A stretch of DNA of 64,000 nucleotides from Oscillospiraceae bacterium (GTDB lineage: Bacteria > Bacillota_A > Clostridia > Oscillospirales > Ruminococcaceae), in contig JAGAJA010000073.1 in the NCBI GenBank assembly GCA_017829075.1, positions 4,342-68,341 on the forward strand. Reading direction: 5' to 3'. The position numbers and the translations under genes are program-made. Shown one piece after another: positions 1 to 64,000 of the stretch. The notes below the pieces were generated by a model. The model was not told where the DNA came from and did not search any database. It worked only from the letters and a program-made list of their open reading frames with translations. How positions within the stretch are numbered: position 1 is the first letter of the stretch; each line of letters opens with the position of its first letter.

Positions 1-1252
1 GAAGTCCAGTAGGTCTTATCACCTGCTCCACTATCTGTGTGGAATGTTCCTTCTCAAAGTCGCCGGGAGTCGCCGAAACGAACACAGCCTGCCCTACCTT
101 TGAATAGAACTCATCAAAATTCATCGGGCGGTTGTCGTAAGCCGAGGGCAGCCGGAAGCCATAATCCACAAGGTTCTTTTTCCGGGCGAAGTCGCCTCCG
201 TACATTCCCCTTACCTGCGGCAGAGTAACGTGGCTCTCGTCCACGAACAGCAGGAAGTCCTCCGGGAAGTGGTCGATAAGCGTCACCGGAGTGGAGCCGG
301 GAGCGCGCCCGGACAGTATCCGGGAGTAGTTCTCTACACCCTTGCAGGTGCCTATCTCCCCCAGCATTTCCATATCGTAACGTGTGCGCTGTTCAATGCG
401 CTGGGCTTCGATAAGCTTGTTGTTTTCGGTGAAATACTGCACCCGCTCCTCCATTTCGCGGGTGATCTCCTCCAAAGCGGTGTGCAGCCGCTCGTGACCC
501 ACGATATAATGCGAAGCCGGGAATATCATGCAGTGCAGCAGCGTTGAGCGCACCTGTCCGGTGAGCGCGTCGAACTCGCTGATACGGTCTATTTCGTCCC
601 CGAAGAACTCCACCCGTATCGCGGTTTCATTCGTGCCACCCGCCGGGAATATCTCCAGAGTATCGCCCTTTGCCCGGAACTTGTTTCGGGTGAAGGATAT
701 CTCGTTGCGCTCGTACTGAATCTCCACCAGCCGCTTTATTACCTCCTCGCGGCTGATCTCCTGACCCTGACGCAGGGACAGGGTATTGCTGCGGTAATCC
801 TCCGGACTGCCCAGCGAATAAATACAGGACACCGACGCGACGATTATCACGTCCCGCCGCTCCGCAAGAGCCATTGTCGCCGAATGGCGCAGGCGGTCTA
901 TCTCGTCGTTTATCGCGCTGTCCTTTTCGATATACGCGTCAGTGGAGGGAATGTAAGCCTCCGGCTGGTAGTAGTCATAATACGAAACGAAATACTCCAC
1001 CGCATTGTTCGGGAAGAACTCCCGGAACTCAGAGCATAGCTGCGCCGCAAGGGTCTTGTTATGCGCAAGTACAAGGGTGGGACGGTTGACATTCGCGATG
1101 ATATTCGCCATTGTGAAGGTCTTTCCGGAGCCGGTAACTCCGAGCAGGGTCTGTTCCTTGTCCCCCCGGAGGATTCCCTCGGAAAGCGCCTTTATCGCTT
1201 CCGGCTGGTCGCCGGTGGGAGAATACTGCGAATGAAGCTCAAAATGATCCAT
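1..1252 (-). CDS. uvrB: UvrABC system protein B, 3' part cut by window edge
   Basis: Translating the reverse strand from the ATG at 1252 gives [20 protein letters not shown], the characteristic UvrB N-terminus. It is followed by Walker A GVTGSGKT and the DNA-gripping beta-hairpin region with [12 protein letters not shown]. UvrB is the helicase-like damage-verification subunit of nucleotide excision repair and works with UvrA and UvrC in the cytoplasm. About 417 codons are visible of a usual 650-680; the C-terminal helicase and UvrC-binding parts lie off the window. A GGAG site overlaps the radC stop just upstream, so radC and uvrB are almost certainly co-transcribed with a 9-base gap. Confidence 0.97.
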
Positions 1253-1260
1253 AATAACTC

Positions 1261-1959
1261 CTATAACCAGATATCCGGCAGCATTCCGGCGGTTCGCATG
1301 GAATAGCTGTCCTCTTCGTTCGTGATGATATGGTCAACAAGGTTGATGCCGATGTTTTTCAGCGCAGCCGCGACCCGCCTTGTCGCCGCGATATCCGCCG
1401 ACGACGGAAGCAGCACGCCCTTCGGGTGGCTGTGGGCAAGGATTATGTTGCTGCATTGTGTGCGTATCGCCTTTGTTACTATCGTTCTCAGGTCAAAATC
1501 CACCGAGTTGGGACCTCCGCGGGAAATCTGCGCCTCCCCTATCAGATTGAGGGTCTGGTCGAGGAACAGCGCGTGCGCCTCCTCAACGGCGCAGCCCTTC
1601 AGCAGATCATAGCAGAATTTCCTCACGCTCTCAGAGGTGGAAAGCTTCATTCCCGCGATGTCCGCCTTGCTGTACTTCCGGGCGAAATCTTTCATGAAGC
1701 TTATCAGCGCCGCCGCTGTAACTCCCACGTTCTTCTCGCCGACAAGCTCGTCATAGCCGGCGTTCAGCACTCCCTCAAGAGAGCCGAACTTGTCTATAAG
1801 CTGGTGGCTGATATCGTTAGTGTTCCTACGGGAATAGGCGGTATACAGAAAGATCTCAAGGATCTCGTGCTCCTCAAAGCAGTCTATACCATGCTCCAGA
1901 TATCTTTTCAGCATTCTCTGCCGGTGTCCGGCATGTAAATTTTTTTCTTCCGCCATCAT
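1261..1959 (-). CDS. radC: RadC family protein (JAB/MPN domain)
   Basis: About 232 residues. An N-terminal helix-hairpin-helix-like region is followed by a JAB1/MPN metalloprotease-like domain with the JAMM-type segment LAHSHPKG and a downstream SSAD. The family (UPF0758) was named for DNA repair but its biochemical role is unsettled. The open frame extends to 2016, but the Met pair at 1956-1959 follows a GAAAGAGG site, so the start is placed there. It is the first gene of a radC-uvrB pair. No rearrangement is seen. Confidence 0.9.
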
Positions 1960-2084
1960 CAGACCTCTTTCACGTTTCTGGAATTGCATGAACAACACAT
2001 TATCATTATACCGCAAACTATTTTATTTGTCAATAGCAGAATTAGGGCAATATCACGATATAGGTAAATACATCTTTACCCCGC

Positions 2085-2113
2085 TTGACTTTTAGCTTAT
2101 TTAGTTATATAAT
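2085..2113 (+). promoter_or_regulatory. sigma-A type promoter
   Basis: TTGACT (2085-2090), a 17-base spacer and TATAAT (2108-2113), about 57 bases before the SGNH hydrolase start. Confidence 0.8.
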
Positions 2114-2169
2114 AGGTAACGGATTTTTGATATTAATATATAAATATAAAGAACAAAGAGAGGTACATC

Positions 2170-3294
2170 ATGACTAAGCACTGGGCAAGCGTGTGGGGCA
2201 ACGCCATCTCGATAGGAGAAAACCGCCCCGAAAGCTACAACAAGGATCTCACCTTCCGCTACCCGATCTATTCCCAGTTCGGAGGGAGCGCGGTGCGGCT
2301 CACCTTTGACAACTACTGCGGAACTGAGCCGGTCACATTTAATAAAGTAACAGTTTTCATTGACGGGAAATTCTATCCCGTGACCTTCGGAGGAAAGCGG
2401 GAAGCTGAGATAGCCGCCGGAGGGAACATAGTTTCCGACGAACTTCCCTGCGAGATACAGCCGCAGAGCCTTATTACCGTGAGCTTCTGGTTCAGGGATT
2501 TCACCCAGCTCCGTTCGGCGGTATACACCAGCGGCCCGCTCACCGAGGGCTATTACGCAATGGGCGACATGACTGAGGTGGAGCTTATCCCCAACGATAT
2601 AATGCGCCCGATAAGCATAATTTATTTCCTGAGCAATGTGTCAGTGCTGACTGCCCTGGAAAACAGAACTGTCGTCTGCTATGGCGACTCTATCACCGCG
2701 CAGGACTGGCCGGAATACCTCACCCTGCGCTGCAACCGCGAGGACAAGCTCAGTACCGCCGTTATCCGCCGGGCGGCAAGCGGCACGAGAATGCTCCGGG
2801 AATATAGCTGCATCACCTACGAGTCCTACGGGCTTATGGGAAAGAAGCGGTTCGAGCACGAAGTCCCCACAGACGGCGCAGACACTGTAATTATCCAGCA
2901 TGGAATAAACGACATTATACACCCGGTAGGCACAGAGGTAAACCCCTTCCGCCCGATGAGCGATATGCCCACCGCCGAGGAGCTTATCAGCTTCATGGAG
3001 TACTACATCTCCGAGTCCCGGAAATTCGGCTACAAGGTGTATGTCGGAACACTGCTGCCTATCGAGGGCTGGCGTACTTACGCGCCGTTCCGGGAGGAGG
3101 TTCGTTCCCGGTTCAACGACTGGATACGCTCCACGCCCATCATCGACGGCTGTATTGACTTCGACCGGGCGCTCGCCGACCCGGAGCGTCCCACAAGAAT
3201 GCTGCCGAAATTCGACAGCGGCGACCACCTCCACCCCAGCAAGGCAGGCTACAAGCAGATGGCGGATATCGTGCCGGAGGAAATTCTCAGATAA
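2170..3294 (+). CDS. SGNH/GDSL-type hydrolase with N-terminal beta-sandwich domain
   Basis: 374 residues starting at an ATG after AAAGAGAGG. The C-terminal half shows SGNH blocks: block I VVCYGDSITAQ (nucleophile Ser, around residue 178), block III HGIND, and block V GDHLHPS carrying the catalytic Asp and His. The N-terminal ~165 residues look like the jelly-roll accessory domain found in secreted or cytosolic acyl-esterases of this family. There is no signal peptide, so a cytoplasmic esterase acting on acetylated sugars or similar esters is the best guess; the substrate is not inferable. It is a single-gene unit with its own promoter and terminator. Confidence 0.85.
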   Translation: MTKHWASVWGNAISIGENRPESYNKDLTFRYPIYSQFGGSAVRLTFDNYCGTEPVTFNKVTVFIDGKFYPVTFGGKREAEIAAGGNIVSDELPCEIQPQSLITVSFWFRDFTQLRSAVYTSGPLTEGYYAMGDMTEVELIPNDIMRPISIIYFLSNVSVLTALENRTVVCYGDSITAQDWPEYLTLRCNREDKLSTAVIRRAASGTRMLREYSCITYESYGLMGKKRFEHEVPTDGADTVIIQHGINDIIHPVGTEVNPFRPMSDMPTAEELISFMEYYISESRKFGYKVYVGTLLPIEGWRTYAPFREEVRSRFNDWIRSTPIIDGCIDFDRALADPERPTRMLPKFDSGDHLHPSKAGYKQMADIVPEEILR

Positions 3295-3323
3295 ATCACT
3301 AATTAAACAATCATATTCTCTCT

Positions 3324-3348
3324 CCCCGGAAATTTCCGGGGATTTTTT
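3324..3348 (+). terminator. intrinsic terminator
   Basis: A perfect 18-base palindrome CCCCGGAAATTTCCGGGG followed by ATTTTTT closes the SGNH hydrolase unit. Confidence 0.9.
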
Positions 3349-3430
3349 GTGCAATTACTACAATTATTTTTATCGTTTTCATTTATATCCAATAAAACCT
3401 ATAAAATTTATATGAATTATAAAAAACCTA

Positions 3431-3459
3431 TTGACAACATCGGTTATTATTGGTATAAT
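3431..3459 (+). promoter_or_regulatory. promoter of the metNIQ operon
   Basis: Consensus TTGACA (3431-3436), 17-base spacer, TATAAT (3454-3459). The transcript would carry about 140 bases of leader before metN, including the small ORF at 3513. I see no S-box (SAM) riboswitch or T-box signature in it. Confidence 0.85.
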
Positions 3460-3512
3460 ACATAACATAAAGCCTACCAAACATATAGGCATAAAGAAAG
3501 GAAACGGTATTC

Positions 3513-3569
3513 ATGAGAGCGATATTCACAAAGCTTCTCCGCAGGAATTTCCGGTTCGGACGAATGTGA
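3513..3569 (+). CDS. possible 18-residue leader peptide upstream of metN
   Basis: ATG at 3513 follows AAAGAAAGGAAACGG and encodes 18 residues rich in Arg and Phe (contains LLRRNFRFGRM); the last sense codon before TGA is Met. Just after the stop, CTCAG (3575-3579) can pair with CTGAG (3594-3598), which overlaps the GAGGTGGAG ribosome site of metN. This layout fits a leader that controls metN translation. The coding claim is inferred from start, ribosome site and position only. Confidence 0.45.
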   Translation: MRAIFTKLLRRNFRFGRM

Positions 3570-3606
3570 CAATTCTCAGAATGATTTCATGAACTGAGGT
3601 GGAGCA

Positions 3607-4641
3607 ATGATACGTCTTGAACACATAACCAAGACCTACGTCAACGCAGGCAAGAAATTCAACGCCGCAGACGACGTGAGCCTTAAAATAGAAAAGGGCG
3701 AGATCTTCGGCATTATCGGCTTTTCCGGCGCTGGAAAATCCACGCTGGTGCGCTGTATCAATCTGCTGGAGCGTCCCGACAGCGGCAGGGTTCTGATAAA
3801 CGGCAGGGACATAACAGCTCTGCACGGCGCGGAGCTTCGGCGGCAGAGAAAGAAGATCGGAATGATCTTCCAGCATTTCAATCTGTTCGCCTCCCGCACT
3901 GTACTGCAAAATGTTATCTTCCCGATACGGTACAGCGGACTGTCCCGCAGGGAGCTTAAAGAAAAAGCGATGAAGCTGCTGGAGCTTGTTGGTATCTCCG
4001 ACAAGGCAGGAGCTTATCCCTCGGAGCTTTCCGGAGGTCAGAAGCAGCGCGCGGCGATAGCAAGAGCATTAGCAAGCGACCCGGAGATTCTGCTGTGCGA
4101 CGAAGCCACATCTGCTCTCGACCCGCAGACCACCGAATCTATCCTGAAGCTGCTGAGATCCCTCAACGCAAAGCTGGGAATTACAATAGTGCTTATCACC
4201 CACCAGATGAACGTGGTAAAGGAGATATGCACCCGCACCGCCGTAATGGAAAACGGCAAAGTTGTGGAGATGGGCGATGTGTTCGAGATATTCGCGAACC
4301 CGCAGCAGCCGGTTACCCGCTCGTTCGTGGACACAACCTCCTCTCTCAGCGGAATAAACACGCTGATAGAAGAGAATTCTCCGCTGGTTCAGCTAAAACC
4401 GGGTCAGCAGATACTCCGGTTCAAGTACCTTGAAAGAAGCGCGTGTGAAGCCCTTGTATCAAGCATTTCCCGGAAGTTCAGCATTGACCTCAACATCATC
4501 TTCGGCAGCATTGAGATCATAGGAGAAAACCCGATCGGCGGTCTTGTAGTGATCGCAGAGGGCGAGCCTGCCGATATTAACGCGGCGGTAGAATACCTCC
4601 GGAGCATCAACGTTGGAGTGGAGGTGATTTTAAGTGCCTGA
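3607..4641 (+). CDS. metN: Methionine ABC transporter ATP-binding protein
   Basis: 344 residues. Walker A GFSGAGKST (about residue 39), ABC signature LSGGQKQR, Walker B ILLCDEATSALD and a switch His in LITHQ are all present. The last ~75 residues form the NIL (ACT-like) domain, which in MetN binds methionine and trans-inhibits transport. It energises uptake of L- or D-methionine at the inner face of the membrane with MetI and MetQ. Starts after GAGGTGGAGCA and overlaps metI by 8 bases, so translation is probably coupled. Confidence 0.95.
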   Translation: MIRLEHITKTYVNAGKKFNAADDVSLKIEKGEIFGIIGFSGAGKSTLVRCINLLERPDSGRVLINGRDITALHGAELRRQRKKIGMIFQHFNLFASRTVLQNVIFPIRYSGLSRRELKEKAMKLLELVGISDKAGAYPSELSGGQKQRAAIARALASDPEILLCDEATSALDPQTTESILKLLRSLNAKLGITIVLITHQMNVVKEICTRTAVMENGKVVEMGDVFEIFANPQQPVTRSFVDTTSSLSGINTLIEENSPLVQLKPGQQILRFKYLERSACEALVSSISRKFSIDLNIIFGSIEIIGENPIGGLVVIAEGEPADINAAVEYLRSINVGVEVILSA

Positions 4642-5314
4642 GTTCATCGAACAGATCATGCCGAATGTCCTCAAGAAGCTCCCTGCTTTAGGTGAGGCTA
4701 CACTTGAAACCCTCGAAATGACAGGAATTTCCGCGCTGTTCATTCTGGTTCTCGGAATGGCTCTCGGAATTCTGCTGACAGTCACCCGCAAGGGCGGTCT
4801 TTTAGAAAACGCGGCGGTTTACCGGGTGCTTGACGTGATCATCAATCTGCTTCGTTCAGTGCCTTTCATCATTCTGCTGTTCCTGCTCATTCCTCTGACA
4901 AGAATTATCAGCGGTACTTCTATCGGCGTAGTAGGCTCGATATTCCCGCTGATCGTCGGCACTGTGCCGTTCTTCTCACGTCAGGCGGAGGCGGCTCTCG
5001 CAGGTGTTGACCCCGGTCTTATCGAAGCGGCGCAGTCAATGGGCTGCTCAAAGATCGGCATAATATTCAGAGTATACCTGAAGGAAAGCGTTCCGGCTCT
5101 TTCAAGAGGTATCACGATAACGCTCATAAACCTCGTCGGACTTACCGCAATGGCGGGCGCAGTCGGCGCGGGCGGACTAGGAAACTTCGCCTATGTTCAG
5201 GGCGTTCAGAGAAACAGCTACGACATTATCTGCGCGGCAGTGGTCGTGCTGGTGCTTATCGTTCAGATAATTCAGATCGCCGGAAATATCATCGCTAAGA
5301 AAAGCGAGAAATAA
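4634..5314 (+). CDS. metI: Methionine ABC transporter permease
   Basis: 226 residues with about five hydrophobic membrane segments and the BPD_transp_1 EAA-like loop around GLIEAAQSMGCSKIGIIF, which contacts MetN. It opens with GTG at 4634 inside the end of metN after a GGAG site. It forms the membrane channel of the methionine importer. Length and order (N-I-Q) are standard for the family. Confidence 0.94.
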   Translation: MPEFIEQIMPNVLKKLPALGEATLETLEMTGISALFILVLGMALGILLTVTRKGGLLENAAVYRVLDVIINLLRSVPFIILLFLLIPLTRIISGTSIGVVGSIFPLIVGTVPFFSRQAEAALAGVDPGLIEAAQSMGCSKIGIIFRVYLKESVPALSRGITITLINLVGLTAMAGAVGAGGLGNFAYVQGVQRNSYDIICAAVVVLVLIVQIIQIAGNIIAKKSEK

Positions 5315-5340
5315 TTTACATATCAAAGGAGATAAATACT

Positions 5341-6309
5341 ATGTCTATCAGAAATAAATTCGCATTTTCACTCACAGCGGTACTCGCCGCAGTTTCCCTC
5401 ACCGCTTGCAGCGGCGGCACTACCTCCTCCAGCAGCTCCGCTTCTAATTCTGAGTTAGCAGACTGCTGCTCCGGTGATAGTTCCTCCTCCGGAAACAGCT
5501 CCGCGGCTGAAAGCTCCGAAGCCGACAGCGCAGCAACTGAAAGCGAAACAGCCTACTCCCCGGAGAACCCCGTTACCGTAAGAATAGGTCTTACCGGCAA
5601 CATTTACGAGGATATCTGGGATCCGATAAAGGAAAAACTTGCTCCGGAGGGCATCATCATTGAGTACGAGCAGTTCACCAGCTTCAATATCCCGAACAAC
5701 GCGCTGGCAAACGGCGAGATCGAGATGAACGCATTCCAGCACCACGCTTACTTCAACAATGACGTTGCTTCAAACGGCTATGATATCACGCCTATCGGCG
5801 ATACCTTCATCGTTGCAATGAACATCTACACCTCCAAGGGAATTACGATCGAGGATGCGCTGGCTTCCACAGAAACGCTGAAGATCGCTGTTCCGAACGA
5901 TGTCACCAACGAGGGCAGAGCGCTCAGACTGCTTGAAAGCGCAGGCTTCTTCAACATTAATGACGGCGCGGGAGCTTCTCCGGAGATCACAGATATCAGC
6001 GAATACGCTGTTCCTGTTGAGTTTGTCGAGGTAGACGCAAACCTTGTTTACTCCGTTATCGACGACGTTGACCTTGCGGTCATCAACGGCAACTATGCGC
6101 TGGACAGCGGACTTTCCGCAGACGACGCTATCTTCAAGGAGAGCGAATACGCCGACAACAGCTACTACTGCCTTATCGCAGTAAGAACCGAGGACAAGGA
6201 CAACCCCGTTTACAAGAGAATTGTTGAGGAATACCAGACTCAGGACACAATTGATATCTACAACACTCAGTTCAAGGGCTTCTTTGTTCCGGCTTGGACG
6301 CTCGGATAA
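5341..6309 (+). CDS. metQ: Methionine-binding lipoprotein (NLPA family)
   Basis: 322 residues. An N-terminal signal ends in lipobox LTAC (Cys23), so the mature protein is lipid-anchored outside the membrane. A Ser/Ala/Glu-rich linker of ~45 residues separates the anchor from the NLPA domain, which begins near VTVRIGLTGN. The domain contains the usual FQHHAYF substrate-pocket segment. A GGAG site lies 8-12 bases upstream of the start. It delivers methionine to MetNI. The linker is longer than in many homologues, common in Gram-positive gut Clostridia. Confidence 0.93.
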   Translation: MSIRNKFAFSLTAVLAAVSLTACSGGTTSSSSSASNSELADCCSGDSSSSGNSSAAESSEADSAATESETAYSPENPVTVRIGLTGNIYEDIWDPIKEKLAPEGIIIEYEQFTSFNIPNNALANGEIEMNAFQHHAYFNNDVASNGYDITPIGDTFIVAMNIYTSKGITIEDALASTETLKIAVPNDVTNEGRALRLLESAGFFNINDGAGASPEITDISEYAVPVEFVEVDANLVYSVIDDVDLAVINGNYALDSGLSADDAIFKESEYADNSYYCLIAVRTEDKDNPVYKRIVEEYQTQDTIDIYNTQFKGFFVPAWTLG

Positions 6310-6345
6310 TTCACGGAATGTAATTCTGGCAAAGGGAGTATCGGC

Positions 6346-7710
6346 ATGGAAGAATTGCTTCAGATAATTAAAGACACGTCACGGGTAAAGATCGGCGGTA
6401 TTGAGGACAAATACCTTTCCGATACGCTGGGCAGGCTCAAAGGCACTGCGGCGGCGCTGGTTTTCCCGGTTTCCACCGAGGAGGTAAGCGCAGTGATGAG
6501 GTTCGCTTACGAAAACGGACTTCCGGTAACTCCGCGGGGCGCGGGAACAAATCTTGTCGGCTCCACAGTTCCCCACGGTCAGGGAATTATCCTCGACCTG
6601 TCGCTGATGAACCACGTTCTTGAAATAGACGAGGGCACTTTCACCGCAGTAGTCGAGCCGGGAGTAGTTCTTCAGGATTTCCAGAAGCTGGTGGAAGCTC
6701 AGGGGCTGTTCTATCCCCCGGATCCCGGCGAGAAAACCGCCACTATCGGCGGCAACATCTCCACCAACGCCGGAGGAATGAGAGCCGTAAAGTACGGCGT
6801 GACAAGGGATTACGTCCGGGGACTGGAATTAGTGCTTGCGGACGGCAGAGTGATGACCGTCGGCAGCAAGAACGTCAAGGACGCCAGCGGACTGTCGCTG
6901 AAAAACCTCATCATCGGCTCTGAGGGTACGCTTGCGGTAATCACAAAGTGCATTCTGAAGCTGATTCCAAAGCCGGAGAAGTCTCTTTCAGTGGTAGTCC
7001 CCTTCCCCGACCTCAACACGGGAATTGCCGGAGTTCTTAGCATTATCCGCGCCAACGCAAACCCTACTGCGATAGAATTCGCGGAGCGCAGCGTAATCGA
7101 ACTGGGCGAAAAATTCACCGGGCTGAAATTCCCTGTTCCGGAGGCGGGGGCTTACATAATACTCACCTTTGACGGACGTGAAAACGCAGTTCATGACAGC
7201 GCAGCTCTTGTAAAAGCCGTTGCGGAAAAGGCAGGCGCGCTGGATTACATCACCCTCAGCGACCCGGCGCAGGCAGCGGATATCTGGAAGATCCGTGGCT
7301 GTCTTGTAAAGGCTGTCGAGGAAGTCAGCGAGCAGGAGCCGGTGGATCTGGTAGTTCCTATCGACAAAACCGCGGATTTCATCGGATTTGTCCACGAAAC
7401 CGAAAAGAAAACCGGTATGCAGATGGTCGCATTTGGACACGCCGGCGACGGAAACGTTCATCTCTGCATGGTTCGCGGCAGCCGTAATAACGAGCAGTGG
7501 GAGCATGAACTCCACGAGAACATGACTACCGTCTACAATTACGCGTATTCCCTCGGCGGACTTACCTCCGGCGAACACGGTATAGGCGTTGCGAAACGTC
7601 CTTATTTCCTCGGCGCGACAGATCCCGTCAATCTTGAGGTAATGCGTTCTATAAAGACCGCGCTGGACGAAAAGCATATCCTGAACGATCACATTTCATA
7701 CTTAAAGTAA
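6346..7710 (+). CDS. FAD-linked oxidase, GlcD/D-lactate dehydrogenase type
   Basis: 454 residues. The N-terminal PCMH-type FAD domain shows TPRGAGTNL and GGNISTNAGGMRAVKYG; the C-terminal FAD-oxidase domain has GHAGDGNVH and GEHGIGVAKR, the metal/substrate-site motifs of GlcD and D-lactate dehydrogenases. Expected reaction: FAD-dependent oxidation of a D-2-hydroxyacid to a 2-oxoacid. It sits 15 bases before an aminotransferase, which fits conversion between a hydroxyacid, 2-oxoacid and amino acid. No electron-transfer partner (EtfAB or GlcF) is adjacent. The exact substrate is not decidable. Confidence 0.9.
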   Translation: MEELLQIIKDTSRVKIGGIEDKYLSDTLGRLKGTAAALVFPVSTEEVSAVMRFAYENGLPVTPRGAGTNLVGSTVPHGQGIILDLSLMNHVLEIDEGTFTAVVEPGVVLQDFQKLVEAQGLFYPPDPGEKTATIGGNISTNAGGMRAVKYGVTRDYVRGLELVLADGRVMTVGSKNVKDASGLSLKNLIIGSEGTLAVITKCILKLIPKPEKSLSVVVPFPDLNTGIAGVLSIIRANANPTAIEFAERSVIELGEKFTGLKFPVPEAGAYIILTFDGRENAVHDSAALVKAVAEKAGALDYITLSDPAQAADIWKIRGCLVKAVEEVSEQEPVDLVVPIDKTADFIGFVHETEKKTGMQMVAFGHAGDGNVHLCMVRGSRNNEQWEHELHENMTTVYNYAYSLGGLTSGEHGIGVAKRPYFLGATDPVNLEVMRSIKTALDEKHILNDHISYLK

Positions 7711-7724
7711 AGAGAGAATTTATC

Positions 7725-8891
7725 ATGACTGACCTTTCACTCAGAACGGCGGGATTTACCGATTCCGTGATCCGCCGCATGACCCGGATCTCCAACAAAT
7801 ACGGAGCCGTGAACCTGTCCCAGGGCTTCCCGGATTTCCAGCCGCCGCAGGAAATACTCAACCGCCTTGCGGAGGTGACAAAGGAGGATTTCCACCAGTA
7901 CGCCACCACATGGGGCGCGCAGAATTTCCGCGAAGCCGTTGCTGAAAAGCAGAAGAAATTCATGGGCTACGACATCGACCCGAACAGCGAGATAACCGTG
8001 ACCTGCGGCAGTACGGAGGCTATGATGGCGGCTATGCTGTCGGTGACAAATCCCGGCGACAAGGTGATAGTATTCTCTCCGTTCTATGAGAATTACGGCG
8101 CGGACGCGATACTTTCCGGCGCTCAGCCGATATATGTGCCGCTTATTCCGCCGGAATACAATTTTGACGCAGACGTGCTTGAGGACGCGTTCAAGCAGCG
8201 CCCGAAGGCGCTTATTCTCTGCAATCCCTCAAACCCCTGCGGTAAAGTGTTCACGCGGGAGGAATTGCAGCTTATCGCAGACCTCGCCGAGAAATATGAC
8301 GTGTACGTCATCACCGATGAGGTTTACGAGCATATCGTCTACGAGCCGTACAAGCACGTTTATTTCTCCGCTCTCCCCGGAATGAGAAATCGCACTATCT
8401 GCTGCAGTTCCCTCTCCAAGACCTATTCCATCACCGGCTGGCGGCTGGGATATGTTATCGCGCCGCCGGAGATAATCGACCGTGTGAAGAAAGTCCACGA
8501 CTTCCTGACTGTCGGCGCGGCTGCCCCGTTGCAGGAAGCGGCGGTGGTGGGACTGAAATTCGGCGATGATTACTACCGCTGGCTTCAGGAAAAATACACC
8601 CACATGAGAAAGCTGTTCCTTGACGGACTTGACCGGATAGGACTTCCACATAACGTCCCGCAGGGAGCGTATTACGTCATGGTGGATATGTCGGAATTCG
8701 GCTACTCCAGCGATCTCAAGCTGTGCGAGGCTCTGGCGGAACACGTCGGAGTGGGCGCAGTCCCCGGCTCAAGCTTCTTCCGGGAGCCGGAAAACAGGTA
8801 CGTCAGACTTCACTTCGCAAAGCAGGACGAAACGCTGAACGCCGCGCTTGACCGGCTGGCGGATATCCGCAGAAAGCTTCCCAAAGAATAA
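7725..8891 (+). CDS. PLP-dependent class I/II aminotransferase
   Basis: 388 residues. Family landmarks are NPSNPCGKVF, ITDEVYEH (Asp and Tyr that hold PLP), and SSLSKTYSITGWRLGY with the Schiff-base Lys; the substrate-carboxylate Arg is in ENRYVRLHFA near the C-terminus. It transfers amino groups between an amino acid and a 2-oxoacid in the cytoplasm. It is similar in layout to aspartate, MetE- or kynurenine-type transaminases. Its position directly after the GlcD-like gene suggests a shared transcript, ending at the hairpins that follow. Confidence 0.92.
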   Translation: MTDLSLRTAGFTDSVIRRMTRISNKYGAVNLSQGFPDFQPPQEILNRLAEVTKEDFHQYATTWGAQNFREAVAEKQKKFMGYDIDPNSEITVTCGSTEAMMAAMLSVTNPGDKVIVFSPFYENYGADAILSGAQPIYVPLIPPEYNFDADVLEDAFKQRPKALILCNPSNPCGKVFTREELQLIADLAEKYDVYVITDEVYEHIVYEPYKHVYFSALPGMRNRTICCSSLSKTYSITGWRLGYVIAPPEIIDRVKKVHDFLTVGAAAPLQEAAVVGLKFGDDYYRWLQEKYTHMRKLFLDGLDRIGLPHNVPQGAYYVMVDMSEFGYSSDLKLCEALAEHVGVGAVPGSSFFREPENRYVRLHFAKQDETLNAALDRLADIRRKLPKE

Positions 8892-8894
8892 AAC

Positions 8895-9157
8895 ACAGCC
8901 TGAGAGGATAAATTCACTTCTCAGGCTGTTCAGACCGGCGAAAAAGTCCCTAAAGGGACTTTCTCGCCGAACATCCGCCCTGCGCGCGTAAGGCATAAGG
9001 AGTTAGCCGTTGCCAGTACACTTGTGCGGATAGAAGTGTTTTTTACCCCGGCAGAGCTGGGGCAAAAAACGGATTTCAAAAGCCCGCTTCGCGGGCAAAA
9101 CAGAGTTTTTCGACAAGCTGTACAGCCTGAGAGGATAAATTCACTTCTCAGGCTGTT
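8895..9157. repeat. two identical 36-bp hairpin repeats enclosing other hairpins
   Basis: A 36-base sequence containing the stem ACAGCCTGAGA...TTCTCAGGCTGT occurs identically at 8895-8930 and 9122-9157. The 191 bases between hold three more hairpins: GGCGA/AAAGTCCC paired with GGGACTTT/TCGCC (8937-8968), a CCCCGGC...GCTGGGG type stem near 9050, and AGCCCGC/GCGGGC near 9080. The outer copies can act as terminators for the aminotransferase (rightward) and the GGDEF gene (leftward). Confidence 0.8.
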
Positions 9158-9167
9158 TGCTGTCGGT

Positions 9168-10451
9168 TTATCGTTTCATCTCCGGATATTTCTTGTAGAA
9201 TTCCCGCTTGTCCTCGTACATTCTGGACTCAGCAATTTTCATCACCGCGTCCACAGAGCTTGCCGAATCGTCCCATGCCGCTCCCACCGAAGCCATAGGT
9301 ATATCCATCTTCTGTAACTCACCGTGGAACTTCTCCACGCGGCTGAGGAAATCCTCCCTATCCGCGTTATCAATGAGCACAACGAACTCGTCGCCGCTGA
9401 TACGATAGCAGCTTTCCACGCCGAATTCCGAACTAAGCATCTCCGCAAAGCCGGTTATTAGCTGATCGCCGCACTCGTGTCCCTTGGTGTCGTTTGTGAA
9501 TTTCAGACCGTTTACGTCTGCGAAAAGAACTGCAAGCGCTCCCCCCTGCCGCTCAAAGCTGCGGCAGAAGTTGTTGTAGCAGAAACGGCTGCGCAGTCCG
9601 GTCAGAGTGTCGTAGTTGCAATAGTATTCCAGCGCTTTCTGGCGGTGCAGTTCTGAAACATAATCATCATGAATATCCCAGATATACAGAATGACGATCT
9701 GCTCTTCATCGGTGTATTCAACGCTCGGAATAAGCTCCATATACACCCAGCGGAATTCATTGCCGTATAGACGGCGGTACCGGAAGCGCAGGCAGTCGCG
9801 GCTTTCAAGGAAACGCTTTTTCAGACGTTCGGTATTAACGAATTCGTTGAATGATTTGATATCCTCGCCGTAGATCATGCCGATCGCGGCGGTGTTCCTG
9901 AGCCACTGGGAAAACCTGTCGGAAAATCCACTTTCCTGAGTGAGGTCACTGGCATATGCCTTGATCACTTCAAAGGTGTCCTGAGTAAGGTTCACTCTAA
10001 GTATCTTATGGAAGCACTGGGAGAGCATTCGCATTGCGTCCTCGACAGTGCAGATCTGCTCATCGGACTCTTTCCATGTATACGCAGCCCATGGGTTGTT
10101 CTCTGAGAAGTCCTGAGGGAGTACGATCTCCAGCCTTATCCAGCGCTTTTTTCTTCCGGGCATATTGTGACGGAAATTTACAATGATCCGCTTTCTGTTG
10201 GTCATTACCTCCTGAAGGATATAGTCTTTCGCGGTAAAGCGCTTATAAGCGTCCAGATCCTCCGGGTGAATAAGCCCGGACGAGGCTATCCTTTCTGAAT
10301 ATTCATATATCGTATCTGCCTCAAGGCAGGGTTTTTCTTCGTTTGTTTCGAGATTTTTCACGAACTCGTATTCGCCTGTGAGGAGATTTACCCACGCTAT
10401 CTTAAAAAAATCATTCCATATTACGCTGTCTACTATGCCGGATTTTGTCAT
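9168..10451 (-). CDS. GGDEF domain protein (probable diguanylate cyclase)
   Basis: 427 residues, ATG after AGGGGG. The C-terminal ~165 residues are a GGDEF domain: NYDTLTGLRSRF at its start, LFADVNGLKFTND with the metal-binding Asp, GHECGDQ, and RISGDEFVVL as the active loop. The first residue of the signature is Ser instead of Gly (SGDEF), a variant found in some active cyclases. The N-terminal ~250 residues have no membrane segment and may contain two divergent PAS-like sensor folds. The likely product is the second messenger c-di-GMP. No EAL domain is present. Confidence 0.88.
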   Translation of the reverse strand: MTKSGIVDSVIWNDFFKIAWVNLLTGEYEFVKNLETNEEKPCLEADTIYEYSERIASSGLIHPEDLDAYKRFTAKDYILQEVMTNRKRIIVNFRHNMPGRKKRWIRLEIVLPQDFSENNPWAAYTWKESDEQICTVEDAMRMLSQCFHKILRVNLTQDTFEVIKAYASDLTQESGFSDRFSQWLRNTAAIGMIYGEDIKSFNEFVNTERLKKRFLESRDCLRFRYRRLYGNEFRWVYMELIPSVEYTDEEQIVILYIWDIHDDYVSELHRQKALEYYCNYDTLTGLRSRFCYNNFCRSFERQGGALAVLFADVNGLKFTNDTKGHECGDQLITGFAEMLSSEFGVESCYRISGDEFVVLIDNADREDFLSRVEKFHGELQKMDIPMASVGAAWDDSASSVDAVMKIAESRMYEDKREFYKKYPEMKR

Positions 10452-10655
10452 AGCCGCGCCCCCTGTTCTATATATGAATACTGCGAAAGTATCCGCAGCG
10501 TTTATTTTAAAACGGTCTGTTTATTATATCGGCAGGCTTGCCCCGAATTATTAGCATTTAGCACGAATTATTTGTTTTTTTGTCATATTAAATAAAAAAA
10601 GATGTTAAAAAACTGATAGACTTCTCTGAAAAAATATATTTTTTTAAAAAAGCCC

Positions 10656-10684
10656 TTGACAAACCGTTACTAGCGTGATATAAT
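10656..10684 (+). promoter_or_regulatory. promoter of tRNA-Ser
   Basis: TTGACA (10656-10661), 17-base spacer, TATAAT (10679-10684). The rest of the AT-rich gap 10,452-10,766 between the GGDEF gene and the tRNA shows no coding sequence. Confidence 0.85.
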
Positions 10685-10766
10685 ATATACACGATGTGTT
10701 CAGAAAGCATTGTTTTCCGCACTGTTTATTCTATGCATATCGCAATATTTATGTTTTCAGCATTTT

Positions 10767-10857
10767 GGAGAAATACCCAAGTGGTGAAGGGGCTCCCCTG
10801 CTAAGGGAGTAGGTCGGCAAAACCGGCGCGAGGGTTCAAATCCCTCTTTCTCCGCCA
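10767..10857 (+). tRNA. tRNA-Ser (anticodon GCU) with encoded CCA
   Basis: Acceptor stem GGAGAAA pairs with TTTCTCC. The anticodon loop CTGCTAA carries GCT, a long variable arm is present as expected for serine, and the T-loop is GTTCAAATC. The discriminator base G is followed by CCA at 10855-10857. The last 23 bases double as the left attachment site of the downstream integrated element, which leaves the tRNA intact. Confidence 0.95.
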
Positions 10858-11628
10858 ATATGACAAACAGATTGCACAGCTCTCAGGGAGTAGTGTAATC
10901 TCTTTGCCATATATAAGAAGATATATTAACGCTGCCGCAGCACTGGGGATTGGAGTCACAGAGTGCCGCAGCAACGAGAATATTGCTTTGAGTGCTTCCA
11001 CCTCTACGCACATTCGCAGAGTGCAGTCAGGTTTCCCTGCTCACTCATGGTCTTATCTTTCCATCAGTATGGACAGCAGCTATCGCTATCAAGCTGAGGT
11101 TTTCCTTTGAAAAAAGAAAACACTGACGTTGGTGTGATCCCTCTGTTTAGTCGGCTTCACAGCCGTCACACTCGCTCGTTTCATGGCGAAGTCCTAAGGA
11201 CAAGATAACATTTGCTATTGCATGGTGGCATTCAATTTGTATTATAACCGCTGGGAAGCGGAGATAAGCAGAAAAAATAGAAAGCGTCTGGGCATAATTG
11301 TCCAAACGCTCTCACAAAGGAAATGTATCTAAGCGCTATGACCGCTAAATCAAGCGCAGAGATGGCACCTGTAAAAGCCGTTTGGATACTGCTAATATCC
11401 TCTCGGTCGTCCGTGTGTGTGTACACGCACACACGGATTGCGGGTGTTAATTGAATATTCGATTACGGCTTGCGTGAAAAAATGAGTATCACGTGAGCCT
11501 ATTGGTGTTTCTAAATCACCGTTTTTATTATATATCTTTTTCCTGCCTTTGTCAATGACATTCGGCATACAATTATTTATGATTTTGGGCAATGCTATTT
11601 GTGCAATATATACATTAAAGGATATGCA

Positions 11629-11649
11629 GGTGCTTCACGATGAAGCACA
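11629..11649. repeat. dispersed palindrome, copy 1
   Basis: GGTGCTTCACGATGAAGCAC: left arm GGTGCTTCA, right arm TGAAGCAC, one base off at the end. Lies 135 bases before the ATPase gene and marks the left side of the ATPase/nuclease cassette. Confidence 0.85.
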
Positions 11650-11709
11650 CTATATATGAAAAATGAACATTTTAATCGAAAGAAATTGTGCGTTTTATAA
11701 AAATACATA

Positions 11710-11738
11710 TTGCCATATAATGAAAAGTGTGATATAAT
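11710..11738 (+). promoter_or_regulatory. promoter of the ATPase/nuclease cassette
   Basis: TTGCCA (11710-11715), 17-base spacer, TATAAT (11733-11738), 46 bases before the start codon. Confidence 0.7.
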
Positions 11739-11784
11739 TATTTTATAAATTTGGGGCAGCCGGTTTTTCAGAGAGGAATAAAGT

Positions 11785-13074
11785 ATGAAACTGATTATAG
11801 ATAACATTGGAAAAATCAAGCACGCAGAGATTTCTTTTAATGGAATCACTGTCCTTGCTGGAGAAAATAATACGGGTAAGTCAACTGTTGGAAAAGCCTT
11901 GTTTTCCATTTTCCATTCATGTTTTGATATCGAGAATTATATATTACGACAAAAAATATTAAGGGCTCGACGTGAAATTACTAAGATCCTAAAAGCAAAT
12001 GTTTATGTCAAGGACGAATATGAAAGTTTTGATTTTTTTGAGACTTTAGATTTTAACCCTTTATACAAGTCATTAATAACAAATTTATTCGATAACCACA
12101 GTAAAGAGAAAGTCGTGTCGTTTCTTAAATCTTCTCTCCCTGATAGTTTATTCTCACGCATTGATTCGCATGATGAAGTCGTTGAAGCCATTGAAAACAC
12201 AATTGAGGAAATAAAGAATCTACCAAATAAGATGTATTATGTATCCAGAGTTTGGAATACCTTTAATTCGGTTTTTGAAGGACAATATTTAAATTTTAAC
12301 TCCGAAAGAGGGTATGTTGATGGTATAATAAAAGGGAAACGTGTTTCTGCGGAATTTAACGAAGATTCGTGTTCTGATTTTAATCTTGACTTTATTTTCA
12401 CTAATCAGGCAATACTTCTTGACACTCCCTCTATTCTTGATGATTTGTCAGAGAGAACTTACAGAAGTAATATAATCAAGTATACTATAGTTAAAAAGTT
12501 AAACTGCGATGAGAGATCGGATTCAGCAGATGTTGACTCAACAATCACAGCTCAGAAATTGTCTAGGATTTTTGATCTATTAAATGGTATTGTTCCTGGA
12601 AAGTTTCAGAAGTCTGAGTTTACACAAGATAGGTCTTTCCTATTTAAAGGTATGTCCAAACCACTTAAACTAAAAAATCTTTCACAGGGAATCAAATCTT
12701 TCCTTATTATTAAAAGATTATGTGAAAACGGCCAGTTTACCGAAAAGGACGTATTGATTTTAGATGAGCCTGAGATAAATCTTCACCCTTCATGGCAATT
12801 GGTATATGCTGAGTTAGTTGTCCTTCTCCAGAAAGAATATAATTTAACAATTCTTTTGAGTACACACAGTCCGTACTTTCTTTCAGCAATAGAAGCGTAT
12901 TCCAAAAAATATGATATTGTTAATAAATGCACTTTCTATCTCTCTGACAATGATGAAAATGGTAACGCATTATTCACAGATGTCACCAACAATACCGAGA
13001 AAATCTACACCAAGCTTGTAAAACCATTTGATACCATTGCCGAAATAGAAAGTGAGATGAGAGGCGATGATTGA
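11785..13074 (+). CDS. ABC/SMC-type AAA ATPase (AAA15/AAA21-like), defence candidate
   Basis: 429 residues. Walker A GENNTGKST at residues 26-34, ABC-like signature LSQGIKSF near 301, Walker B VLILDEPEINLHP near 323-335 and a switch His in STHSPYF near 358. This is the small OLD/AAA15 type with a long alpha-helical insert and no membrane segment. ATPases of this type commonly act as sensors in two-gene phage-defence systems. The ATG follows GAGAGGAATAAAGT. It overlaps the next gene by 8 bases, so the two are coupled. Base composition is much more AT-rich than the flanking transfer genes, indicating separate acquisition. No TOPRIM domain is present, so it is not an OLD nuclease. Confidence 0.85.
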   Translation: MKLIIDNIGKIKHAEISFNGITVLAGENNTGKSTVGKALFSIFHSCFDIENYILRQKILRARREITKILKANVYVKDEYESFDFFETLDFNPLYKSLITNLFDNHSKEKVVSFLKSSLPDSLFSRIDSHDEVVEAIENTIEEIKNLPNKMYYVSRVWNTFNSVFEGQYLNFNSERGYVDGIIKGKRVSAEFNEDSCSDFNLDFIFTNQAILLDTPSILDDLSERTYRSNIIKYTIVKKLNCDERSDSADVDSTITAQKLSRIFDLLNGIVPGKFQKSEFTQDRSFLFKGMSKPLKLKNLSQGIKSFLIIKRLCENGQFTEKDVLILDEPEINLHPSWQLVYAELVVLLQKEYNLTILLSTHSPYFLSAIEAYSKKYDIVNKCTFYLSDNDENGNALFTDVTNNTEKIYTKLVKPFDTIAEIESEMRGDD

Positions 13075-13639
13075 TAATCTAATTAGAAAAAGCCAGTTTT
13101 TTTTAAAATCAGTTAGCAACTTGCATGTAACGTCTAAAGACGATAGTGATAAGAAAAACATAGTGTACATGACAGACTCTATGCAGAAAGCTATTAATAT
13201 TGACAACGTTAAACTTGCATACTCAAATCAACATTTCCCAAATCAAAACACTTCATATAGGTCGGTTGACGCAATAGTTCAAACAGAACAAACAGTTTAT
13301 TTCATCGAATTTAAAAATGGAAAGCTATGTGGCGAAGAAAGGGCACGAATTCGCGAGAAAATATCAAATTCAATTTTGCTCTTCTCGGACATCTTAGGCA
13401 TCACTTTTAGTAATTTTCGTAATGAATGTGTATTCATTTTGGTGTATAATAAAGAAAAGAATTCTTTGCCTCAGCCTTCTCAACAACGTATAGCTGAGTT
13501 CGTTAACAAACGAAGTGAAAACGCTGAATGTCGCTTTGATTTCGACAAACTAAAGCCGTTCTTAGTTCACGATGTAAAAACATATACAAGAGAAGAATTT
13601 GAAGACTTTTTAGAAAAACAGGATTTTCTTCAGTACTAA
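13067..13639 (+). CDS. PD-(D/E)XK-like nuclease candidate, partner of the ATPase
   Basis: 190 residues. A candidate nuclease core is visible: SVDAIV with Asp68, then 12 residues on, VYFIEFKNGK with Glu81 and Lys83, the D...ExK arrangement of PD-(D/E)XK enzymes, placed on predicted beta strands. The rest is mixed alpha/beta and hydrophilic. I do not recognise a named family; it lacks the DUF4435 look of the PARIS effector and the HNH motif of PtuB. The start lies inside the ATPase gene. It is probably the effector of an ATPase-sensor/nuclease pair. Function is inferred from motif and context. Confidence 0.6.
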   Translation: MIDNLIRKSQFFLKSVSNLHVTSKDDSDKKNIVYMTDSMQKAINIDNVKLAYSNQHFPNQNTSYRSVDAIVQTEQTVYFIEFKNGKLCGEERARIREKISNSILLFSDILGITFSNFRNECVFILVYNKEKNSLPQPSQQRIAEFVNKRSENAECRFDFDKLKPFLVHDVKTYTREEFEDFLEKQDFLQY

Positions 13640-13659
13640 TTGAATAAGCATTTTAAACT

Positions 13660-13686
13660 GCAGGTGCTTCACGGTGAAGCACCTGC
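13660..13686. repeat. dispersed palindrome, copy 2 (perfect)
   Basis: A perfect 27-base palindrome with 13-base arms GCAGGTGCTTCAC / GTGAAGCACCTGC around one G. It begins 21 bases after the nuclease-like gene and is followed by TTCTTTTC, so it could also end transcription. It marks the right side of the cassette. Confidence 0.95.
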
Positions 13687-13697
13687 TTCTTTTCAAG

Positions 13698-14669
13698 TCA
13701 CATTCCCATATCACAATCCTCGTCCTCGTCGGAGTCCGGCTGCTCCTGCTGGGTTTCATACTGCTCAATGGGGTGGACGAGCGTCCGGAAGTGAAAACGC
13801 TGAATATTATACCCGCCTGCCCCAATTGTCTGAATAGTGGCGCTCCCTTTTTCGCCATAGATCACACCAGCTATCTCGCCATTCTGAATATGAAGTCCCT
13901 GCGCGTCAGTGATCTTGCCGACGTGCTCACCTATTCGCTGTGCAAGGTCGAGCATTCTACTGCGCATTTCACGCTCCATATCAGCTTCAAGATGTTGCTG
14001 CCGCTGAATAGGATCGTTGTATCTGCACATCGCGGTGACTACAGGACCAGCGAAGCTGCGCTTGCGCTCTGAAATGCTGTTATAATCCAGACTGCGCTCT
14101 TTCAGATAGCTCTCCATCGGCTGTCGTGGATAAACATTGAGAAAATCATAGTCGCTCATGCTCTGTATTCTATCCGCATACTTAGAATACACTGGAAGTG
14201 TCTTAACAGCTTCACGACGGGCAGCATATTCCTCAGTGCGGAGCTGCTGGACAAATTCGTGGTACTCGTCATATCGATTACTGAAAAAAGAAATGCTGTC
14301 CTGTTTCCATGCTTCAAAGAATTCCTTAATAACATCGGGTATCTCATTATCCATGAACGCTTGCTGGGTTTCAGCAGAACGGAGGTCTGCCTTTAGCTTT
14401 TCAATACGTTCGTCCATGTCCTGAATTTTCTTGGTAACGGATCTGATATCTTCTTTCTTCGAGTTAATGGAGAAGAAATCCCAGTACGCAAGCTCGTTTC
14501 CCCGGAGAGTTTCCTCCGTGTAAAGATTCGGATTGAGCTTGTACTTCTTCTCAAATTCACGTTCCTTTTTCTCCAGCATTGCCGTGTGTCTGCCCAGAGT
14601 AGAGGTAAGACGTTCACGCTTGCCGTATGCGTCGCTGATACGCTGAGAAATGTCTTTTGTGCTTAACAT
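13698..14669 (-). CDS. hypothetical coiled-coil protein of the integrated element
   Basis: 323 residues. The N-terminal ~125 residues are highly charged and coiled-coil-like (KKEREFEKKYKL, KKIQDMDERIEKLKADL). The C-terminal part contains DAQGLHIQNGEIAGVIYGEK and a basic/aromatic segment, ending in a strongly acidic tail (DSDEDEDCDMGM). Two other proteins of this element end in similar acidic tails, suggesting they share a partner or act together. It is the last gene of a leftward block that includes the TadZ-like ATPase. I do not recognise a family; there is no signal peptide or membrane segment. Confidence 0.75.
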   Translation of the reverse strand: MLSTKDISQRISDAYGKRERLTSTLGRHTAMLEKKEREFEKKYKLNPNLYTEETLRGNELAYWDFFSINSKKEDIRSVTKKIQDMDERIEKLKADLRSAETQQAFMDNEIPDVIKEFFEAWKQDSISFFSNRYDEYHEFVQQLRTEEYAARREAVKTLPVYSKYADRIQSMSDYDFLNVYPRQPMESYLKERSLDYNSISERKRSFAGPVVTAMCRYNDPIQRQQHLEADMEREMRSRMLDLAQRIGEHVGKITDAQGLHIQNGEIAGVIYGEKGSATIQTIGAGGYNIQRFHFRTLVHPIEQYETQQEQPDSDEDEDCDMGM

Positions 14670-14730
14670 ATTGCAGTAGCTCCTTTCAAATTACGGAAAG
14701 TATAATAATTTTTTCTTTTCGGAAAATATA

Positions 14731-15570
14731 TTAAATGATTAAAACAGGTTGAAGATTTATAAATCGGGTATTCTTTTTTCGACTACCCCATTTTTTACAA
14801 AGAAAAACCGCAGCATTTTTCGTGCTGCGGAGGATATTCCTGATAAAGTCTGCAACGCTGGTACTCCTGAACAAGTGCCGCATAACCCGGATAAATGAAA
14901 ACGCTGGTTTGCCTTGAAGCGAATCCTCGACCGCACACTTGCTCTCATAGCAGAGCACACCTGAGTTGACGATGATCCGGAACGTTTCTGCCCTGCGTGT
15001 TCCTCGTCTGTGCCGCAGCAAGTGGGATATGTATATCCGGTTATATCCGTAATCACCTTCACGGCGGACGTACTGCTGCTTGGCGATATAGCCTTGTTCA
15101 GTCAGTTCCTTGTTGCAGGATACGATAGTTCCCCGCGCCATGCCGGACAACTCCTGTATCATTGAGAGAGACAGCAGGCAGCGTCCTTCATCATTTGCGT
15201 GAATGCAATACAGCATAAGCAGGCGCAGACAGCTTTTGGGCAGCTCGACCGCCGAAACAGGCACAAGCACATATTTTTTCGGTGCCGATACAGCTTCAGA
15301 AAGAACATATGCGTTACATTTCTGGCGGTTATCCTTGAAACGCTGAATGCGCTCTGTGACTGCGCCTATTGCGTACAGTTCGTTGACGATTCTGGTTATG
15401 TTGGTGAGCTTGGTGCGTTCAGCTATCCGGGCATTTGAGATCACGGCGGTGCTGCTTCCGCTGGCTTGCGCAATAGAAGCAAGGAGAAACAGAACTTTGA
15501 CTGCGCCGGCGGACAGGTCTTTATTTATAAAGTCCTCGTTTACTCTGACGAATTGTCTGTTCTGTTTCAT
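14731..15570 (-). CDS. winged-helix DNA-binding protein, possible replication or transfer regulator
   Basis: 279 residues. Two HTH-like stretches are visible: DLSAGAVKVLFLLASIAQ with NARIAERTKLTNITRIVNEL, and later LSLSMIQELSGMARGTIV with SCNKELTEQGYI. Tandem winged helices are typical of plasmid/ICE initiator and regulator proteins. The C-terminal ~45 codons run across a strong intrinsic terminator at 14801-14830, so the true ancestral stop may have been upstream and the present tail (ending KKNTRFINLQPVLII) may be spurious extension. Function not certain. Confidence 0.65.
   Translation of the reverse strand: MKQNRQFVRVNEDFINKDLSAGAVKVLFLLASIAQASGSSTAVISNARIAERTKLTNITRIVNELYAIGAVTERIQRFKDNRQKCNAYVLSEAVSAPKKYVLVPVSAVELPKSCLRLLMLYCIHANDEGRCLLSLSMIQELSGMARGTIVSCNKELTEQGYIAKQQYVRREGDYGYNRIYISHLLRHRRGTRRAETFRIIVNSGVLCYESKCAVEDSLQGKPAFSFIRVMRHLFRSTSVADFIRNILRSTKNAAVFLCKKWGSRKKNTRFINLQPVLII
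14801..14830 (-). terminator. intrinsic terminator lying inside an ORF
   Basis: On the reverse strand, CCGCAGCA-loop-TGCTGCGG is followed by TTTTTCT. It sits within the 3' end of the winged-helix gene and upstream of the coiled-coil gene. Confidence 0.7.
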
Positions 15571-15588
15571 GTTGTTCGCTCCATGTTT

Positions 15589-16701
15589 TTATTTTTCGGC
15601 TGAAAATTCGGTTTCTTCTATCGGGGAGTCTGCCCATTCAGCAAAATCATTGTCGAAGATTTCTTCGTATTTTCCTATCTCAAACGGATCTGGCTCAAAG
15701 GGCAGGCAGATCACATCGTTCAGGTTGACCGAGAGAATTCCTCTGTATTTCTCAATAGTGGCTTCATCGGAGAAGTTGACAACAACAGAGTAGTTCACTT
15801 TGTTGAGGTCTGTCTGAGCGTCATAGATCATCGGCAGCTCATTCCATGATGTGCCTCCGACAACATATATTTTGTCGAAACCAGTGAAATCAAGCATTGA
15901 GGTCTGTCTATTGCCAAAGTCGTATATTTCCGCATTGTAGACCTTTTCAGTATCGGTTTCCGCAGCGCAGGCGTCAATGCTGCCGTTAATGGTGTACACG
16001 CCGTTCATAACGTTGATCTCATGGAATTCCTTCATCATTTCCAGCTGCTCAATACCATGGTTGTTTGTGCAAACAACAACACTTTCACCATCACGACTGT
16101 GGAAGTATTCCGCAAGCCGCAGTGCAAAAGTAGTCGTTCCGATACGGCTCTGCGCACCGACAACTGCGATATGCAACTCTGCCTGTGAGAAACGGGGCTT
16201 CTCTTTTTCCTTTTCAGCAATGAGAGCAGCTTCACGGGCTTCTGCAAAAGCGTCAAATGTATTATCAAACCTCCGCCATTTCTGCTTGGACAAGCCGGAA
16301 GTAAGGCACTCCTTGAGATCCTCCATCATTTTGGCAATATTGGTCTTATCGTCAACATCGGGATAATTTGCCACGATGTTCGTAAATCCGCTGTGTACCA
16401 GCTTGTCAAGGAAGCTGTCACCGGGATAGAACTGGTCGGCGTAGATAACGATATTAGCGTTGTCTTTCTGATAGGTTATTCCCTCGCAGAGGGAGATGAA
16501 TTCATCGTCCTTTTCCTGAAACGCCGAAACGTCAAGGACATAATGCGACTGATAGAAGCAGTTCTTCAGATCGCTCTTGATGAATAGAGAAAGCGACCAA
16601 TCATCGCCGGACATTTCACGGGGAGTTGCACCGATTTCAGCACAAATCTTACGGAGTATGCCTGCGTTTTCCTTGCGGGCAATGAGTAATGGGTTTATCA
16701 T
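15589..16701 (-). CDS. CpaE/TadZ-like P-loop ATPase
   Basis: 370 residues. A receiver-like N-terminal region (~150 residues) precedes a SIMIBI ATPase domain whose P-loop reads AVVGAQSRIGTTTFALRLA, a deviant Walker A. The order resembles CpaE/TadZ, which localise Tad/Flp pilus machines at the pole. In Clostridia elements such proteins accompany TadC-like and DUF4320 genes, as found here at 24.2-26.1 kb on the other strand. The classic second Lys of ParA (KGG) is missing. ATG follows GGAAAAG. Likely role: positioning or assembly of the transfer apparatus. Confidence 0.72.
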   Translation of the reverse strand: MINPLLIARKENAGILRKICAEIGATPREMSGDDWSLSLFIKSDLKNCFYQSHYVLDVSAFQEKDDEFISLCEGITYQKDNANIVIYADQFYPGDSFLDKLVHSGFTNIVANYPDVDDKTNIAKMMEDLKECLTSGLSKQKWRRFDNTFDAFAEAREAALIAEKEKEKPRFSQAELHIAVVGAQSRIGTTTFALRLAEYFHSRDGESVVVCTNNHGIEQLEMMKEFHEINVMNGVYTINGSIDACAAETDTEKVYNAEIYDFGNRQTSMLDFTGFDKIYVVGGTSWNELPMIYDAQTDLNKVNYSVVVNFSDEATIEKYRGILSVNLNDVICLPFEPDPFEIGKYEEIFDNDFAEWADSPIEETEFSAEK

Positions 16702-16726
16702 GGTTATCTTTTCCTTTCATTTGATT

Positions 16727-17281
16727 TTACATATCCCAATCCTCATCCTCTGAGGCTTGGGCGGCTTCACGTATAATTTCAGAAAAACGGCTCACTATGG
16801 TGTCAGCAGAGATTTCATTTTCAATGATATCTCCCTGCCAGAGAGTTCCGATTAGTCCCTTGTGATTTATATTGTTTTTGCATTTTATAGCTGTTCCGCC
16901 GTTTGTTTCCCATTCTTCAAGATTTTTGTTATAATCGTCCCAAAGGATATCGTCAGCACCGATACAGCCGGGAATGTATTCTGCTTTCGGTATACCCATG
17001 CGTGTAAATATTCTGTGTTCCCGGTCAATAGCAGGACAGTGCCTGTCAAGCCATTGATGTTTCTCATCGCAGCAATACGGCGGCTCACCGTCAACTGCGG
17101 CTGACAGAATGAAAACCTCATACTCTCCGTTTGCTTCTTCAGCAAGTCGGTTTGCTGCTTTTACTGCCTGCTCAAAAGGCTTCAATCCACTGAAAAACCC
17201 CTTTTCAAACATACGCTCAAGGTACTGCACCTCATCGTGAAACCTTGCCAAAGTTCCGTCCATGTCTATAAATAGTCGCAT
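16727..17281 (-). CDS. HAD-superfamily 5'-nucleotidase-like phosphatase
   Basis: 184 residues from the ATG at 17281, which follows AAGGAGG. HAD motif I is FIDMDGTLARF (nucleophile Asp and general-acid Asp), motif II is FILSAAV, and the acidic motif IV region is GADDILWDDYNKN. This matches the 5'(3')-deoxyribonucleotidase-like branch of HAD phosphatases, so a nucleotide or small phosphate ester is the likely substrate. The C-terminal tail EDEDWDM is acidic like those of other proteins in the element. Found in the same leftward block as the TadZ-like gene. Confidence 0.78.
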   Translation of the reverse strand: MRLFIDMDGTLARFHDEVQYLERMFEKGFFSGLKPFEQAVKAANRLAEEANGEYEVFILSAAVDGEPPYCCDEKHQWLDRHCPAIDREHRIFTRMGIPKAEYIPGCIGADDILWDDYNKNLEEWETNGGTAIKCKNNINHKGLIGTLWQGDIIENEISADTIVSRFSEIIREAAQASEDEDWDM

Positions 17282-17291
17282 AAAGCCCTCC

Positions 17292-18971
17292 TTAATCAAG
17301 CTCGATTGCTTTAATAGTATCAAATAATTCGTCGCTCATACCAGTTCGGAATCCCTTGAACCAGAGCCGGGGATTTGCAACAACGCCGATATTCTTCACG
17401 CTGGGACCGCCGTATGTATGAACACCCTGCGGCGGTTCTGGATAGGAAGCTTCTCCGGACATGAAGTAGGTCTTAATGCCCACATGCGGCACACATTCGT
17501 CACGGTTAAGAGAATGCCGCCACAGTCCTCCGTCATACTGGTCACTGTAATAACCGTCATGAGAATAGCCGACAATGAGATTATCGCTTATATCGTAAAT
17601 TGAACTGCCGATGTCATAATCCTCAAACTCCACCTCGCTCAGGCAGGTGAACTCCAGAAACAGTGTTATAGTTCCTGTATTACCCACACCATTGATTGAT
17701 GGGAACGGAAATCCATAGTCGTCCTCAAATTGATTTGTATCAATGATGTAGGCGATAGTGACAGCGCTCTGGTTGAATACCCTTGATTCGGTTTCGCTGG
17801 CAATATCCTGCTCGTCCATGTTCCAGACATCGTATATGAACGCGTCCTGAATACAGTCGCCGCAGCCGAGCAGATCAGCGTGAATTGCTGTCTTTCCGGT
17901 CAGCTCAAGGGTTATTCCTTTTTCGGGAACTCCCATGTCTTTTGAGCCATATGTGTACTGGTGTATTTCAGAAACGTCACCGCACTGCGATAAAATACCG
18001 TTACCGCCCGGAGCAAGACTGGAGCTGCTGACCGGAAGCTCAAAAAATCCCTCAAAATACACAAACAATGCAAGCTGAACCATATTATCAAGTGAAATAG
18101 TCCATTCGATTTGTGGGATTTCAGCGTCCGTCAGAGCCTTCTCTATTGCCGACTGAGTTTCCTCAACGTATTCCCACAGCTTTTCGTCGATTGCAAAAAT
18201 ATCTTTCCAAACGTCCGAACCGACTGTTTCCAGCGTGATGGACAGCTTATCATCAGTGCGCTCTGTTTCGATTTTTACAGCGCCGTCCATGTTTGCGTCC
18301 TCCATGATAGTTTTCAGGTTGGACACCTCAAAAAGATTGAGGTTTATTGCCCCCTTCCCGTTAATAATACTCCCCCATGAGCTTTCGATATACTCCTGTG
18401 CAGCTTCAGATGTTTCGGGAATACCGCCTACTCCATCGGCTATCTGGCTGTCTATATCCTCCGCAGCTTGTTTTTCGGTTACCTGCAGGAGAAATTCACG
18501 TGTCTGACGTATATGGTACATGGCAAGGAATTCCGGCAGATATATCTCGCCGCCGCCAATACAGGTGTATTCGACCGTCTGGGAACTGCCGTCAGCTGCA
18601 GTTACAATAAGCGTCTGGCGGTCAGCCGGCTTTCCGTCAACCTCGATCTTTTCAAAGGTGTAGCTATATGTTGGCATTTGCTCCATTGCACGGTTGTAGA
18701 GGAATATTTTCAGATTGTCGCTGTAATCGGAAATATTGTCAATTCCAGTGTCATCAGTGAATCGGATATTGCTGATTTCCGAAAAAGAAAGGTCTGTATC
18801 ATATTCCACAATGTAGCTGTCGAAAGCCTCCTGTGATTTTATTGCACGGAGCTGCTCCGCATAGTTCAGCATGATATTCTGCGCTTGCTCGATCTCGCTC
18901 TCATCATAGAGAATACGTTCCAATTTGTTGCGTTCGCTATTATTGCCGGCTTCGGTATACTCCTTACTCAT
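17292..18971 (-). CDS. large hypothetical protein of the element, possibly N-terminally truncated
   Basis: 559 residues from the Met at 18971 (weak AGGA site). The open frame continues upstream to 19085, but that extension translates two palindrome copies and is unlikely to be native. The protein is acidic and mostly beta/alpha mixed, with a Cys pair in LLGCGDCIQD; no membrane segment remains. Proteins of this size at the head of such transfer blocks often carry an N-terminal signal or TM, so loss of the original N-terminus at the palindromes is plausible. Function unknown. Confidence 0.65.
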   Translation of the reverse strand: MSKEYTEAGNNSERNKLERILYDESEIEQAQNIMLNYAEQLRAIKSQEAFDSYIVEYDTDLSFSEISNIRFTDDTGIDNISDYSDNLKIFLYNRAMEQMPTYSYTFEKIEVDGKPADRQTLIVTAADGSSQTVEYTCIGGGEIYLPEFLAMYHIRQTREFLLQVTEKQAAEDIDSQIADGVGGIPETSEAAQEYIESSWGSIINGKGAINLNLFEVSNLKTIMEDANMDGAVKIETERTDDKLSITLETVGSDVWKDIFAIDEKLWEYVEETQSAIEKALTDAEIPQIEWTISLDNMVQLALFVYFEGFFELPVSSSSLAPGGNGILSQCGDVSEIHQYTYGSKDMGVPEKGITLELTGKTAIHADLLGCGDCIQDAFIYDVWNMDEQDIASETESRVFNQSAVTIAYIIDTNQFEDDYGFPFPSINGVGNTGTITLFLEFTCLSEVEFEDYDIGSSIYDISDNLIVGYSHDGYYSDQYDGGLWRHSLNRDECVPHVGIKTYFMSGEASYPEPPQGVHTYGGPSVKNIGVVANPRLWFKGFRTGMSDELFDTIKAIELD

Positions 18972-19026
18972 AAGCGAAAGTCCTAATATAAAAACGCTTT
19001 GCAATCTAAAGGTGCTTTTTCGGCGA

Positions 19027-19083
19027 GCTGCGTCACGATGAACCATCTGCTGAATAGATGTTGGTGCATCACCGTGACGCACC
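19027..19083. repeat. dispersed palindrome, copies 3 (degenerate) and 4
   Basis: Copy 3 (19027-19047) keeps GCGTCACGATGAACCA. Copy 4 (19063-19083) has arms GGTGCATCAC / GTGACGCACC around one C. They lie immediately upstream of the large hypothetical gene. Confidence 0.75.
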
Positions 19084-19094
19084 ACCGAAAAAAT

Positions 19095-19240
19095 TCTTTT
19101 TTCGGTAATTGCGCCGCCGTAGGCGGCTCCGTACTCTGTACGGCAGGAATAGTGCGGTGTACCGCACTACTGGACAGCGCAGCACCAAAGGTGCTGCCGT
19201 TAGTGTACCATTAAATCTGTAACACTAATTTTAGTGTTAC
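19095..19240. other. cluster of hairpins before the mobilization genes, oriT candidate
   Basis: Four inverted repeats in ~145 bases: GCCGCC-GTA-GGCGGC (about 19111-19125), AGTGCGGT-GT-ACCGCACT (19151-19168), GCAGCACC-AAA-GGTGCTGC (19179-19197), and GTAACACTAA-TT-TTAGTGTTAC (19219-19240). The last lies 31 bases before the RHH gene and 540 before the relaxase gene. Positions fit an origin of transfer and/or an RHH operator. No nic site can be assigned by eye. Confidence 0.5.
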
Positions 19241-19270
19241 CCCAAATATGGTATTATGAAAGGAAACACA

Positions 19271-19732
19271 ATGGCAAGAAAAAATCCAGAACGCTCGGTT
19301 GTCCTACCACAGGACATGGCGGAAGCACTTGATAGGTATTCGTCTAAGAAAAGGATAACTACATCACAGGCAATCAGGCAGTTTATCGAAAAGGGATTAT
19401 CCATCGAAAGCTATGAGCAACACCAGACTGAAATCCGAAACTACATTCGCGAGGAAATCGAAACCGTTCTGCCGATAGTAATAAAGCCGTATATGGAACG
19501 ACTTATAAAAATGCAGGCAGTCGCTACTCGTGTGTCGTCCGCTGCTTTGCAGTGTAACGTATCCGTGCTCGCTGAGAATTACATTGACTCAGCAACTCCG
19601 GAAGAAATACTTGCGAACGCTCTAAGGCTTTCTACCAGAATAACCAAGACCAAACCTAAATCCGACGCTGAATATCTTGCAGAAGCTCGTGAGTGGTTGA
19701 GTGCGGATTTAGATAAACCGAACGATACATAA
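19271..19732 (+). CDS. ribbon-helix-helix mobilization accessory protein
   Basis: 153 residues from the Met at 19271 (AAAGGA six bases upstream; an in-frame ATG 15 bases earlier has a poorer site). The N-terminus MARKNPERSVVLPQDMAEAL followed by KKRITTSQAIRQFIEKGL is a ribbon-helix-helix fold: one basic beta strand and two helices. Such MobC-type proteins bind oriT and help the relaxase, or repress their own operon. The hairpin at 19219-19240 is a possible operator. The relaxase gene follows after palindrome copy 5. Confidence 0.75.
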   Translation: MARKNPERSVVLPQDMAEALDRYSSKKRITTSQAIRQFIEKGLSIESYEQHQTEIRNYIREEIETVLPIVIKPYMERLIKMQAVATRVSSAALQCNVSVLAENYIDSATPEEILANALRLSTRITKTKPKSDAEYLAEAREWLSADLDKPNDT

Positions 19733-19735
19733 GCA

Positions 19736-19756
19736 GGTGGTTCACGGTGAAGCACC
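19736..19756. repeat. dispersed palindrome, copy 5
   Basis: Arms GGTGGTTCAC / GTGAAGCACC around one G, between the RHH gene and the relaxase gene. A GTG inside it opens a longer frame for the relaxase. Confidence 0.85.
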
Positions 19757-19779
19757 CCCTAGAAAGCAAGGTGAATATT

Positions 19780-21684
19780 ATGCCCAAAATAATATATAAG
19801 CAGCAGCACGTTGGAGATAACGGTCGTAAATTCTCCGCTTCACGAAATGCTCATTATGTAAAGTACATTGGTGAGCGAGAGCACGTCCTAAAACCCTCAC
19901 ATGAAACCAATCTTGTCAAGTATATGGGAGAACGGGAACACGCTGCGAAGCGTATTAACAAAATGGTTAAAGAGATCGAAAATGACGAACTTGTTACTTA
20001 TGATGTTCAAAGCCACGGTAAAGCGGAGTATGATGTAAACATAACCAAAGCTTCTGAGGAAATGTTTACAGAGCCGGAAAATGGGCTTTTCGGAGTGATT
20101 AATGGGAAATACTCGGACAATTACAGCACAGCAGAAATGCAGAAATATGTCCGTAAAATATCCACGCCGCACCGGAATGTATTTCACAGTGTTTTCTCAT
20201 TTACACCGGACAGCGCAGAAGAAGCTGGGCTGAGAACCCTCGACGAATGGGAAAGCTGGGTAAAATATCATATCAGCGATATTGCCAACGGCATGAACAT
20301 GAAAATTGAAAATATTGAGTATCTTGCGGCTGTTCATCTCAAGGAGGGACAGCCGCATGTGCATATAATGTGGTGGGACAAATCACAGCAGGTGCTTATA
20401 AATAAAGTTGATCCTCTTGTATGCGATAAGATCCGTATTGATGTTATGAGAAGCACTTACCGTTCCCTGTTCACCGAAATATACAATAAGGAAGAAATTA
20501 TGCGTCGGAGCCTGCGAAAGCAGATCGGTGAATATACTCTCCAACACGTTATAAATGGTGCTGACGACAACTATGCTGCCAATATCGCGGCAGGAATATA
20601 CCGTGTTTATCGTGTTCTTCCGCCAAAAGGTCAGTTAAAGTACAAGTTCATGAAATTGGAAAAAGCGGCAAAACAGGAGCTTGATAATCTGACTCACTAT
20701 ATCATTGATAATAATCCTGAATTCAAGGCGCAGTATGATGAAATATGTGAGCTTCGCTTAATGTATAATCAGCTGCTTCACAGTGAGGAATCCCGGTATG
20801 GCAACTTAAAAATCACTAAGTATATGGATCAGGTCAATGATAAGATCGAAAATGCTGTTGGAAATGAAATTCTTCGGATCATCAAGGCAGAGAAAAATGC
20901 CGGACACTTTGACAAAAGAAACTATCCTGATTTTGAACCACCCGAAGATAACCATGACAATTGGCAGGAGGCACATGAAGAAAATGGGGTGTCTCACGGT
21001 GACGCACCCCCGAATTCCTTTATCCGGTGGTCAGCAAAATTTAAAGCAGCACGTAAAGCTGCTGATAACGGCGACATTCCTAAAGCGCTTGATCTGTATT
21101 CACAGGAAGCAGCCAAGGGTAATATCCTTGCAAAATATGAGATTGCCGACCTTCGCCGCAAGAAACTATGCGAGGGCAGTGAAACTGAGATTTTCCGTGA
21201 AGCTCTGAATGGTTTTCTGGAAATCGAACCAACGACAAGGCTGAAACCCTATGTGCAATATCGCATAGGCAGAATGTACTATGACGGTTACGGCACAGAA
21301 CGGAATTTAAAGGAAGCATTTGACTGGCTGAAAAAATCAGCAGACGGAGGAAATCACCTTTCCGAATATATGATCGGAAAAATGTGTTTGTTTGACAAAG
21401 ACCATCGTGATTTGGATACAGCCAAAAAGTATCTGACCGCCGCCGCTGACTCCGGCAACCAATATGCACAGCAGCTACTTGATAATCAAACTGCATGGAC
21501 GCAGACGCAGGTCGTTAAACTGATGGGTTCAATCGGGCGGCTTCTTTCTCAGAATGTTGAGAGCAGCAGAGCTGCCTTGCATGAATGCTCAGCAGCAGTG
21601 TTCGGCCGTGGAGATCTGAGCAAGGAGCAAATCCGCGAACTTCTTCTGAAAATGCAGGACAAGGAAAACACCGCAGAAATGTAA
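19780..21684 (+). CDS. MOB-family relaxase with C-terminal Sel1-like repeats
   Basis: 634 residues from ATG 19780 (AAGGTG six bases upstream). The N-terminus has two tyrosine segments HYVKYIGEREH and LVKYMGEREH, where the nicking Tyr is expected. The metal-binding HxH motif is in EGQPHVHIMWWDKS near residue 190. This matches MOBP-type nicking enzymes of Clostridia elements. Residues ~403-410 (VSHGDAPP) are encoded by a palindrome copy lying between the catalytic part and the tail. The tail contains Sel1-like repeats (YRIGRMYYDGYGTERNLKEA, YMIGKM...AKKYLTAAADSG), probable protein-binding helices. Confidence 0.85.
   Translation: MPKIIYKQQHVGDNGRKFSASRNAHYVKYIGEREHVLKPSHETNLVKYMGEREHAAKRINKMVKEIENDELVTYDVQSHGKAEYDVNITKASEEMFTEPENGLFGVINGKYSDNYSTAEMQKYVRKISTPHRNVFHSVFSFTPDSAEEAGLRTLDEWESWVKYHISDIANGMNMKIENIEYLAAVHLKEGQPHVHIMWWDKSQQVLINKVDPLVCDKIRIDVMRSTYRSLFTEIYNKEEIMRRSLRKQIGEYTLQHVINGADDNYAANIAAGIYRVYRVLPPKGQLKYKFMKLEKAAKQELDNLTHYIIDNNPEFKAQYDEICELRLMYNQLLHSEESRYGNLKITKYMDQVNDKIENAVGNEILRIIKAEKNAGHFDKRNYPDFEPPEDNHDNWQEAHEENGVSHGDAPPNSFIRWSAKFKAARKAADNGDIPKALDLYSQEAAKGNILAKYEIADLRRKKLCEGSETEIFREALNGFLEIEPTTRLKPYVQYRIGRMYYDGYGTERNLKEAFDWLKKSADGGNHLSEYMIGKMCLFDKDHRDLDTAKKYLTAAADSGNQYAQQLLDNQTAWTQTQVVKLMGSIGRLLSQNVESSRAALHECSAAVFGRGDLSKEQIRELLLKMQDKENTAEM
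20988..21008. repeat. dispersed palindrome, copy 6, inside the relaxase ORF
   Basis: Arms GGTGTCTCAC / GTGACGCACC around one G. It is 21 bases, a multiple of three, and keeps the relaxase frame open, encoding about GVSHGDAPP. Confidence 0.9.
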
Positions 21685-21695
21685 CATCGTGAACA

Positions 21696-21754
21696 GGTGC
21701 GTCATGATGAAACACCTACCCAGATTGAATGTTACTGCTTCACGATGAAGCACC
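21696..21754. repeat. paired palindrome unit, copies 7 and 8
   Basis: Copy 7 (21696-21716) has arms GGTGCGTCAT/ATGAAACACC. After CTACCC and a short spacer with AATGTTACTG comes copy 8 (21734-21754), with TGCTTCA/TGAAGCA arms. The same two-palindrome unit recurs at 22577-22635, on the other side of the MntA-HepT genes. Confidence 0.85.
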
Positions 21755-21764
21755 GGCATTCCTC

Positions 21765-21793
21765 TTGATTTTTGCATTATCCTGTGTTATAAT
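21765..21793 (+). promoter_or_regulatory. promoter of the MntA-HepT pair
   Basis: TTGATT (21765-21770), 17-base spacer, TATAAT (21788-21793). Confidence 0.7.
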
Positions 21794-21814
21794 ATAAGTA
21801 CAGAAATGCAGATA

Positions 21815-21835
21815 AACCGTTTCATGGTGAGGAAC
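21815..21835. repeat. dispersed palindrome, copy 9 (degenerate)
   Basis: ACCGTTTCATGGTGAGGAAC keeps the core TTCATGGTGA but has lost the outer GGTG/CACC arms. Lies in the mRNA leader of mntA. Confidence 0.5.
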
Positions 21836-21867
21836 TCTATATTAAGATTTTGAAAGGGGCTGATTGT

Positions 21868-22182
21868 ATGAGAAAAATCTATACGATTGAAGAAATCCGA
21901 AATAAAGTCAGACCAATAGCTGAGAGATATGGCATAGATACGGTATGGCTGTTCGGTTCTTATGCTCGTGGAGAAGCCACTGAAAATAGCGATGTTGATT
22001 TGCTGGTTGGTTACAAAAAAGGCATGGGATTACAATTTTTCGGATTTGAAGCAGATCTTGAAGACGCGTTTGATGTTTCTTTAGATGTCCTTTCTGATGA
22101 TGGAATTTATAATCCTGTCTTTCAGGAAAAGCATTCGAAGTTTATTAGAAATTTTGAAAGGGATCGGGTAAGGTTGATATGA
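21868..22182 (+). CDS. mntA: MNT-domain nucleotidyltransferase, antitoxin MntA
   Basis: 104 residues from ATG 21868, after GAAAGGGG. The minimal nucleotidyltransferase motif GSYARGEATENSDVD gives Gly30-Ser31 and metal ligands Asp42 and Asp44 (GSX10DXD). MntA proteins neutralise HepT toxins by transferring AMP groups to a Tyr near the HEPN active site. It overlaps the HEPN gene by four bases (ATGA), the normal coupling in these operons. It is bracketed by paired palindromes and followed by its own terminator, so it is a self-contained cassette. Confidence 0.92.
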   Translation: MRKIYTIEEIRNKVRPIAERYGIDTVWLFGSYARGEATENSDVDLLVGYKKGMGLQFFGFEADLEDAFDVSLDVLSDDGIYNPVFQEKHSKFIRNFERDRVRLI

Positions 22183-22568
22183 GCAATTATAGCGCGTTAG
22201 AGCATATGCTGGATCACTGTCTTGCCATTGAACAGTTCATGAATGACTTTGAATGCAAGAACGTTGAAGATTTTATCATGAACCGTATTCTTCATGACGC
22301 AGTTGTGATGAACCTTCTAGCAATCGGTGAGCTAACCACTCATATGTCAGATGATTTCAAGGCTTCATCCCGGGATAAGATAGATTGGAGATCACTTAAG
22401 CAGCTTAGAAATATCATTGCACACAGATATGGAGCAATCCAATTTGAAATCATTTGGAATATCATAAACGATATTTTACCAGATATCAAGTCATTCTGTT
22501 CGGAGCAAATAAAAACAATGTCATCTGAATCAGAGGATGAGGGAGAGGACATTACTCCAGAGATCTGA
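22179..22568 (+). CDS. hepT: HEPN-domain ribonuclease toxin HepT
   Basis: 129 residues, all-alpha. The HEPN active-site motif is RNIIAHRYG: Arg77, His82 and Tyr84, the RX4HXY form in which Tyr is the target of AMPylation by MntA. HepT toxins cleave tRNA or mRNA when not modified. Such pairs serve element maintenance or phage defence. The acidic C-terminal tail (SESEDEGEDITPEI) is reminiscent of other tails in this element. The start codon overlaps the mntA stop. Confidence 0.92.
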   Translation: MSNYSALEHMLDHCLAIEQFMNDFECKNVEDFIMNRILHDAVVMNLLAIGELTTHMSDDFKASSRDKIDWRSLKQLRNIIAHRYGAIQFEIIWNIINDILPDIKSFCSEQIKTMSSESEDEGEDITPEI

Positions 22569-22576
22569 CATAATCA

Positions 22577-22635
22577 GGTGTTTCACGATGAAGCACCTAC
22601 CCGCAGCAAATGTTACTGTCTCATGGTGAGGCACC
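22577..22635. repeat. paired palindrome unit, copies 10 and 11
   Basis: Copy 10 (22577-22597): GGTGTTTCAC/GATGAAGCACC. After CTACCC, a spacer with AATGTTACTG, then copy 11 (22615-22635): CTGTCTCA/TGAGGCACC. It is a direct repeat of the unit at 21696-21754, with the same spacing and spacer words. Confidence 0.85.
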
Positions 22636-22657
22636 CCTAAAAAAACAGAATAAACTC

Positions 22658-22690
22658 AGGCGCATTTAAGTAGTGCGCCTGTTTTATTAT
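22658..22690 (+). terminator. intrinsic terminator after hepT
   Basis: AGGCGCA-TTTAAGTAG-TGCGCCT followed by GTTTTATTAT. Confidence 0.85.
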
Positions 22691-22792
22691 CTAAATGTGC
22701 CGAAAAAAGAATTTGTTTTCTGACATTTTCAATTCGTCATATTACACAAAACGCAAGAACAAGTTTGTATATAATTTAATGTGCAAACTAAT

Positions 22793-22820
22793 TGACACAA
22801 GGGGATTTTTGTGATATAAT
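22793..22820 (+). promoter_or_regulatory. promoter of the transfer-like operon
   Basis: TTGACA (22793-22798), 16-base spacer, TATAAT (22815-22820), upstream of the lipoprotein gene. Confidence 0.85.
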
Positions 22821-22872
22821 ATAATCAAGGAAAAGAGTATCACATAAACACCCACAGTAAGGAGGATCACAT

Positions 22873-23577
22873 ATGAAACACACTACATTAAAGCTCATGA
22901 CAGCGGCGATGATAATCGCAGCAATGGCAGCACTCAGCGGCTGCGCTGAGAAAAAGCCGGAAATCGACTTCAACCTTATCGGCGGTGAGATCCAGACTGA
23001 GGACAGCGATTACAATGTGGATATTCGCAAGGACAACGAGGATACCCCGGTGAACAGCGATACCGAATCAGGAAACGTTACAGCGGAGCCTGAAATAATC
23101 ACCGACTCTGATATCCCGAAAGAAGAAATATCTGCTCCCCAATCTGATGAGAGCAAGGTTGCCGATACTCCTGCAGTCAGCGAAGATAAGCCCGATACGA
23201 CAAAGCCAACGGCAAAGCCTACTACGACTAAGCCCGCAGACACAACCAAGCCGGCTGTAACTATAACCACAGACAAGCCGAAGGAAACCACCCCGGCGCA
23301 GACGGTTCGCACTGATCTGCCAAAGGTAACGGCAGAACCGCAGTACACCACAAAGGCGACCACCACGACCAAGCCCGCTCAGACCGAGCCAGTCGAGATT
23401 GAAACCGATAAGAATGGCTTCCCGGCTAACCCGGTTGTAAACCAGACCTTTGTAGACAGCACAGGAACAGAGTACATTTACAATGGTATATTTGGTTGGA
23501 TTAAGGGTAACGCTGGCAATGTGGATATGCAGGAGTTCCCGGAATTTGAAATATCCGGCGAAAAGATTCTTCATTAA
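22873..23577 (+). CDS. Thr/Pro/Lys-rich lipoprotein of the element
   Basis: 234 residues. Signal peptide with lipobox LSGC (Cys about 25). Residues ~35-175 are low complexity, rich in Thr, Pro, Lys, Asp and Glu (TTKPADTTKPAVTITTDKPK), a typical wall-spanning linker. A small conserved-looking C-terminal unit follows (FVDSTGTEYIYNGIFGWI). It starts after AAGGAGGATCACAT. As first gene of the Tad-like operon it may be a surface component of the transfer machine or an attachment factor; this is context only. Confidence 0.8.
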   Translation: MKHTTLKLMTAAMIIAAMAALSGCAEKKPEIDFNLIGGEIQTEDSDYNVDIRKDNEDTPVNSDTESGNVTAEPEIITDSDIPKEEISAPQSDESKVADTPAVSEDKPDTTKPTAKPTTTKPADTTKPAVTITTDKPKETTPAQTVRTDLPKVTAEPQYTTKATTTTKPAQTEPVEIETDKNGFPANPVVNQTFVDSTGTEYIYNGIFGWIKGNAGNVDMQEFPEFEISGEKILH

Positions 23578-23615
23578 GCTGTGCTACAAAGTGATTTTGG
23601 AGGCTTTGAATTCCA

Positions 23616-24104
23616 GTGAGTAATGGTTTAATTTTTGTCCAAACTTTTTTATTTGGCGTTATCCCTTGGTGTATAATTATTTTGGTAATAAGGTCATTGG
23701 TTCGTGCCAGAAGAAATAATGCCATTCGAAAGGTAGACCGAAATAAACATTGCTCGTCTTTTACTCGTGAGCTTAGTACATTGGATCAAAAAGCAATGCA
23801 GGCGCTGAATCAAAATAAAGTACCTCTTTCTTTATGTACGCCGTACAATAATGGAAAATTTTTAGAAGAATCTGAAGCTTTATTTTTCGAACAAGCAAAT
23901 GGTTGGGCATCAAAACATGGATATATTCTTTTCTCGAAAGTGAGAGTTGCAGATATAATACATATTTCTTCTCTTGATAAATATCAATTGAACCGAACTA
24001 TATTTCGCGCAATGGCTCAAAAGCATTTCGATTTTGTTTTGTTTCGTCCTATTCGAAATGAAAATGGAATAACTAATCTGATACCCGATACTGTACTTCC
24101 TTAA
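23616..24104 (+). CDS. DUF2726-like protein with N-terminal TM helix, probably C-terminally truncated
   Basis: 162 residues, GTG start with GGAGG 12 bases upstream. A TM helix (FGVIPWCIIILVIRSLV) precedes a basic stretch and then KVRVADIIHISS...KHFDFVLF, which resembles the DUF2726 core (restriction-endonuclease-like fold). Known DUF2726 proteins continue after the DFVL strand with an ExD/His segment that is absent here; instead the frame runs out in NENGITNLIPDTVLP. Base composition is more AT-rich than the neighbours. Likely inserted and cut during a recombination that also removed the start of the next gene. Confidence 0.55.
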   Translation: MSNGLIFVQTFLFGVIPWCIIILVIRSLVRARRNNAIRKVDRNKHCSSFTRELSTLDQKAMQALNQNKVPLSLCTPYNNGKFLEESEALFFEQANGWASKHGYILFSKVRVADIIHISSLDKYQLNRTIFRAMAQKHFDFVLFRPIRNENGITNLIPDTVLP

Positions 24105-24234
24105 TACGGACTGGTTCAAAGTCCTTACTGACACATTCGTAGGACAGGTGGTAAATTCAATCGTTGTGATCGTGGTGATAGTAACTATCGTGCTGGCGTA
24201 CAAGTATACCCAGCCGATCCAGTACAAGAGGTGA
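24082..24234 (+). pseudogene. pilin-like single-TM peptide lacking its start
   Basis: An open frame from 24082 to TGA at 24232-24234 encodes a segment with DWFKVLTDTFVGQVVNSIVV, then a Val/Ile-rich TM stretch and KYTQPIQYKR. It is like the small Flp/pilin-type proteins that precede TadC-like genes, and it sits directly before one. No ATG, GTG or TTG with a ribosome site is present in the frame. The 5' end was probably replaced by the DUF2726-like insert. Confidence 0.55.
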
Positions 24235-24238
24235 CAGT

Positions 24239-25138
24239 ATGATAAGCATTTACAATATTGCACTTTATGCGGGTATTCTGGCGGTAAGCCTTTTGTTTGC
24301 TGCTGGAGTGTATTTCTTTGCACTTATCCTGCTGAAAGTGCCTTCAAAACGCACCACAAATGCGATAAAGTCCATTTCCTCCAGGAATCGTTCTTCAGCG
24401 GCGGGCTTTAAAAACACATACAATGATATATCACTGTTTGTATCAAAGTTTATCCGGCTGAACGAATTCAAGCGCAAGGAACTGGAAGACAGTCTTAAAA
24501 TAGCAAATATAGCCATGTCACCGGAGCTGTTTACGGCAAGGGCGATAGTGAAATCCGCCGGGGTAATGCTGCTGTCTGTTCCGTTCTTTTTTATTTTTCC
24601 GATTTTCGGTATCTTGCTTATTGCACTGGCTATTCTGATGTATTTTCAGGAAAAACAGCGTGTAGATTCCTGCATTAAGGAAAAGCGCCGTCAGATCGAA
24701 TTTGACCTACCTAGGTTCGTCTGTGCGATTTCGCAGGAGATACAGATGACGCATGATGTTATATCGATCCTTGAACGGCACAAGGATAACTTCTCGCCGT
24801 ATCTCAATGAGGAAATCGAGATCACCATCGCTGATATGCGAACAGGAAACTACGAAGCGGCGATAACCCGTTTTGAGGGCAGAATAGGCAGCTCCAACCT
24901 CTCGGAGGTCTGCCGTGGATTTATCCAGATGATACGGGGCGATGATACACACGTTTATTGGGAAACGCTTGCGATACGATTTGATGAGATACAGAAGCAG
25001 CAGCTCCGCAACACTGCGCTGAAGATTCCGCCAAAGGTTCACCGCCTGTCATTTTTCCTGATGATGTGCATGATGCTGCTGTATGTGGTAGTACTCGGTT
25101 GGGAACTTATCAGCAATATGGGCATTCTGTTCGGATAA
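24239..25138 (+). CDS. TadC-like inner-membrane platform protein (T2SS F family)
   Basis: 299 residues, ATG after AAGAGGTGACAGT. Membrane segments lie at residues ~8-30, ~100-140 (two) and ~275-295, with a cytoplasmic helical region containing EFDLPRFVCAISQEIQMTHD, the usual F-domain layout of TadB/TadC. Such proteins form the inner-membrane platform for Flp-type pilus or Tad-like secretion. Only one F-type protein is present (Tad systems use two), and no TadA ATPase follows. Confidence 0.75.
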   Translation: MISIYNIALYAGILAVSLLFAAGVYFFALILLKVPSKRTTNAIKSISSRNRSSAAGFKNTYNDISLFVSKFIRLNEFKRKELEDSLKIANIAMSPELFTARAIVKSAGVMLLSVPFFFIFPIFGILLIALAILMYFQEKQRVDSCIKEKRRQIEFDLPRFVCAISQEIQMTHDVISILERHKDNFSPYLNEEIEITIADMRTGNYEAAITRFEGRIGSSNLSEVCRGFIQMIRGDDTHVYWETLAIRFDEIQKQQLRNTALKIPPKVHRLSFFLMMCMMLLYVVVLGWELISNMGILFG

Positions 25139-25148
25139 GGAGGGACAT

Positions 25149-25553
25149 ATGAAAAAACTTCTTAAACGGCTAAAATCAACCTGTGGCGAGGGTTATATTG
25201 ATGTGTCTGTTGCTGTGCTTGTAGTGATGATACTGCTTGTGGCTGTTATAAAAATAGCACCGGTATTCATTACAAAAATGACAATAAACAACTACGCTAA
25301 TGAGCTTTGCCGTGAAGCGGAAATCGCCGGACGAATAGGAACAGAAACTAACGCACGTCTGGAACGTATGAACGAGTCCCACCCCGATCTAAATCCCACT
25401 GTTACATGGTCTGAAAGAGGTAATATTCAGATGGGCAGGACTTTCACAGTGACCGTATCTACCACATACGATTTCAGCTTTTTTGTGTTCGAATCAACCC
25501 CGATAACCATTTCGGCGACCGCCGAGGGGACAAGCGAGGTGTTCTGGAAATGA
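25149..25553 (+). CDS. DUF4320 family pseudopilin-like protein
   Basis: 134 residues after AAGGAGGG. The N-terminus has a short basic leader (KKLLKRLKSTCGEGYIDVSV) and one long hydrophobic helix, as in TadE-like pseudopilins; the exported remainder is small and beta-rich (ERGNIQMGRTFTVTVSTTYD). DUF4320 genes accompany TadC-like genes in Clostridia mobile elements. It overlaps the next gene by four bases (ATGA). Confidence 0.75.
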   Translation: MKKLLKRLKSTCGEGYIDVSVAVLVVMILLVAVIKIAPVFITKMTINNYANELCREAEIAGRIGTETNARLERMNESHPDLNPTVTWSERGNIQMGRTFTVTVSTTYDFSFFVFESTPITISATAEGTSEVFWK

Positions 25554-26071
25554 GAAATATTCTGAAAAAAAGAATACTGAGCTGCAAGGGATTCTCTTAC
25601 GTCATTCTCAGCGTCCTGATGATAGTTATTCTGCTGATGGGTGTTGCTATATTTGAGATCATCCGTATCAATGTGCAGGCAGGTGCTGTCCGGGACAAAT
25701 TTGAGGACGCGATCATATCAATGTGCGTAGAGAATTACACTCAGATGTATCAGCCTATCCGTGAGAGCCATGCGGCAAGCTATGAATACAATGGTTCCCG
25801 GTGGATCGAAAACAACAAAGCAAACGAACAATACATCAGAACTTATCTTAACAATGCAATGAGCGCCGGCGAGATAATGCAGTGCGAAATTGTGTCGGTG
25901 GATTTCGACGTGGAATCCGCCGACCTTGCTCCGTCAAATACCGAAACAGCGCAGAAATTTTCCGTTTCTGGGAGCCTTACAATTCGCATTCCATACAGAT
26001 TTGCATGGGAAGAACTTGCCCCTATCTCACTGAAGCTGGATGTTAAATCACAGTGGAGGGCATTGTTTTAA
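25550..26071 (+). CDS. TadE/TadG-like pseudopilin
   Basis: 173 residues. A positively charged start (MRNILKKRILSCKGFSYV) is followed by one TM helix (VILSVLMIVILLMGVAIFEI) and an exported domain of ~130 residues, the TadE/G plan. It overlaps the DUF4320 gene and probably co-assembles with it. No recognised enzymatic motif. Confidence 0.7.
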   Translation: MRNILKKRILSCKGFSYVILSVLMIVILLMGVAIFEIIRINVQAGAVRDKFEDAIISMCVENYTQMYQPIRESHAASYEYNGSRWIENNKANEQYIRTYLNNAMSAGEIMQCEIVSVDFDVESADLAPSNTETAQKFSVSGSLTIRIPYRFAWEELAPISLKLDVKSQWRALF

Positions 26072-26086
26072 CAGAAAGGAGAGCAT

Positions 26087-26779
26087 ATGCAAATTGCAAT
26101 AGCAGTCATCACCCTCGTATTATGCGGGGGTTTTCTTTATTGGTTCAAACGCAGTGAGAACAAAAAGCGTATCCGGCGCAGTGAAGAAGAGGAAGACGAG
26201 CGTGAACGCGCTGCGCAGAAAACTGCACAGGATTTTGTTAATGCGAAAGACCTGGGCGAGCACTGTCTTTACACGATCGACGGGTATATCTTTGCTTACA
26301 TAAAAGTAGAGGGACTGTGCCTTGAATTGTTAAGCCGACAGGAGCAGAAGCTCCTCTGCCGGGAGCTTTCATCTGCGCTTTCGGGAATCAAGCGTCCGTA
26401 TAAAAGCGATGCAGTAAGCCGCCCCGCTGATATTTCCATGGCACTACAGGAATATCAGGAGCTGTATGAGTCAGCCACAGGCGGCAGGAAAAAGCTGCTC
26501 AAGTCTGATATGAGTACACTAACAGATATGGTTATGTCCGGAGAATCTCTAGAACGTCAGCACTATATCGTAATATGGGATACGGTGCAGAAGTCTGACG
26601 AGCGCACCATTGTTGCGTCGGCTCAGGATATCGTCCAAAAGTATAAAAACAACGGAATAAATGCAGAGCTTCTCGACAGAAAAGGCATTGTTCAACTCTG
26701 CAACCTTGTCAATATTCCGGCTTACGTTCATATTGAGAGTGCAAACATTGAGGACGCTATATCCGTCCTCGCTGAATAA
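26087..26779 (+). CDS. TM-anchored hypothetical protein, VirB4/TraC N-domain-like
   Basis: 230 residues after AGAAAGGAGAGCAT. One N-terminal TM helix, then a charged linker (RRSEEEEDERERAA) and a domain beginning DLGEHCLYTIDGYIFAYIKV. The alternation of strands and the phrase order resemble the N-terminal, non-ATPase domain of VirB4/TraC-type proteins, but there is no Walker motif. Probably a structural part of the transfer apparatus; low certainty on family. Confidence 0.6.
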   Translation: MQIAIAVITLVLCGGFLYWFKRSENKKRIRRSEEEEDERERAAQKTAQDFVNAKDLGEHCLYTIDGYIFAYIKVEGLCLELLSRQEQKLLCRELSSALSGIKRPYKSDAVSRPADISMALQEYQELYESATGGRKKLLKSDMSTLTDMVMSGESLERQHYIVIWDTVQKSDERTIVASAQDIVQKYKNNGINAELLDRKGIVQLCNLVNIPAYVHIESANIEDAISVLAE

Positions 26780-26793
26780 GGAGGTCACATCGA

Positions 26794-26943
26794 ATGGAAA
26801 ACGAGCTGCATTTACAGCATGGGAAAGACTTGTTCCCTCAGCACTTTACTGCGCCCTTTAAAGGAGAAGGTATATGTTAACCCCTGTGGCATGGGGAGAG
26901 CTGTTACATTTCAGGCTCATTGCCCTCGCTGTCCTCTTGCCTT
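26794..26943 (+). pseudogene. two short remnants at the broken end of the transfer operon
   Basis: After AAGGAGGTCACATCGA an ATG at 26794 opens 28 codons (MENELHLQHGKDLFPQHF...), stopping at 26880. A second site (GGAGAAGGTAT) precedes an ATG at 26875 with 22 codons, and that frame runs into the opposing gene. Both have ribosome sites but no body, as expected if the downstream transfer genes were deleted. Confidence 0.45.
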
Positions 26944-27488
26944 AACTTGTGCATAAGCTCATAGTCTTCTATACTCATGCGGCTTGGATCGTAAGCATAG
27001 GGGTTATCATCTTCATCCAGGTCGGGGTGATGTCTGTCAAAAGGCAGTCCGATTTTGTGTGCAGTCTGTTCAGATTCAGCCATTTTTTCGTAAGAGCTGT
27101 AAAGCTGTTTGGAAATATCCATATAAAGGTGAGCCTTGTATTCCGGTTTATCGTCCAACTTCTTACGGAAATCATCAAGCTGTTCTGGAGAGCAGTATTT
27201 CAGTTCTCCGTCATAGTCATTGGATATCATGTGTTCTAGCAGTTCGTCAAGTGCCTTGCTTACTTCACTGGAAAACATCGTTCTGTCAGCGGAAACAAAG
27301 GCATTTTCTATTTCGCCGCTGTAATAGAGCATGTCAGACTGCGCATGATAGTTCAGCTCAAGCTCAGCGCTCTGGAGATCCTGATCGTCCTCCGCCGTTG
27401 CTACACGCCCTCCTCTGTATCTTCGTCCTCGCCGGACGAAGATACATCGGAATGCTGTTCGGAATTCTGCTGATACATTCTGCGCCAT
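26904..27488 (-). CDS. hypothetical acidic protein of the element
   Basis: Up to 194 residues. The first ~30 codons overlap the preceding gene and look out of character, so translation may begin later (Met at about residue 53, MLYYSGEIENAF, or an alternative codon). The body is acidic and helical and contains HHPDLDEDDNPYAYDPSRMS near the C-terminus. It ends with the acidic tail EDSEGNEPEM, like other proteins of this element. No family recognised. Confidence 0.6.
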   Translation of the reverse strand: MAQNVSAEFRTAFRCIFVRRGRRYRGGRVATAEDDQDLQSAELELNYHAQSDMLYYSGEIENAFVSADRTMFSSEVSKALDELLEHMISNDYDGELKYCSPEQLDDFRKKLDDKPEYKAHLYMDISKQLYSSYEKMAESEQTAHKIGLPFDRHHPDLDEDDNPYAYDPSRMSIEDYELMHKLRQEDSEGNEPEM

Positions 27489-28060
27489 TCATTTAAGACA
27501 TCAGGTTTTTGCAGACAGAAATAGAAAAACTCGGAGATCTCGTCGTTGGTAAGCTCATCACCTATAATCTCGGTGACTTCCTTGCGCTTCAGCGTGATTT
27601 TCTTTGCATATTGATTTGCCGTTGTTTTTTTCTTTTCAGTAATGTTTGGCTGTGTGATATGCTGCTCTGGATTAATTGTGTGGGCAGTTGATGTCTGCTG
27701 AGAGTTACCGTCAAGGAGCTCTATTATATCGCTTTCTGAAACGAATTTCAGATCGGCAAGCATTTCAGCCTGTTTCGCTCTGCGTTCTGCGGCTTTGGCT
27801 GCCTTTCGTTCGCGTTCCGGCTGAAAGTATGCTGCCAGCTCATCTGCACTCGCAGCTCTGACTTCCTCCGGCAGAAGATACCGGGGGAGTTTATCAATCG
27901 AGCCAGTAGACCAGCTTGTAGGACGCAACTTTTTTCCGCAGTCCTCGGACAAGGCGAGAAAGCCCGCTTTTGCCCACTGGCGCTCGGTTCTCAGTTCACT
28001 CCGGAACTTCTGTTTGGACAGGAGCAAGGAAACGGAGCTGGTCCATCTTTCACTTTTCAT
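27401..28060 (-). CDS. hypothetical charged protein of the element
   Basis: 219 residues from the Met at 28060, which follows AAAGGTGATTAT. An N-terminal segment rich in Ser, Arg and Trp (KSERWTSSVSLLLSKQKF) precedes a long Ala/Glu/Arg helix (ERERKAAKAAERRAKQAEML) and a C-terminal domain with DELTNDEISEFFYFCL. It ends in an acidic tail (SSSGEDEDTEEGV). Likely DNA- or protein-binding within the element's maintenance module; function unknown. Confidence 0.65.
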   Translation of the reverse strand: MKSERWTSSVSLLLSKQKFRSELRTERQWAKAGFLALSEDCGKKLRPTSWSTGSIDKLPRYLLPEEVRAASADELAAYFQPERERKAAKAAERRAKQAEMLADLKFVSESDIIELLDGNSQQTSTAHTINPEQHITQPNITEKKKTTANQYAKKITLKRKEVTEIIGDELTNDEISEFFYFCLQKPDVLNEWRRMYQQNSEQHSDVSSSGEDEDTEEGV

Positions 28061-28087
28061 ATAATCACCTTTTTTATTTTCGGCAAA

Positions 28088-28113
28088 GAAAAAGTCCCTC
28101 GCATTCACGAGGG
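28088..28113 (-). terminator. intrinsic terminator after the zinc-ribbon gene
   Basis: On the reverse strand CCCTCG-TGAATG-CGAGGG is followed by ACTTTTTC; it overlaps the stop region of the gene at 28105. Confidence 0.8.
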
Positions 28114-28488
28114 ATCATCATATCTTTTGTTATTACGAGCTGTTACCATAAACTGTAGCTCATCTTTTGTAGGGCTACCGCCTTTCTTAGGGACTTCTGA
28201 GCGTTGACAGTCCGTATGCGGACATTTAAAGCAGGCATACGGCGGATTGCAGGACGCAGTACGATTCCATTCTGTAATAAGCTTTCTCCTACACGTTTCG
28301 TTTTCATCAGAATGGATAACTCTTATTGCTATGCTGTTGCCGCACTGACTACAGTATATATAATAAGTAGGGAAGCTTGATACGAACGGGTTTTTAACTA
28401 AACCTATGACAGAAGGTTTGCAACCACAAATAAACTGGACTTTCACAGTATTACCGCATCTGCATGGGTTTATGTATCTTGCTGACAT
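28105..28488 (-). CDS. zinc-ribbon protein, Lar (restriction alleviation)-like
   Basis: 127 residues. Cys pairs at CRCG, YCSQCG and CFKCPHTDC could bind two zinc ions. The stretch YYIYCSQCGNSIAI followed by ETCRRKLITEWNR matches the pattern of Lar-type zinc ribbons (second CxxC, then ...WN.R), small phage and plasmid proteins named for restriction alleviation. Starts after AGGAGCTGAGCAT. It would fit an anti-restriction role for the element; the assignment is by motif only. Confidence 0.6.
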   Translation of the reverse strand: MSARYINPCRCGNTVKVQFICGCKPSVIGLVKNPFVSSFPTYYIYCSQCGNSIAIRVIHSDENETCRRKLITEWNRTASCNPPYACFKCPHTDCQRSEVPKKGGSPTKDELQFMVTARNNKRYDDPS

Positions 28489-28527
28489 ATGCTCAGCTCC
28501 TTTAATTCAAATATATGTTATATATGG

Positions 28528-28555
28528 TTGACATTTCAAGAAAAAGTGATATGAT
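28528..28555 (+). promoter_or_regulatory. promoter of the integrase gene
   Basis: TTGACA (28528-28533), 16-base spacer, TATGAT (28550-28555), 33 bases before the start codon. Confidence 0.75.
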
Positions 28556-28587
28556 AATTATATAATATCATACTAGGAGGATATATA

Positions 28588-29466
28588 ATGACACCTATAG
28601 AAAACATTACATTTGCGCAGGCACTTGACGAGTACATATGCAGTAAGGATCTGCTCCTTTCGCCCTCAACAGTAAGGGGTTACAGGACTTTACAGAAAAA
28701 CTGTTACGGTGCAATAAACGACATCTTACTGGCGGACTTAAACGAGAAAACCATTCAGAAATGGGTGAACTCTCTTGCCGCCAAATACTCGTCCAAATCT
28801 ATCCGGAATCAGGTTGGATTGCTGACGGTCGTGCTACACCAAAACGGAATTACTCTGAATATGAAATCAGTTACGATGAAGCCGAAAATCAAACCGGAGT
28901 ATGTTATTCCGTCCGAAAGCGAAATAATAAAAATAGCTCAGGTGGTACGTCATACATCTATCGAGATACCTGTTATCATTGCATTAACACTTGGATTGCG
29001 CCAATCGGAAATAGCAGGATTGCGATGGGAAAACTATGACGGAACATATATCACTATCAACAGTGCGATTGTTCCTGATGAAAACCACAAGCTAGTTGAA
29101 AAATGTGAAACAAAGAGTTATGCCAGCCAAAGGACTATTGAGGTACCTGATTACCTCAAAAATTTGCTAGATAATGCTTATCATTTCTCTGATCGTATCA
29201 GCCCTCACAGCCCATTCTACATATTGAAGCATTTCCATCGTATTTGCGAGGATAATGGACTTCCAAAATATACAATGCATTCTCTCCGCCATGCAAACGC
29301 AAGCACAATGCTAAAGCTCAACATACCGGATAAGTACGCAATGGAAAGAATGGGACACTCTACTCCGACAATGCTGAAGCAGGTATATCAGCACTTGTAC
29401 CGGGAAGAACAGACCAAAGTTGCCAATAAGATGAATGACTATTTTAACCAGATTCTAAAGCGCTAA
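28588..29466 (+). CDS. int: tyrosine integrase of the tRNA-Ser element
   Basis: 292 residues after AGGAGGATATATA. N-terminal SAM-like core-binding domain (residues ~8-90), then the catalytic domain with Arg in GLRQSEIAGLRW, HxxR in MHSLRHANAS, GH in MERMGHSTPTM and nucleophile Tyr in KQVYQHLY. The lambda-Int arm domain is absent, so it is a short form. Its gene ends 43 bases before attR, the usual position for an element entering a tRNA 3' end. It catalyses integration and, with an unseen excisionase, excision. Confidence 0.95.
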   Translation: MTPIENITFAQALDEYICSKDLLLSPSTVRGYRTLQKNCYGAINDILLADLNEKTIQKWVNSLAAKYSSKSIRNQVGLLTVVLHQNGITLNMKSVTMKPKIKPEYVIPSESEIIKIAQVVRHTSIEIPVIIALTLGLRQSEIAGLRWENYDGTYITINSAIVPDENHKLVEKCETKSYASQRTIEVPDYLKNLLDNAYHFSDRISPHSPFYILKHFHRICEDNGLPKYTMHSLRHANASTMLKLNIPDKYAMERMGHSTPTMLKQVYQHLYREEQTKVANKMNDYFNQILKR

Positions 29467-29509
29467 AATCAGTAAATAATACATCTTTGTGGCAAAACAT
29501 GATTTAGTA

Positions 29510-29532
29510 TTCAAATCCCTCTTTCTCCGCCA
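29510..29532. repeat. attR: 23-bp copy of the tRNA-Ser 3' end
   Basis: Exact repeat of 10835-10857 (TTCAAATCCC...TCCGCCA). Confidence 0.95.
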
Positions 29533-29537
29533 GTCGA

Positions 29538-29573
29538 GTGCCTCGACACGCATTTTCGCGCGTTGAGGTACTT
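29538..29573 (+). terminator. original tRNA-Ser terminator, now displaced by the element
   Basis: GTGCCTCGACACGC-ATTTTC-GCGCGTTGAGGTAC followed by TTCTATTTTT, six bases past attR. Confidence 0.8.
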
Positions 29574-29671
29574 CTATTTTTCAGGTTATCTCCCGCGTTA
29601 AATAATATACTTTGTAATGTAGAAACAAGGCTTACTTCGCTATTCAGCGCGGCAAGCCTTTGTTTTATATT

Positions 29672-29750
29672 GGCAGTTCCGCCGAGCCTTTACCTCCACT
29701 TTACTAAAGGTAGTTTGGCTCGGCGGGTTGAAAACTGCTTTATTGGCAAC
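29672..29750. repeat. long hairpin repeat, copy A
   Basis: GGCAGTTCCGCCGAGCC pairs with GGCTCGGCGGGTTGAAAACTGC, followed by TTTATTGGCAAC. Two relatives lie at 53480 and 60640, differing mainly in the loop. Another stem (ACAAGGCTT...AAGCCTTTGT, about 29624-29665) precedes it. No gene is seen between attR and the GntR promoter. Confidence 0.7.
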
Positions 29751-29861
29751 AACCTAATCCGGGCTGCCATTTTTGCTGTTCTAAACAGGGTAATTCAGCA
29801 TCTGTAACACATATGTTTTTCAACTTAATTTAAACTTTTGTTGAATTCCTCCATAAACCCC

Positions 29862-29910
29862 TTGACAAATCCAACATCATATGCTATACTGTGATTACTG
29901 TATATATACA
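29862..29910 (+). promoter_or_regulatory. promoter and possible operator of the GntR-ABC operon
   Basis: TTGACA (29862-29867), 17-base spacer, TATACT (29885-29890), then the palindrome TGTATATATACA (29899-29910), placed where a GntR autorepressor would bind. Confidence 0.75.
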
Positions 29911-29927
29911 ATTTTCAGGAGAACACA

Positions 29928-30311
29928 ATGGACTTAATTTTAAGCAACAGCTCTGACGAACCGATCTATGCGCAGATCGTTTCGCAGATAAAGGCGCAGA
30001 TCATGAGCGGAGAGCTTTCGCCTGGCGACGCTCTGCCCTCTATGCGGGTGCTCGCCGGACAGCTCCGCATAAGCGTCATCACCACAAAGCGAGCTTACGA
30101 GGAGCTAGAACGCGACGGGTTTATTGAAAACTTCGCCGGGAAAGGCTGCTTCGTAAAGGTTCAGAACACGGATTTTCTCAGGGAGGAAACGATCCGGCAG
30201 ACCGAACAGCTTCTGGAGAAAGCCTGCGAAAAGGCAAGAATGTGCGGTCTTACAAGCGGCGACCTGAAAGAAATGATCGACCTTATCTATGGAGGAGAGG
30301 ACTATGAGTGA
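29928..30311 (+). CDS. GntR family regulator, YtrA type
   Basis: 127 residues. The N-terminal winged helix contains PIYAQIVSQIKAQIMSGELS, PGDALPSMRVLAGQLRIS and TTKRAYEELERDGFIENFAG, the GntR DNA-binding core. The effector part is only ~50 residues, which defines the YtrA subgroup that usually represses a linked ABC transporter. The AAAACACA-region start follows AGGAG. It overlaps the ABC ATPase gene by 8 bases. Confidence 0.92.
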   Translation: MDLILSNSSDEPIYAQIVSQIKAQIMSGELSPGDALPSMRVLAGQLRISVITTKRAYEELERDGFIENFAGKGCFVKVQNTDFLREETIRQTEQLLEKACEKARMCGLTSGDLKEMIDLIYGGEDYE

Positions 30312-31182
30312 TTATGAAAACGCTGTTGAGATCAGCGGAGTGACCAAGAAATACGACGGCTTTACCCTCGATAATATCAGCTTCTCTGTACCCGCAGGAA
30401 GCATAATGGGCTTCATAGGACAGAACGGCGCAGGAAAATCCACCACAATAAAGGCAATTCTCAACATAATCGGCATAGACAGCGGAAAGATCACAATTCT
30501 CGGAAAAGATCACATCAAGGACGAATACGAGGTAAAATCCCAGATCGCCGCAGTTTTTGACGAGCTTCCCTTCCACGAGGGCTTTAACGCAAACCAGATC
30601 TGCACTATGTTCAGCGGACTTTATCCCAACTGGGACAGAGAAAAGTACTTTGGCTATCTCGACCGCTTCGGACTTCCCCGCAAAAAGAAGCTGAAGCAGT
30701 TCTCAAAGGGCATGAAGATGAAGCTCCAGATAGCAACAGCGCTTTCCCACGGGGCAAAGCTCCTCATCATGGACGAGGCGACCACCGGACTTGACCCCGT
30801 GGTAAGAAACGAGATCCTTGACATCTTCCGGGAGTATTTGCAGGACGAAACCAACAGCATACTCATGTCCTCACACATCACAAGCGACCTCGAAAAGATC
30901 GCCGACAGCGTGACCTTTATAGACAAGGGAAAGATACTCCTTTCCGGAATCAAGGACGAAATACTGGAGAACCACGGACTGATAAAATGCAAAAAAGACG
31001 AGCTATCAATGCTTGCGCCGGAGGACTACATAAGCGCTCGGATAAGCGATTTCAGCGCGGAGGCTATGGTTGCCGACCGGGAGCTTTGCAGAAAGAAATA
31101 TCCGGGGATACTCATTGAAAAAACCGATCTTGAGGAGATCATGCTGTTCTATGTCAACCGCGAGAAAAAGGAGTGGAGCTGA
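30304..31182 (+). CDS. ABC transporter ATP-binding protein
   Basis: 292 residues from ATG 30304 (GGAGGAGAGG upstream). Walker A GQNGAGKST, signature FSKGMKMK, Walker B LLIMDEATTGLD, and His switch in SSHITSD. It is similar in layout to YtrB/BcrA-type exporters. Partner permeases follow directly with one-base overlap. The regulator type suggests induction by cell-wall-active compounds, but the substrate is unknown. Confidence 0.93.
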   Translation: MSDYENAVEISGVTKKYDGFTLDNISFSVPAGSIMGFIGQNGAGKSTTIKAILNIIGIDSGKITILGKDHIKDEYEVKSQIAAVFDELPFHEGFNANQICTMFSGLYPNWDREKYFGYLDRFGLPRKKKLKQFSKGMKMKLQIATALSHGAKLLIMDEATTGLDPVVRNEILDIFREYLQDETNSILMSSHITSDLEKIADSVTFIDKGKILLSGIKDEILENHGLIKCKKDELSMLAPEDYISARISDFSAEAMVADRELCRKKYPGILIEKTDLEEIMLFYVNREKKEWS

Positions 31183-31901
31183 TGAAATTCCTTGTTTACC
31201 GTGAATTTGCGCGTTCCCGGCGGGTAGTTTTTTACAGCCTTTTCACGTCCGTAATGACGTCAGTCCTGTTCATTCTGGTGGCGCTGAGCTTCCGTGTGGG
31301 TAATCTTGCCCTGCTTCCGCAGTTCGTACACGACAAGTTCTTCGAGATGAACAACACCGTTTCACTGCCGCTGCTGGCATTTCTGTCGGGTATCACAATG
31401 ATGTCCGCAGCGTCTACTGACAGCGAAAGCAACCGGCTGTGGCGAATGTTCAAAAAGTCCACCCCGGTAACTCCGCTGAAATTCGCCGGGGCAAAGTTCA
31501 TAATGCTGGGCTGTTACCTGCTGCTGAGCCTAGTGTGCGCGTTTGTACTGTCGCTGCTGTTCTGCCTTGCGGCGGACATTCAGTTCACGCTGGAAACTGC
31601 CGCTGTGGCAGTGGGTCTGATCGAGGCAGTGCTGTTCCTTTCAATGGTTTTTCAGGTGATGCAAGCGTTTATGAGATCTTCTCAGGACAAGGCGGGACTT
31701 ATTCTTGCCGCAGTTTTCATTGTGCCTGTTATGATCGTGGGACTGTACTGCACCGAGAATGACATTGACCTCGGTATTACCCCGGAGAAGCTGTGGGAGC
31801 TGTGCGTTACTCTGCTGCCGTTCACTCCGCTCATTCTTGCCGGAGTATTCACAGCGGGGCTGGCGCTCACAACGATTGCCTACAAAAGGAGGGAGAAGTA
31901 A
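31182..31901 (+). CDS. ABC-2 type permease
   Basis: 239 residues from ATG 31182, with AAAAAGGAG eight bases upstream; a GTG nine bases earlier in frame is less likely. Six hydrophobic membrane segments and no binding-protein motif, as for ABC-2 exporters of the Ytr/Bcr type. Start overlaps the ATPase stop (TGATG). Confidence 0.85.
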   Translation: MKFLVYREFARSRRVVFYSLFTSVMTSVLFILVALSFRVGNLALLPQFVHDKFFEMNNTVSLPLLAFLSGITMMSAASTDSESNRLWRMFKKSTPVTPLKFAGAKFIMLGCYLLLSLVCAFVLSLLFCLAADIQFTLETAAVAVGLIEAVLFLSMVFQVMQAFMRSSQDKAGLILAAVFIVPVMIVGLYCTENDIDLGITPEKLWELCVTLLPFTPLILAGVFTAGLALTTIAYKRREK

Positions 31902-32605
31902 TGCGCGGACTACTGTACAAGCAGCTTATGACCTTCCGTGTTCCTGCGATATTGATACTCGGATTTCAGCTTTTCATGGCGGCAATGGCGATCGTGACGT
32001 ACATCGAAAACCCCGTTCAGGGCAGTCAATTCGGAACAGCGGCGGCAATGATAGCGCCGTTCATACTGTTCTCGATAACAAACGCCGAGCTTTTCCGCTA
32101 TGACGAGCGCGAGAAGTGGTGCTGCTTCGCCGCTTCAACTCCTCAGACCTCAAGAGGGCAGGTTCAGGTGAAATACTACTTCACGCTGGCGGCGCATTCT
32201 GTGATACTGTTTGTGGGAATGCTGTGCGACTGCGTTTATATCGCGGTATGCGGCGATACCTCGGCTTCCTGCATAATGATAGGATTTCTGTTCTTCTGCA
32301 TTTCGCTTATCATGAACGCGCTGGAGTACCCGTTTTACTTCCGCTTCGGCTCAGACCACGGCAGTCAGGTAAAGGTAACCGCCATAATGAGCGTCGTTGT
32401 TCTGCTGTGCATTTATGGGCTGTTCGGGGATATCTCGTTCCTGCTGGACGGCAATTTCTCCGGTCTGATCGCAGGACTTTTCAGCAGCACGGCTGCGCTG
32501 TGGGCTATGGCGCTGCTTCCGTCAACGGCGCTTCTGCTGTTCTATCTCTCCTATCTTATCTCCCTGAGAATGTACCGGAAAGGAATGGAAAGCTATGAGC
32601 AATAA
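31901..32605 (+). CDS. second ABC-2 type permease
   Basis: 234 residues starting at ATG 31901, which overlaps the previous stop (TAATG) and follows AGGAGGGAGAAG. About six membrane segments (for example LILGFQLFMAAMAIVTYI). It probably forms a heterodimeric channel with the preceding permease. Confidence 0.83.
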   Translation: MRGLLYKQLMTFRVPAILILGFQLFMAAMAIVTYIENPVQGSQFGTAAAMIAPFILFSITNAELFRYDEREKWCCFAASTPQTSRGQVQVKYYFTLAAHSVILFVGMLCDCVYIAVCGDTSASCIMIGFLFFCISLIMNALEYPFYFRFGSDHGSQVKVTAIMSVVVLLCIYGLFGDISFLLDGNFSGLIAGLFSSTAALWAMALLPSTALLLFYLSYLISLRMYRKGMESYEQ

Positions 32606-33494
32606 GAGCCTTACTATCCGCAGAATAGTTATCTTCTGCGCGCTTGCGTTTCTGCCGCTTATCATTGTCACTCCGCTGCTGAATATGTACTACGGAGAGC
32701 TTATTTTCGTTTCGGAAAAGGCAGCCGTAGGCTCGTATGTTTTCGGACTTCTTGGAATGATGTCACCGGCGGCAGCAAATCTCCTGACCCGGCTGATAAC
32801 CAAAGAGGGCATGAAAAACAGCTTCCTTGCGCTTGACCTCAAGGGGAAAGGCAGATATTATGCGGCTTCTGTACTCACCGTTCTGGCGGAGGGACTGCTG
32901 GGAATTATCCTTTTCTGCGTATTCTTCATGAACGGCATGAACTTTACGGAGATATTCCCGGCGGAGGGGCTTTCGGACAAATCCGCAACGCTCCTGCTCC
33001 AGATCTCCTATTCGGTGGTGGTGTTCTTCCCTGCATTCGGCGAGGAATTCGGCTGGCGTGGATATCTCATGCCGAAGCTGTGCGAGGTGATGAGCAAGCC
33101 GGCGGCAGTTGTCATCGGAGGAGTCATCTGGGGACTGTGGCACGCGCCGCTCACTATCTCCGGTCACAATTTCGGGGTTGACTACCCGCTGTACCCGTGG
33201 CTCGGAATACTGATGATGTGCATAATATGCGTTGCGGAAAACGCATTTCTTACCCTGCTCACCGAAAGAACTGGCTCGGTATTCCCTGCGTCCTTCTACC
33301 ATATGGTGAACAACAACTGCGCAATTCCCACTATCATCGGAATATTCGGGAGCGAAGCGGCGATATCCACCGCCAATAATATCCCGTCAATTCAGGCTGC
33401 TCTGATGATACTGTTCATTCCGCTGGCGGTAGTCGGAACGGTGAGCTTTATTCTTTTCCTGCGAAAAGGCAGAGCGCACGAACGAACCATATAA
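32595..33494 (+). CDS. CPBP family intramembrane metalloprotease
   Basis: 299 residues with about eight membrane segments. Conserved CPBP/Abi motifs are GEEFGWRGYL (EExxxR), IWGLWHAPL with a metal-ligand His, and SFYHMVNNN with the second His. Family members process prenylated or bacteriocin-type substrates, or confer self-immunity. Overlap with the permease gene suggests one operon concerned with peptide or antibiotic resistance/export. Confidence 0.9.
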   Translation: MSNKSLTIRRIVIFCALAFLPLIIVTPLLNMYYGELIFVSEKAAVGSYVFGLLGMMSPAAANLLTRLITKEGMKNSFLALDLKGKGRYYAASVLTVLAEGLLGIILFCVFFMNGMNFTEIFPAEGLSDKSATLLLQISYSVVVFFPAFGEEFGWRGYLMPKLCEVMSKPAAVVIGGVIWGLWHAPLTISGHNFGVDYPLYPWLGILMMCIICVAENAFLTLLTERTGSVFPASFYHMVNNNCAIPTIIGIFGSEAAISTANNIPSIQAALMILFIPLAVVGTVSFILFLRKGRAHERTI

Positions 33495-33501
33495 AACTCA
33501 A

Positions 33502-33536
33502 GGGCGATATCGTTTCTGATACCGCCCTCTTATTTG
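33502..33536 (+). terminator. terminator of the GntR-ABC-CPBP operon
   Basis: GGGCGATATC-GTTTCT-GATACCGCCC followed by TCTTATTTG. Confidence 0.85.
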
Positions 33537-33781
33537 TTCTATGCAAATATATGGAAACAGCCGATTACCCAAAGAGGAAAATCCACTCGACTTTATAACT
33601 TCACACAACTATTAAAGACAGATAACCGGCTGAATTCCGCAAAAGCTTCCATAATACAATCGCACCGCCGCCCTTACTTCTGAATGCAGCGTACTTTTCT
33701 TTTTATTATCCCACCATATCCCGTAGAAGTCAACATATTTCCGAAAAAAAGCCTGTTTTTCGGAACGAAACAACCTTCTAT

Positions 33782-33807
33782 AAAAAATACAGCCGGAGAT
33801 ATGGCTG
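33782..33807 (-). terminator. terminator of the leftward hypothetical gene
   Basis: Reverse strand: CAGCC-ATATCTCC-GGCTG then TATTTTTTAT. A second stem (CCGAAAAA...TTTTTCGG) follows at 33741-33763. Confidence 0.7.
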
Positions 33808-33813
33808 CATTTT

Positions 33814-34269
33814 TCAGAGCATATTCCCATTTATGCCGAGATATGCGTTTGCGGCAATGTAATCCTCGCTGAACTGCCGGATCACATAATAGACCCTTGT
33901 AAGCACCGGATAATTGTTGTCCAGCGCATAGCTGTGCAGCGCCCTGCGGGCTTCTGACAGCTGGCTTATTCTGCCGCAGCAGTTGAGGAGCAATGCGTTT
34001 TCGATCCTGAAAAACGGCTTGAAAACATAGTGGCAATTGCTCTCAAACGGTTGTTCCACCGGTATTATCAGCTCCACGCCAAGTATTGTATCACTCCCGG
34101 CTGGAACCGTTTCATACACCGACAGAATGAGGTCGTCAGTTACGGTGAGCTTCATTTCTCCAACGCTGTCATACACATGACGCAGCAGCTTAATAAGCTC
34201 TCCGCTCGCCACCCTTGTCCGATAGGACAGAACGTTCTCAAAATAGAGGCTTTGATTTTCAAGTATCAT
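33814..34269 (-). CDS. conserved-looking hypothetical protein
   Basis: 151 residues, no membrane segment. Alternating strands and helices (LGVELIIPVEQPFESN, VLTRVYYVIRQFSEDYIAAN) suggest a compact alpha/beta ligand-binding fold, possibly GyrI- or DUF5085-like, but I cannot confirm a family. There is no clear ribosome site; a 16-residue ORF with a strong site ends 12 bases upstream, so translation may be coupled. It diverges from the LytTR two-component genes. Confidence 0.65.
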   Translation of the reverse strand: MILENQSLYFENVLSYRTRVASGELIKLLRHVYDSVGEMKLTVTDDLILSVYETVPAGSDTILGVELIIPVEQPFESNCHYVFKPFFRIENALLLNCCGRISQLSEARRALHSYALDNNYPVLTRVYYVIRQFSEDYIAANAYLGINGNML

Positions 34270-34281
34270 AATGCTGACAAA

Positions 34282-34332
34282 TCACTTCTGACTTCCAAAG
34301 ATCAATGACCAGATAGCTTCCCAGAAATACAT
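34282..34332 (-). CDS. possible 16-residue hydrophobic peptide
   Basis: Reverse strand, GAGAGGAG ten bases before ATG; encodes MYFWEAIWSLIFGSQK and stops. It could be a leader for the 151-residue gene or a small secreted/membrane peptide. It lies divergent from an AgrC/AgrA-like pair, where peptide signals are usual. Coding status is inferred from the ribosome site only. Confidence 0.4.
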   Translation of the reverse strand: MYFWEAIWSLIFGSQK

Positions 34333-34461
34333 GGTTTTTTCACTCCTCTCGATTTATTCTTCGCAGAACCTGCGTTCTTGATACCATGATAATAAAAAGG
34401 GCGCGTTTCCTCAACAGATTTCGGACGAACACACTTTTTTTCGGAACAAAACAAATTTCCC

Positions 34462-34490
34462 TTGCAAAATGTAAAAATACAGTGTATAAT
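34462..34490 (+). promoter_or_regulatory. promoter of the LytTR two-component genes
   Basis: TTGCAA (34462-34467), 17-base spacer, TATAAT (34485-34490). TTCGGAACAAAACAAA just upstream (34440-34455) resembles TTCGGAACGAAACAAC at 33758-33773; the two could be regulator sites. Confidence 0.7.
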
Positions 34491-34542
34491 ATGAAGTATA
34501 CCACATAGTATATTCACGCAACGCAACAAGAGGTGAATGCCA

Positions 34543-35247
34543 ATGAAAGCCGCCGTATGCGACGATGAAAAAGTATTCCGGGAGGAGATATCCGTACTGC
34601 TGAAAATGTATCAGAAGGACAGAAGAGTTGAGATATTCACCGACTTCTTTAAAAACGGGACGGAGCTTCTGGAGTCAAAATACAATTACGACGTGATCTT
34701 CATGGATTACCAGATGGCGGGGCTGGACGGGATCGAAACCTGCCGTAAGCTGAGGGAGAAAAACCGGGACAGCGTTATAATCTTTATAAGCGCTTATCCC
34801 GCTGCGGCGCTGGACTCCTTTGAGGTGAACACCTTCCGTTTCCTCGCAAAGCCGGTGGACAGGGACAAGCTGTATAAGGCGCTGGACGACTATCTAAATT
34901 CGATTGATCATGATAATCTCCTGCTGCTGAACACCCACGAGGGAAAATGGAGCATAAAGACCTCTGAAATAATCTATCTGGAGGCTGCCGGAAAGCACAC
35001 GTTGGTGCGCACTTCAAAAGAAACCTACGAAATACACAATCATCTGAAAGCAATCGAAGAAATGCTCCCGCCGGAGAAATTTTTCCGCTGCCACAAGGCG
35101 TTCGTGGTGAATTTCGCGCACATCGTCAACCACACCACCGAGGAAATTCTGCTGGACAACGGAGAAAAAGCATATATCGGCAAGCACTATTCAAAGCCGT
35201 TCAGAGAAGCGTTCCAGAATTATATAATCAGATATAACAGAGGATAG
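34543..35247 (+). CDS. LytTR family response regulator (AgrA-like)
   Basis: 234 residues from ATG 34543 (AGAGGTG eight bases upstream; the ATG at 34537 is too close). Receiver domain with acidic pocket CDDE, phosphoacceptor Asp in VIFMDYQM and Lys in LAKPVD. The C-terminal LytTR DNA-binding domain runs from about residue 125 (IIYLEAAGKHTLVRT ... FFRCHKAFVVNFAHI). It is paired with the GHKL kinase 5 bases downstream. Confidence 0.93.
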   Translation: MKAAVCDDEKVFREEISVLLKMYQKDRRVEIFTDFFKNGTELLESKYNYDVIFMDYQMAGLDGIETCRKLREKNRDSVIIFISAYPAAALDSFEVNTFRFLAKPVDRDKLYKALDDYLNSIDHDNLLLLNTHEGKWSIKTSEIIYLEAAGKHTLVRTSKETYEIHNHLKAIEEMLPPEKFFRCHKAFVVNFAHIVNHTTEEILLDNGEKAYIGKHYSKPFREAFQNYIIRYNRG

Positions 35248-35252
35248 GATAT

Positions 35253-36545
35253 ATGGCAGCGCTGTATTACATAAACAATATCATAACATTTCTCACCATG
35301 CTGATATGCGCGGATTATTTCGGGATATCCATGAAAGAACGCAGAAAAAAAAGACTGATCCTGTCGTTCTGTGTTTTCATCGCAGTCCTGTCAGCGGGGG
35401 CTTACCTGTATTTCGCGGTGGGCTTGGGGAACGGCATTTCCTCGGCGGCTTACGCTGTGATATTTCTGGCGCAGTTTCTGGCTTCTCTGGCAATTATCTG
35501 CGGCAGGATCAGCCTAAAGCTCATATACGTTATCGCGGTCATTGAGCTTCTGACCGAGCTTGTTTCCTCAAGCCTTGATATACTTCTGTCGGAATTTCTG
35601 CCCGGCATTCCTGTGTCCGGACTTGCGGCAAGATGCGCTCTGCTCGCCGCGCTCTGCCTGTTCTGCCGGAAATCGGACAGACTTCACACTGCGGCGGCTT
35701 TGAAGCTAATTCCGCGGCATATTTTTGTGCTGATCGTTCTCGTTTTTCTCTGTCTGAGCTCGCTCACCACCCTCAATGCGTTCAGAACAGACGAAGCATT
35801 CTATCAGCTCAAGAGCGGAATAATCAACGGTCTGATAATAATTCTAACGGCGCTGGTGACGATAATTATTCTGTCGCTGCTGATAAATGTAATTGCAAAG
35901 CAGCAGTCTGAAAACCGGACGCGTCTGCTAAAGGAACAGACGGAAAGCCAAATTCGCCACTACAACCGGCTGGAGCAGCTTAACAGCGAAATGAGCAAAT
36001 TCCGTCACGACTACTCCAACCACCTGCGCAGCATTCTGTCCCTCATCAGAATGGAAGAATACGCAGACGCAGAGGAATACATAACCAATCTCCAGAAGAT
36101 AAAATACAGATCCCGGAATATGTACTACACCGGCAACAAGCTTGCCGACGCTATTCTGTCCGACAAGGCGTATTCCCTGCCGGACAATATCCGCATAGAA
36201 TATCAGGGAGTGATACCGCCGGAAATAGAAAACACCGACCTCTGCGTTATTCTGTCCAATTCCCTCGACAACGCTGAGGAAGCGTGCATGAAATGCGCCG
36301 GCGAAAGCGTTATCTCGGTCAATGCAGATGTAAAGCGCGGCTATTTCCTGCTGACGGTCACAAATCCCACCATACGCGCCGACGAATCCACCTCGATACC
36401 GCAGACCACCAAGACTGACAGCCAAAACCACGGCATGGGTCTGATTAATATTGAAGAAACAGTAAAGAAATACGGCGGACAGATGAAAATAAACTGCCGC
36501 GGCGGGATATTTGAGATCACAATGATCATGAAGATAAACGGCTGA
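35253..36545 (+). CDS. GHKL sensor histidine kinase (AgrC-like)
   Basis: 430 residues. Six or seven N-terminal membrane segments (residues ~1-215), a coiled helix, then FRHDYSNHLRSILSLI carrying the phosphoacceptor His, N-box LSNSLDNAEEAC and G-box HGMGLINIEE. Architecture is that of AgrC/ComD peptide-sensing kinases. It likely phosphorylates the LytTR regulator encoded just upstream. The signal is unknown; no agrB or agrD is in the window. Confidence 0.92.
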   Translation: MAALYYINNIITFLTMLICADYFGISMKERRKKRLILSFCVFIAVLSAGAYLYFAVGLGNGISSAAYAVIFLAQFLASLAIICGRISLKLIYVIAVIELLTELVSSSLDILLSEFLPGIPVSGLAARCALLAALCLFCRKSDRLHTAAALKLIPRHIFVLIVLVFLCLSSLTTLNAFRTDEAFYQLKSGIINGLIIILTALVTIIILSLLINVIAKQQSENRTRLLKEQTESQIRHYNRLEQLNSEMSKFRHDYSNHLRSILSLIRMEEYADAEEYITNLQKIKYRSRNMYYTGNKLADAILSDKAYSLPDNIRIEYQGVIPPEIENTDLCVILSNSLDNAEEACMKCAGESVISVNADVKRGYFLLTVTNPTIRADESTSIPQTTKTDSQNHGMGLINIEETVKKYGGQMKINCRGGIFEITMIMKING

Positions 36546-36589
36546 CAATGCGAGCCTGACTTGCAAAAAGGAAAAGGGGTTGACGAAAC

Positions 36590-39535
36590 TTGAACAAACA
36601 GATAAGAAATAATCAGTTGATCATGGCTTTTCTTCTTCTGATCTCCCTGATCTCCTCAAACCTGCTGGTGCATTACCTCGTTGAAAATATCAGCCGGGAA
36701 GCGGACGTAGAAGCCCTGTCCCACGTCAAGGAGAATACAGAGCAGCTCCATTACAGCTTCGTCAACCGCATAAACGACGCATGGACGATCATGACAATTG
36801 CTGACAACAGCCTGTCCACAACGGGCAGCAACAGCTCTGATGAAGCCGTGAATTACCTTGACCTCATGCAGGAAAAAACAAGCGCGGAGCGCGTATATCT
36901 GATCTCGGAAAAAGGGCTTTATCTGAACGACGACGGCATTACCGGACGGTGGGAGATGGACAGTTCAATGCTCCCGCTGCTACGGGACAAGGAGCGTCTG
37001 TGCCGGCTGCATCAGGTATCCTCCGGCGGCGATCTGCTGGATTTCGCGATACCGCTCTCTTCACCAGTAACAGATAAAGGGTATGAGTTTCTGCTGATGG
37101 AATACAAGCTGGATACATTCCTTGAGGTGCTGTCGCTGCGTTCCTATGGAGGAAAGGGCGTTGCCTACGTTCTGGACGGCAACGGACTCACTTTGTTCAA
37201 GTCCTCCGGAAGCCTGCCAAAGACCCATGAGGAAAATTACTTCTTCTATCGCTTTCTGGAGGGAATGGATTTTGAATGCAGCGATGATGTTTTCGATGTG
37301 GAGTCGCTTCGTGAGGATATAGACCAGAGAAACACCGGAGCCGTTTACGTTTCAGACGACACCTATTCCTACGCCCTTAGCTACCTGCCGCTGGAGGATA
37401 CAGACTGGACGCTGGTGCTGATGGTAGAGCGCTCAGCGATCGCGAGCGGACGAATGGTTTATATGCAGAGGGTACAGTGGATATCCGTCGGAGTTAATCT
37501 GCTGGTAATGATCGTATGTCTTGGACTGTACACGGCAAATACTATTTGGATACGCAGGCGCTCTGAAGTGCAGCTTTCCAGCCGCGAGAGGATCATCGAC
37601 GTGCTTTCTACGGACAGTCAGGGAGCGTATATTCTTATTGAGTCGGAAAAGTACGAATGCACCTTTGTCAGCCAGAATGTCGAAAGCATTCTGGGAGTTC
37701 CCTGTTCCGAGCTGCTGGGACAATCCGCCGGGAAGCTGCTGGATATCATCAGCGACCCGGAGCTGAATAAGGCTCTGATCGAATGGAAACAGGACAAGCC
37801 CCTTGATTTCGGGCGGTTCATGTTCAAAGGAAACAAAGCGGATAAAAAATACCTCAGAATACGAGTTTTTCCGACCAAAAACAAGGAGTCGGTGTTCTCT
37901 ATTCTTGACGAAACCGCCGAAGCGCAGAAGGAACAGGAGCTTCAGGACGCAGTAAACGCGGCGAGCAGCGCAAGCAAGGCGAAAAGCGTATTCCTGTCGA
38001 ATATGTCACACGACATACGCACTCCGATGAATGCGATCATCGGATTTACAACCCTTGCGATCCAAAACTCAGATGATCCCGAAAAAACGAAAGAATATCT
38101 CTCAAAGATTCTCTCCTCAGGAAATCACCTGCTGAGCCTGATAAACGATATCCTTGACATGAGCAGGATCGAAAGCGGAAAGCTCAACCTTGTGGAAACC
38201 GAGGTCAACCTTTCTGATATACTCCATGAAATCAAGACTATCGTCAGCGGTCAGATACACGAGAAGCGGCTGGAACTCTACATGGATATGCAGGGCGTGA
38301 CAGACGAGGACGTGTACTGCGACAAGACGCGGCTTGATCAGGTGCTGCTCAATCTGCTGTCCAATGCGATCAAATTCACGCCGGACGGAGGCAGGATATC
38401 CGTCCGCATGACGCAGCTTCCGGGCGCTCCGCATAGTATGGGGCGCTATGAGCTCTGCGTAAAGGACACCGGAATAGGCATGAGTCAGGAATTTGCCGAA
38501 AGAATATTTGAAACCTTTGAAAGAGAACGCACCTCCACTGTGAGCCAGATACAGGGAACCGGTCTTGGAATGCCCATTTCAAAGAACATTATCGACATGA
38601 TGGGCGGCACTATCGAGGTCAAGACCGAACAGGGAAAAGGCACTGAGTTCATTATCCGCCTTGATCTGCGGCTTCAGTCTGAGCAAAGGCATTCCGCGCC
38701 GGTAAAGGAGCTGGAAGGGCTAAATGCGCTGGTGGTCGATCCTGATCTCAACACCTGCGACAGCGTTACGAAAATGCTGGAAAAGCTCGGTATGCGTTTC
38801 GAATATGTGATGACCGGCAAGGAAGCGGTGCTCCGGGTCAAGCAGGCGGCAGAGGCAGGCGATGAGTTCCGCGTCTGCATTATAAGCCGGCGGCTGCCGG
38901 ATATGACCGTAATTGAAGTCACACGTCAGATCAGAAGCGAAATGGGCGAAGCTGCACCGGATATTATCCTCACCGCCTACGACTGGTCGGATATAGAGCA
39001 TGACGCGCGGGAAGCCGGGGTCACTGCTTTCTGCTCAAAGCCGATACTTATTGCTGATCTAAGGGAATCGCTTCTTTCCTCGTTCGGGCTTGGTGATCCT
39101 GCAAAGGAAAGTCCCCTGCCCTCCTCCGACGCTTTACCGGAATTCAGCGGAAAACGGATACTTGTCGTTGAGGACAACGAGCTTAACAGCATGATCGCCG
39201 TGGAGCTTCTCAAGGGCTTTGGATTTGCCACTGAAATCGCCGTGAACGGTCAGATCGCAGTGGATATGGTGAAAAAATCCTCTCCCGGATATTACGACCT
39301 GATCCTTATGGACATTAAAATGCCGGTCATGGACGGAATTGAAGCGACCCGGCAGATACGGGCGCTTGAGGATCACCGCCTTGCAGACATCACGATCCTT
39401 GCAATGACCGCAAACGCATTTGAAGAGGATCGCCAGACAGCGCTGCGCGCCGGAATGAACGGATTTGTTTCAAAGCCTGTCTATGTTGACCAGATGCTTG
39501 AAATACTGAGGAACATCTTCGGCGGCGCGGAATAG
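36590..39535 (+). CDS. large hybrid sensor histidine kinase with two receiver domains
   Basis: 981 residues, TTG start ten bases after AAAAGGGG. Membrane helices at ~9-29 and ~300-325 enclose an extracellular Cache-like sensor. Then come a PAS domain (SRERIIDVLS onward), HisKA with NMSHDIRTPMNAIIGF, HATPase with NLLSNAIKFTPDGG and GTGLGMPISK, a degenerate receiver (residues ~705-825, ALVVDPDLNTCDS) and a canonical receiver (ILVVEDNELNSM, LILMDIKMPVMDG, SKPV). No Hpt domain is present, so output would go through a separate Hpt or the terminal receiver. It follows the LytTR pair by 44 bases. Confidence 0.93.
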   Translation: MNKQIRNNQLIMAFLLLISLISSNLLVHYLVENISREADVEALSHVKENTEQLHYSFVNRINDAWTIMTIADNSLSTTGSNSSDEAVNYLDLMQEKTSAERVYLISEKGLYLNDDGITGRWEMDSSMLPLLRDKERLCRLHQVSSGGDLLDFAIPLSSPVTDKGYEFLLMEYKLDTFLEVLSLRSYGGKGVAYVLDGNGLTLFKSSGSLPKTHEENYFFYRFLEGMDFECSDDVFDVESLREDIDQRNTGAVYVSDDTYSYALSYLPLEDTDWTLVLMVERSAIASGRMVYMQRVQWISVGVNLLVMIVCLGLYTANTIWIRRRSEVQLSSRERIIDVLSTDSQGAYILIESEKYECTFVSQNVESILGVPCSELLGQSAGKLLDIISDPELNKALIEWKQDKPLDFGRFMFKGNKADKKYLRIRVFPTKNKESVFSILDETAEAQKEQELQDAVNAASSASKAKSVFLSNMSHDIRTPMNAIIGFTTLAIQNSDDPEKTKEYLSKILSSGNHLLSLINDILDMSRIESGKLNLVETEVNLSDILHEIKTIVSGQIHEKRLELYMDMQGVTDEDVYCDKTRLDQVLLNLLSNAIKFTPDGGRISVRMTQLPGAPHSMGRYELCVKDTGIGMSQEFAERIFETFERERTSTVSQIQGTGLGMPISKNIIDMMGGTIEVKTEQGKGTEFIIRLDLRLQSEQRHSAPVKELEGLNALVVDPDLNTCDSVTKMLEKLGMRFEYVMTGKEAVLRVKQAAEAGDEFRVCIISRRLPDMTVIEVTRQIRSEMGEAAPDIILTAYDWSDIEHDAREAGVTAFCSKPILIADLRESLLSSFGLGDPAKESPLPSSDALPEFSGKRILVVEDNELNSMIAVELLKGFGFATEIAVNGQIAVDMVKKSSPGYYDLILMDIKMPVMDGIEATRQIRALEDHRLADITILAMTANAFEEDRQTALRAGMNGFVSKPVYVDQMLEILRNIFGGAE

Positions 39536-39538
39536 AAC

Positions 39539-39574
39539 AAAGCCGGCTTCGTTCAGAGAACAAATGCCGGCTTT
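39539..39574. terminator. bidirectional terminator
   Basis: AAAGCCGGC (39539-39547) and GCCGGCTTT (39566-39574) form a stem between convergent genes. Confidence 0.85.
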
Positions 39575-39576
39575 AA

Positions 39577-40284
39577 TTATTCAAACGGATCGAAGTTATT
39601 GCTTTCCACTTTCGCTGCATACAGCTTGAGCGTATTGTTCACTGTGTTCACCGTTCCGAGGAAAATCTCTTCCGCACGGTAAAAGCCTTGAATGCGAAGC
39701 TGATTATCAAGCCACGTCAGATTATTTCCAGTGTGCTTCAGATTTTCCTCGTTGACATTTCCGTCAAGTATAACATTCACCAGAACCTGCTGCTGAGAGG
39801 GAGCAAGATTCATATCGTAAGGCTGGAGCGGTCTGTATCCCTCTGCTGGCAGAATGCTCACCAAACCGTTATATTCAAATACTGCGGTCTGTATCTGGGA
39901 CAGATCAAAATATCCCTTGCTGCGGCACTGCGTCAGAAAATCGCTGAGGTCTATCTTCGCCTTTTTGAAATTATCGCGGTACAGTTTGCCCTTGTCATAC
40001 AATATTATCGGCTTTCCGCTTAACAGCTTGCGCATATGCGTGGATTTGCTCGTGACAAGCGAAACCAGATAAGCGCTGACAGCATAGATTATCATTGCGA
40101 GCAGCGTTCTTTCCGGATTTTCAAGCTCGGTGGCAAACTCCGCCGCAATAGAACCGATCGAAATTCCGATAATATAATCAAACATACTGAGCTGGCAAAG
40201 CTGCTTGTTTCCCATCAGCTTTGTCAGCATAAACAGCGCTATTACGCTGGAAATTGACGTCAGAGCAACTTTTAATAAGTCCAT
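39577..40284 (-). CDS. DUF421 (YetF-type) membrane protein
   Basis: 235 residues after AAAAAGGGGGATAAAA. Three N-terminal membrane segments including LSMFDYIIGISIGSIAAEFA are followed by a cytosolic YetF-like domain with KPIILYDKGKLYRDN and FDLSQIQTAVFEYNGLVSIL. The family is widespread in Firmicutes; roles in sporulation or stress have been suggested but the biochemical function is unknown. Confidence 0.88.
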   Translation of the reverse strand: MDLLKVALTSISSVIALFMLTKLMGNKQLCQLSMFDYIIGISIGSIAAEFATELENPERTLLAMIIYAVSAYLVSLVTSKSTHMRKLLSGKPIILYDKGKLYRDNFKKAKIDLSDFLTQCRSKGYFDLSQIQTAVFEYNGLVSILPAEGYRPLQPYDMNLAPSQQQVLVNVILDGNVNEENLKHTGNNLTWLDNQLRIQGFYRAEEIFLGTVNTVNNTLKLYAAKVESNNFDPFE

Positions 40285-40329
40285 TTTTATCCCCCTTTTT
40301 GACTTAGGATATGTCAGAAAGGGGGATTT

Positions 40330-40491
40330 ATACTAATAACCGTTTGAATGAGGAAAAAGATTTGCAGAGAGACAGTGCCGCTATCTAGGAAAAGAAACGC
40401 AGGCGTACTGTATGTACGTCAAGTTTCTTTGACGACGATAGCGGTGCTGGATTTCTGCAAAGATTTCTTGAGTTTAAATGGTTATTAGTAT
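40330..40491. repeat. 162-bp near-palindromic element
   Basis: Ends ATACTAATAACC and GGTTATTAGTAT are exact complements. Inside, TTTGCAGA/TCTGCAAA, CCGCTATC/GATAGCGG and AAAGAAAC/GTTTCTTT pair in order, with CGTAC-TGTAT-GTACG at the apex. It is either a MITE-like insertion or a long structured RNA; it occupies the whole gap between two leftward genes. Confidence 0.8.
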
Positions 40492-40527
40492 TATACGGTG
40501 TTTTCTGTATTTGAATTAATGCAAAAC

Positions 40528-41418
40528 TCAGCTTCTCAGCAGCCTGAGATAATGATTTGCCTCACGAAGCACATGGTCGGCGAGCAGCGGAAGAATTACA
40601 GAGCGTATCTTGTTCTGCTCTATCCCCTGCGTTCCCGCCGCCTTGAAATCCCGGAATTTCTTTGTCAGTTCCAGAGAATTCCCGGTCATTGCGGCGTTCT
40701 GCGCGCTGCGGCATTTCTCAAGCAGTACGCAGTATTCGTCAGCGAATTTGTCCGCCGACTCAAACAGCTCCTTTTCACAAGGATCCAGCAGACCGCGGAT
40801 AAACATTGCGTGCTCCATCATAATGCGATTCCAGAAGCACTCGGTTTCTTTCATTGAGCTGTCCGGAAGAGCGCCGTTCTTCTCAAGGCACTCCACGAAC
40901 TCCCTGTACAGCTTCGCTTCTCTGATGATATGCTCGATAAGAAGCGGATAATTCATCGTGAACATATCCCCGCACAGAACGTTTTTCAGAACAGTTTCCT
41001 TGAACGAGATAAGTCCGTCCAGCAGTTCAAGCGCTCTTTGATTGAGTTTACGAACCCTGCCCCGCATTTCGGGATTTTCATTACATTTCCCGCAGCCGCC
41101 CCTCAAACGCAGCTCCATGCTTGTGATATCGTTGTCTATGGATATTCCGGTAAAATGCTCGGTCTGCTTTTCGGCAAGGGCGGTGAACTCCGTAACGATC
41201 TCCTGCGAACGCAGCACCTGCTGATTTATTACGCCGTTTCCAAGCTTTACGGCTTCGCACAGCAGCTTTTCAAATTCGCATTTGAAGAATTCCGCCTTTT
41301 CTGAAAACGACGGGTTTGCGGGAGTAAATCCTGCTTCAAGGAACAGCGAATGCTCTTTCATTATCCGTCCGAAAAACAGGTGCAGCTCCAACGACTTCTC
41401 AACAAAATTATTGTACAT
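40528..41418 (-). CDS. DUF2935 ferritin-like protein
   Basis: 296 residues from ATG 41418 (GGAGGTAATT upstream). Two related all-helical halves carry the pattern E/H residues in FFGRIMKEHSLFLEAG and FWNRIMMEHAMFIRGLLDP, plus LIEHIIREAKLYREF and LADHVLREANHYLRLL, likely di-metal ligands. A CGKCNE motif lies between the halves. The family is common in Clostridia; its function is unknown. Confidence 0.88.
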   Translation of the reverse strand: MYNNFVEKSLELHLFFGRIMKEHSLFLEAGFTPANPSFSEKAEFFKCEFEKLLCEAVKLGNGVINQQVLRSQEIVTEFTALAEKQTEHFTGISIDNDITSMELRLRGGCGKCNENPEMRGRVRKLNQRALELLDGLISFKETVLKNVLCGDMFTMNYPLLIEHIIREAKLYREFVECLEKNGALPDSSMKETECFWNRIMMEHAMFIRGLLDPCEKELFESADKFADEYCVLLEKCRSAQNAAMTGNSLELTKKFRDFKAAGTQGIEQNKIRSVILPLLADHVLREANHYLRLLRS

Positions 41419-41508
41419 AATTACCTCCGTGGCATATAGCTCATTTACCATCAGATACATTATATGCGCATGGGGGAGATATGGTGACAGGTTCCCTAAA
41501 ACAGCAAA

Positions 41509-41530
41509 TTCCCGGTCAAAAAACCGGGAA
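41509..41530 (-). terminator. terminator of the bile-salt-hydrolase-family gene
   Basis: TTCCCGGT...ACCGGGAA stem; reverse-strand tail is TTTGCTGTTTT. Confidence 0.75.
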
Positions 41531-41549
41531 AAACTGTTATCCGTTCATA

Positions 41550-42524
41550 TCAATTCTGCATAAATATCTGTTCTCCGTGAACCGGAGTATATCTCGCAAG
41601 ACTATTGCCGTCAAGGTTTTCCTTGTGCATATCCACTGCGGATATCTGGTGATTTTCATAGGTCGTGTAATAATAAATTCCCTTGTCCGCATTGCAGCAG
41701 GAAGTGTAGATAGTCAGCTCATATTTTCCGTCGCCTAAGTCGCAGCAACCTCTCTGCTGATCCACAGAACCGAGGATATGGAAGAACTGGCTTACGCTCT
41801 CCGCCTCGGAGTTTCCGGATATGGAATTCATTTTAACGAACGCGACCCGCACAAACCTCGACTGGGAGGAAAGATCTCCGGGAAGTCCCAGCGCTCCCAT
41901 TCCCCGGCTGTAACATTTAAGCGTTAGCTTGTCTGAAAAGGTGTTTTCGGGATTTTTCGCGGACAGGTGCATATAATTGTTCAGATTGAACATCTGCTCG
42001 TCAAATGGCGGGTTGTTTGTAAGAACTCCAACGGGATTGTCATATATTCTGATTCCCTCGTTAACCGATTCGAGAGTTATAGCCTCGTCCTTATCCGCAA
42101 TTATCCAGTGAAGCTGGGCGCAGGGCATTCTGTCATTGAACGGCGTGTTCAGAATGTTTATCCTGCCCAGCAGCTCCCGCGCTTCCTTGACGCTCGCGCA
42201 CTGTCCCAGTACCCAGAGTATCAGTTCAAACTGCGCAACATTGTCCTTCCCCTGCTCAGCGTCGAAGTAATGCGCATTTCCCACGAAATTCAGCCCTGCC
42301 ATACCAAGTCCCTTCTCGTTCACAGCGTCATAGTAAAGCGGGAAATTCTCTGCAACATGAGCCATTCCAATCATTGCGTAATGCTTTTCCATTACTCCCA
42401 TAGTTCGGAAATTCACCGGGAAATTCCGCGGAGTTACCACGATCTCATCGCCGTATGAAAACTCGTAATCAAGCGTTCTCCCGAAATAAAAATCATCTGT
42501 TTTATATGTCGCCGCAGTACACAT
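41550..42524 (-). CDS. choloylglycine hydrolase family protein (bile salt hydrolase/penicillin V acylase)
   Basis: 324 residues after AGGAGGAAAAGAA. Ntn-hydrolase of the CBAH family: Cys2 is exposed as nucleophile after Met removal, Arg16 and Asp19 lie in FGRTLDYEF, the Asn pocket residues are in GMAGLNFVGN and GVLTNNPPFDEQ, and Arg is in SQSRFVRVAF. Expected reaction: hydrolysis of the amide of conjugated bile acids, or of related N-acyl amides. No signal peptide, so intracellular. A gut origin is consistent. Substrate preference cannot be told from sequence. Confidence 0.93.
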   Translation of the reverse strand: MCTAATYKTDDFYFGRTLDYEFSYGDEIVVTPRNFPVNFRTMGVMEKHYAMIGMAHVAENFPLYYDAVNEKGLGMAGLNFVGNAHYFDAEQGKDNVAQFELILWVLGQCASVKEARELLGRINILNTPFNDRMPCAQLHWIIADKDEAITLESVNEGIRIYDNPVGVLTNNPPFDEQMFNLNNYMHLSAKNPENTFSDKLTLKCYSRGMGALGLPGDLSSQSRFVRVAFVKMNSISGNSEAESVSQFFHILGSVDQQRGCCDLGDGKYELTIYTSCCNADKGIYYYTTYENHQISAVDMHKENLDGNSLARYTPVHGEQIFMQN

Positions 42525-42773
42525 TTCTTTTCCTCCTGAATAAAAAGTCTATAAATTGTCCGATACGCACGGAGCAAATCTTTGATTTGCGTATGCGCGA
42601 GGACTTTTGATGTATAATAAACGTTCTGCGTTTATTATATCACGGAATGCGCAATATATCAATAGCGCCACTGAAAAAGTATACATAATCTGCCAAAAAC
42701 GAGTGGGATTTATCAAAATCCAAGTCGGATTTCTGTTTCTTCTGAAATGCTTATTTTTCCCTCGAATGAAAAA

Positions 42774-43965
42774 AATATTTCTCTTCATTTTTTTGCTAAA
42801 TGTTATGCTACAATAGATATGATACAAAAAAAGAGAAAAACGCGCTCAAAAATGTTATGATGTTAATAACCACAAAAACACATAACGAAAGAGGCGTTTC
42901 TCTCCATGAATAGTATAGCACAAGAAGCACGGTTTCGTCAACGGGTAGTGAAATATTCTGAAAAGCACGGAGCAACGGAAGCAAGCATACGGTATAAAGT
43001 AAGCAGGATGTCAATATATCGCTGGATAAAGCGGTATAATGGGCATTGGTGGAGCTTGAAGGAACGGTCGCACCGACCGAAACACCATCCTGCGGTGCAG
43101 ACAGCAGAGGAATACGACCTCATAAAGCGGCATTATCCATACTATGACGATATGCTGATGCTGTGGGACAGGCTATGCGAAAAGGGATACAAAAGGTGCT
43201 ATCAGACAATGCTGCGGGCAATCCGCCGAATGAAACTGGATAAGACGCCTTACGCAAGACGAAAGCGCAAGCCAAAGCCATATATGCGCGCTGATTACCC
43301 AGGACAAAAGGTACAGATAGACGTAAAGTTTGTGCCGAATTACTGCGTTGCAGATGGTCGGAAATACTACCAGTACACAGCAATAGACGAATGCACAAGG
43401 TTTTGCTACCGAGAAATGTATGATGAACACAGCACATACAGCTCAAAGGTTTTTCTGATGAAACTGATAGAGGCTTTCCCGTTCCCGATGCGTGAGGTGC
43501 AGACAGACAACGGCACAGAATGGACGAAACAGCTGCTTGTTAAAGACCCAAATGATAAAACCCTGTTTGAAAAAGCGTTAGATGAAATGGGTATAATGTA
43601 CCATCGTATCAGAGTTGCAACACCGCGTCACAACGGCAAAGTAGAGCGCCAGCACAGGCTTGACGAGGAACGCTTTTACAGTAAAATGCGTATGTACAGC
43701 TTGGCAGACGGCAGAAAACAGCTTGCACGGTATAACAAAATATCGAACAACATATCCAAAAGCTGTCTAAAATATCGCAGCCCAAATGCGGTTCTGGCAG
43801 ATTATCTGGCGGTGCTGTGAACCGCCGCAAATAGCCAAATCCTCGTCGCTCCGCTCCTCACATTTGGCTATTTGCTTTCCATATTCCTTGACATCTGTTT
43901 TTTTGAGTGCGTGTGTAACATATCATTGACAAACCTACAATATTTCTCTTCATTTTTTTGCTAAA
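42774..43965. mobile_element. IS481-like insertion sequence bounded by 27-bp direct repeats
   Basis: One DDE transposase ORF lies between two identical 27-base sequences (AATATTTCTCTTC...GCTAAA) at 42774-42800 and 43939-43965. Inside them, the left end (ATATGATAC...CGCGCTCAAAAA) and the reverse complement of the right end (ATATGTTAC...ACGCACTCAAAAAA) are similar, giving imperfect terminal repeats. The right repeat abuts the tRNA-Pro promoter, so the insertion did not disrupt it. The non-coding 42,525-42,905 stretch otherwise shows only a GCAAATC-TTT-GATTTGC hairpin. Confidence 0.75.
42906..43820 (+). CDS. IS481-family-like DDE transposase
   Basis: 304 residues. An N-terminal HTH (EASIRYKVSRMSIYRWIKRY) is followed by an HTH_29-like region and an rve integrase core: Asp in VQIDVKFVPNY, Asp in REVQTDNGTEW and Glu in PRHNGKVERQHRLDEER. 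The length fits a complete single-ORF transposase without frameshift. It starts after GAAAGAGG. Confidence 0.9.
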   Translation: MNSIAQEARFRQRVVKYSEKHGATEASIRYKVSRMSIYRWIKRYNGHWWSLKERSHRPKHHPAVQTAEEYDLIKRHYPYYDDMLMLWDRLCEKGYKRCYQTMLRAIRRMKLDKTPYARRKRKPKPYMRADYPGQKVQIDVKFVPNYCVADGRKYYQYTAIDECTRFCYREMYDEHSTYSSKVFLMKLIEAFPFPMREVQTDNGTEWTKQLLVKDPNDKTLFEKALDEMGIMYHRIRVATPRHNGKVERQHRLDEERFYSKMRMYSLADGRKQLARYNKISNNISKSCLKYRSPNAVLADYLAVL

Positions 43966-43969
43966 CTAC

Positions 43970-43998
43970 TTGACAAATCATTATCACTGTGATATAAT
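43970..43998 (+). promoter_or_regulatory. promoter of tRNA-Pro
   Basis: TTGACA (43970-43975), 17-base spacer, TATAAT (43993-43998). Confidence 0.85.
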
Positions 43999-44027
43999 AT
44001 ATAAGTCGATTAAATAGTTACCTTTAT

Positions 44028-44104
44028 CGAGATGTGGCTCAGTTTGGTAGAGCGCTGCGTTCGGGACGCAGAGGTCGCAGGTTCGAATCCTGTCATCTCG
44101 ACCA
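44028..44104 (+). tRNA. tRNA-Pro (anticodon CGG) with encoded CCA
   Basis: Acceptor CGAGATG pairs with CATCTCG; D-arm GCTCAGTTTGGTAGAGC; anticodon stem CTGCG/CGCAG with loop TTCGGGA (CGG); T-loop GTTCGAATC; discriminator A and CCA at 44102-44104. Its last 12 bases recur at 53181-53192 as attR of the second element. Confidence 0.95.
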
Positions 44105-44141
44105 ATAAGCTCTCTACCCTATGGTTGAGAGCAATAAGTGA

Positions 44142-44175
44142 CGCCTGCTGGAATTGTTTCTAGCAGGCGTTTCCG
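44142..44175 (+). terminator. terminator just after tRNA-Pro
   Basis: CGCCTGCT-loop-AGCAGGCG then TTTCCGTTTG; it is the first structure of the element's left end. Confidence 0.75.
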
Positions 44176-44206
44176 TTTGTATCTTACAGCAGATTGAGTG
44201 TCAATT

Positions 44207-45769
44207 TTAGAGCAATCTTTCCTCTTTAGGAGAGGGCAGGAATGTTCTTCCCAGACTTTTGGTAATGCAGTATTCACAGCCGCACAGCAGTTCAGAGGGT
44301 ATCGTGACCGTCACTTCTACCTTTGTATCATACACCGTCACCGACTTGACATACTGTGCTATGAATCTCTTGCATTCGGGAATATCACGCTCATAGACGT
44401 ATTCAGACAGCTCAGAGATAGCTTCATATAGCTTTTCCTCGGATATATTTATGTCCGTGTCCCTCATGGTGAGGGATTTCTGACGTTCCAGACAAGTTTT
44501 TTCATCAGCCTTTATTCTGGCGAGAATATCCCGGAAGTCATCTTCTATCATACCATCAGCGACAGCGTTTATTATGTTATTCCGCTTGATTTTGAGCCGT
44601 TCCAGTTGGAGAGTTATCTCGTTCAGTTCATCGTTGACATAGGTATTGTAGCTGTTCACCTGTTCCTTTATGCCGCCGATTATCTCCGGTATTCTGTCCA
44701 CGTTGAATATGTACTGCTCCAGAATTTCTAGCACATATTCTTCCAGCTTATCGTGACGAATTTCCTTGTTGCAGCATTCCTCGGACAGCTTGTGCTGACA
44801 GCGGTAGGAGCGATAGGTGTAGCCCTTGCCGTTCTTGCGCTGATTTCCGGTCATTATCGCACCACAATGACCGCACCTTATCAGTCCGCTTAGCAGATAT
44901 GGGTGTTTGGCGGTGTTTGCTCCGGGGGACAGCTTGTGCTTCGCTAATATTTCAGCGGCTTTGTTGTACTGCTCCTCGCTGACTATTGCAGGACAGCCGT
45001 TCTGAATACAGATGACTTCTTCCTCCGGCTTTGCTTTATGGCGGTTATGCTTACCGTCCCATTGATTATAGACATAGTACCCGGCATACTTCTTGTTCCT
45101 TAGAATGCTGTACAGAGAATTTTTGGCGAATTGATTGCCGGATTTAGTCAGCCAGCCCTGTTCATTTAGGTGTGCTATAATCGTGTTGTAGCCGTAGCCG
45201 TCCGTGTACATCTCAAATATCTTTCGCACGATTACAGCTTCATTCTCGTTGATTATCAGCCGCTTTGTGTCAGGGTCTACGTCATATCCTAATGGTGGAA
45301 TACCGCCGTTGTGCAGACATTTTCTAGCCCGTACCTTGAATCCCTTCATCACCTCTCTGCCGAGGTTACTGCTGTAATATTGCGCTAATAGCTCAAACAT
45401 ACCTTCCATTAGTTCACCCTCTGGAGTGTCATCAGTAGGCTCTAGCACAGATATTACCCTCACACCGTTTTTGTCGAGTATAGCCTTTGCAACGGTGCTG
45501 TCGAAGCGATTTCTAGCGAATCTGTCATATTTATGCACAATTACTACGCTGAAATCACCGCTCTTGCTGTCCTCTATCATCTGGTTGAATTTATCACGCT
45601 TAGCGGTCGTGGTAGCGGATTTTGCACGGTCTATGTATTCCGAAATAATCTCATAGCCTTTCTCTCTTGCATACCTGTGAATAGCTTCCTGCTGGGCTTC
45701 AATAGACGTTTCGTGCTGCATATCTGAGCTGAATCTCGCATACAGCACAGCTTTTCTGGAATTGTTCAT
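44207..45769 (-). CDS. large serine recombinase (Ccr-like), full length
   Basis: 520 residues. Resolvase domain with catalytic Ser in [10 protein letters not shown] (residues 9-18) and [10 protein letters not shown]; a recombinase domain ([17 protein letters not shown] ... [19 protein letters not shown]); a zinc beta-ribbon with CGHCG and [10 protein letters not shown]; then a coiled coil (residues ~390-450) and a C-terminal beta unit. All catalytic and zinc parts are present. It probably integrates and excises the element at tRNA-Pro. It is the promoter-distal gene, next to attL. Preceded by GGAGGTACAAGCC. Confidence 0.93.
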
Positions 45770-45817
45770 GGCTTGTACCTCCTGAATATTATTCGGGTTT
45801 ATCCCAGAAAATAATAT

Positions 45818-45852
45818 ATGCTTACAGGAATAGTTGTTACTCCTGTAAGCAT
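45818..45852 (-). terminator. terminator after the shortened recombinase
   Basis: ATGCTTACAGGA/TCCTGTAAGCAT stem with ATATTATTTT on the reverse-strand side. Confidence 0.8.
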
Positions 45853-45862
45853 ACTACATTAC

Positions 45863-46678
45863 TTATTCCAGCCTTAGAGATACCTCTGCATGGTCTTTAT
45901 AAACAACGACCTTATCCACAATGCTTCTGATGAATATTCTGCATTCCGGGGAACTTCCCGACAGCACATACGCCGTGAATACCTTGACAGCCGCCTTTAA
46001 TTCATTTTCGGTCACAGATACAGCTTTACAGCCCAGCTCGTTCAGCTTCTTGCAGATAGTGTTATAGCCGTTACCTTGAATGTACATATCAAAAATCAGC
46101 CGAACGGTTTTAGCTTCTTCCTCGTTGATTATGAGATGTCCGGTAGCTGAATCCACGTCATAGCCGAGAGGTGGCTTTCCGCCGTTGTGCTTGCACTTCA
46201 TAGCATTCAGCATGAATACTTTGCTGACCTCAGATGACAGATTTTTGCTGAAACCGTCTGCCGAAGCTACACCGAGAGCCTTGATAATAGTTCCAGCCAT
46301 AGTGTCATCATCATAAGGCTCTGCCACAGAAATTAGCTTTACTCCGTTCTGACTCAGCTTATCCTCGTTCAAATAGAAGTCCTTGACGTTTCTGGCGAAT
46401 CTGTCAATCTTGCTGACGATAACATACTGGAATCCACGGTTTGCGCTGTCAAGAATCATCTGGTTGAATCTGTCACGCTTGGCGGTGGTAGTGCCTGACT
46501 TAGCCCTGTCGATATATTCAGCGGTAATGTCGTAGCCATTCTGCACGGCAAACTTTGTAACGATATTTCTCTGGGCTTCAATGGACGTTTCGTGTTGCAG
46601 ATGGGAGCTGAATCTCCCGTAGAATACTGCCTTTTTGGTTACTGCGGCAGTAGTAGATATACTTGGATAATATGCCAT
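45863..46678 (-). CDS. serine recombinase paralogue with an internal deletion
   Basis: 271 residues after AAAGGAGAGAAA. The resolvase domain is intact (Ser in [26 protein letters not shown]), and the recombinase domain begins normally ([17 protein letters not shown] ... CKKLNELG). The sequence then jumps to what in the neighbour is the far C-terminus ([20 protein letters not shown] matches the neighbour's [20 protein letters not shown]). Zinc ribbon and coiled coil are missing without any frameshift. It may act with the full-length enzyme, as CcrA with CcrB, or be a decayed partner. Confidence 0.85.
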
Positions 46679-46700
46679 TTTCTCTCCTTTTAGTTATAAG

Positions 46701-46728
46701 TAGAGGGATAGGCGGTGCTGCCTATCCC
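46701..46728 (-). terminator. hairpin after the small recombinase-like gene
   Basis: GAGGGATAGGC-GGTGCT-GCCTATCCCTC, perfect 11-base arms. Confidence 0.7.
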
Positions 46729-46743
46729 TCGGTTCATGTAGCT

Positions 46744-47166
46744 TTAGTTTTGGAAATGTATATCGGTCATGTCGTTCAGTCCGGCTGCCGTGTGTTTCAG
46801 CATATCCTCGAACTCCTGATATTCTTCCAGAATATCCTCAATATTGTCCGGGCAGATGTGTTCCTCAGCGAACTCCAGTTTGATTCCTCGTCTTTTGAGA
46901 GAGTACTGAAGGACGTATGGGTTGTATCCTTCCCTTCTCAATCTGTCGGGGTCTGGTACAATAAGTCTTTTAGAGCCTGCCGCAAGTGCGTTTTTGATTG
47001 CCATACCGAGTGATTTAATGTAGTAGCTGTCGTACAATACAAAGCTGTCCTCGTTAGGATGGTACTTGGCGACGTATTCCTTAACAGACTTCAGTTCAGT
47101 ATAGTTGCTGGCTACACAAGCGTTAGCCTTAGGAGTTACAAGGGTTTTTTTCTTAGTACTATTCAT
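46744..47166 (-). CDS. resolvase-like protein without the catalytic serine
   Basis: 140 residues from ATG 47166 (AAAGGATAATAGT upstream). The segment NALAAGSKRLIVPDPDRLRREGYNP followed by LKRRGIKLEFAEE follows the pattern of the resolvase core (...DRLxR...Gv.l...), but the N-terminal strand with the catalytic Ser has no counterpart. It has no DNA-binding tail. It may modulate the two recombinases by forming mixed oligomers; this is inference. Confidence 0.55.
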   Translation of the reverse strand: MNSTKKKTLVTPKANACVASNYTELKSVKEYVAKYHPNEDSFVLYDSYYIKSLGMAIKNALAAGSKRLIVPDPDRLRREGYNPYVLQYSLKRRGIKLEFAEEHICPDNIEDILEEYQEFEDMLKHTAAGLNDMTDIHFQN

Positions 47167-47190
47167 ACTATTATCCTTTCTCAATATACT

Positions 47191-47220
47191 ATCCGGCAAG
47201 TAATGATATACTTGCCGGAT
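47191..47220 (-). terminator. hairpin between the DUF927 gene and recombinase-like gene
   Basis: ATCCGGCAAGT-AATGATAT-ACTTGCCGGAT, 11-base arms; downstream of the DUF927 gene on the reverse strand and upstream of the small recombinase-like ORF, so it may be a leader structure as well. Confidence 0.6.
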
Positions 47221-47384
47221 ATTGCCTTTGGTTTTAGAGCGACGGTTTGTCCTTTTTTAAAATTATTTCTAGCAGTATCTCCGCGGTAGATAAAAGCATT
47301 TTTTGATTGCCATCTGTTGAGGTATTGCTTTTATTTTCCTTGACAGCTATGTATTGCTGTTTCTTTAATTTTTCACGAGATATG

Positions 47385-49331
47385 CTAAATTTCTGATTCA
47401 AGTTGTTTCAATAAGTCATCAATATCTTCAATGACTGGCTCTGGATAATCAAGGTCTATTGTATTAAAATCAATTGAAATATTACAGTATTTATTCAAAA
47501 ATTCTTCAGGGTCGTTCCTTATCATTTTATTTACGTTTTCTAGAGTATAGGATGAAAAACAGCTCGGATACTTCTTGTCAATCATCTCACGAATTTTTAT
47601 CCTGATAAAGAATTCCAGCGGGAGTATTCTAGGAGGTTCGGTTCGTTCAGATAAACAGAGTTTTTCGTTGGGATGCAGAATCTTCAACGCTATACATTCA
47701 ACGGGTGGTTCTCCATCATTAATTCTAGACTTCACTTTAAATCTGGTTTTATCTTTTGTTATAAGGACATTATATTTGTCGCGCCACTCATGTAAGATAT
47801 TATCAATATTTGAATAGTTACCATCTTTCATCCACGTTTCAAATATCTTACACGTTAAAATTAGTTTACTAGATTGCTTATGACGTTCAAGACCACTAAC
47901 CGACAAATCTTTATCAAGAACTACGCCAATATAGTTTATATATGGTTGCCTTGAATTTGGATCTTTGGTTTTCTGGCCAAGTCTATTCGAAAATTTGTTT
48001 CGGTTCAACTGCACCATCTGCATAATATGCTCATAAGCTCTAAGTGCCTCTGCTTCTGGTGTGTTTAGTCTTACCGAGTCAAGAATTAACTTCTTGATAG
48101 AAACCGTGTCCAGTTCTACGTTGAAGCATTCTTGAAACAAATCTCCGGTTAGCATAAGTACTGCGACCATCTGCGCTGTGCGCTCTTTATAACGCTGGTC
48201 TGTTTCAAGTTCTGGTATTAAATTGTCAAGGAGCTTGTGATACCGCTCCAACACGCTGCTGCTATCCAGAGTAAGCAGGTAATCAGCTAACAAGTGTATC
48301 GGAAGTGCGCAGTACTTTCGTGAGAACTTGTCAACCTCATGTGCTTGCTCGGCGCTATCAGTCCAGGTAATACTCCCGAAATTGAGAACTCTTACCTTTA
48401 GACCGTCGGCAGTCGTACTGGTGTCAAAGATTGAGTGTTCACCGCTAGACAGAACGGTTGTAGCCCAACGCCTTGGCGTAGCAGAATCACCTGTGCGAGT
48501 AGCTCTTGCCTTTCCCTTACCGGAATGTAACCCGTAGATGAACTGACTTAAGTCCAGCTTGCGGTCTACCATGCCAAATTCGTCGAACAGTACGGTGAAT
48601 CCTTGATTTCCAGCCAGCTCAGCCGCCTTACCGTTCTCTGTGCCATACCAGGTAGATGATAAGGACTGCTTGTTGTTGCCGGGGAAAGGGTTTCCACACA
48701 TACTTACCGCCAGATTACAGCTTGTAGTTTTTCCGGTGGTGGAACAGCCATAGATGTTTACCACTATGGTGTTCATCGTAGTGAAGCAATTGAGATACCC
48801 GACCAGACACGAGGACAACCCTAACAGCATACTCAGTTCCAAGGTTGGGTGTCCCAGAATATGCTCCTGCACATCCTTGACAAAACCGTCCTTAGTCCCT
48901 TGCGGCTGTATGTCGAGATTGCCTTTGTATCTTGCCTTGAACCCTGTGTTGGAATGAAGCGTGTAACCTTTGAAGCACAGTTCGCCGTTGCTGTCCAGCT
49001 CCCAGCCAACACGTTTGTAGACGTTTGTTGGTGTGAGCTTTTGAGCCTGTTCGGTTATGTACTCCTTTAGATTACCGACATTCTCGTTTGGAATCAGATA
49101 ACCATGGGATTCAAGGGCTTTGACAAGGTTATCTGCCGCAACACTTGCTGTCATCGGCGGAGCGTTGCTGTTTTGAAACATCAGGTCATACTCGACTTCA
49201 CCAGTTTCAATGTTGCAAGTCATTTTCTTGACCGTAACATCGTTGCCGATTACTTCAAGCGTACCCTTGTCCTTGGGGATACCATAGACGACAGTACCAT
49301 CGTCCAGTATTCCCGTTGCGTAGTTACGCAT
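47385..49331 (-). CDS. DUF927 domain ATPase (Cch2-like)
   Basis: 648 residues from ATG 49331 (AAAGGTGG upstream). DUF927 core with Walker A VNIYGCSTTGKTTSCNLA (about residue 195), Walker B FTVLFDEFGMVD and a sensor-like TTVLSSGEHS. The fold is the primase-associated helicase-like ATPase found in Cch2 of SCC elements and in phage satellites. In SCC such proteins are replicative helicases. The C-terminal ~200 residues include helical and winged-helix-like parts. It is driven by its own promoter with a ~100-base leader. Confidence 0.88.
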   Translation of the reverse strand: MRNYATGILDDGTVVYGIPKDKGTLEVIGNDVTVKKMTCNIETGEVEYDLMFQNSNAPPMTASVAADNLVKALESHGYLIPNENVGNLKEYITEQAQKLTPTNVYKRVGWELDSNGELCFKGYTLHSNTGFKARYKGNLDIQPQGTKDGFVKDVQEHILGHPTLELSMLLGLSSCLVGYLNCFTTMNTIVVNIYGCSTTGKTTSCNLAVSMCGNPFPGNNKQSLSSTWYGTENGKAAELAGNQGFTVLFDEFGMVDRKLDLSQFIYGLHSGKGKARATRTGDSATPRRWATTVLSSGEHSIFDTSTTADGLKVRVLNFGSITWTDSAEQAHEVDKFSRKYCALPIHLLADYLLTLDSSSVLERYHKLLDNLIPELETDQRYKERTAQMVAVLMLTGDLFQECFNVELDTVSIKKLILDSVRLNTPEAEALRAYEHIMQMVQLNRNKFSNRLGQKTKDPNSRQPYINYIGVVLDKDLSVSGLERHKQSSKLILTCKIFETWMKDGNYSNIDNILHEWRDKYNVLITKDKTRFKVKSRINDGEPPVECIALKILHPNEKLCLSERTEPPRILPLEFFIRIKIREMIDKKYPSCFSSYTLENVNKMIRNDPEEFLNKYCNISIDFNTIDLDYPEPVIEDIDDLLKQLESEI

Positions 49332-49439
49332 AGTAACAACCACCTTTCAAAATATTGTGCTTCCCGTTTTCGGGTCAAGCCACCCAGTAAGATACTGTCA
49401 TATCTGTAAGCCTATAACATCTCTTGCTGGAGTGGTTAT

Positions 49440-49468
49440 ATTATAGCTCATTTTTTCCTGTATGTCAA
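49440..49468 (-). promoter_or_regulatory. promoter of the DUF927 gene
   Basis: Reverse strand TTGACA (49468-49463), 17-base spacer, TATAAT (49445-49440). The leader contains CCCGAAAACGGG just before the ribosome site. Confidence 0.85.
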
Positions 49469-49881
49469 TGCACAATTTTCTTGATACTAGCCACTATATA
49501 TTGATTTTATGCTATTTGCGTTAGTTTGACAATTGGAAATTCATTGTGCAGATTTGCCATTCAATGCAATCTATTAGCATACATAAGTAAATTTTTCAGC
49601 AAGTGAATCAATGCCCAGTCGATGGGCTAAGCTTGATTTTTTTGAAAAATAATTTCCAGTTATTCTTATCTAACAGAATTTCGTTTTTTGTATAATAGTC
49701 ACAATACCGCTCTTTGCATACAGCAAATATTTGTGAATTATTTTTTGTGTGTCCGTTTGTAAAATTTTTCACGGACACCCGTTTGTGACGGACTTTCAAA
49801 GGAGAACGGTCTGCTTTCCGTTGTCCGTGAAATTTACAGCAAAAAAAGAACAGGAATTACCCTGTCATTTTCAGCGTGCTA
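49469..49881. other. AT-rich gap with long inverted repeat and repeated CCGTTTGT words
   Basis: CACGGACA (49770-49777) with flanking AAATTTTT pairs with TGTCCGTG (49822-49829) followed by AAATTT. CCGTTTGT occurs at 49753 and 49779 on the same strand. A 63-codon frame here has no ribosome site and low-complexity codons. The arrangement could be an origin used by the DUF927 ATPase or a regulatory RNA. Confidence 0.5.
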
Positions 49882-50004
49882 TTATTTAGGCTTCTTGCCC
49901 GTTTTGGCTATACCATAGATAGTAACAACTGTTGTAACGCCTGCGGCTATTGCTTCAACCGCTGTTGAAATTCCGGCTACTGCCGCTGTTATTGCCATTA
50001 TCAT
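49882..50004 (-). CDS. 40-residue hydrophobic micropeptide
   Basis: Reverse-strand ATG at 50004 follows GGAGGTGAAAGC. The product begins MIMAITAAVAGISTAVEAIA, continues as one Val/Thr-rich membrane helix (GVTTVVTIYGIA) and ends in the basic tail KTGKKPK. It resembles small membrane peptides of phage and SCC origin (toxin-like or holin-like). No family named. It lies 15 bases after a second micropeptide on the same strand. Confidence 0.65.
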   Translation of the reverse strand: MIMAITAAVAGISTAVEAIAAGVTTVVTIYGIAKTGKKPK

Positions 50005-50018
50005 GCTTTCACCTCCAT

Positions 50019-50090
50019 TCACATAATGCACTCAAACGCTACGACTACAACGATACCTACCGCCAGTCCTGCCAGATAATATCCTACCAT
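50019..50090 (-). CDS. 23-residue hydrophobic micropeptide
   Basis: Reverse-strand ATG at 50090 follows GGGGGGTGATAGC. The product starts MVGYYLAGLAVGIVVVVAFE and ends CIM, a single membrane helix without a charged tail. The GGAGG site of the next micropeptide lies right after its stop, so the two are likely translated together. Confidence 0.55.
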   Translation of the reverse strand: MVGYYLAGLAVGIVVVVAFECIM

Positions 50091-50136
50091 GCTATCACCC
50101 CCCATTCTAGGAACATAGGCAGAGTCGCTATGTTCC

Positions 50137-50433
50137 TCAGTATTCCTCGGCGAGGAGCATTGTTTCATGGTCGCCATCGTCAATTACATACACCTTTCCG
50201 ATGAATGTGGTCGGTGCTGTCAGAGTGTACCTATTCTTGAATGGCTTTGGCTGCTCCTGCTCGTGTATTATGACCTGCTGACCGTCCTCAACGCTCAATC
50301 TGAATATTTGCAGATAGTCCAGTTTCTCAACGTCCTTGCGGCGGTCTATGAGATTCCACATTATCATCATGAGATAGAGAGGAACGGTGCTGTCAACGCC
50401 TCTTGTGACGTATCTGTTACCGCTGTTGAACAT
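50137..50433 (-). CDS. DUF960 family protein
   Basis: 98 residues from the Met at 50433 (AAAGGGG nine bases upstream; the Met two codons earlier is closer than usual). RYVTRGVDSTVPLYLMMIMW, then LIDRRKDVEKLDYLQIFRLS and HEQEQPKPFKNRY, follow the DUF960 pattern. DUF960 genes sit downstream of ccr in staphylococcal SCC elements and also occur in plasmids; their function is unknown, with an antirestriction-like role sometimes suggested. The start overlaps the gene upstream by 17 bases. Confidence 0.82.
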   Translation of the reverse strand: MFNSGNRYVTRGVDSTVPLYLMMIMWNLIDRRKDVEKLDYLQIFRLSVEDGQQVIIHEQEQPKPFKNRYTLTAPTTFIGKVYVIDDGDHETMLLAEEY

Positions 50434-50767
50434 AATCATCAGCCCCTTTCATTTCTTCTGGAGTAATATCCTCCGGCGTTACTATGGTGATGGCGTACTC
50501 GGTAGCCGGGAGATACAGCGCACTTATGTAATGGTTTATGTGCTTCACTAACTCGACAGGCTCGGTGGTGTAGTCGAGATGTATGCGCTTGATGTCCTCA
50601 ACGTCATGAACATTTTCAGCCAGCAGAATATAGCCGCCGTCAATGCCGGGTGAGTTGTAGCAGTTATCCATAGTGGCGGCAATATCGCATAGCTGTTCCA
50701 GTACCTCTGGGGGAACACGGTCAGCTAAAGTCAACGCTTCGGTCTTAGTTCTGAATTGATACAGCAT
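50417..50767 (-). CDS. hypothetical protein between DUF960 and DUF1643 genes
   Basis: 116 residues after GAAAGGAAAAAATC. Acidic and mixed alpha/beta (VEDIKRIHLDYTTEPVELVK; EYAITIVTPEDITPEEMKG). It occupies the slot in which SCC elements carry another small conserved gene (DUF950 in staphylococci), but I cannot confirm homology by eye. No motif recognised. Confidence 0.7.
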   Translation of the reverse strand: MLYQFRTKTEALTLADRVPPEVLEQLCDIAATMDNCYNSPGIDGGYILLAENVHDVEDIKRIHLDYTTEPVELVKHINHYISALYLPATEYAITIVTPEDITPEEMKGADDYVQQR

Positions 50768-50798
50768 GATTTTTTCCTTTCATAGAATACGCCCTGAC

Positions 50799-51452
50799 TC
50801 ATTGTGAATCAGGGCGTGTGGTTTTCTTCCTGCGCTTGGGCTTTTCTTCGGGGATTAGGGTTTGCTGTTCCGGCTGTTCTTGTGGTTCTGGAATAGGTTC
50901 GGGCTGAATGGTTGTCGGTACTGCCTTTTCTTCCTGATACGCTTTCAGTTCATCGTATGAGAACGGCGACAGAATCCAGTTACGAACAGCAGGACATAAC
51001 GGGTGATAGAATTTCCGTCCTCTTGCGTCCGTAATGCAGTTCAGTTTCTTCTGGAATGGTTTGAGCATATCCAGAACCTGCTTCTGCATACGGAGGACGG
51101 TTTTGTTTCCGTCACCGCCTGTGCCTGTTGCGAAAATGATTATGTCGGATTTCTCGGCGTTCTCCATGATGTAATTCATGTTTTCCTCGTCAATGTCGAG
51201 AGTGCTGTGTTTGCCGCTCATGCTGGAGAACAGATTGACAATATTCACGCTGCCATATTCCAGACGTTCAAGATTCTGCAAGACAAACATGGTCGTGTGG
51301 TCTACCGTTACTGTATCTGCGAAGCTGGGATAGAGCATGATTATTTCCGCAGAGGGTTTGTCGCTGTTCCATTCCTTACGGAGCAGATAGCGGTGAGTTT
51401 TGTCATCGTTGTAGATGACGGTGGTTTGCATGGTGGTTGTTTCGGTTTGCAT
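50799..51452 (-). CDS. DUF1643 family protein
   Basis: 217 residues from ATG 51452 (AAGGAGGTAAACCC). The DUF1643 core is visible: RYLLRKEW, IIMLYPSFADTVTVDHTT (family pattern NPSxAd..D.T) and YGSVNIVNLFSSMSGK. The C-terminal ~50 residues are Pro/Glu/Gln-rich and end in a basic KPKRRKKTTRP stretch. The nearby DUF960 gene makes this the conserved SCC pair. The family's activity is unknown. Confidence 0.85.
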   Translation of the reverse strand: MQTETTTMQTTVIYNDDKTHRYLLRKEWNSDKPSAEIIMLYPSFADTVTVDHTTMFVLQNLERLEYGSVNIVNLFSSMSGKHSTLDIDEENMNYIMENAEKSDIIIFATGTGGDGNKTVLRMQKQVLDMLKPFQKKLNCITDARGRKFYHPLCPAVRNWILSPFSYDELKAYQEEKAVPTTIQPEPIPEPQEQPEQQTLIPEEKPKRRKKTTRPDSQ

Positions 51453-51601
51453 GGGTTTACCTCCTTGATGTTTATTCAAGGAGATAATATATGCTTGTAA
51501 GAGGCTTTGAAACTGCTCCGCCGATTTAATAACAATTTATTAAATACAGTAGTGCCGTAGCTTTCTATGGCGCAGATTCATTTATAAAGGAGATAACCAT
51601 T

Positions 51602-51835
51602 ATGTCTAAATCCGATTACAAATTCACTCAGAGATATGCGAGAACGCTCTCAAAGAATAAACCACATGAGCTGAAAGAGTTCTTCCCGGCTGGTATCTGG
51701 AACAACAAATCCAACAAAGAGAAACGTGCGCTCGGCAGAACATTCAAACGGCTCGTTCGAAATGATATGCTATATTTTATATCTCATTATGAGGTGCATA
51801 GCAACAAGCATACCTACTATTATATCTCGGAATGA
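51602..51835 (+). CDS. small basic hypothetical protein
   Basis: 77 residues after AAAGGAGATAACCATT. Basic, with a winged-helix-like run (KEKRALGRTFKRLVRNDML, then HYEVHSNKHTYYYISE). It is probably DNA-binding. It is the only rightward gene in this part of the element and has its own terminator 2 bases after the stop. Confidence 0.65.
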   Translation: MSKSDYKFTQRYARTLSKNKPHELKEFFPAGIWNNKSNKEKRALGRTFKRLVRNDMLYFISHYEVHSNKHTYYYISE

Positions 51836-51836
51836 A

Positions 51837-51872
51837 AATACTCCTAACGTCTTTGGGGCGTTAGGAGTATTT
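51837..51872 (+). terminator. intrinsic terminator
   Basis: AATACTCCTAACG-loop-CGTTAGGAGTATT with 13-base arms. Confidence 0.85.
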
Positions 51873-51946
51873 GACGAAAATTGTCGGTTATTTTTCTCAG
51901 TCGGACGTATGTCCGGCGTGGTAAGTATAATTTATCTTGTAAAACC

Positions 51947-52276
51947 TTACTTATTGTCAATAAAATCGAAAAATGACTTTACCAATTCCATTGCGTGCTG
52001 TATCTCTCTGTCTGACCGTCCTTTGATAAGTTCAGACCATTCTTTTGTGCTCTTTTCTACTGTATCAATAGGAGTGCCTTTCACAAGATAGTCAGAGGTG
52101 ACGTGAAAGAAGTCTGCCAGCTTTGTAACTATATCCATGCTTGGATTACGTTTATCTGCTTCAATCAATGCAATATAGCTCTCACTGATATAAAGCCTGT
52201 CCGCAAGCTGTATCTGTGTAAGTCCTTTATCTGTTCGCAGCTTTTTTACACGTTGTCCGAATGTACTTTCAACCAT
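51947..52276 (-). CDS. XRE family transcriptional regulator
   Basis: 109 residues. HTH_3 domain: FGQRVKKLRTDKGLTQIQLA, then DRLYISESYIALIEADKRNP and KLADFFHVTSDYLVKG. The C-terminal helix (DREIQHAMELVKSFFDFI) may dimerise. As the only clear regulator in the element it probably controls recombinase or neighbouring promoters; it diverges from the coiled-coil gene at 52440. Confidence 0.92.
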   Translation of the reverse strand: MVESTFGQRVKKLRTDKGLTQIQLADRLYISESYIALIEADKRNPSMDIVTKLADFFHVTSDYLVKGTPIDTVEKSTKEWSELIKGRSDREIQHAMELVKSFFDFIDNK

Positions 52277-52349
52277 AGAATCACACCCCTATCTATATAA
52301 GTATATCATTGAGGGGAATATTATAATCTTTCCTATTGTAATTTTATAC

Positions 52350-52378
52350 TTGACAAATAGTAAGTTTTGCTGTATAAT
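52350..52378 (+). promoter_or_regulatory. promoter of the coiled-coil gene
   Basis: TTGACA (52350-52355), 17-base spacer, TATAAT (52373-52378). Confidence 0.85.
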
Positions 52379-52439
52379 AAGAGTTAGACGAGATGTTTAC
52401 ATCAGGTCTAACATTACATAACGAAAAGGAGTTTGTACC

Positions 52440-52991
52440 ATGGCTTTTTTTAACAATCTGAAGAATACGGCTGGGTCTTTAGGCAAGGGCGCAATGAATG
52501 TAGTGAACACTGGTGCTACCGATGCAAAGGACGCTTCTGAAATTGCGGAAATCAAAAGAGAACTGGATTCCATTGAAAATGACATCATGAGCGGTTATAC
52601 GCAGATAGGCAAAAAATATGTCGATTATGTAAAAAAGACAAATGAAATGCCGGGTATTGACGTATCTGATGTGCTGAAAATGCTTGACCCCAAATTTGAA
52701 CGCAGAGATGAGCTTCAGGCAAAAATGATTGAAATCGAAAAGCGCAGAAAGGACAGAACTCTGCTTCAGGAGAAATCGGCAGTCGAAGCACAGGTTCAGG
52801 CTGAAATTGAAAAGCTTGACAAGGCGCTGGCTATGGATTTAATCGGGCAGGACGAATACAACACTAAGGTTAATCAGCTCAAAAAGCGTGTTGATAATTT
52901 TGAAGCTATCAAAAAAGTTCAGCAGAAATGCGAGATGGGAATTATTACTGCGGCTGAGCGTGACAAGGAAATTGAAGCACTTCTCATGTAA
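52440..52991 (+). CDS. coiled-coil protein with SHOCT-like C-terminal motifs
   Basis: 183 residues after AAAAGGAG. The N-terminus MAFFNNLKNTAGSLGKGAMN could lie on the membrane. Residues ~90-125 form a coiled coil. Two short SHOCT-like units follow (KLDKALAMDLIGQDEYNTKV and KCEMGIITAAERDKEIEALL; SHOCT pattern: L..L...G.It..Ef...K..LL). Such proteins are frequent in phages and integrated elements; their role is not known. Confidence 0.7.
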   Translation: MAFFNNLKNTAGSLGKGAMNVVNTGATDAKDASEIAEIKRELDSIENDIMSGYTQIGKKYVDYVKKTNEMPGIDVSDVLKMLDPKFERRDELQAKMIEIEKRRKDRTLLQEKSAVEAQVQAEIEKLDKALAMDLIGQDEYNTKVNQLKKRVDNFEAIKKVQQKCEMGIITAAERDKEIEALLM

Positions 52992-53014
52992 TTCATGTAT
53001 CTGTATCTGAATAG

Positions 53015-53059
53015 CGAAAAATGCGGTAGTCGGTTTGGCTGTCGCATTTTGCTTTTTCG
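53015..53059 (+). terminator. terminator after the coiled-coil gene
   Basis: AAAATGCG (53019-53026) with CGCATTTT (53044-53051), followed by GCTTTTTC. Confidence 0.7.
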
Positions 53060-53110
53060 AACCCTTATGTTGGCAAGAAAAAAAGTCCCGACCACTACCA
53101 TATTCTGCCA

Positions 53111-53139
53111 TTGACTAATGTGCCATATTGTGCTACAAT
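53111..53139 (+). promoter_or_regulatory. outward-reading promoter at the right end of the element
   Basis: TTGACT (53111-53116), 17-base spacer, TACAAT (53134-53139). It reads across attR; no gene follows for ~900 bases. In the circular form it would read into the element's left end. Confidence 0.55.
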
Positions 53140-53180
53140 ACATAATAGCAAACGAGGTAGAGAGATTAAACTGATACGTT

Positions 53181-53192
53181 TCATCTCGACCA
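53181..53192. repeat. attR: 12-bp copy of the tRNA-Pro 3' end
   Basis: TCATCTCGACCA, identical to 44093-44104. Confidence 0.8.
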
Positions 53193-53199
53193 GAATCGC

Positions 53200-53244
53200 A
53201 CACCAATTTTGATACAATGCGTATCACGATTGGTGTTCTTTTTT
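53200..53244 (+). terminator. original tRNA-Pro terminator
   Basis: ACACCAAT-loop-ATTGGTGT followed by TCTTTTTT, directly beyond attR. Confidence 0.85.
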
Positions 53245-54074
53245 ATGTGCAAAAATCCTGTGTTTACAAGGGTTTATCCACAATTTTTTAACGATAACAG
53301 GCTCTGCGGCATTCCAAAAGCGACGACAGCAGAGCCTGTTACATTTTATTCAAATCGATTTTTAACGAAAGGTCATAGAGGTGTGCATTTTCGGCAAAGG
53401 GCTGTGAACATATTTATTATTCCTGAGAAGAGCAAGAGAATAACCGTAAAAATTCGCTCACCAAGGCATAGCCGCCTTTGGCAATTCCGCCTCGCCGATA
53501 CTTCATCTTTTTTCAGATGATTTGCTCGGCGGGGCGAAAACTGCTTTATCGGCAGCACACTTAGGCGTAGCCGCCTTTGGCAGTTCCGAGGCGCAGGAGC
53601 GTTGGCTATATAATTTATAGGGTTGTTTTACTTGCAGGAAGCAAATATATTACGATAATTTCAAACAGAAGAAAAATAGTGATTGATATCAGCACGATAC
53701 TTTATGTTCAGTTGATAGGAAAAATGAGGTGTGCGGCTTGCTTTTGTAGATTCGAGCCGCTTTATTGTCGTTTTGGGACACATTTATTGACAGTGAATAC
53801 CAAATACTGTATAATCAATTTCGTATAGGTTTGGCTCTTTATTCAAGGGCAATGTGGATCACAAACTTGTACAAACAGTCCATCAGGGAGCGGTGTCCGG
53901 CGGCGGAGTTATGTGCGCTTCTGAGGGTCAGGTACAGCTTAATACGTCTTAGGCGCTTATTTGCACTATTATCCTTGTTCGGTAAATGTTAGTAAGCCGT
54001 TCAAGGCGTTTGACGGCAGAGGGTATTTTGGCATATCCGAATTGCTGTCAAAGACATTTCAAGGAGGAGTAGTT
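53245..54074. other. non-coding region before the giant secreted protein
   Basis: Contains a long stem AACAGGCTCTGC/GCAGAGCCTGTT (53296-53340) followed by ACATTTTATT, which could be a small RNA end or an orphan terminator. It also holds hairpin repeat copy B, plus a partial second copy with GTAGCCGCCTTTGGCAGTTCCG (about 53567-53590). No convincing gene or promoter is recognised. Confidence 0.6.
53480..53556. repeat. long hairpin repeat, copy B
   Basis: GGCAATTCCGCCTCGCCGA...CATCT pairs with AGATGATTTGCTCGGCGGGG...ACTGC, followed by TTTATCGGCAGC. It matches copy C at 60640 almost base for base outside the loop. Confidence 0.85.
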
Positions 54075-57000
54075 ATGACAAAGAAACTGAAGAAACCAAT
54101 AGCGTTCCTGACGGTGTTCGCTATGCTTCTGTCTGTGCTGCTGTATTTCCCCGCGGGGACATTCGGCGGTTTCGGGCTGGGCGTAAGGGCGAGCGCGGCG
54201 GAACCGACCGGCGACGGCTCATCAAACAACCCGTACATACTCACAACCAAAGATCATCTGTACTGGTTTGCTAACCAAGCCAACAACGTAAATCGTGGTA
54301 TTTGCGCCAAGCTCGGAAATAATATCACAGTCAATTCGAGTGTACTGGATTCAAACTGTAATCTGAAATCCGGTCCCTTTGATGCGTGGACGCCTATAGC
54401 TAATTACTGCGGTATATTTGACGGAAATAACTATTCCATCAGCGGAATATATGTCAATAATACTGGTACTTCTTACCAGGGTTTTTTCGAGAGCATAGGT
54501 AAATCTGACAGTGAAAGTGGATATGTAAAGAATCTTACAATCACGGATTCCTACATCAGCGGCGATGAAAAATGTGGTGGTATCTGCGGTTATGTGAATC
54601 TCGGAACTATCTCAAACTGCACATTTAAAGGAGTTGTTAAAGGCACTGAGTATGTCGGCGGTATCGCCGGACGCTTTCAGCGTGCTTACGACAACGCCGA
54701 CATACTAAACTGCTCAAGCTACGGTAAGGTCATCGGCACGGAGGGAGTAGGCGGTATCGTCGGAAGTGTCTTTGGGGATCCTAACAAAGGCTATACTCAG
54801 ACTATTAAAAACTGCGAAAACTACGCCGAGGTCAGCGGCGAACAAATGGTCGGCGGATTATTCGGCTACATCGTGAATTACAAGGTTAATTTTGAGAACT
54901 GCCACAATTACGGCGGTGTTACGGCAGCAACTGAGAGAAGTATACAAACATATGTCGGCGGTATCTGCGGATCAGCGGCATATTTGACGAGCTCCTTCTG
55001 CACGTTTGTCAACGTTAATAACTGCACCAATAGCGGCAGCATAACCGGTAAAACATACGTCGGTGGTATTTTTGGCAATGCCATATCGTATAACACGTAT
55101 ACTTTCAAAAACTGCTCCAACAGCGGCAGCATAAGCGGCAATGAGCGTGTCGGCGGTTTGCTTGGTTATATTCGCTCGGCAGAGGTAAGCGACTGCTACA
55201 ACACCGGCGCTGTAAGCGGAGAACAATTTGTCGGCGGTATCTGCGGATACTCCTACGGCGACCAAACAAAATTCACGAGGGTTTACAATACCAGTAAGAT
55301 CACGGGAACCGTCCAGTATATCGGCGGTTTGTTCGGTAAGACTGAAAGTGCCGTGCAATATGTCACCGAAAGCTACAACACGGGCGAAGTCGACGGAACG
55401 GGAGCACAAGGCGTCGGCGGTATTATCGGCAGCTGCAACCGCGGAACCTTGCCCCAATCAGTTAAAAACTGCTACAACACAGGAAATATTACCGGAGCGA
55501 ATTATGTAGGCGGTATCAGCGGTGTTAGCGGCTGCATTAATACTTCTTCCGTAGAATACTGCTTTAATACAGGAAAAGTCACCGCCACGGGTGGGAGCGC
55601 TTATGGTCTGGTAAGCTCAGGCGGTGAAGCTCATGTGACGATTTCAAACTCTTATTATGACGTAGATGTAAACCCCGACATGACGATTTATAATTCCGAC
55701 AAAATCGCAAAACAAATGCCCACTTCGGCTTTTGAAAGCGGCAAGGTAGCTTATTTGCTCCAGGCAGGCGGCGGAAACTGGGGTCAGAGAATCAGCAGAG
55801 ATGTCTTTAACACGCTTGACAAACACCCTGTGTTAACGACCGGTTCGACTAGCTCGAAATACAGGGTTTACTATGCGACGTATCCGGAGCATGTGGATTA
55901 CTACCACAACCACAATTCAAGCGCAGTCTGCGCAATATGTCCGTTTAATCCGGTACAACCGAGTGTTATAGACGGAGTATACCAGATATCCGATTCAGGC
56001 GAGCTGCTCTGGTTTTCACAGTATGTAAACGGTACTTTGGACGCAACCGGCACACACCCTGACGCAAAGGCTGTTCTCAAGGCGAGCTTTACAATAAACA
56101 GCGATCTCTTAAATAAAGTCAATGACAACAACACGTTCAATGAGAATGAATGGCAGCCTATTGGTTCAAACGCTGCATTCACCGGCAGCTTTGACGGACA
56201 GGGACATACTATCAGCGGTTTGTATTACGATAATGATACTCAAGGATATATCGGTCTATTCGCTAAGATAGGCAGCGGCGGCAAGGTCACCAATGTCGGC
56301 GTGAACGATTCTTATTTCAATGGCAGCGATAATGTCGGCGGTATTGCAGGACAGAACGCCGGTGAAATATCCAACTGTTTCTTCTTCAAGGGAACAGTAA
56401 CCGCAGCTTCCGGCACAAATGTGGGCGATATATGCGGCTCTAACAGCAGCAGCGTAACAAACTGCTATTACCTCGCAGCCAGCGAAACCGACAGTATTGA
56501 CGGCACAACAGCAATGTCTGAGGGCAGCTTCACCAGCGGCGAGGTGGCTTATAAGCTTAACGATAATCCCTCTGAACCCGTATGGGGACAGCTTATTCGC
56601 ACTGACGCTTTCCCTGTTCAGATAGACAACGCAAATACCGTATATTACGGCAGGAAGAATCCTGTATATCACAATCATACCGCAGAAATAACCTACTGCG
56701 ATGATTGTCCGTCTTATTTTGGTGCGGCAACAGCTCCGAGCCCAAACACTGAAAACGAATATGAGATTAGTAATATAGACGAGCTTTATTGGTTTGCGAA
56801 GTATGTCAACAGCGGAAACACGGGTGCACATGCTGTTCTTATGCAGGATATTGAGGTAAACCAGAGAGTTCTGGACGCAAACGGCAACCTTATAAGCGAC
56901 ACAATTCCATACTGGACGCCTATCGGTACGGACTCCAATCCTTTCACCGGCAGCTTTGACGGTCAGTGTTTCAAGATAAGCGGTTTGTATGTTGACAGCA

Positions 57001-60000
57001 GTGCAGACAATATCGGTCTGTTCGGCGTTATCGGCAGCGGAGGCGGGGTTTCCAATGTCGGTGTTATTGATTCCTATTTCAGTGGAAACGACTATGTCGG
57101 AGGTATTGCCGGAAAGAACAACGGTACAATAACCGGCTGCTTCAGCATGAGCACTGTCAGCGCAACAGGTTCAAACATAGGCGGTATCAGCGGCAGCGGC
57201 GGCACTGTAAATCACAGCTTCTACCTTTCGGACAACGATTCGGGCGAGACTAAAACCGCAGAGCAGTTCACAAACGGCGATGTTGCATACAACCTCAATT
57301 CCTCACAGAATACTCCTGTATGGGGACAGGTGATAGAAAGAGATCTGCTTCCTGTATCCTACAATGATGTAAACAAGGTTTATTTTGCGCAGGACATTTA
57401 CCACAACCACAGCGGCGAATTGTGTGATTTATGTAATGCTATTCTGCCCACCGTGCCTGATTCGGAAAACGACGTATATCAGATAACCAAGGCAAGCGAG
57501 CTTGAATGGTTCGCGCGGTGGGTAAACAGCGGAAATACCACAGCAAAGGCTGTTCTGAAAAACGATATCAAGATCAATGCGAACGTAATAGCCGCTGACG
57601 GAACCGTTAACAGTGGCTCATTCCTTACGATCACCTCTGTCGGAACGCAGGCGAACCCCTTTGATGGCTCGTTTAACGGCAACGGCTATACAATAGGCGG
57701 TCTTTATTTCGATAACGCAAGCGCAAGCAATGTCGGTCTGTTCGGATCTACGGGAAGCAATGCTTCGATAACAAAGCTGCGCATTGCGGATTCGTATTTC
57801 AGCGCAAATCAGTATGTCGGCAGTATCTGCGGCAATAACGCAGGCAATATCTCCGAGTGCTGCGTCGAAAACTGCGTTGTAACCGGAAAGGACGCCGGCG
57901 GTCTTTGCGGCAGCAACAGCGGTACGATCAAGAACTGCTATAATACCGGAAAAGTCAGCGGAGATAAATCCGGCGGTATTTGCGGCTCAAACAGCGGCAC
58001 AGTTTCATACTGCTATACAACTACCAAACTCAGCGGCAATAATCACGGCGGAGTTTGCGGAACCGGTTCATGTGAAAACAGCTACTACCTTAAAGAAACC
58101 GCTCCCGACATTAGCTCGGGTATCGGTACACCGATATCTTTTGTCGATATGACAAATGACGATATCCTCACCACTTGGGGAGTCGGCTCGGAATGGGGAA
58201 AAACCTCCAATAACCTCAACGACAGGCGTCTGTATTTACCGAATCTTTCGGCTATCAGAAGCAGCGACACGTCCGTTACCTATACTCCTAAGTTCGTATT
58301 AAAGAACACCAACACAACCCCGATCCTTTACAAGGACGATCTGAAATTCACATTTGAAACTGTGCTGGATGTTCCCGACATCGGCGAAGTTCATGTACCA
58401 ATCATCGCTTCACCGACTGATCTTCTGCCGAGTAATTTCAGCTTCAGTCACAACGACGAGCCGTTTGACCTTGGAACTCTTACCTTTGATTATCGGAGCA
58501 GCAGCCGTTTGGATCTTAAGATAAGCGGACGCTATGTCGGATATTTCAACATTAACTTTCAAACCGGAATAATCAATGTGTATTTTGCCGAGGATATCAA
58601 CGCAGGCACATACAAAATAGAGATAGCATACAACGGAACTGGCAATCCGTTTTTCACAGGTACTTCTGCGACCTGCACATTCAATATCACACCGGCGCAA
58701 CCCACGGTCAACATACCGAGCGCTTCTGATATTACCTACGGCGAGTCGCTTGCGGCGTCTGTGCTCAAGGACAGCAGCGGTAATACAGACAGCACATGGG
58801 TATGGCTGGACAGCACTATTGTCCCTGCTGTAAGCGAAAACCAACAGACGATAGTTACGGCAAATGTTGTCGATGATGTGAACTATGATTATTCAGGCGT
58901 TTATGGCTACGACCCGACAACTCACCTCGTTAAGCAAAACATCACGCTTACGATCAATCCGGCTGTTCCGTCTATTGTCGTAACGACAGAGCCCTCGGCG
59001 ACTATTCCGGGCAAGACCGTAACCGTTAGCGCAGCGGTCAGCAACCCCATTAATTCAACGCTGAACGATCTCCCGCCTGTGGAGTTCTCCTACCTCATAG
59101 GCAACGGCGCTGAACAGGCGATAACCAACGGTTCCTTTGTTATCCCTGAGGATACAGAGCTCGGAACTGTTATCACGATAATCGCCAGAACTCCTGAAAC
59201 AACAAAATACGCAGCGGGTACCGACAACCAAACAACTGTGATAGTCACCGACTGCACACACGCAGGAAAGGTGCTGAAATACGACGAGAACAGCCACTGG
59301 TATCACTGCGACAACTGCGGCGCTGACCTTAACAGAGAAGCTCACAGCGGCGGCACGGCTACCTGCACGAATAAGGCAGTCTGCACCCTTTGCAAGCAGA
59401 AATACGGCACAGTAAACGAAAACAACCACACGCACATTGCAACGGAATGGTCGGCAGACGACACAGGACACTGGCACGAGTGCGCAGACTGCCATGCGCA
59501 GGTTGATAAGACGGCGCATACCTCAAGCGGCGCTGCTACCAGCGAACTCGCGGAGATCTGCACGATTTGCGAGTATGAAATAAACCCGAAGCTCGGTCAT
59601 GTGGCAACACCTGTAATTACCCCCAAAAGCGGCACTTTCACCGGTTCGCAGGAGATCACGATAACCTGCCGGACTGAAGGCGCGGATATCTACTATACGA
59701 CTGACGGTAAAACGCCGACAACATCAAGCACAAGATACACAGGCGCATTTACAGTCAGTGCAACTACGACGGTGAAGGCAATCGCGGTCAAACTCGGAAT
59801 GTCAGACAGCGATGTCGTATCCGCCAAATTCACCAAAACGTCTTATGGCGGAAGCGGCGGTAGTGGCGGAAGCGGAGGCGGAAGTGGCAGAGGTGGAAAC
59901 AGCTCCACAACGTCTAACCCCTCTATCGGCGGTTCTGAAAAGAGCTGGAGCGATATTGCGGCAGACCTTGCAAAGCTCGCGATCGATTCTGAAGTAACGA

Positions 60001-60593
60001 TCAAGCTTAATGGCAATACCACAGTTCCTGTTGAGGTCATCAAGGTAATTGCTGAAAGAAAACTAAAGGTCACATTTGTTGTTGACACCGTGAAAAGCTG
60101 GAAAACAGACGGCGCAGAGATAAAAACTCCCGCGGCGGCTGACTTAAAATTCACAAAAACGTCAGGCGCAAAATCCGATGGTCTGCGTGGTATCGTGGGT
60201 CTTAGATTCACTATAAACGATACGAATATCCCGACAGACCTTGAAATCGCATTCAAGACTGAACACGCAGGCAAGTTCGCAAACCTATACAGGTACGTTG
60301 ATGGCAAGCCGGTGTTCGTGACCTGCTCGAAGCTCGGTGCGGACGGAAAGGTGATCCTTCACGATGTCGTTGAAAAGGGCGATTACGTTGTAATGCTCTG
60401 TGAGTTCAGCGACAGACCCGGCGACATGAACAATGACGGAACAATGGACGTCTTTGACGCATCTGCAATACTAAAGGATCTTGTTGAGCTTGAAAAGGGC
60501 AAAAATCCGCTTATGGCTGACTTTAACAGCGACGGAGAGATTAATGTGTTTGACGCTTCAGCAATTCTGAAAAGAATTGTTGGTTTAGCGTAA
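54075..60593 (+). CDS. giant secreted GLUG-repeat protein with C-terminal type I dockerin
   Basis: 2172 residues from ATG 54075 (AAGGAGGAGTAGTT upstream). Signal peptide to about ASAAEP. Residues ~40-1410 hold four blocks, each opening with a Y.I....EL.WFA..VN unit followed by GLUG-type repeats (YVGGIAGRF, VGGLFGYI, VGGICGYS). Then come an Ig-like/MBG region, two Cys/His-rich units (HWYHCDNCGADLNREAHSG; HWHECADCHAQVDKTAHT), a chitobiase-C-like domain (GADIYYTTDGKTPTTS), a Gly/Ser linker, an unassigned domain, and a dockerin with two Ca-binding repeats (DMNNDGTMDVFDASAILKD; DFNSDGEINVFDASAILKR). The dockerin predicts binding to a cohesin on a scaffold or cell surface. The ligand is unknown. 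Confidence 0.92.
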   Translation: MTKKLKKPIAFLTVFAMLLSVLLYFPAGTFGGFGLGVRASAAEPTGDGSSNNPYILTTKDHLYWFANQANNVNRGICAKLGNNITVNSSVLDSNCNLKSGPFDAWTPIANYCGIFDGNNYSISGIYVNNTGTSYQGFFESIGKSDSESGYVKNLTITDSYISGDEKCGGICGYVNLGTISNCTFKGVVKGTEYVGGIAGRFQRAYDNADILNCSSYGKVIGTEGVGGIVGSVFGDPNKGYTQTIKNCENYAEVSGEQMVGGLFGYIVNYKVNFENCHNYGGVTAATERSIQTYVGGICGSAAYLTSSFCTFVNVNNCTNSGSITGKTYVGGIFGNAISYNTYTFKNCSNSGSISGNERVGGLLGYIRSAEVSDCYNTGAVSGEQFVGGICGYSYGDQTKFTRVYNTSKITGTVQYIGGLFGKTESAVQYVTESYNTGEVDGTGAQGVGGIIGSCNRGTLPQSVKNCYNTGNITGANYVGGISGVSGCINTSSVEYCFNTGKVTATGGSAYGLVSSGGEAHVTISNSYYDVDVNPDMTIYNSDKIAKQMPTSAFESGKVAYLLQAGGGNWGQRISRDVFNTLDKHPVLTTGSTSSKYRVYYATYPEHVDYYHNHNSSAVCAICPFNPVQPSVIDGVYQISDSGELLWFSQYVNGTLDATGTHPDAKAVLKASFTINSDLLNKVNDNNTFNENEWQPIGSNAAFTGSFDGQGHTISGLYYDNDTQGYIGLFAKIGSGGKVTNVGVNDSYFNGSDNVGGIAGQNAGEISNCFFFKGTVTAASGTNVGDICGSNSSSVTNCYYLAASETDSIDGTTAMSEGSFTSGEVAYKLNDNPSEPVWGQLIRTDAFPVQIDNANTVYYGRKNPVYHNHTAEITYCDDCPSYFGAATAPSPNTENEYEISNIDELYWFAKYVNSGNTGAHAVLMQDIEVNQRVLDANGNLISDTIPYWTPIGTDSNPFTGSFDGQCFKISGLYVDSSADNIGLFGVIGSGGGVSNVGVIDSYFSGNDYVGGIAGKNNGTITGCFSMSTVSATGSNIGGISGSGGTVNHSFYLSDNDSGETKTAEQFTNGDVAYNLNSSQNTPVWGQVIERDLLPVSYNDVNKVYFAQDIYHNHSGELCDLCNAILPTVPDSENDVYQITKASELEWFARWVNSGNTTAKAVLKNDIKINANVIAADGTVNSGSFLTITSVGTQANPFDGSFNGNGYTIGGLYFDNASASNVGLFGSTGSNASITKLRIADSYFSANQYVGSICGNNAGNISECCVENCVVTGKDAGGLCGSNSGTIKNCYNTGKVSGDKSGGICGSNSGTVSYCYTTTKLSGNNHGGVCGTGSCENSYYLKETAPDISSGIGTPISFVDMTNDDILTTWGVGSEWGKTSNNLNDRRLYLPNLSAIRSSDTSVTYTPKFVLKNTNTTPILYKDDLKFTFETVLDVPDIGEVHVPIIASPTDLLPSNFSFSHNDEPFDLGTLTFDYRSSSRLDLKISGRYVGYFNINFQTGIINVYFAEDINAGTYKIEIAYNGTGNPFFTGTSATCTFNITPAQPTVNIPSASDITYGESLAASVLKDSSGNTDSTWVWLDSTIVPAVSENQQTIVTANVVDDVNYDYSGVYGYDPTTHLVKQNITLTINPAVPSIVVTTEPSATIPGKTVTVSAAVSNPINSTLNDLPPVEFSYLIGNGAEQAITNGSFVIPEDTELGTVITIIARTPETTKYAAGTDNQTTVIVTDCTHAGKVLKYDENSHWYHCDNCGADLNREAHSGGTATCTNKAVCTLCKQKYGTVNENNHTHIATEWSADDTGHWHECADCHAQVDKTAHTSSGAATSELAEICTICEYEINPKLGHVATPVITPKSGTFTGSQEITITCRTEGADIYYTTDGKTPTTSSTRYTGAFTVSATTTVKAIAVKLGMSDSDVVSAKFTKTSYGGSGGSGGSGGGSGRGGNSSTTSNPSIGGSEKSWSDIAADLAKLAIDSEVTIKLNGNTTVPVEVIKVIAERKLKVTFVVDTVKSWKTDGAEIKTPAAADLKFTKTSGAKSDGLRGIVGLRFTINDTNIPTDLEIAFKTEHAGKFANLYRYVDGKPVFVTCSKLGADGKVILHDVVEKGDYVVMLCEFSDRPGDMNNDGTMDVFDASAILKDLVELEKGKNPLMADFNSDGEINVFDASAILKRIVGLA

Positions 60594-60639
60594 TCGCAAC
60601 TGAATAGCAAAATGGGCGTACAGAAAGGGTGCCCCTTTT

Positions 60640-60717
60640 GGCAGTTCCGCCTCGCCGACACTTCATCTTTGCGCAAGATGATTTGCTCGGCGGGGCGAAA
60701 ACTGCTATATCGGCAGC
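60640..60717. repeat. long hairpin repeat, copy C
   Basis: GGCAGTTCCGCCTCGCCGA...CATCTT-GCGC-AAGATG...CTCGGCGGGG...ACTGC, then TATATCGGCAGC. It lies 47 bases after the giant gene; copy B lies before it. The remainder of 60,594-60,948 shows no gene. Confidence 0.85.
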
Positions 60718-60895
60718 CAACTAATGTACGTCCATTTCTCTTGTCGCGAATGCTGAAAGTTTTCAAGTGAAAGTCACTGCGAGTATATAGAAATTCTCTG
60801 CTTCAATTCCTGTTCATTTTGACATCTGACATATCCGGTATCGAATGCCGCTCACCGGGTTTCTTTTGTCATTATATCCGACACAGCGCAGGCAT

Positions 60896-60926
60896 AAAAA
60901 GAAGAGCACTCCTTACCGGAGCGCTC
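60896..60926 (-). terminator. terminator of the leftward P-loop/LRR cluster
   Basis: Reverse strand GAGCGCTCC-GGTAA-GGAGTGCTC then TTCTTTTT. Confidence 0.85.
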
Positions 60927-60948
60927 ATTATTGTCTGTTTTTACTGAT

Positions 60949-62076
60949 TCAGTTCACAGAGTGTTCGTCTTTTTTCTCTTTCCACTCCTGCATGACCAGC
61001 TTTTCATTTCTCTCCACGATAAACTTCATTCTATAAAGCATATCAAGCGGCATATTACTGCTGCTTACCTCCATGTGCCTGATCACTTTGGTCATTATAG
61101 CGTTATACTCAGTATTGCCAAGATATACGATATTCAGGGTTACTGTTTCTGATTTTGTATCATACCAGATCGCATAATTATCTATGACTGCGTCGGCGGA
61201 ATTGAACAGCGCCTCTCTTTCTGACATTTTTTCACGCTCTGCAAAAACACTTTCTACGGTAGTATCAACAGATGTTTGTTCCCAAAAGGTGCCGTCCATG
61301 CCGCTTCTGCCGTGTGAATATTTCAGAGGTTCATACTCGTCATAGCTATCCAAACCAACCTTTTTGAGAATGGCTGAAATACACTGATGGCAGAACGGAA
61401 CGACCCTATCATCAACCCAGTCCCACGCCCAGCGTTCCGGCAGGCTGCTCCACCCTCTGCGCAGCGCTTCCTGAAAATCAAGCGGATAATTTCGCAGGCG
61501 CTTTTCGTTTTTCGCAGGAACAGGCTCTATTGAAAGTGATGTTGTTATTTTGTCATACGTTATCAGTCCTATTATATCGTTGTCGTAATCGCTGTCCCTC
61601 ATCAAGTGCTTTTCGATATACTGCGCACGGTCACTGATTACAGGATATGCCACATATTTCACCGGAGTATTCTCCGCTCCTTCACAGGCAGGCTTAAAGC
61701 TGTATGTTTCGTTCAATGAGCAGGGAAGCAGCGGCAGACGCTCCCTTGTCGCTATGACAAAGAGGTTATCCGACTCAAGCGCTTTTTGCGCGAATTCCTT
61801 GCTTGTAAGGAATTTGCCCCCGCTGTCTGCAAAAAGAATAGAATCATGCGTTCTTTCCAAAACGCTTTCCCAGAATTCATCATTAAGCACACGGCATATT
61901 TTATCACATGACAGGGTTATCCTGCTTTTTTCGCCCAACTCGGAGTATGCCTTTATCATATTTATAAAGGCTGTTCTGCCCGCCACCCTGTTTCCGCTTA
62001 GTATCGTGACCTTGCTTTTTATTTCAAGCTCAAAACTTGCACGTTCCGATGATACAACTATCTTGTATTTTTCCAA
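60949..62076 (-). CDS. P-loop-like hypothetical protein
   Basis: 375 residues if translation starts at the TTG at 62076, which follows TAGGAGA by seven bases; the frame opens at a TTG 18 bases earlier that has no site. A degenerate P-loop VTILSGNRVAGRTAFINMI lies near residue 30, then DSILFADSGGKFLTSKEFA resembles a Walker B/sensor stretch, and NLFVIATRERLPLLP follows. The C-terminal half has WSSLPERWAWDWVDD and CHQC. The ATPase is probably divergent or inactive. It is the last gene of the cluster. Function unknown. Confidence 0.65.
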   Translation of the reverse strand: MEKYKIVVSSERASFELEIKSKVTILSGNRVAGRTAFINMIKAYSELGEKSRITLSCDKICRVLNDEFWESVLERTHDSILFADSGGKFLTSKEFAQKALESDNLFVIATRERLPLLPCSLNETYSFKPACEGAENTPVKYVAYPVISDRAQYIEKHLMRDSDYDNDIIGLITYDKITTSLSIEPVPAKNEKRLRNYPLDFQEALRRGWSSLPERWAWDWVDDRVVPFCHQCISAILKKVGLDSYDEYEPLKYSHGRSGMDGTFWEQTSVDTTVESVFAEREKMSEREALFNSADAVIDNYAIWYDTKSETVTLNIVYLGNTEYNAIMTKVIRHMEVSSSNMPLDMLYRMKFIVERNEKLVMQEWKEKKDEHSVN

Positions 62077-62107
62077 AATGCAATCTCCTATCAAAAAACT
62101 TACGATT

Positions 62108-62179
62108 GATGGATATAATCATCAAGTATACAATCTGCTGAATGCTCTCGATGAAGATGTCTATTGGCTCACTCGACGA
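62108..62179 (-). pseudogene. remnant of the C-terminal tail of the upstream ATPase gene
   Basis: The reverse-strand translation contains SSEPIDIFIESIQQIVYLM, closely matching GEEPFDIFIENTQQTVHTM near the end of the ATPase at 62878-63747. The DNA also matches (CTCGATGAAGAT shared). No body is attached. It lies directly against the 3' end of the LRR gene. Confidence 0.65.
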
Positions 62180-62799
62180 AAATGAAACATTTTTGTAAGC
62201 TCTGCGCTCCAATCTGTTTCTGCGTTAGAATCTGGCATTATAACGCACTTTAACCTATCGCAGCCCACCAGCATTGCGGTGGTATCCGTATCAGGCGATA
62301 TATCGAAACTACTCATGTCAATTTTCTCCAAATGGTCGCACTGCATGAACATACGGCTCATGTCAGTGACGGACGATGTGTTTATACCACTTAAATTAAC
62401 TTCGGTTAAGCAGCCGCACCATTCAAACATTCCTCGCATATTTGTTACCCCAAAAGTATTGAAACAACTCAAATCAAGATTTTGTATAGCACTAAAGCTG
62501 AACATATAGCTTAAATCAGTGATTTTTTGAGAATTATTAATGATCTTCAAAGAACGGCAGTTTCGGAAGGCATATACTGATTCTGAATTAATTCTGTATA
62601 ACCCCGATACAAATTCAGGTATTGTAAAAGTTCCTGTCAAAGTGAGGACTTCTTCCAATAAAACCGAATTCCCATTCAAACAATATATTGCGTCCTTATA
62701 CATAACGTGAGCTTCTCTGCCGAGGAGCATATTTTTTACTTTGATCCTTTCAACTTCTTCCGATGTTTTCGCTGTTAAAACATTTTGGACACAAATCAC
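62161..62799 (-). CDS. BspA-like leucine-rich repeat protein (DUF285 type)
   Basis: 212 residues with a GTG start at 62799, eight bases after AAGGAGG. The middle shows BspA/DUF285 repeats: LDLSCFNTFGVTNMRGMFEW, VNLSGINTSSVTDMSRMFMQ and IDMSSFDISPDTDTTAMLVG. There is no signal peptide, so unlike classic BspA surface proteins it appears cytoplasmic. The C-terminus ends abruptly beside a duplicated fragment of the ATPase tail, suggesting rearrangement. It may be the recognition part of the cluster. Confidence 0.75.
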   Translation of the reverse strand: MICVQNVLTAKTSEEVERIKVKNMLLGREAHVMYKDAIYCLNGNSVLLEEVLTLTGTFTIPEFVSGLYRINSESVYAFRNCRSLKIINNSQKITDLSYMFSFSAIQNLDLSCFNTFGVTNMRGMFEWCGCLTEVNLSGINTSSVTDMSRMFMQCDHLEKIDMSSFDISPDTDTTAMLVGCDRLKCVIMPDSNAETDWSAELTKMFHFRRVSQ

Positions 62800-62816
62800 T
62801 TCGATTTCCTCCTTGC

Positions 62817-62870
62817 TTACAAACCAGACATTGAAGTCGCGCCGCCAAGAAGAGCGAGATCAAACATCAT
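62817..62870 (-). CDS. possible 17-residue micropeptide between ATPase and LRR genes
   Basis: Reverse-strand ATG at 62870 (ATG ATG) follows AGGAGGGCG and encodes MMFDLALLGGATSMSGL. Its stop is followed by the AAGGAGG site of the LRR gene, so it fits snugly in the operon. Coding status is inferred from the ribosome site and spacing. Confidence 0.4.
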   Translation of the reverse strand: MMFDLALLGGATSMSGL

Positions 62871-62877
62871 CGCCCTC

Positions 62878-63747
62878 CTACCTTAAAAGTTCACGAGCTA
62901 TGGGTATGAGTTCTTTCATCGTGTGAACAGTCTGCTGTGTATTCTCGATGAAGATATCGAAAGGTTCTTCTCCGAAATTCATTATATGCCGCAGATTGAT
63001 CATGATGTCAATATTTTCTTCCTGCCTGAGCCTTGCTATCTCCAAAATCCATTTGGCGCAGTTATCGCCGCACTGCGATGCATTGAATACATTCTCAGGC
63101 TCGCAGTATATCAGGATAAGCGTCTTAGCGCTTGCAGACAGCAGCGATGGCGCAATCTGCTCATGGAGTGAGTTTTGTATGTGTCTGCGATTTAACACCA
63201 CTGCCCTGTCAATATCCCACACCATTGCCTTTACTATATCGTAGTCAAACCATTCTTCATCATAAGAATTTCCGAAATACACAGATGTGTCATAAATTGC
63301 CCTGTGCGTGTTCCAAAATACTATTCTAAGCATATATGTATTCCTTTCATAATGATCCATATAAGGTTTGGCAAGCTCTAATAATATACGAACAAGAGAG
63401 TTTATCTCCATTGAGTATAAGCCAAATGCAGGCTCATCGATAATGAGATAATCCCCTTTTCTGCATAGTAGCGTCAGAATATTAAAAAATTCCTGTGTAA
63501 ATTTGACATTTGGCTAATCAGTTTCGATGACCAGACTGTTGCCGGATATCTCAATTTCACCATAGTAAGTGATAAGGTAATTATCCTCCATACGTTTCAG
63601 CGCCCTTATGCGCGAGGCATTGTACCCGCTGTAATTCGTATCTCCAATGTTCGTGATAACGCTTTTTCCGGCAGCTGTGTATCTGTCTAGGATCTTTTTT
63701 ACAAAAAGCGTTTTTCCCGAAGCGTTGTTGCCTGTTATCCATTGCAT
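62878..63747 (-). pseudogene. small ATPase interrupted by one in-frame TAG
   Basis: Read from ATG 63747 (AGGAGAATTT upstream), one frame runs 290 codons to 62878 except for a TAG at 63516-63514 (codon 78). Before it: Walker A GNNASGKT (residues 6-13). After it: FFNILTLLCRKGDYLIIDEP with the Walker B Asp-Glu, then AFGLYSMEINSLVRILLELA. Both halves are needed for an ATPase. The frame is otherwise undamaged, so the stop is either recent, a sequencing error, or read through. The tail contains EEPFDIFIENTQQTVHTM. Confidence 0.75.
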
Positions 63748-63952
63748 AAATTCTCCTCTATAAATGGACAGGACAACTTTTATACCGTCCTGCCCGAATT
63801 GCTATGATATTACAGTTACATTTGATAGCTATATTATATTGATAGATTTATAATATTAATGCAACACCCGAAAAAATAATGACACATAAAGCGCCTCGTG
63901 ATATAATGGGAGTAACCACACAACCCAAAAGGAGGAAGCAATATGTGTCATT

Positions 63953-64000
63953 ACACCCATTTTACCACAGAAGAGCGGGAGTTGTCAAGAGTTTTGCAAG
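63953..64000 (+). CDS. IS30-family transposase, start only
   Basis: ATG at 63953 after AGGAGGAAGCAAT; the visible 16 codons read MCHYTHFTTEERELSRVL, the typical N-terminus of IS30-like transposases (helix-turn-helix onset). A -10 TATAAT lies at 63902-63907. The rest is outside the window. Confidence 0.8.

Follow-up and report, generated by a model that had tools for sequence, protein, structure and literature searches.

Within the window, the whole 64-kb stretch of DNA that was analysed, an 18.7-kb element located at tRNA-Ser bears a set of 21-bp palindromes. These are genuine, occurring well beyond chance, and are restricted within the window to this element. We think the chances about even that they represent a new family of REP/RPE-like repeats belonging to one lineage of conjugative or mobilizable elements, whose copies recombine with one another. 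Repeats of the REP and RPE kinds are mainly known from chromosomes. If the assignment is correct, an element-bound family, with dialects of its own and evident variation in copy number, in-frame multiplication and segment loss, would let the spread and use of palindromes be studied on small, movable DNA. It would also help in learning how cargo and protein linkers are reshuffled in conjugative elements from gut Clostridia. The relevant features of the element are as follows.

10835..10857, plus strand: left att repeat (3′ end of tRNA-Ser); its exact 21 bp, 10835–10855, equal 29510–29530
11629..11649, plus strand: palindrome GGTGCTTCAcgaTGAAGCACA, 5′ of an AAA gene, in the same place as L055:7150
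13663..13683, plus strand: palindrome between convergent genes, the sole terminator-like copy
19027..19047, plus strand: palindrome between two blocks of homology, forming the left half of a 36-bp doublet
19063..19083, plus strand: palindrome, right half of the 36-bp doublet, beside the conserved ATTCTTTTTTCGG 5′ of the RHH gene
19256..19732, plus strand: gene of a ribbon-helix-helix (RHH) protein, 5′ of the relaxase (matched weakly by RHH_1, at 16.3 bits against a cutoff of 20.5, and supported by relatives)
19736..19756, plus strand: palindrome between the RHH and relaxase genes, 3 nt past the stop codon of the former and 23 nt ahead of the start of the latter
19780..21684, plus strand: MobP3-like relaxase with Sel1 repeat (Sel1 above cutoff)
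20988..21008, plus strand: in-frame palindrome in the relaxase linker, encoding GVSHGDAPP
21694..21754, plus strand: 61-bp doublet unit left of the MntA–HepT pair, 77% identical to 22575–22635
21696..21716, plus strand: first palindrome of doublet 1, 11 nt past the stop codon of the relaxase
21734..21754, plus strand: palindrome, second half of doublet 1
21816..21836, plus strand: weak, possibly decayed copy ACCGTTTCAtggTGAGGAACT ahead of the MntA gene (low score, uncertain)
21868..22568, plus strand: MntA-like and HepT-like genes between two doublets (NTP_transf_2 and HepT-like above cutoffs)
22575..22635, plus strand: 61-bp doublet unit right of the MntA–HepT pair, 77% identical to 21694–21754
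22577..22597, plus strand: first palindrome of doublet 2, 8 nt past the stop codon of HepT
22615..22635, plus strand: palindrome, second half of doublet 2
28588..29466, plus strand: tyrosine integrase of the tRNA-Ser element
29510..29532, plus strand: right att repeat, with an exact 21-bp match to the left att

The att repeats also extend as a longer imperfect pair beyond the exact 21 bp. The relaxase profile scores lie below cutoff (PF03432, 23.2 bits against 24.6; NF041499, 109 bits against 150), as does that of the MntA model NF047752 on the MntA-like gene (41.6 bits against 60). Rfam models matched the tRNA and one further place, the latter under its cut-off.

The pattern GGTGNNTCA-N(1–3)-TGANNCACC matches the window exactly at six places, none outside 13663–22597, and has no match in 100 shuffles; the remaining copies were found by scans around a TCA-NNN-TGA core. 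These scans revealed no comparable set elsewhere in the 64 kb, in agreement with the confinement to the tRNA-Ser element claimed by the first-pass annotation. Two palindromes located in the second element (44458 and 50793) contain TCA-NNN-TGA, both without the GGTG/CACC arms. In a loose scan of the whole window the density of palindromes was no higher than in shuffles, so that single weak matches are meaningless. The firm copies begin at 11629, 13663, 19027, 19063, 19736, 20988, 21696, 21734, 22577 and 22615. Eleven had been counted originally; these ten are firm, but 21816 is weak and 20772 belongs to the conserved coding part of the relaxase gene. The latter encodes LLHSEES, in which L344, H345 and S346 do not vary among 25 aligned relaxases, and is therefore a coding coincidence. 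Six of the window's copies make up three doublets, with a period of 36–38 bp.

The palindrome at 13663, with a stem of 12 pairs and a T-rich tail, could pass for an ordinary intrinsic terminator, but it is the only one of the ten firm copies in the list of terminator-like sites, and a separate site of this kind lies beyond doublet 2 (22657–22681). With a stem and T-run in one copy of ten, termination was rejected as the general explanation, and we regard it as extremely improbable.

Every copy of the palindrome has a centre of 3 nt, where the first annotation gave 1–3, and in 47 of 48 the centre has the form Y-N-R. The stem occurs in dialects, GGTGCTTCA/TGAAGCACC in the window and GGTGCGACA/TGTCGCACC in related elements of the same genus, including L056 and contigs C17 and C13 of genome G001. 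Both are present in the metagenome-assembled genome G918 on separate contigs, so that the dialect seems to go with the element. Covariation was analysed in 33 copies chosen out of the 48, of which 32 are distinct. Among these, stem pair 6 is GC in 15, CG in 6, UA in 6 and unpaired in 5, while pair 7 is UA in 15, AU in 11, GC and GU in one each and unpaired in 4. The covariation score is 0.233 compared with 0.089, and is reached by none of 500 shuffles. Changes in the arms had been described as often matched on both sides. Inside the window this does not hold up, since a double change is found in 1 of 90 cells and is reached in 331 of 500 shuffles. Across related elements the double changes occupy 25 of 288 cells (shuffled mean 11.3, with 0 of 500 reaching it), and covariation is confirmed there; two of the five measures used (pairs with a double change, and pair types) are not above shuffles.

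Where the sense strand is known, G-U pairs number 11 against 16 A-C mismatches, and where it is not, 1 against 4. Together, a Y-N-R centre that is symmetric and the indifference to G-U suggest that the relevant form is symmetric duplex DNA and not a hairpin in RNA. Hairpins in the RNA between the genes of operons might tune translation or mRNA decay, as described for REPs of E. coli that lie no more than 15 nt from a stop codon (PMC12306157, in excerpt), and the location of the copies would suit such a role. Among the 40 copies examined, with gene borders placed manually, 23 begin −1 to 23 nt past a stop codon, 20 of these at a distance of up to 15 nt, and 13 end 12–25 nt ahead of a start codon. 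But six of the 40 are inside genes, the sense strand does not favour G-U, and a loop of 3 nt explains no symmetric centre, making a role in RNA unlikely.

The checks proposed by the first-pass annotation were run on the genomes of relatives. Related elements with different sets of positions exist; they share part of the window's palindrome positions, with changed spelling. The position at 13663 is matched by one copy in L055 (5103) and three in L054 (163, 200 and 239), and that at 19063 by L056:4080, L058:9013 and L059:8385. In the gap between the RHH and relaxase genes L058 has two copies, L059 a single one and L056 a short remnant. The relaxases of the position-sharing elements are 53–55% identical over the main segment, so the shared positions suggest long retention, and hence perhaps function.

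One such function would be to bind a dimeric protein of the element, for example in ParB-type partition or KorB-type silencing. This is the main rival to the REP/RPE-like reading, and a possibility to be taken seriously, though not one we expect to be correct. The dialects would arise because protein and sites change together, and GGTGCGACACGGTGTCGCACC would be a putative target for the ParB, RHH or Rep protein of a GGTGCGACA-type element. A symmetric centre would be expected under selection by a DNA-binding protein that acts as a dimer, and the indifference to G-U is in keeping with it. At up to one mismatch G001 has 16 places, all on its element contigs C13 and C17, and both of these encode ParB (PF02195), with ParA on C13 by Pfam and on C17 by eye. 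A close ParB homologue is encoded by contig C63 of G918. The half-site TGCTTCAC resembles the parS half TGTTTCAC. However, parS lacks a central base and the palindrome has one. At the scan cut-off no copy lies near parAB (0 in 17,999 bases of L088), and L090 has just that at 18770, 5.4 kb past parB. The window's element has only a C-terminal remnant of ParB, and none was seen by eye among the listed ORFs of the G905 region. The RHH protein was rejected as the factor setting the dialect, as it is 86% identical between the window and L056, with an N-terminal end that is near-identical by eye, yet the dialects differ. The likeness to KorB and parS sites is of several dispersed palindromes in a transferable element, with an odd-length centre like that of the KorB operator oligo TTTTAGCGGCTAAAA of plasmid RK2 (PMC11790492, in excerpt). 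The differences are that most copies follow stop codons and are not at promoters, that none is near parAB, and that no co-varying protein was identified.

Five of the 43 genomes in the genus contain the wider pattern exactly, at 22 places, all on contigs with homologues of element genes; the palindromes are thus not spread chromosome-wide. At a looser match the confinement is less complete. Two copies in G911 (C62:7521 and C81:8864, with two mismatches, forming one repeated locus) are on contigs in which no homologue of the 31 element proteins used as queries was detected, and strict confinement of the family to elements is therefore uncertain. The window-type pattern with one mismatch occurs in 3 of 43 genomes of the genus. 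Beyond this, the window-type pattern is found in none of 148 genomes of the family and 1 of 394 of the order; allowing one mismatch, it is found in 9 of 396 genomes of the family, with the backward control present in at least four, and only G001 among the nine looked member-like by context. The wider pattern is present in 4 of 138 family genomes, where the three other than G905 are not member-like in their 3-kb contexts. A class-wide relaxase search gave 1 of 391, which is G001 itself. Relaxases of 72% identity are known here as proteins.

In viral contigs the window-type pattern gave 27 stretches, none with an array like that of the window. At least 120 viral stretches with GGTGCGACA arms were rejected as members, as their centres are mostly AT-rich (136 sites); these sites often lie 5′ of a cluster of 72 ORFs that are terminase-like by eye. 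A search for genes shared with these contigs gave no match at a limit of 1e-4, and at a limit of 1 the best among the 15 matches listed was a 49-amino acid ParB-like stretch shared with two contigs (2e-5). Megablast of the element against phages, and the relaxase search in viral contigs, returned nothing informative. The 101-bp doublet had one chance-like match among plasmids and phages, and the relaxase found remote relatives only.

The REP/RPE-like explanation that we favour would involve integrative conjugative or mobilizable elements with an RHH gene and a MobP3-like relaxase, in one genus of Clostridia. Copies would settle where harm is small, either in the gap between stop codon and RBS or in frame within protein linkers; in-frame copies are found in the relaxase linker, in a long gene of G918 and G001, and in the relaxases of L084 and L217. 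Spread could occur via the single-stranded transfer intermediate, in an element that probably has no dedicated transposase. Because any two copies are direct as well as inverted repeats of each other, the copies would recombine with one another, and conversion or slippage within an element may homogenise them into dialects. Of the roles suggested initially (protein site, mobile palindrome or recombination site), the mobile palindrome is preferred, with recombination between its copies, and any acting protein is putative.

At 21 bp, with ten firm copies in one element, the palindromes resemble REPs of the GTAG class (20–40 bp), and like REPs and BIMEs they occur as singles and pairs near stop codons. 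They differ in being clustered in elements rather than genome-wide, and in the tag, GTAG/CTAC being within 6 nt of an end in just 4 of 47 sites. They differ from RAYT systems in that no Y1 transposase (PF01797) was found in three of the four carrier genomes (G001, G918 and G911), the fourth (G905) having one broken gene on another contig. RPEs are elements of ∼150 bp from Rickettsia genomes, ending in CGTC (PMC10969869 and PMC3733652, in excerpt). The palindromes share with RPEs a location both between genes and in frame within them, and the existence of several families. Most are 21 bp or doublets of 57–61 bp, and a longer unit of ∼45–100 bp exists as well. Unlike RPEs they lie in conjugative elements and form arrays of 36–39-bp period, and CGTC/GACG is near an end in just 3 of 47 sites. 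No clean pair of empty and filled sites with a target duplication was found. Among the open-licence PMC papers listed, judged by title and the opening of the abstract, none describes this family in conjugative elements.

The number of copies at one place varies. Among 120 relaxases listed of the 437 found, the linker contains one copy in 28, two in 83 and three in 7, with landmarks absent in 2; the copies are spaced by 13 amino acids in 20 cases, 31 in 73 and 19 in 4. Two in-frame palindromes 378 bp apart bound a coding segment in G918:C63. G001:C13, with flanks 94–98% identical, is without that segment, and has instead a 39-bp palindrome tandem that is still in frame. Homology blocks terminate at palindromes: 24 of 167 alignment ends do so, where 3.3 are expected for random places and 14.0 after random genes. 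In the gene-end control 7 of 2000 trials reach 24; over this control there is a modest enrichment, from comparisons that depend on one another. Such joints could also be made at dedicated recombination sites by a putative recombinase, in a role like that of attC. The missing segment in G001:C13 would fit this, as would the flanking of MntA–HepT by two doublets, the relaxase part missing in L056, L058 and L059 that begins close to the palindrome at 20988, and a DUF3849 gene found in different places together with its palindrome. But ordinary recombination between short repeats accounts for the same joints, the excess over gene ends is small, and a non-systematic look identified no recombinase candidate besides the att integrase; dedicated sites are very doubtful. 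Integron attC sites keep their symmetry while the sequence changes and lie just after stop codons, which the palindromes also do, but attC sites are longer than 21 bp. The palindromes occur within genes too, and have no integron integrase, the window's integrase scoring 22.6 bits on the integron integrase model (cut-off 265). A more far-reaching reading is that the palindromes are working joints, at which genes, parts of genes and protein linkers would be swapped, doubled or dropped, and that each element's own dialect limits exchange to within the element or to elements of like dialect, excluding the chromosome; we consider this improbable.

The longer repeat of ∼45–100 bp has the palindrome at its end, and is present in L056, L058, L084, L085, L086 and L090. 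Its locations are of four kinds, of which two are within relaxase genes. The DUF3849 gene has its palindrome just 5′, in a context that differs between L056/L058 and L059. A gene resembling it by eye, also with a palindrome, is found in L083.

The integrated element of the window is bounded by two exact 21-bp repeats of the tRNA-Ser end, and encodes a tyrosine integrase.

10835-10855: left att, exact 21-bp tRNA-Ser end repeat
29510-29530: right copy of this repeat

The relaxase of the element appears MobP3-like from its match to NF041499 (109 bits, below the cut-off of 150), and a small gene is putatively ribbon-helix-helix (RHH)-like (RHH_1, 16.3 bits, below the cut-off of 20.5). At 27401-28108 (minus strand) lies the C-terminal remnant of a ParB-like protein from which the ParB_N part is missing; ParB genes that include this part occur in the related elements of genome G001.

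The palindrome pattern as first noted has six exact matches in the 64,000 bases, compared with none in 100 shuffles. Using the core TCA-NNN-TGA as a guide, ten firm palindromes and one weak one were located, all within 11629-22635. The copy-like stretch at 20772 was dropped because it encodes LLHSEES, which belongs to a conserved segment of the relaxase. The centre had been described as 1-3 bases, but every copy has 3 nt flanked by 9-nt arms. Taking the window together with related elements, the first base of the centre is C or T in 48 of 48 copies and the last is A or G in 47 of 48. This symmetric centre is the chief support for the possibility that the palindromes are protein sites; no protein changing with the dialect (the element-specific spelling of the stem) was identified. 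Of the ten copies in the window, six are paired as three doublets with 36 or 38 bp from start to start; two of these doublets, 61-bp units that are 77% alike, flank the MntA-HepT gene pair. One palindrome lies in frame in the relaxase linker. Other TCA-NNN-TGA palindromes, with different arms, are found in the second (tRNA-Pro) element, at 44458-44478 within a recombinase gene and at 50793-50813 at the 3′ end of an ORF.

The chromosomal gene at 7725 of the window and an aminotransferase of G001, the nearest genome covered, share 90% identity, and from this one gene G001 was taken to be of the same genus. Both G001 and G918 are metagenome-assembled genomes, with the usual doubt over contig membership. 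The wider pattern GGTGCNNCANNNTGNNGCACC is matched exactly in five of 43 genomes of the genus (the backward control in one). These matches occupy 22 places, distributed over eight contigs that all carry element-gene homologues. In G902, which has a single copy, the nearby element homologue is just a fragment of the 17292 gene. Allowing at most one mismatch gives 16 places in G001, all of them on contigs C13 and C17. At two mismatches, where chance matches are frequent, forward and backward-control counts are 30 and 15 in G001, 14 and 3 in G918, 18 and 2 in G905, and 8 and 20 in G911; one such copy (G905:C14:1218) sits in a further relaxase gene, which shares 71% identity with the one at locus L084. 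The sequence TGTGCGACATCGTGTCGCACT occurs at L215:7521 (G911:C62) and L216:8864 (G911:C81), two copies of one repeated locus, and searches with the element proteins found no element-gene homologue in the 16-17 kb around either. Given these G911 copies and the chance matches, the proposed confinement to elements has good support in G001 and among exact copies, and is not proven for decayed ones.

Several positions are shared between relatives. Homologues of the left part of the window are present in G911 and G918; their proteins are 61-88% identical, except for AAA at 43%. Copies at the 3′ end of gene 13698 number one in the window, one in G911 and three in G918. In G911, as in the window, a copy also occupies the same position upstream of the AAA gene. 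G001 and G918:C20 have homologues of the RHH protein (45-86%) and of the relaxase (53-55% over the main segment), and their palindromes are spelled GGTGCGACA/TGTCGCACC. Upstream of the RHH gene, next to ATTCTTTTTTCGG, lies a site that is occupied in the window and at loci L056, L058 and L059. Between the RHH and relaxase genes there is one copy in the window, two at L058, one at L059 and a remnant alone at L056. A longer repeat of ∼45-100 bp, with several hairpins and the palindrome at its end, lies partly within genes:

L056:4040-4104: longer repeat
L086:6135-6199: longer repeat
L084:8944-8987: longer repeat
L085:295-357: longer repeat
L090:18769-18869: longer repeat

Matched changes in the two arms, noted initially within the window, are found between elements, while the window alone gives no covariation signal. 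Of the 48 copies 33 were chosen, giving 32 distinct ones, and across these two pairs of the stem vary on both sides. There are 25 double-change cells compared with 11.3 in shuffles, and the covariation score is 0.233 against 0.089 (each 0/500 shuffles), although the copies are related and the shuffles therefore overstate both. The number of double-changing pairs (2 versus 2.6) and of pair types (8 versus 7.7) is not above shuffles. Mismatches comprise 11 G-U, 16 A-C and 15 others where the sense is known, and 1, 4 and 3 respectively where it is not. Selection for RNA pairing is not evident.

With gene borders set by hand, 23 of 40 copies start −1 to 23 nt past a stop codon, six are inside genes and 11 are elsewhere; L056 and L058 share 89-98% identity and do not count as independent. 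Alignments end at palindromes in 24 of 167 cases, compared with 3.3 if placed at random and 14.0 if placed at gene ends. Homology of the window to L054, L087 and L089 stops at 18914-18915, and that to L056, L058 and L059 begins at 19093-19127; the doublet at 19027-19083 is within this joint between two homology blocks. The window gene at 17292-19085 (minus strand), a homologue of a 650-aa ORF of L054, lacks ∼100 start residues, and the break adjoins the doublet at 19027. Copy number also varies. Among the best 120 of 437 relaxase relatives, which were read for the peptide motif, the linker has one palindrome peptide in 28, two in 83 and three in seven; P0042 and P0045 are without landmarks and have no clear copy. 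P0032 and P0049 read as half-and-half fusions, the first half of one copy apparently joined to the second half of another. A long gene of G918:C63 contains two in-frame palindromes 378 bp apart, and its later part, in G001, is methylase-like by eye. In G001:C13 the segment between the palindromes is absent, with a 39-bp tandem in its place and the frame kept.

Taken together, these observations agree with a family of repeats that spread and recombine inside one conjugative-element lineage. New copies might arise via slippage on single-stranded transfer DNA. The palindromes resemble both RPE and REP in their working, but they are without the tags of either, and the four carrier genomes examined yielded no intact REP transposase, so they are assigned to neither.

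Two further patterns were observed, mainly in viral sequences. GGTGCGACANNNTGTCGCACC, mostly with AT-rich centres, is present in at least 120 viral-contig stretches (L091-L210), often upstream of a gene resembling terminase by eye and with TTGAC-like boxes nearby; it resembles a regulatory site belonging to a group of phages. Repeats of GGTGANTCAC in 10-bp steps occur at L006, L009, L016 and L031 (viral loci and one bacterial), and may be iterons inside replication genes. At three of these four loci the repeats are followed by repetitive linker-like codons.
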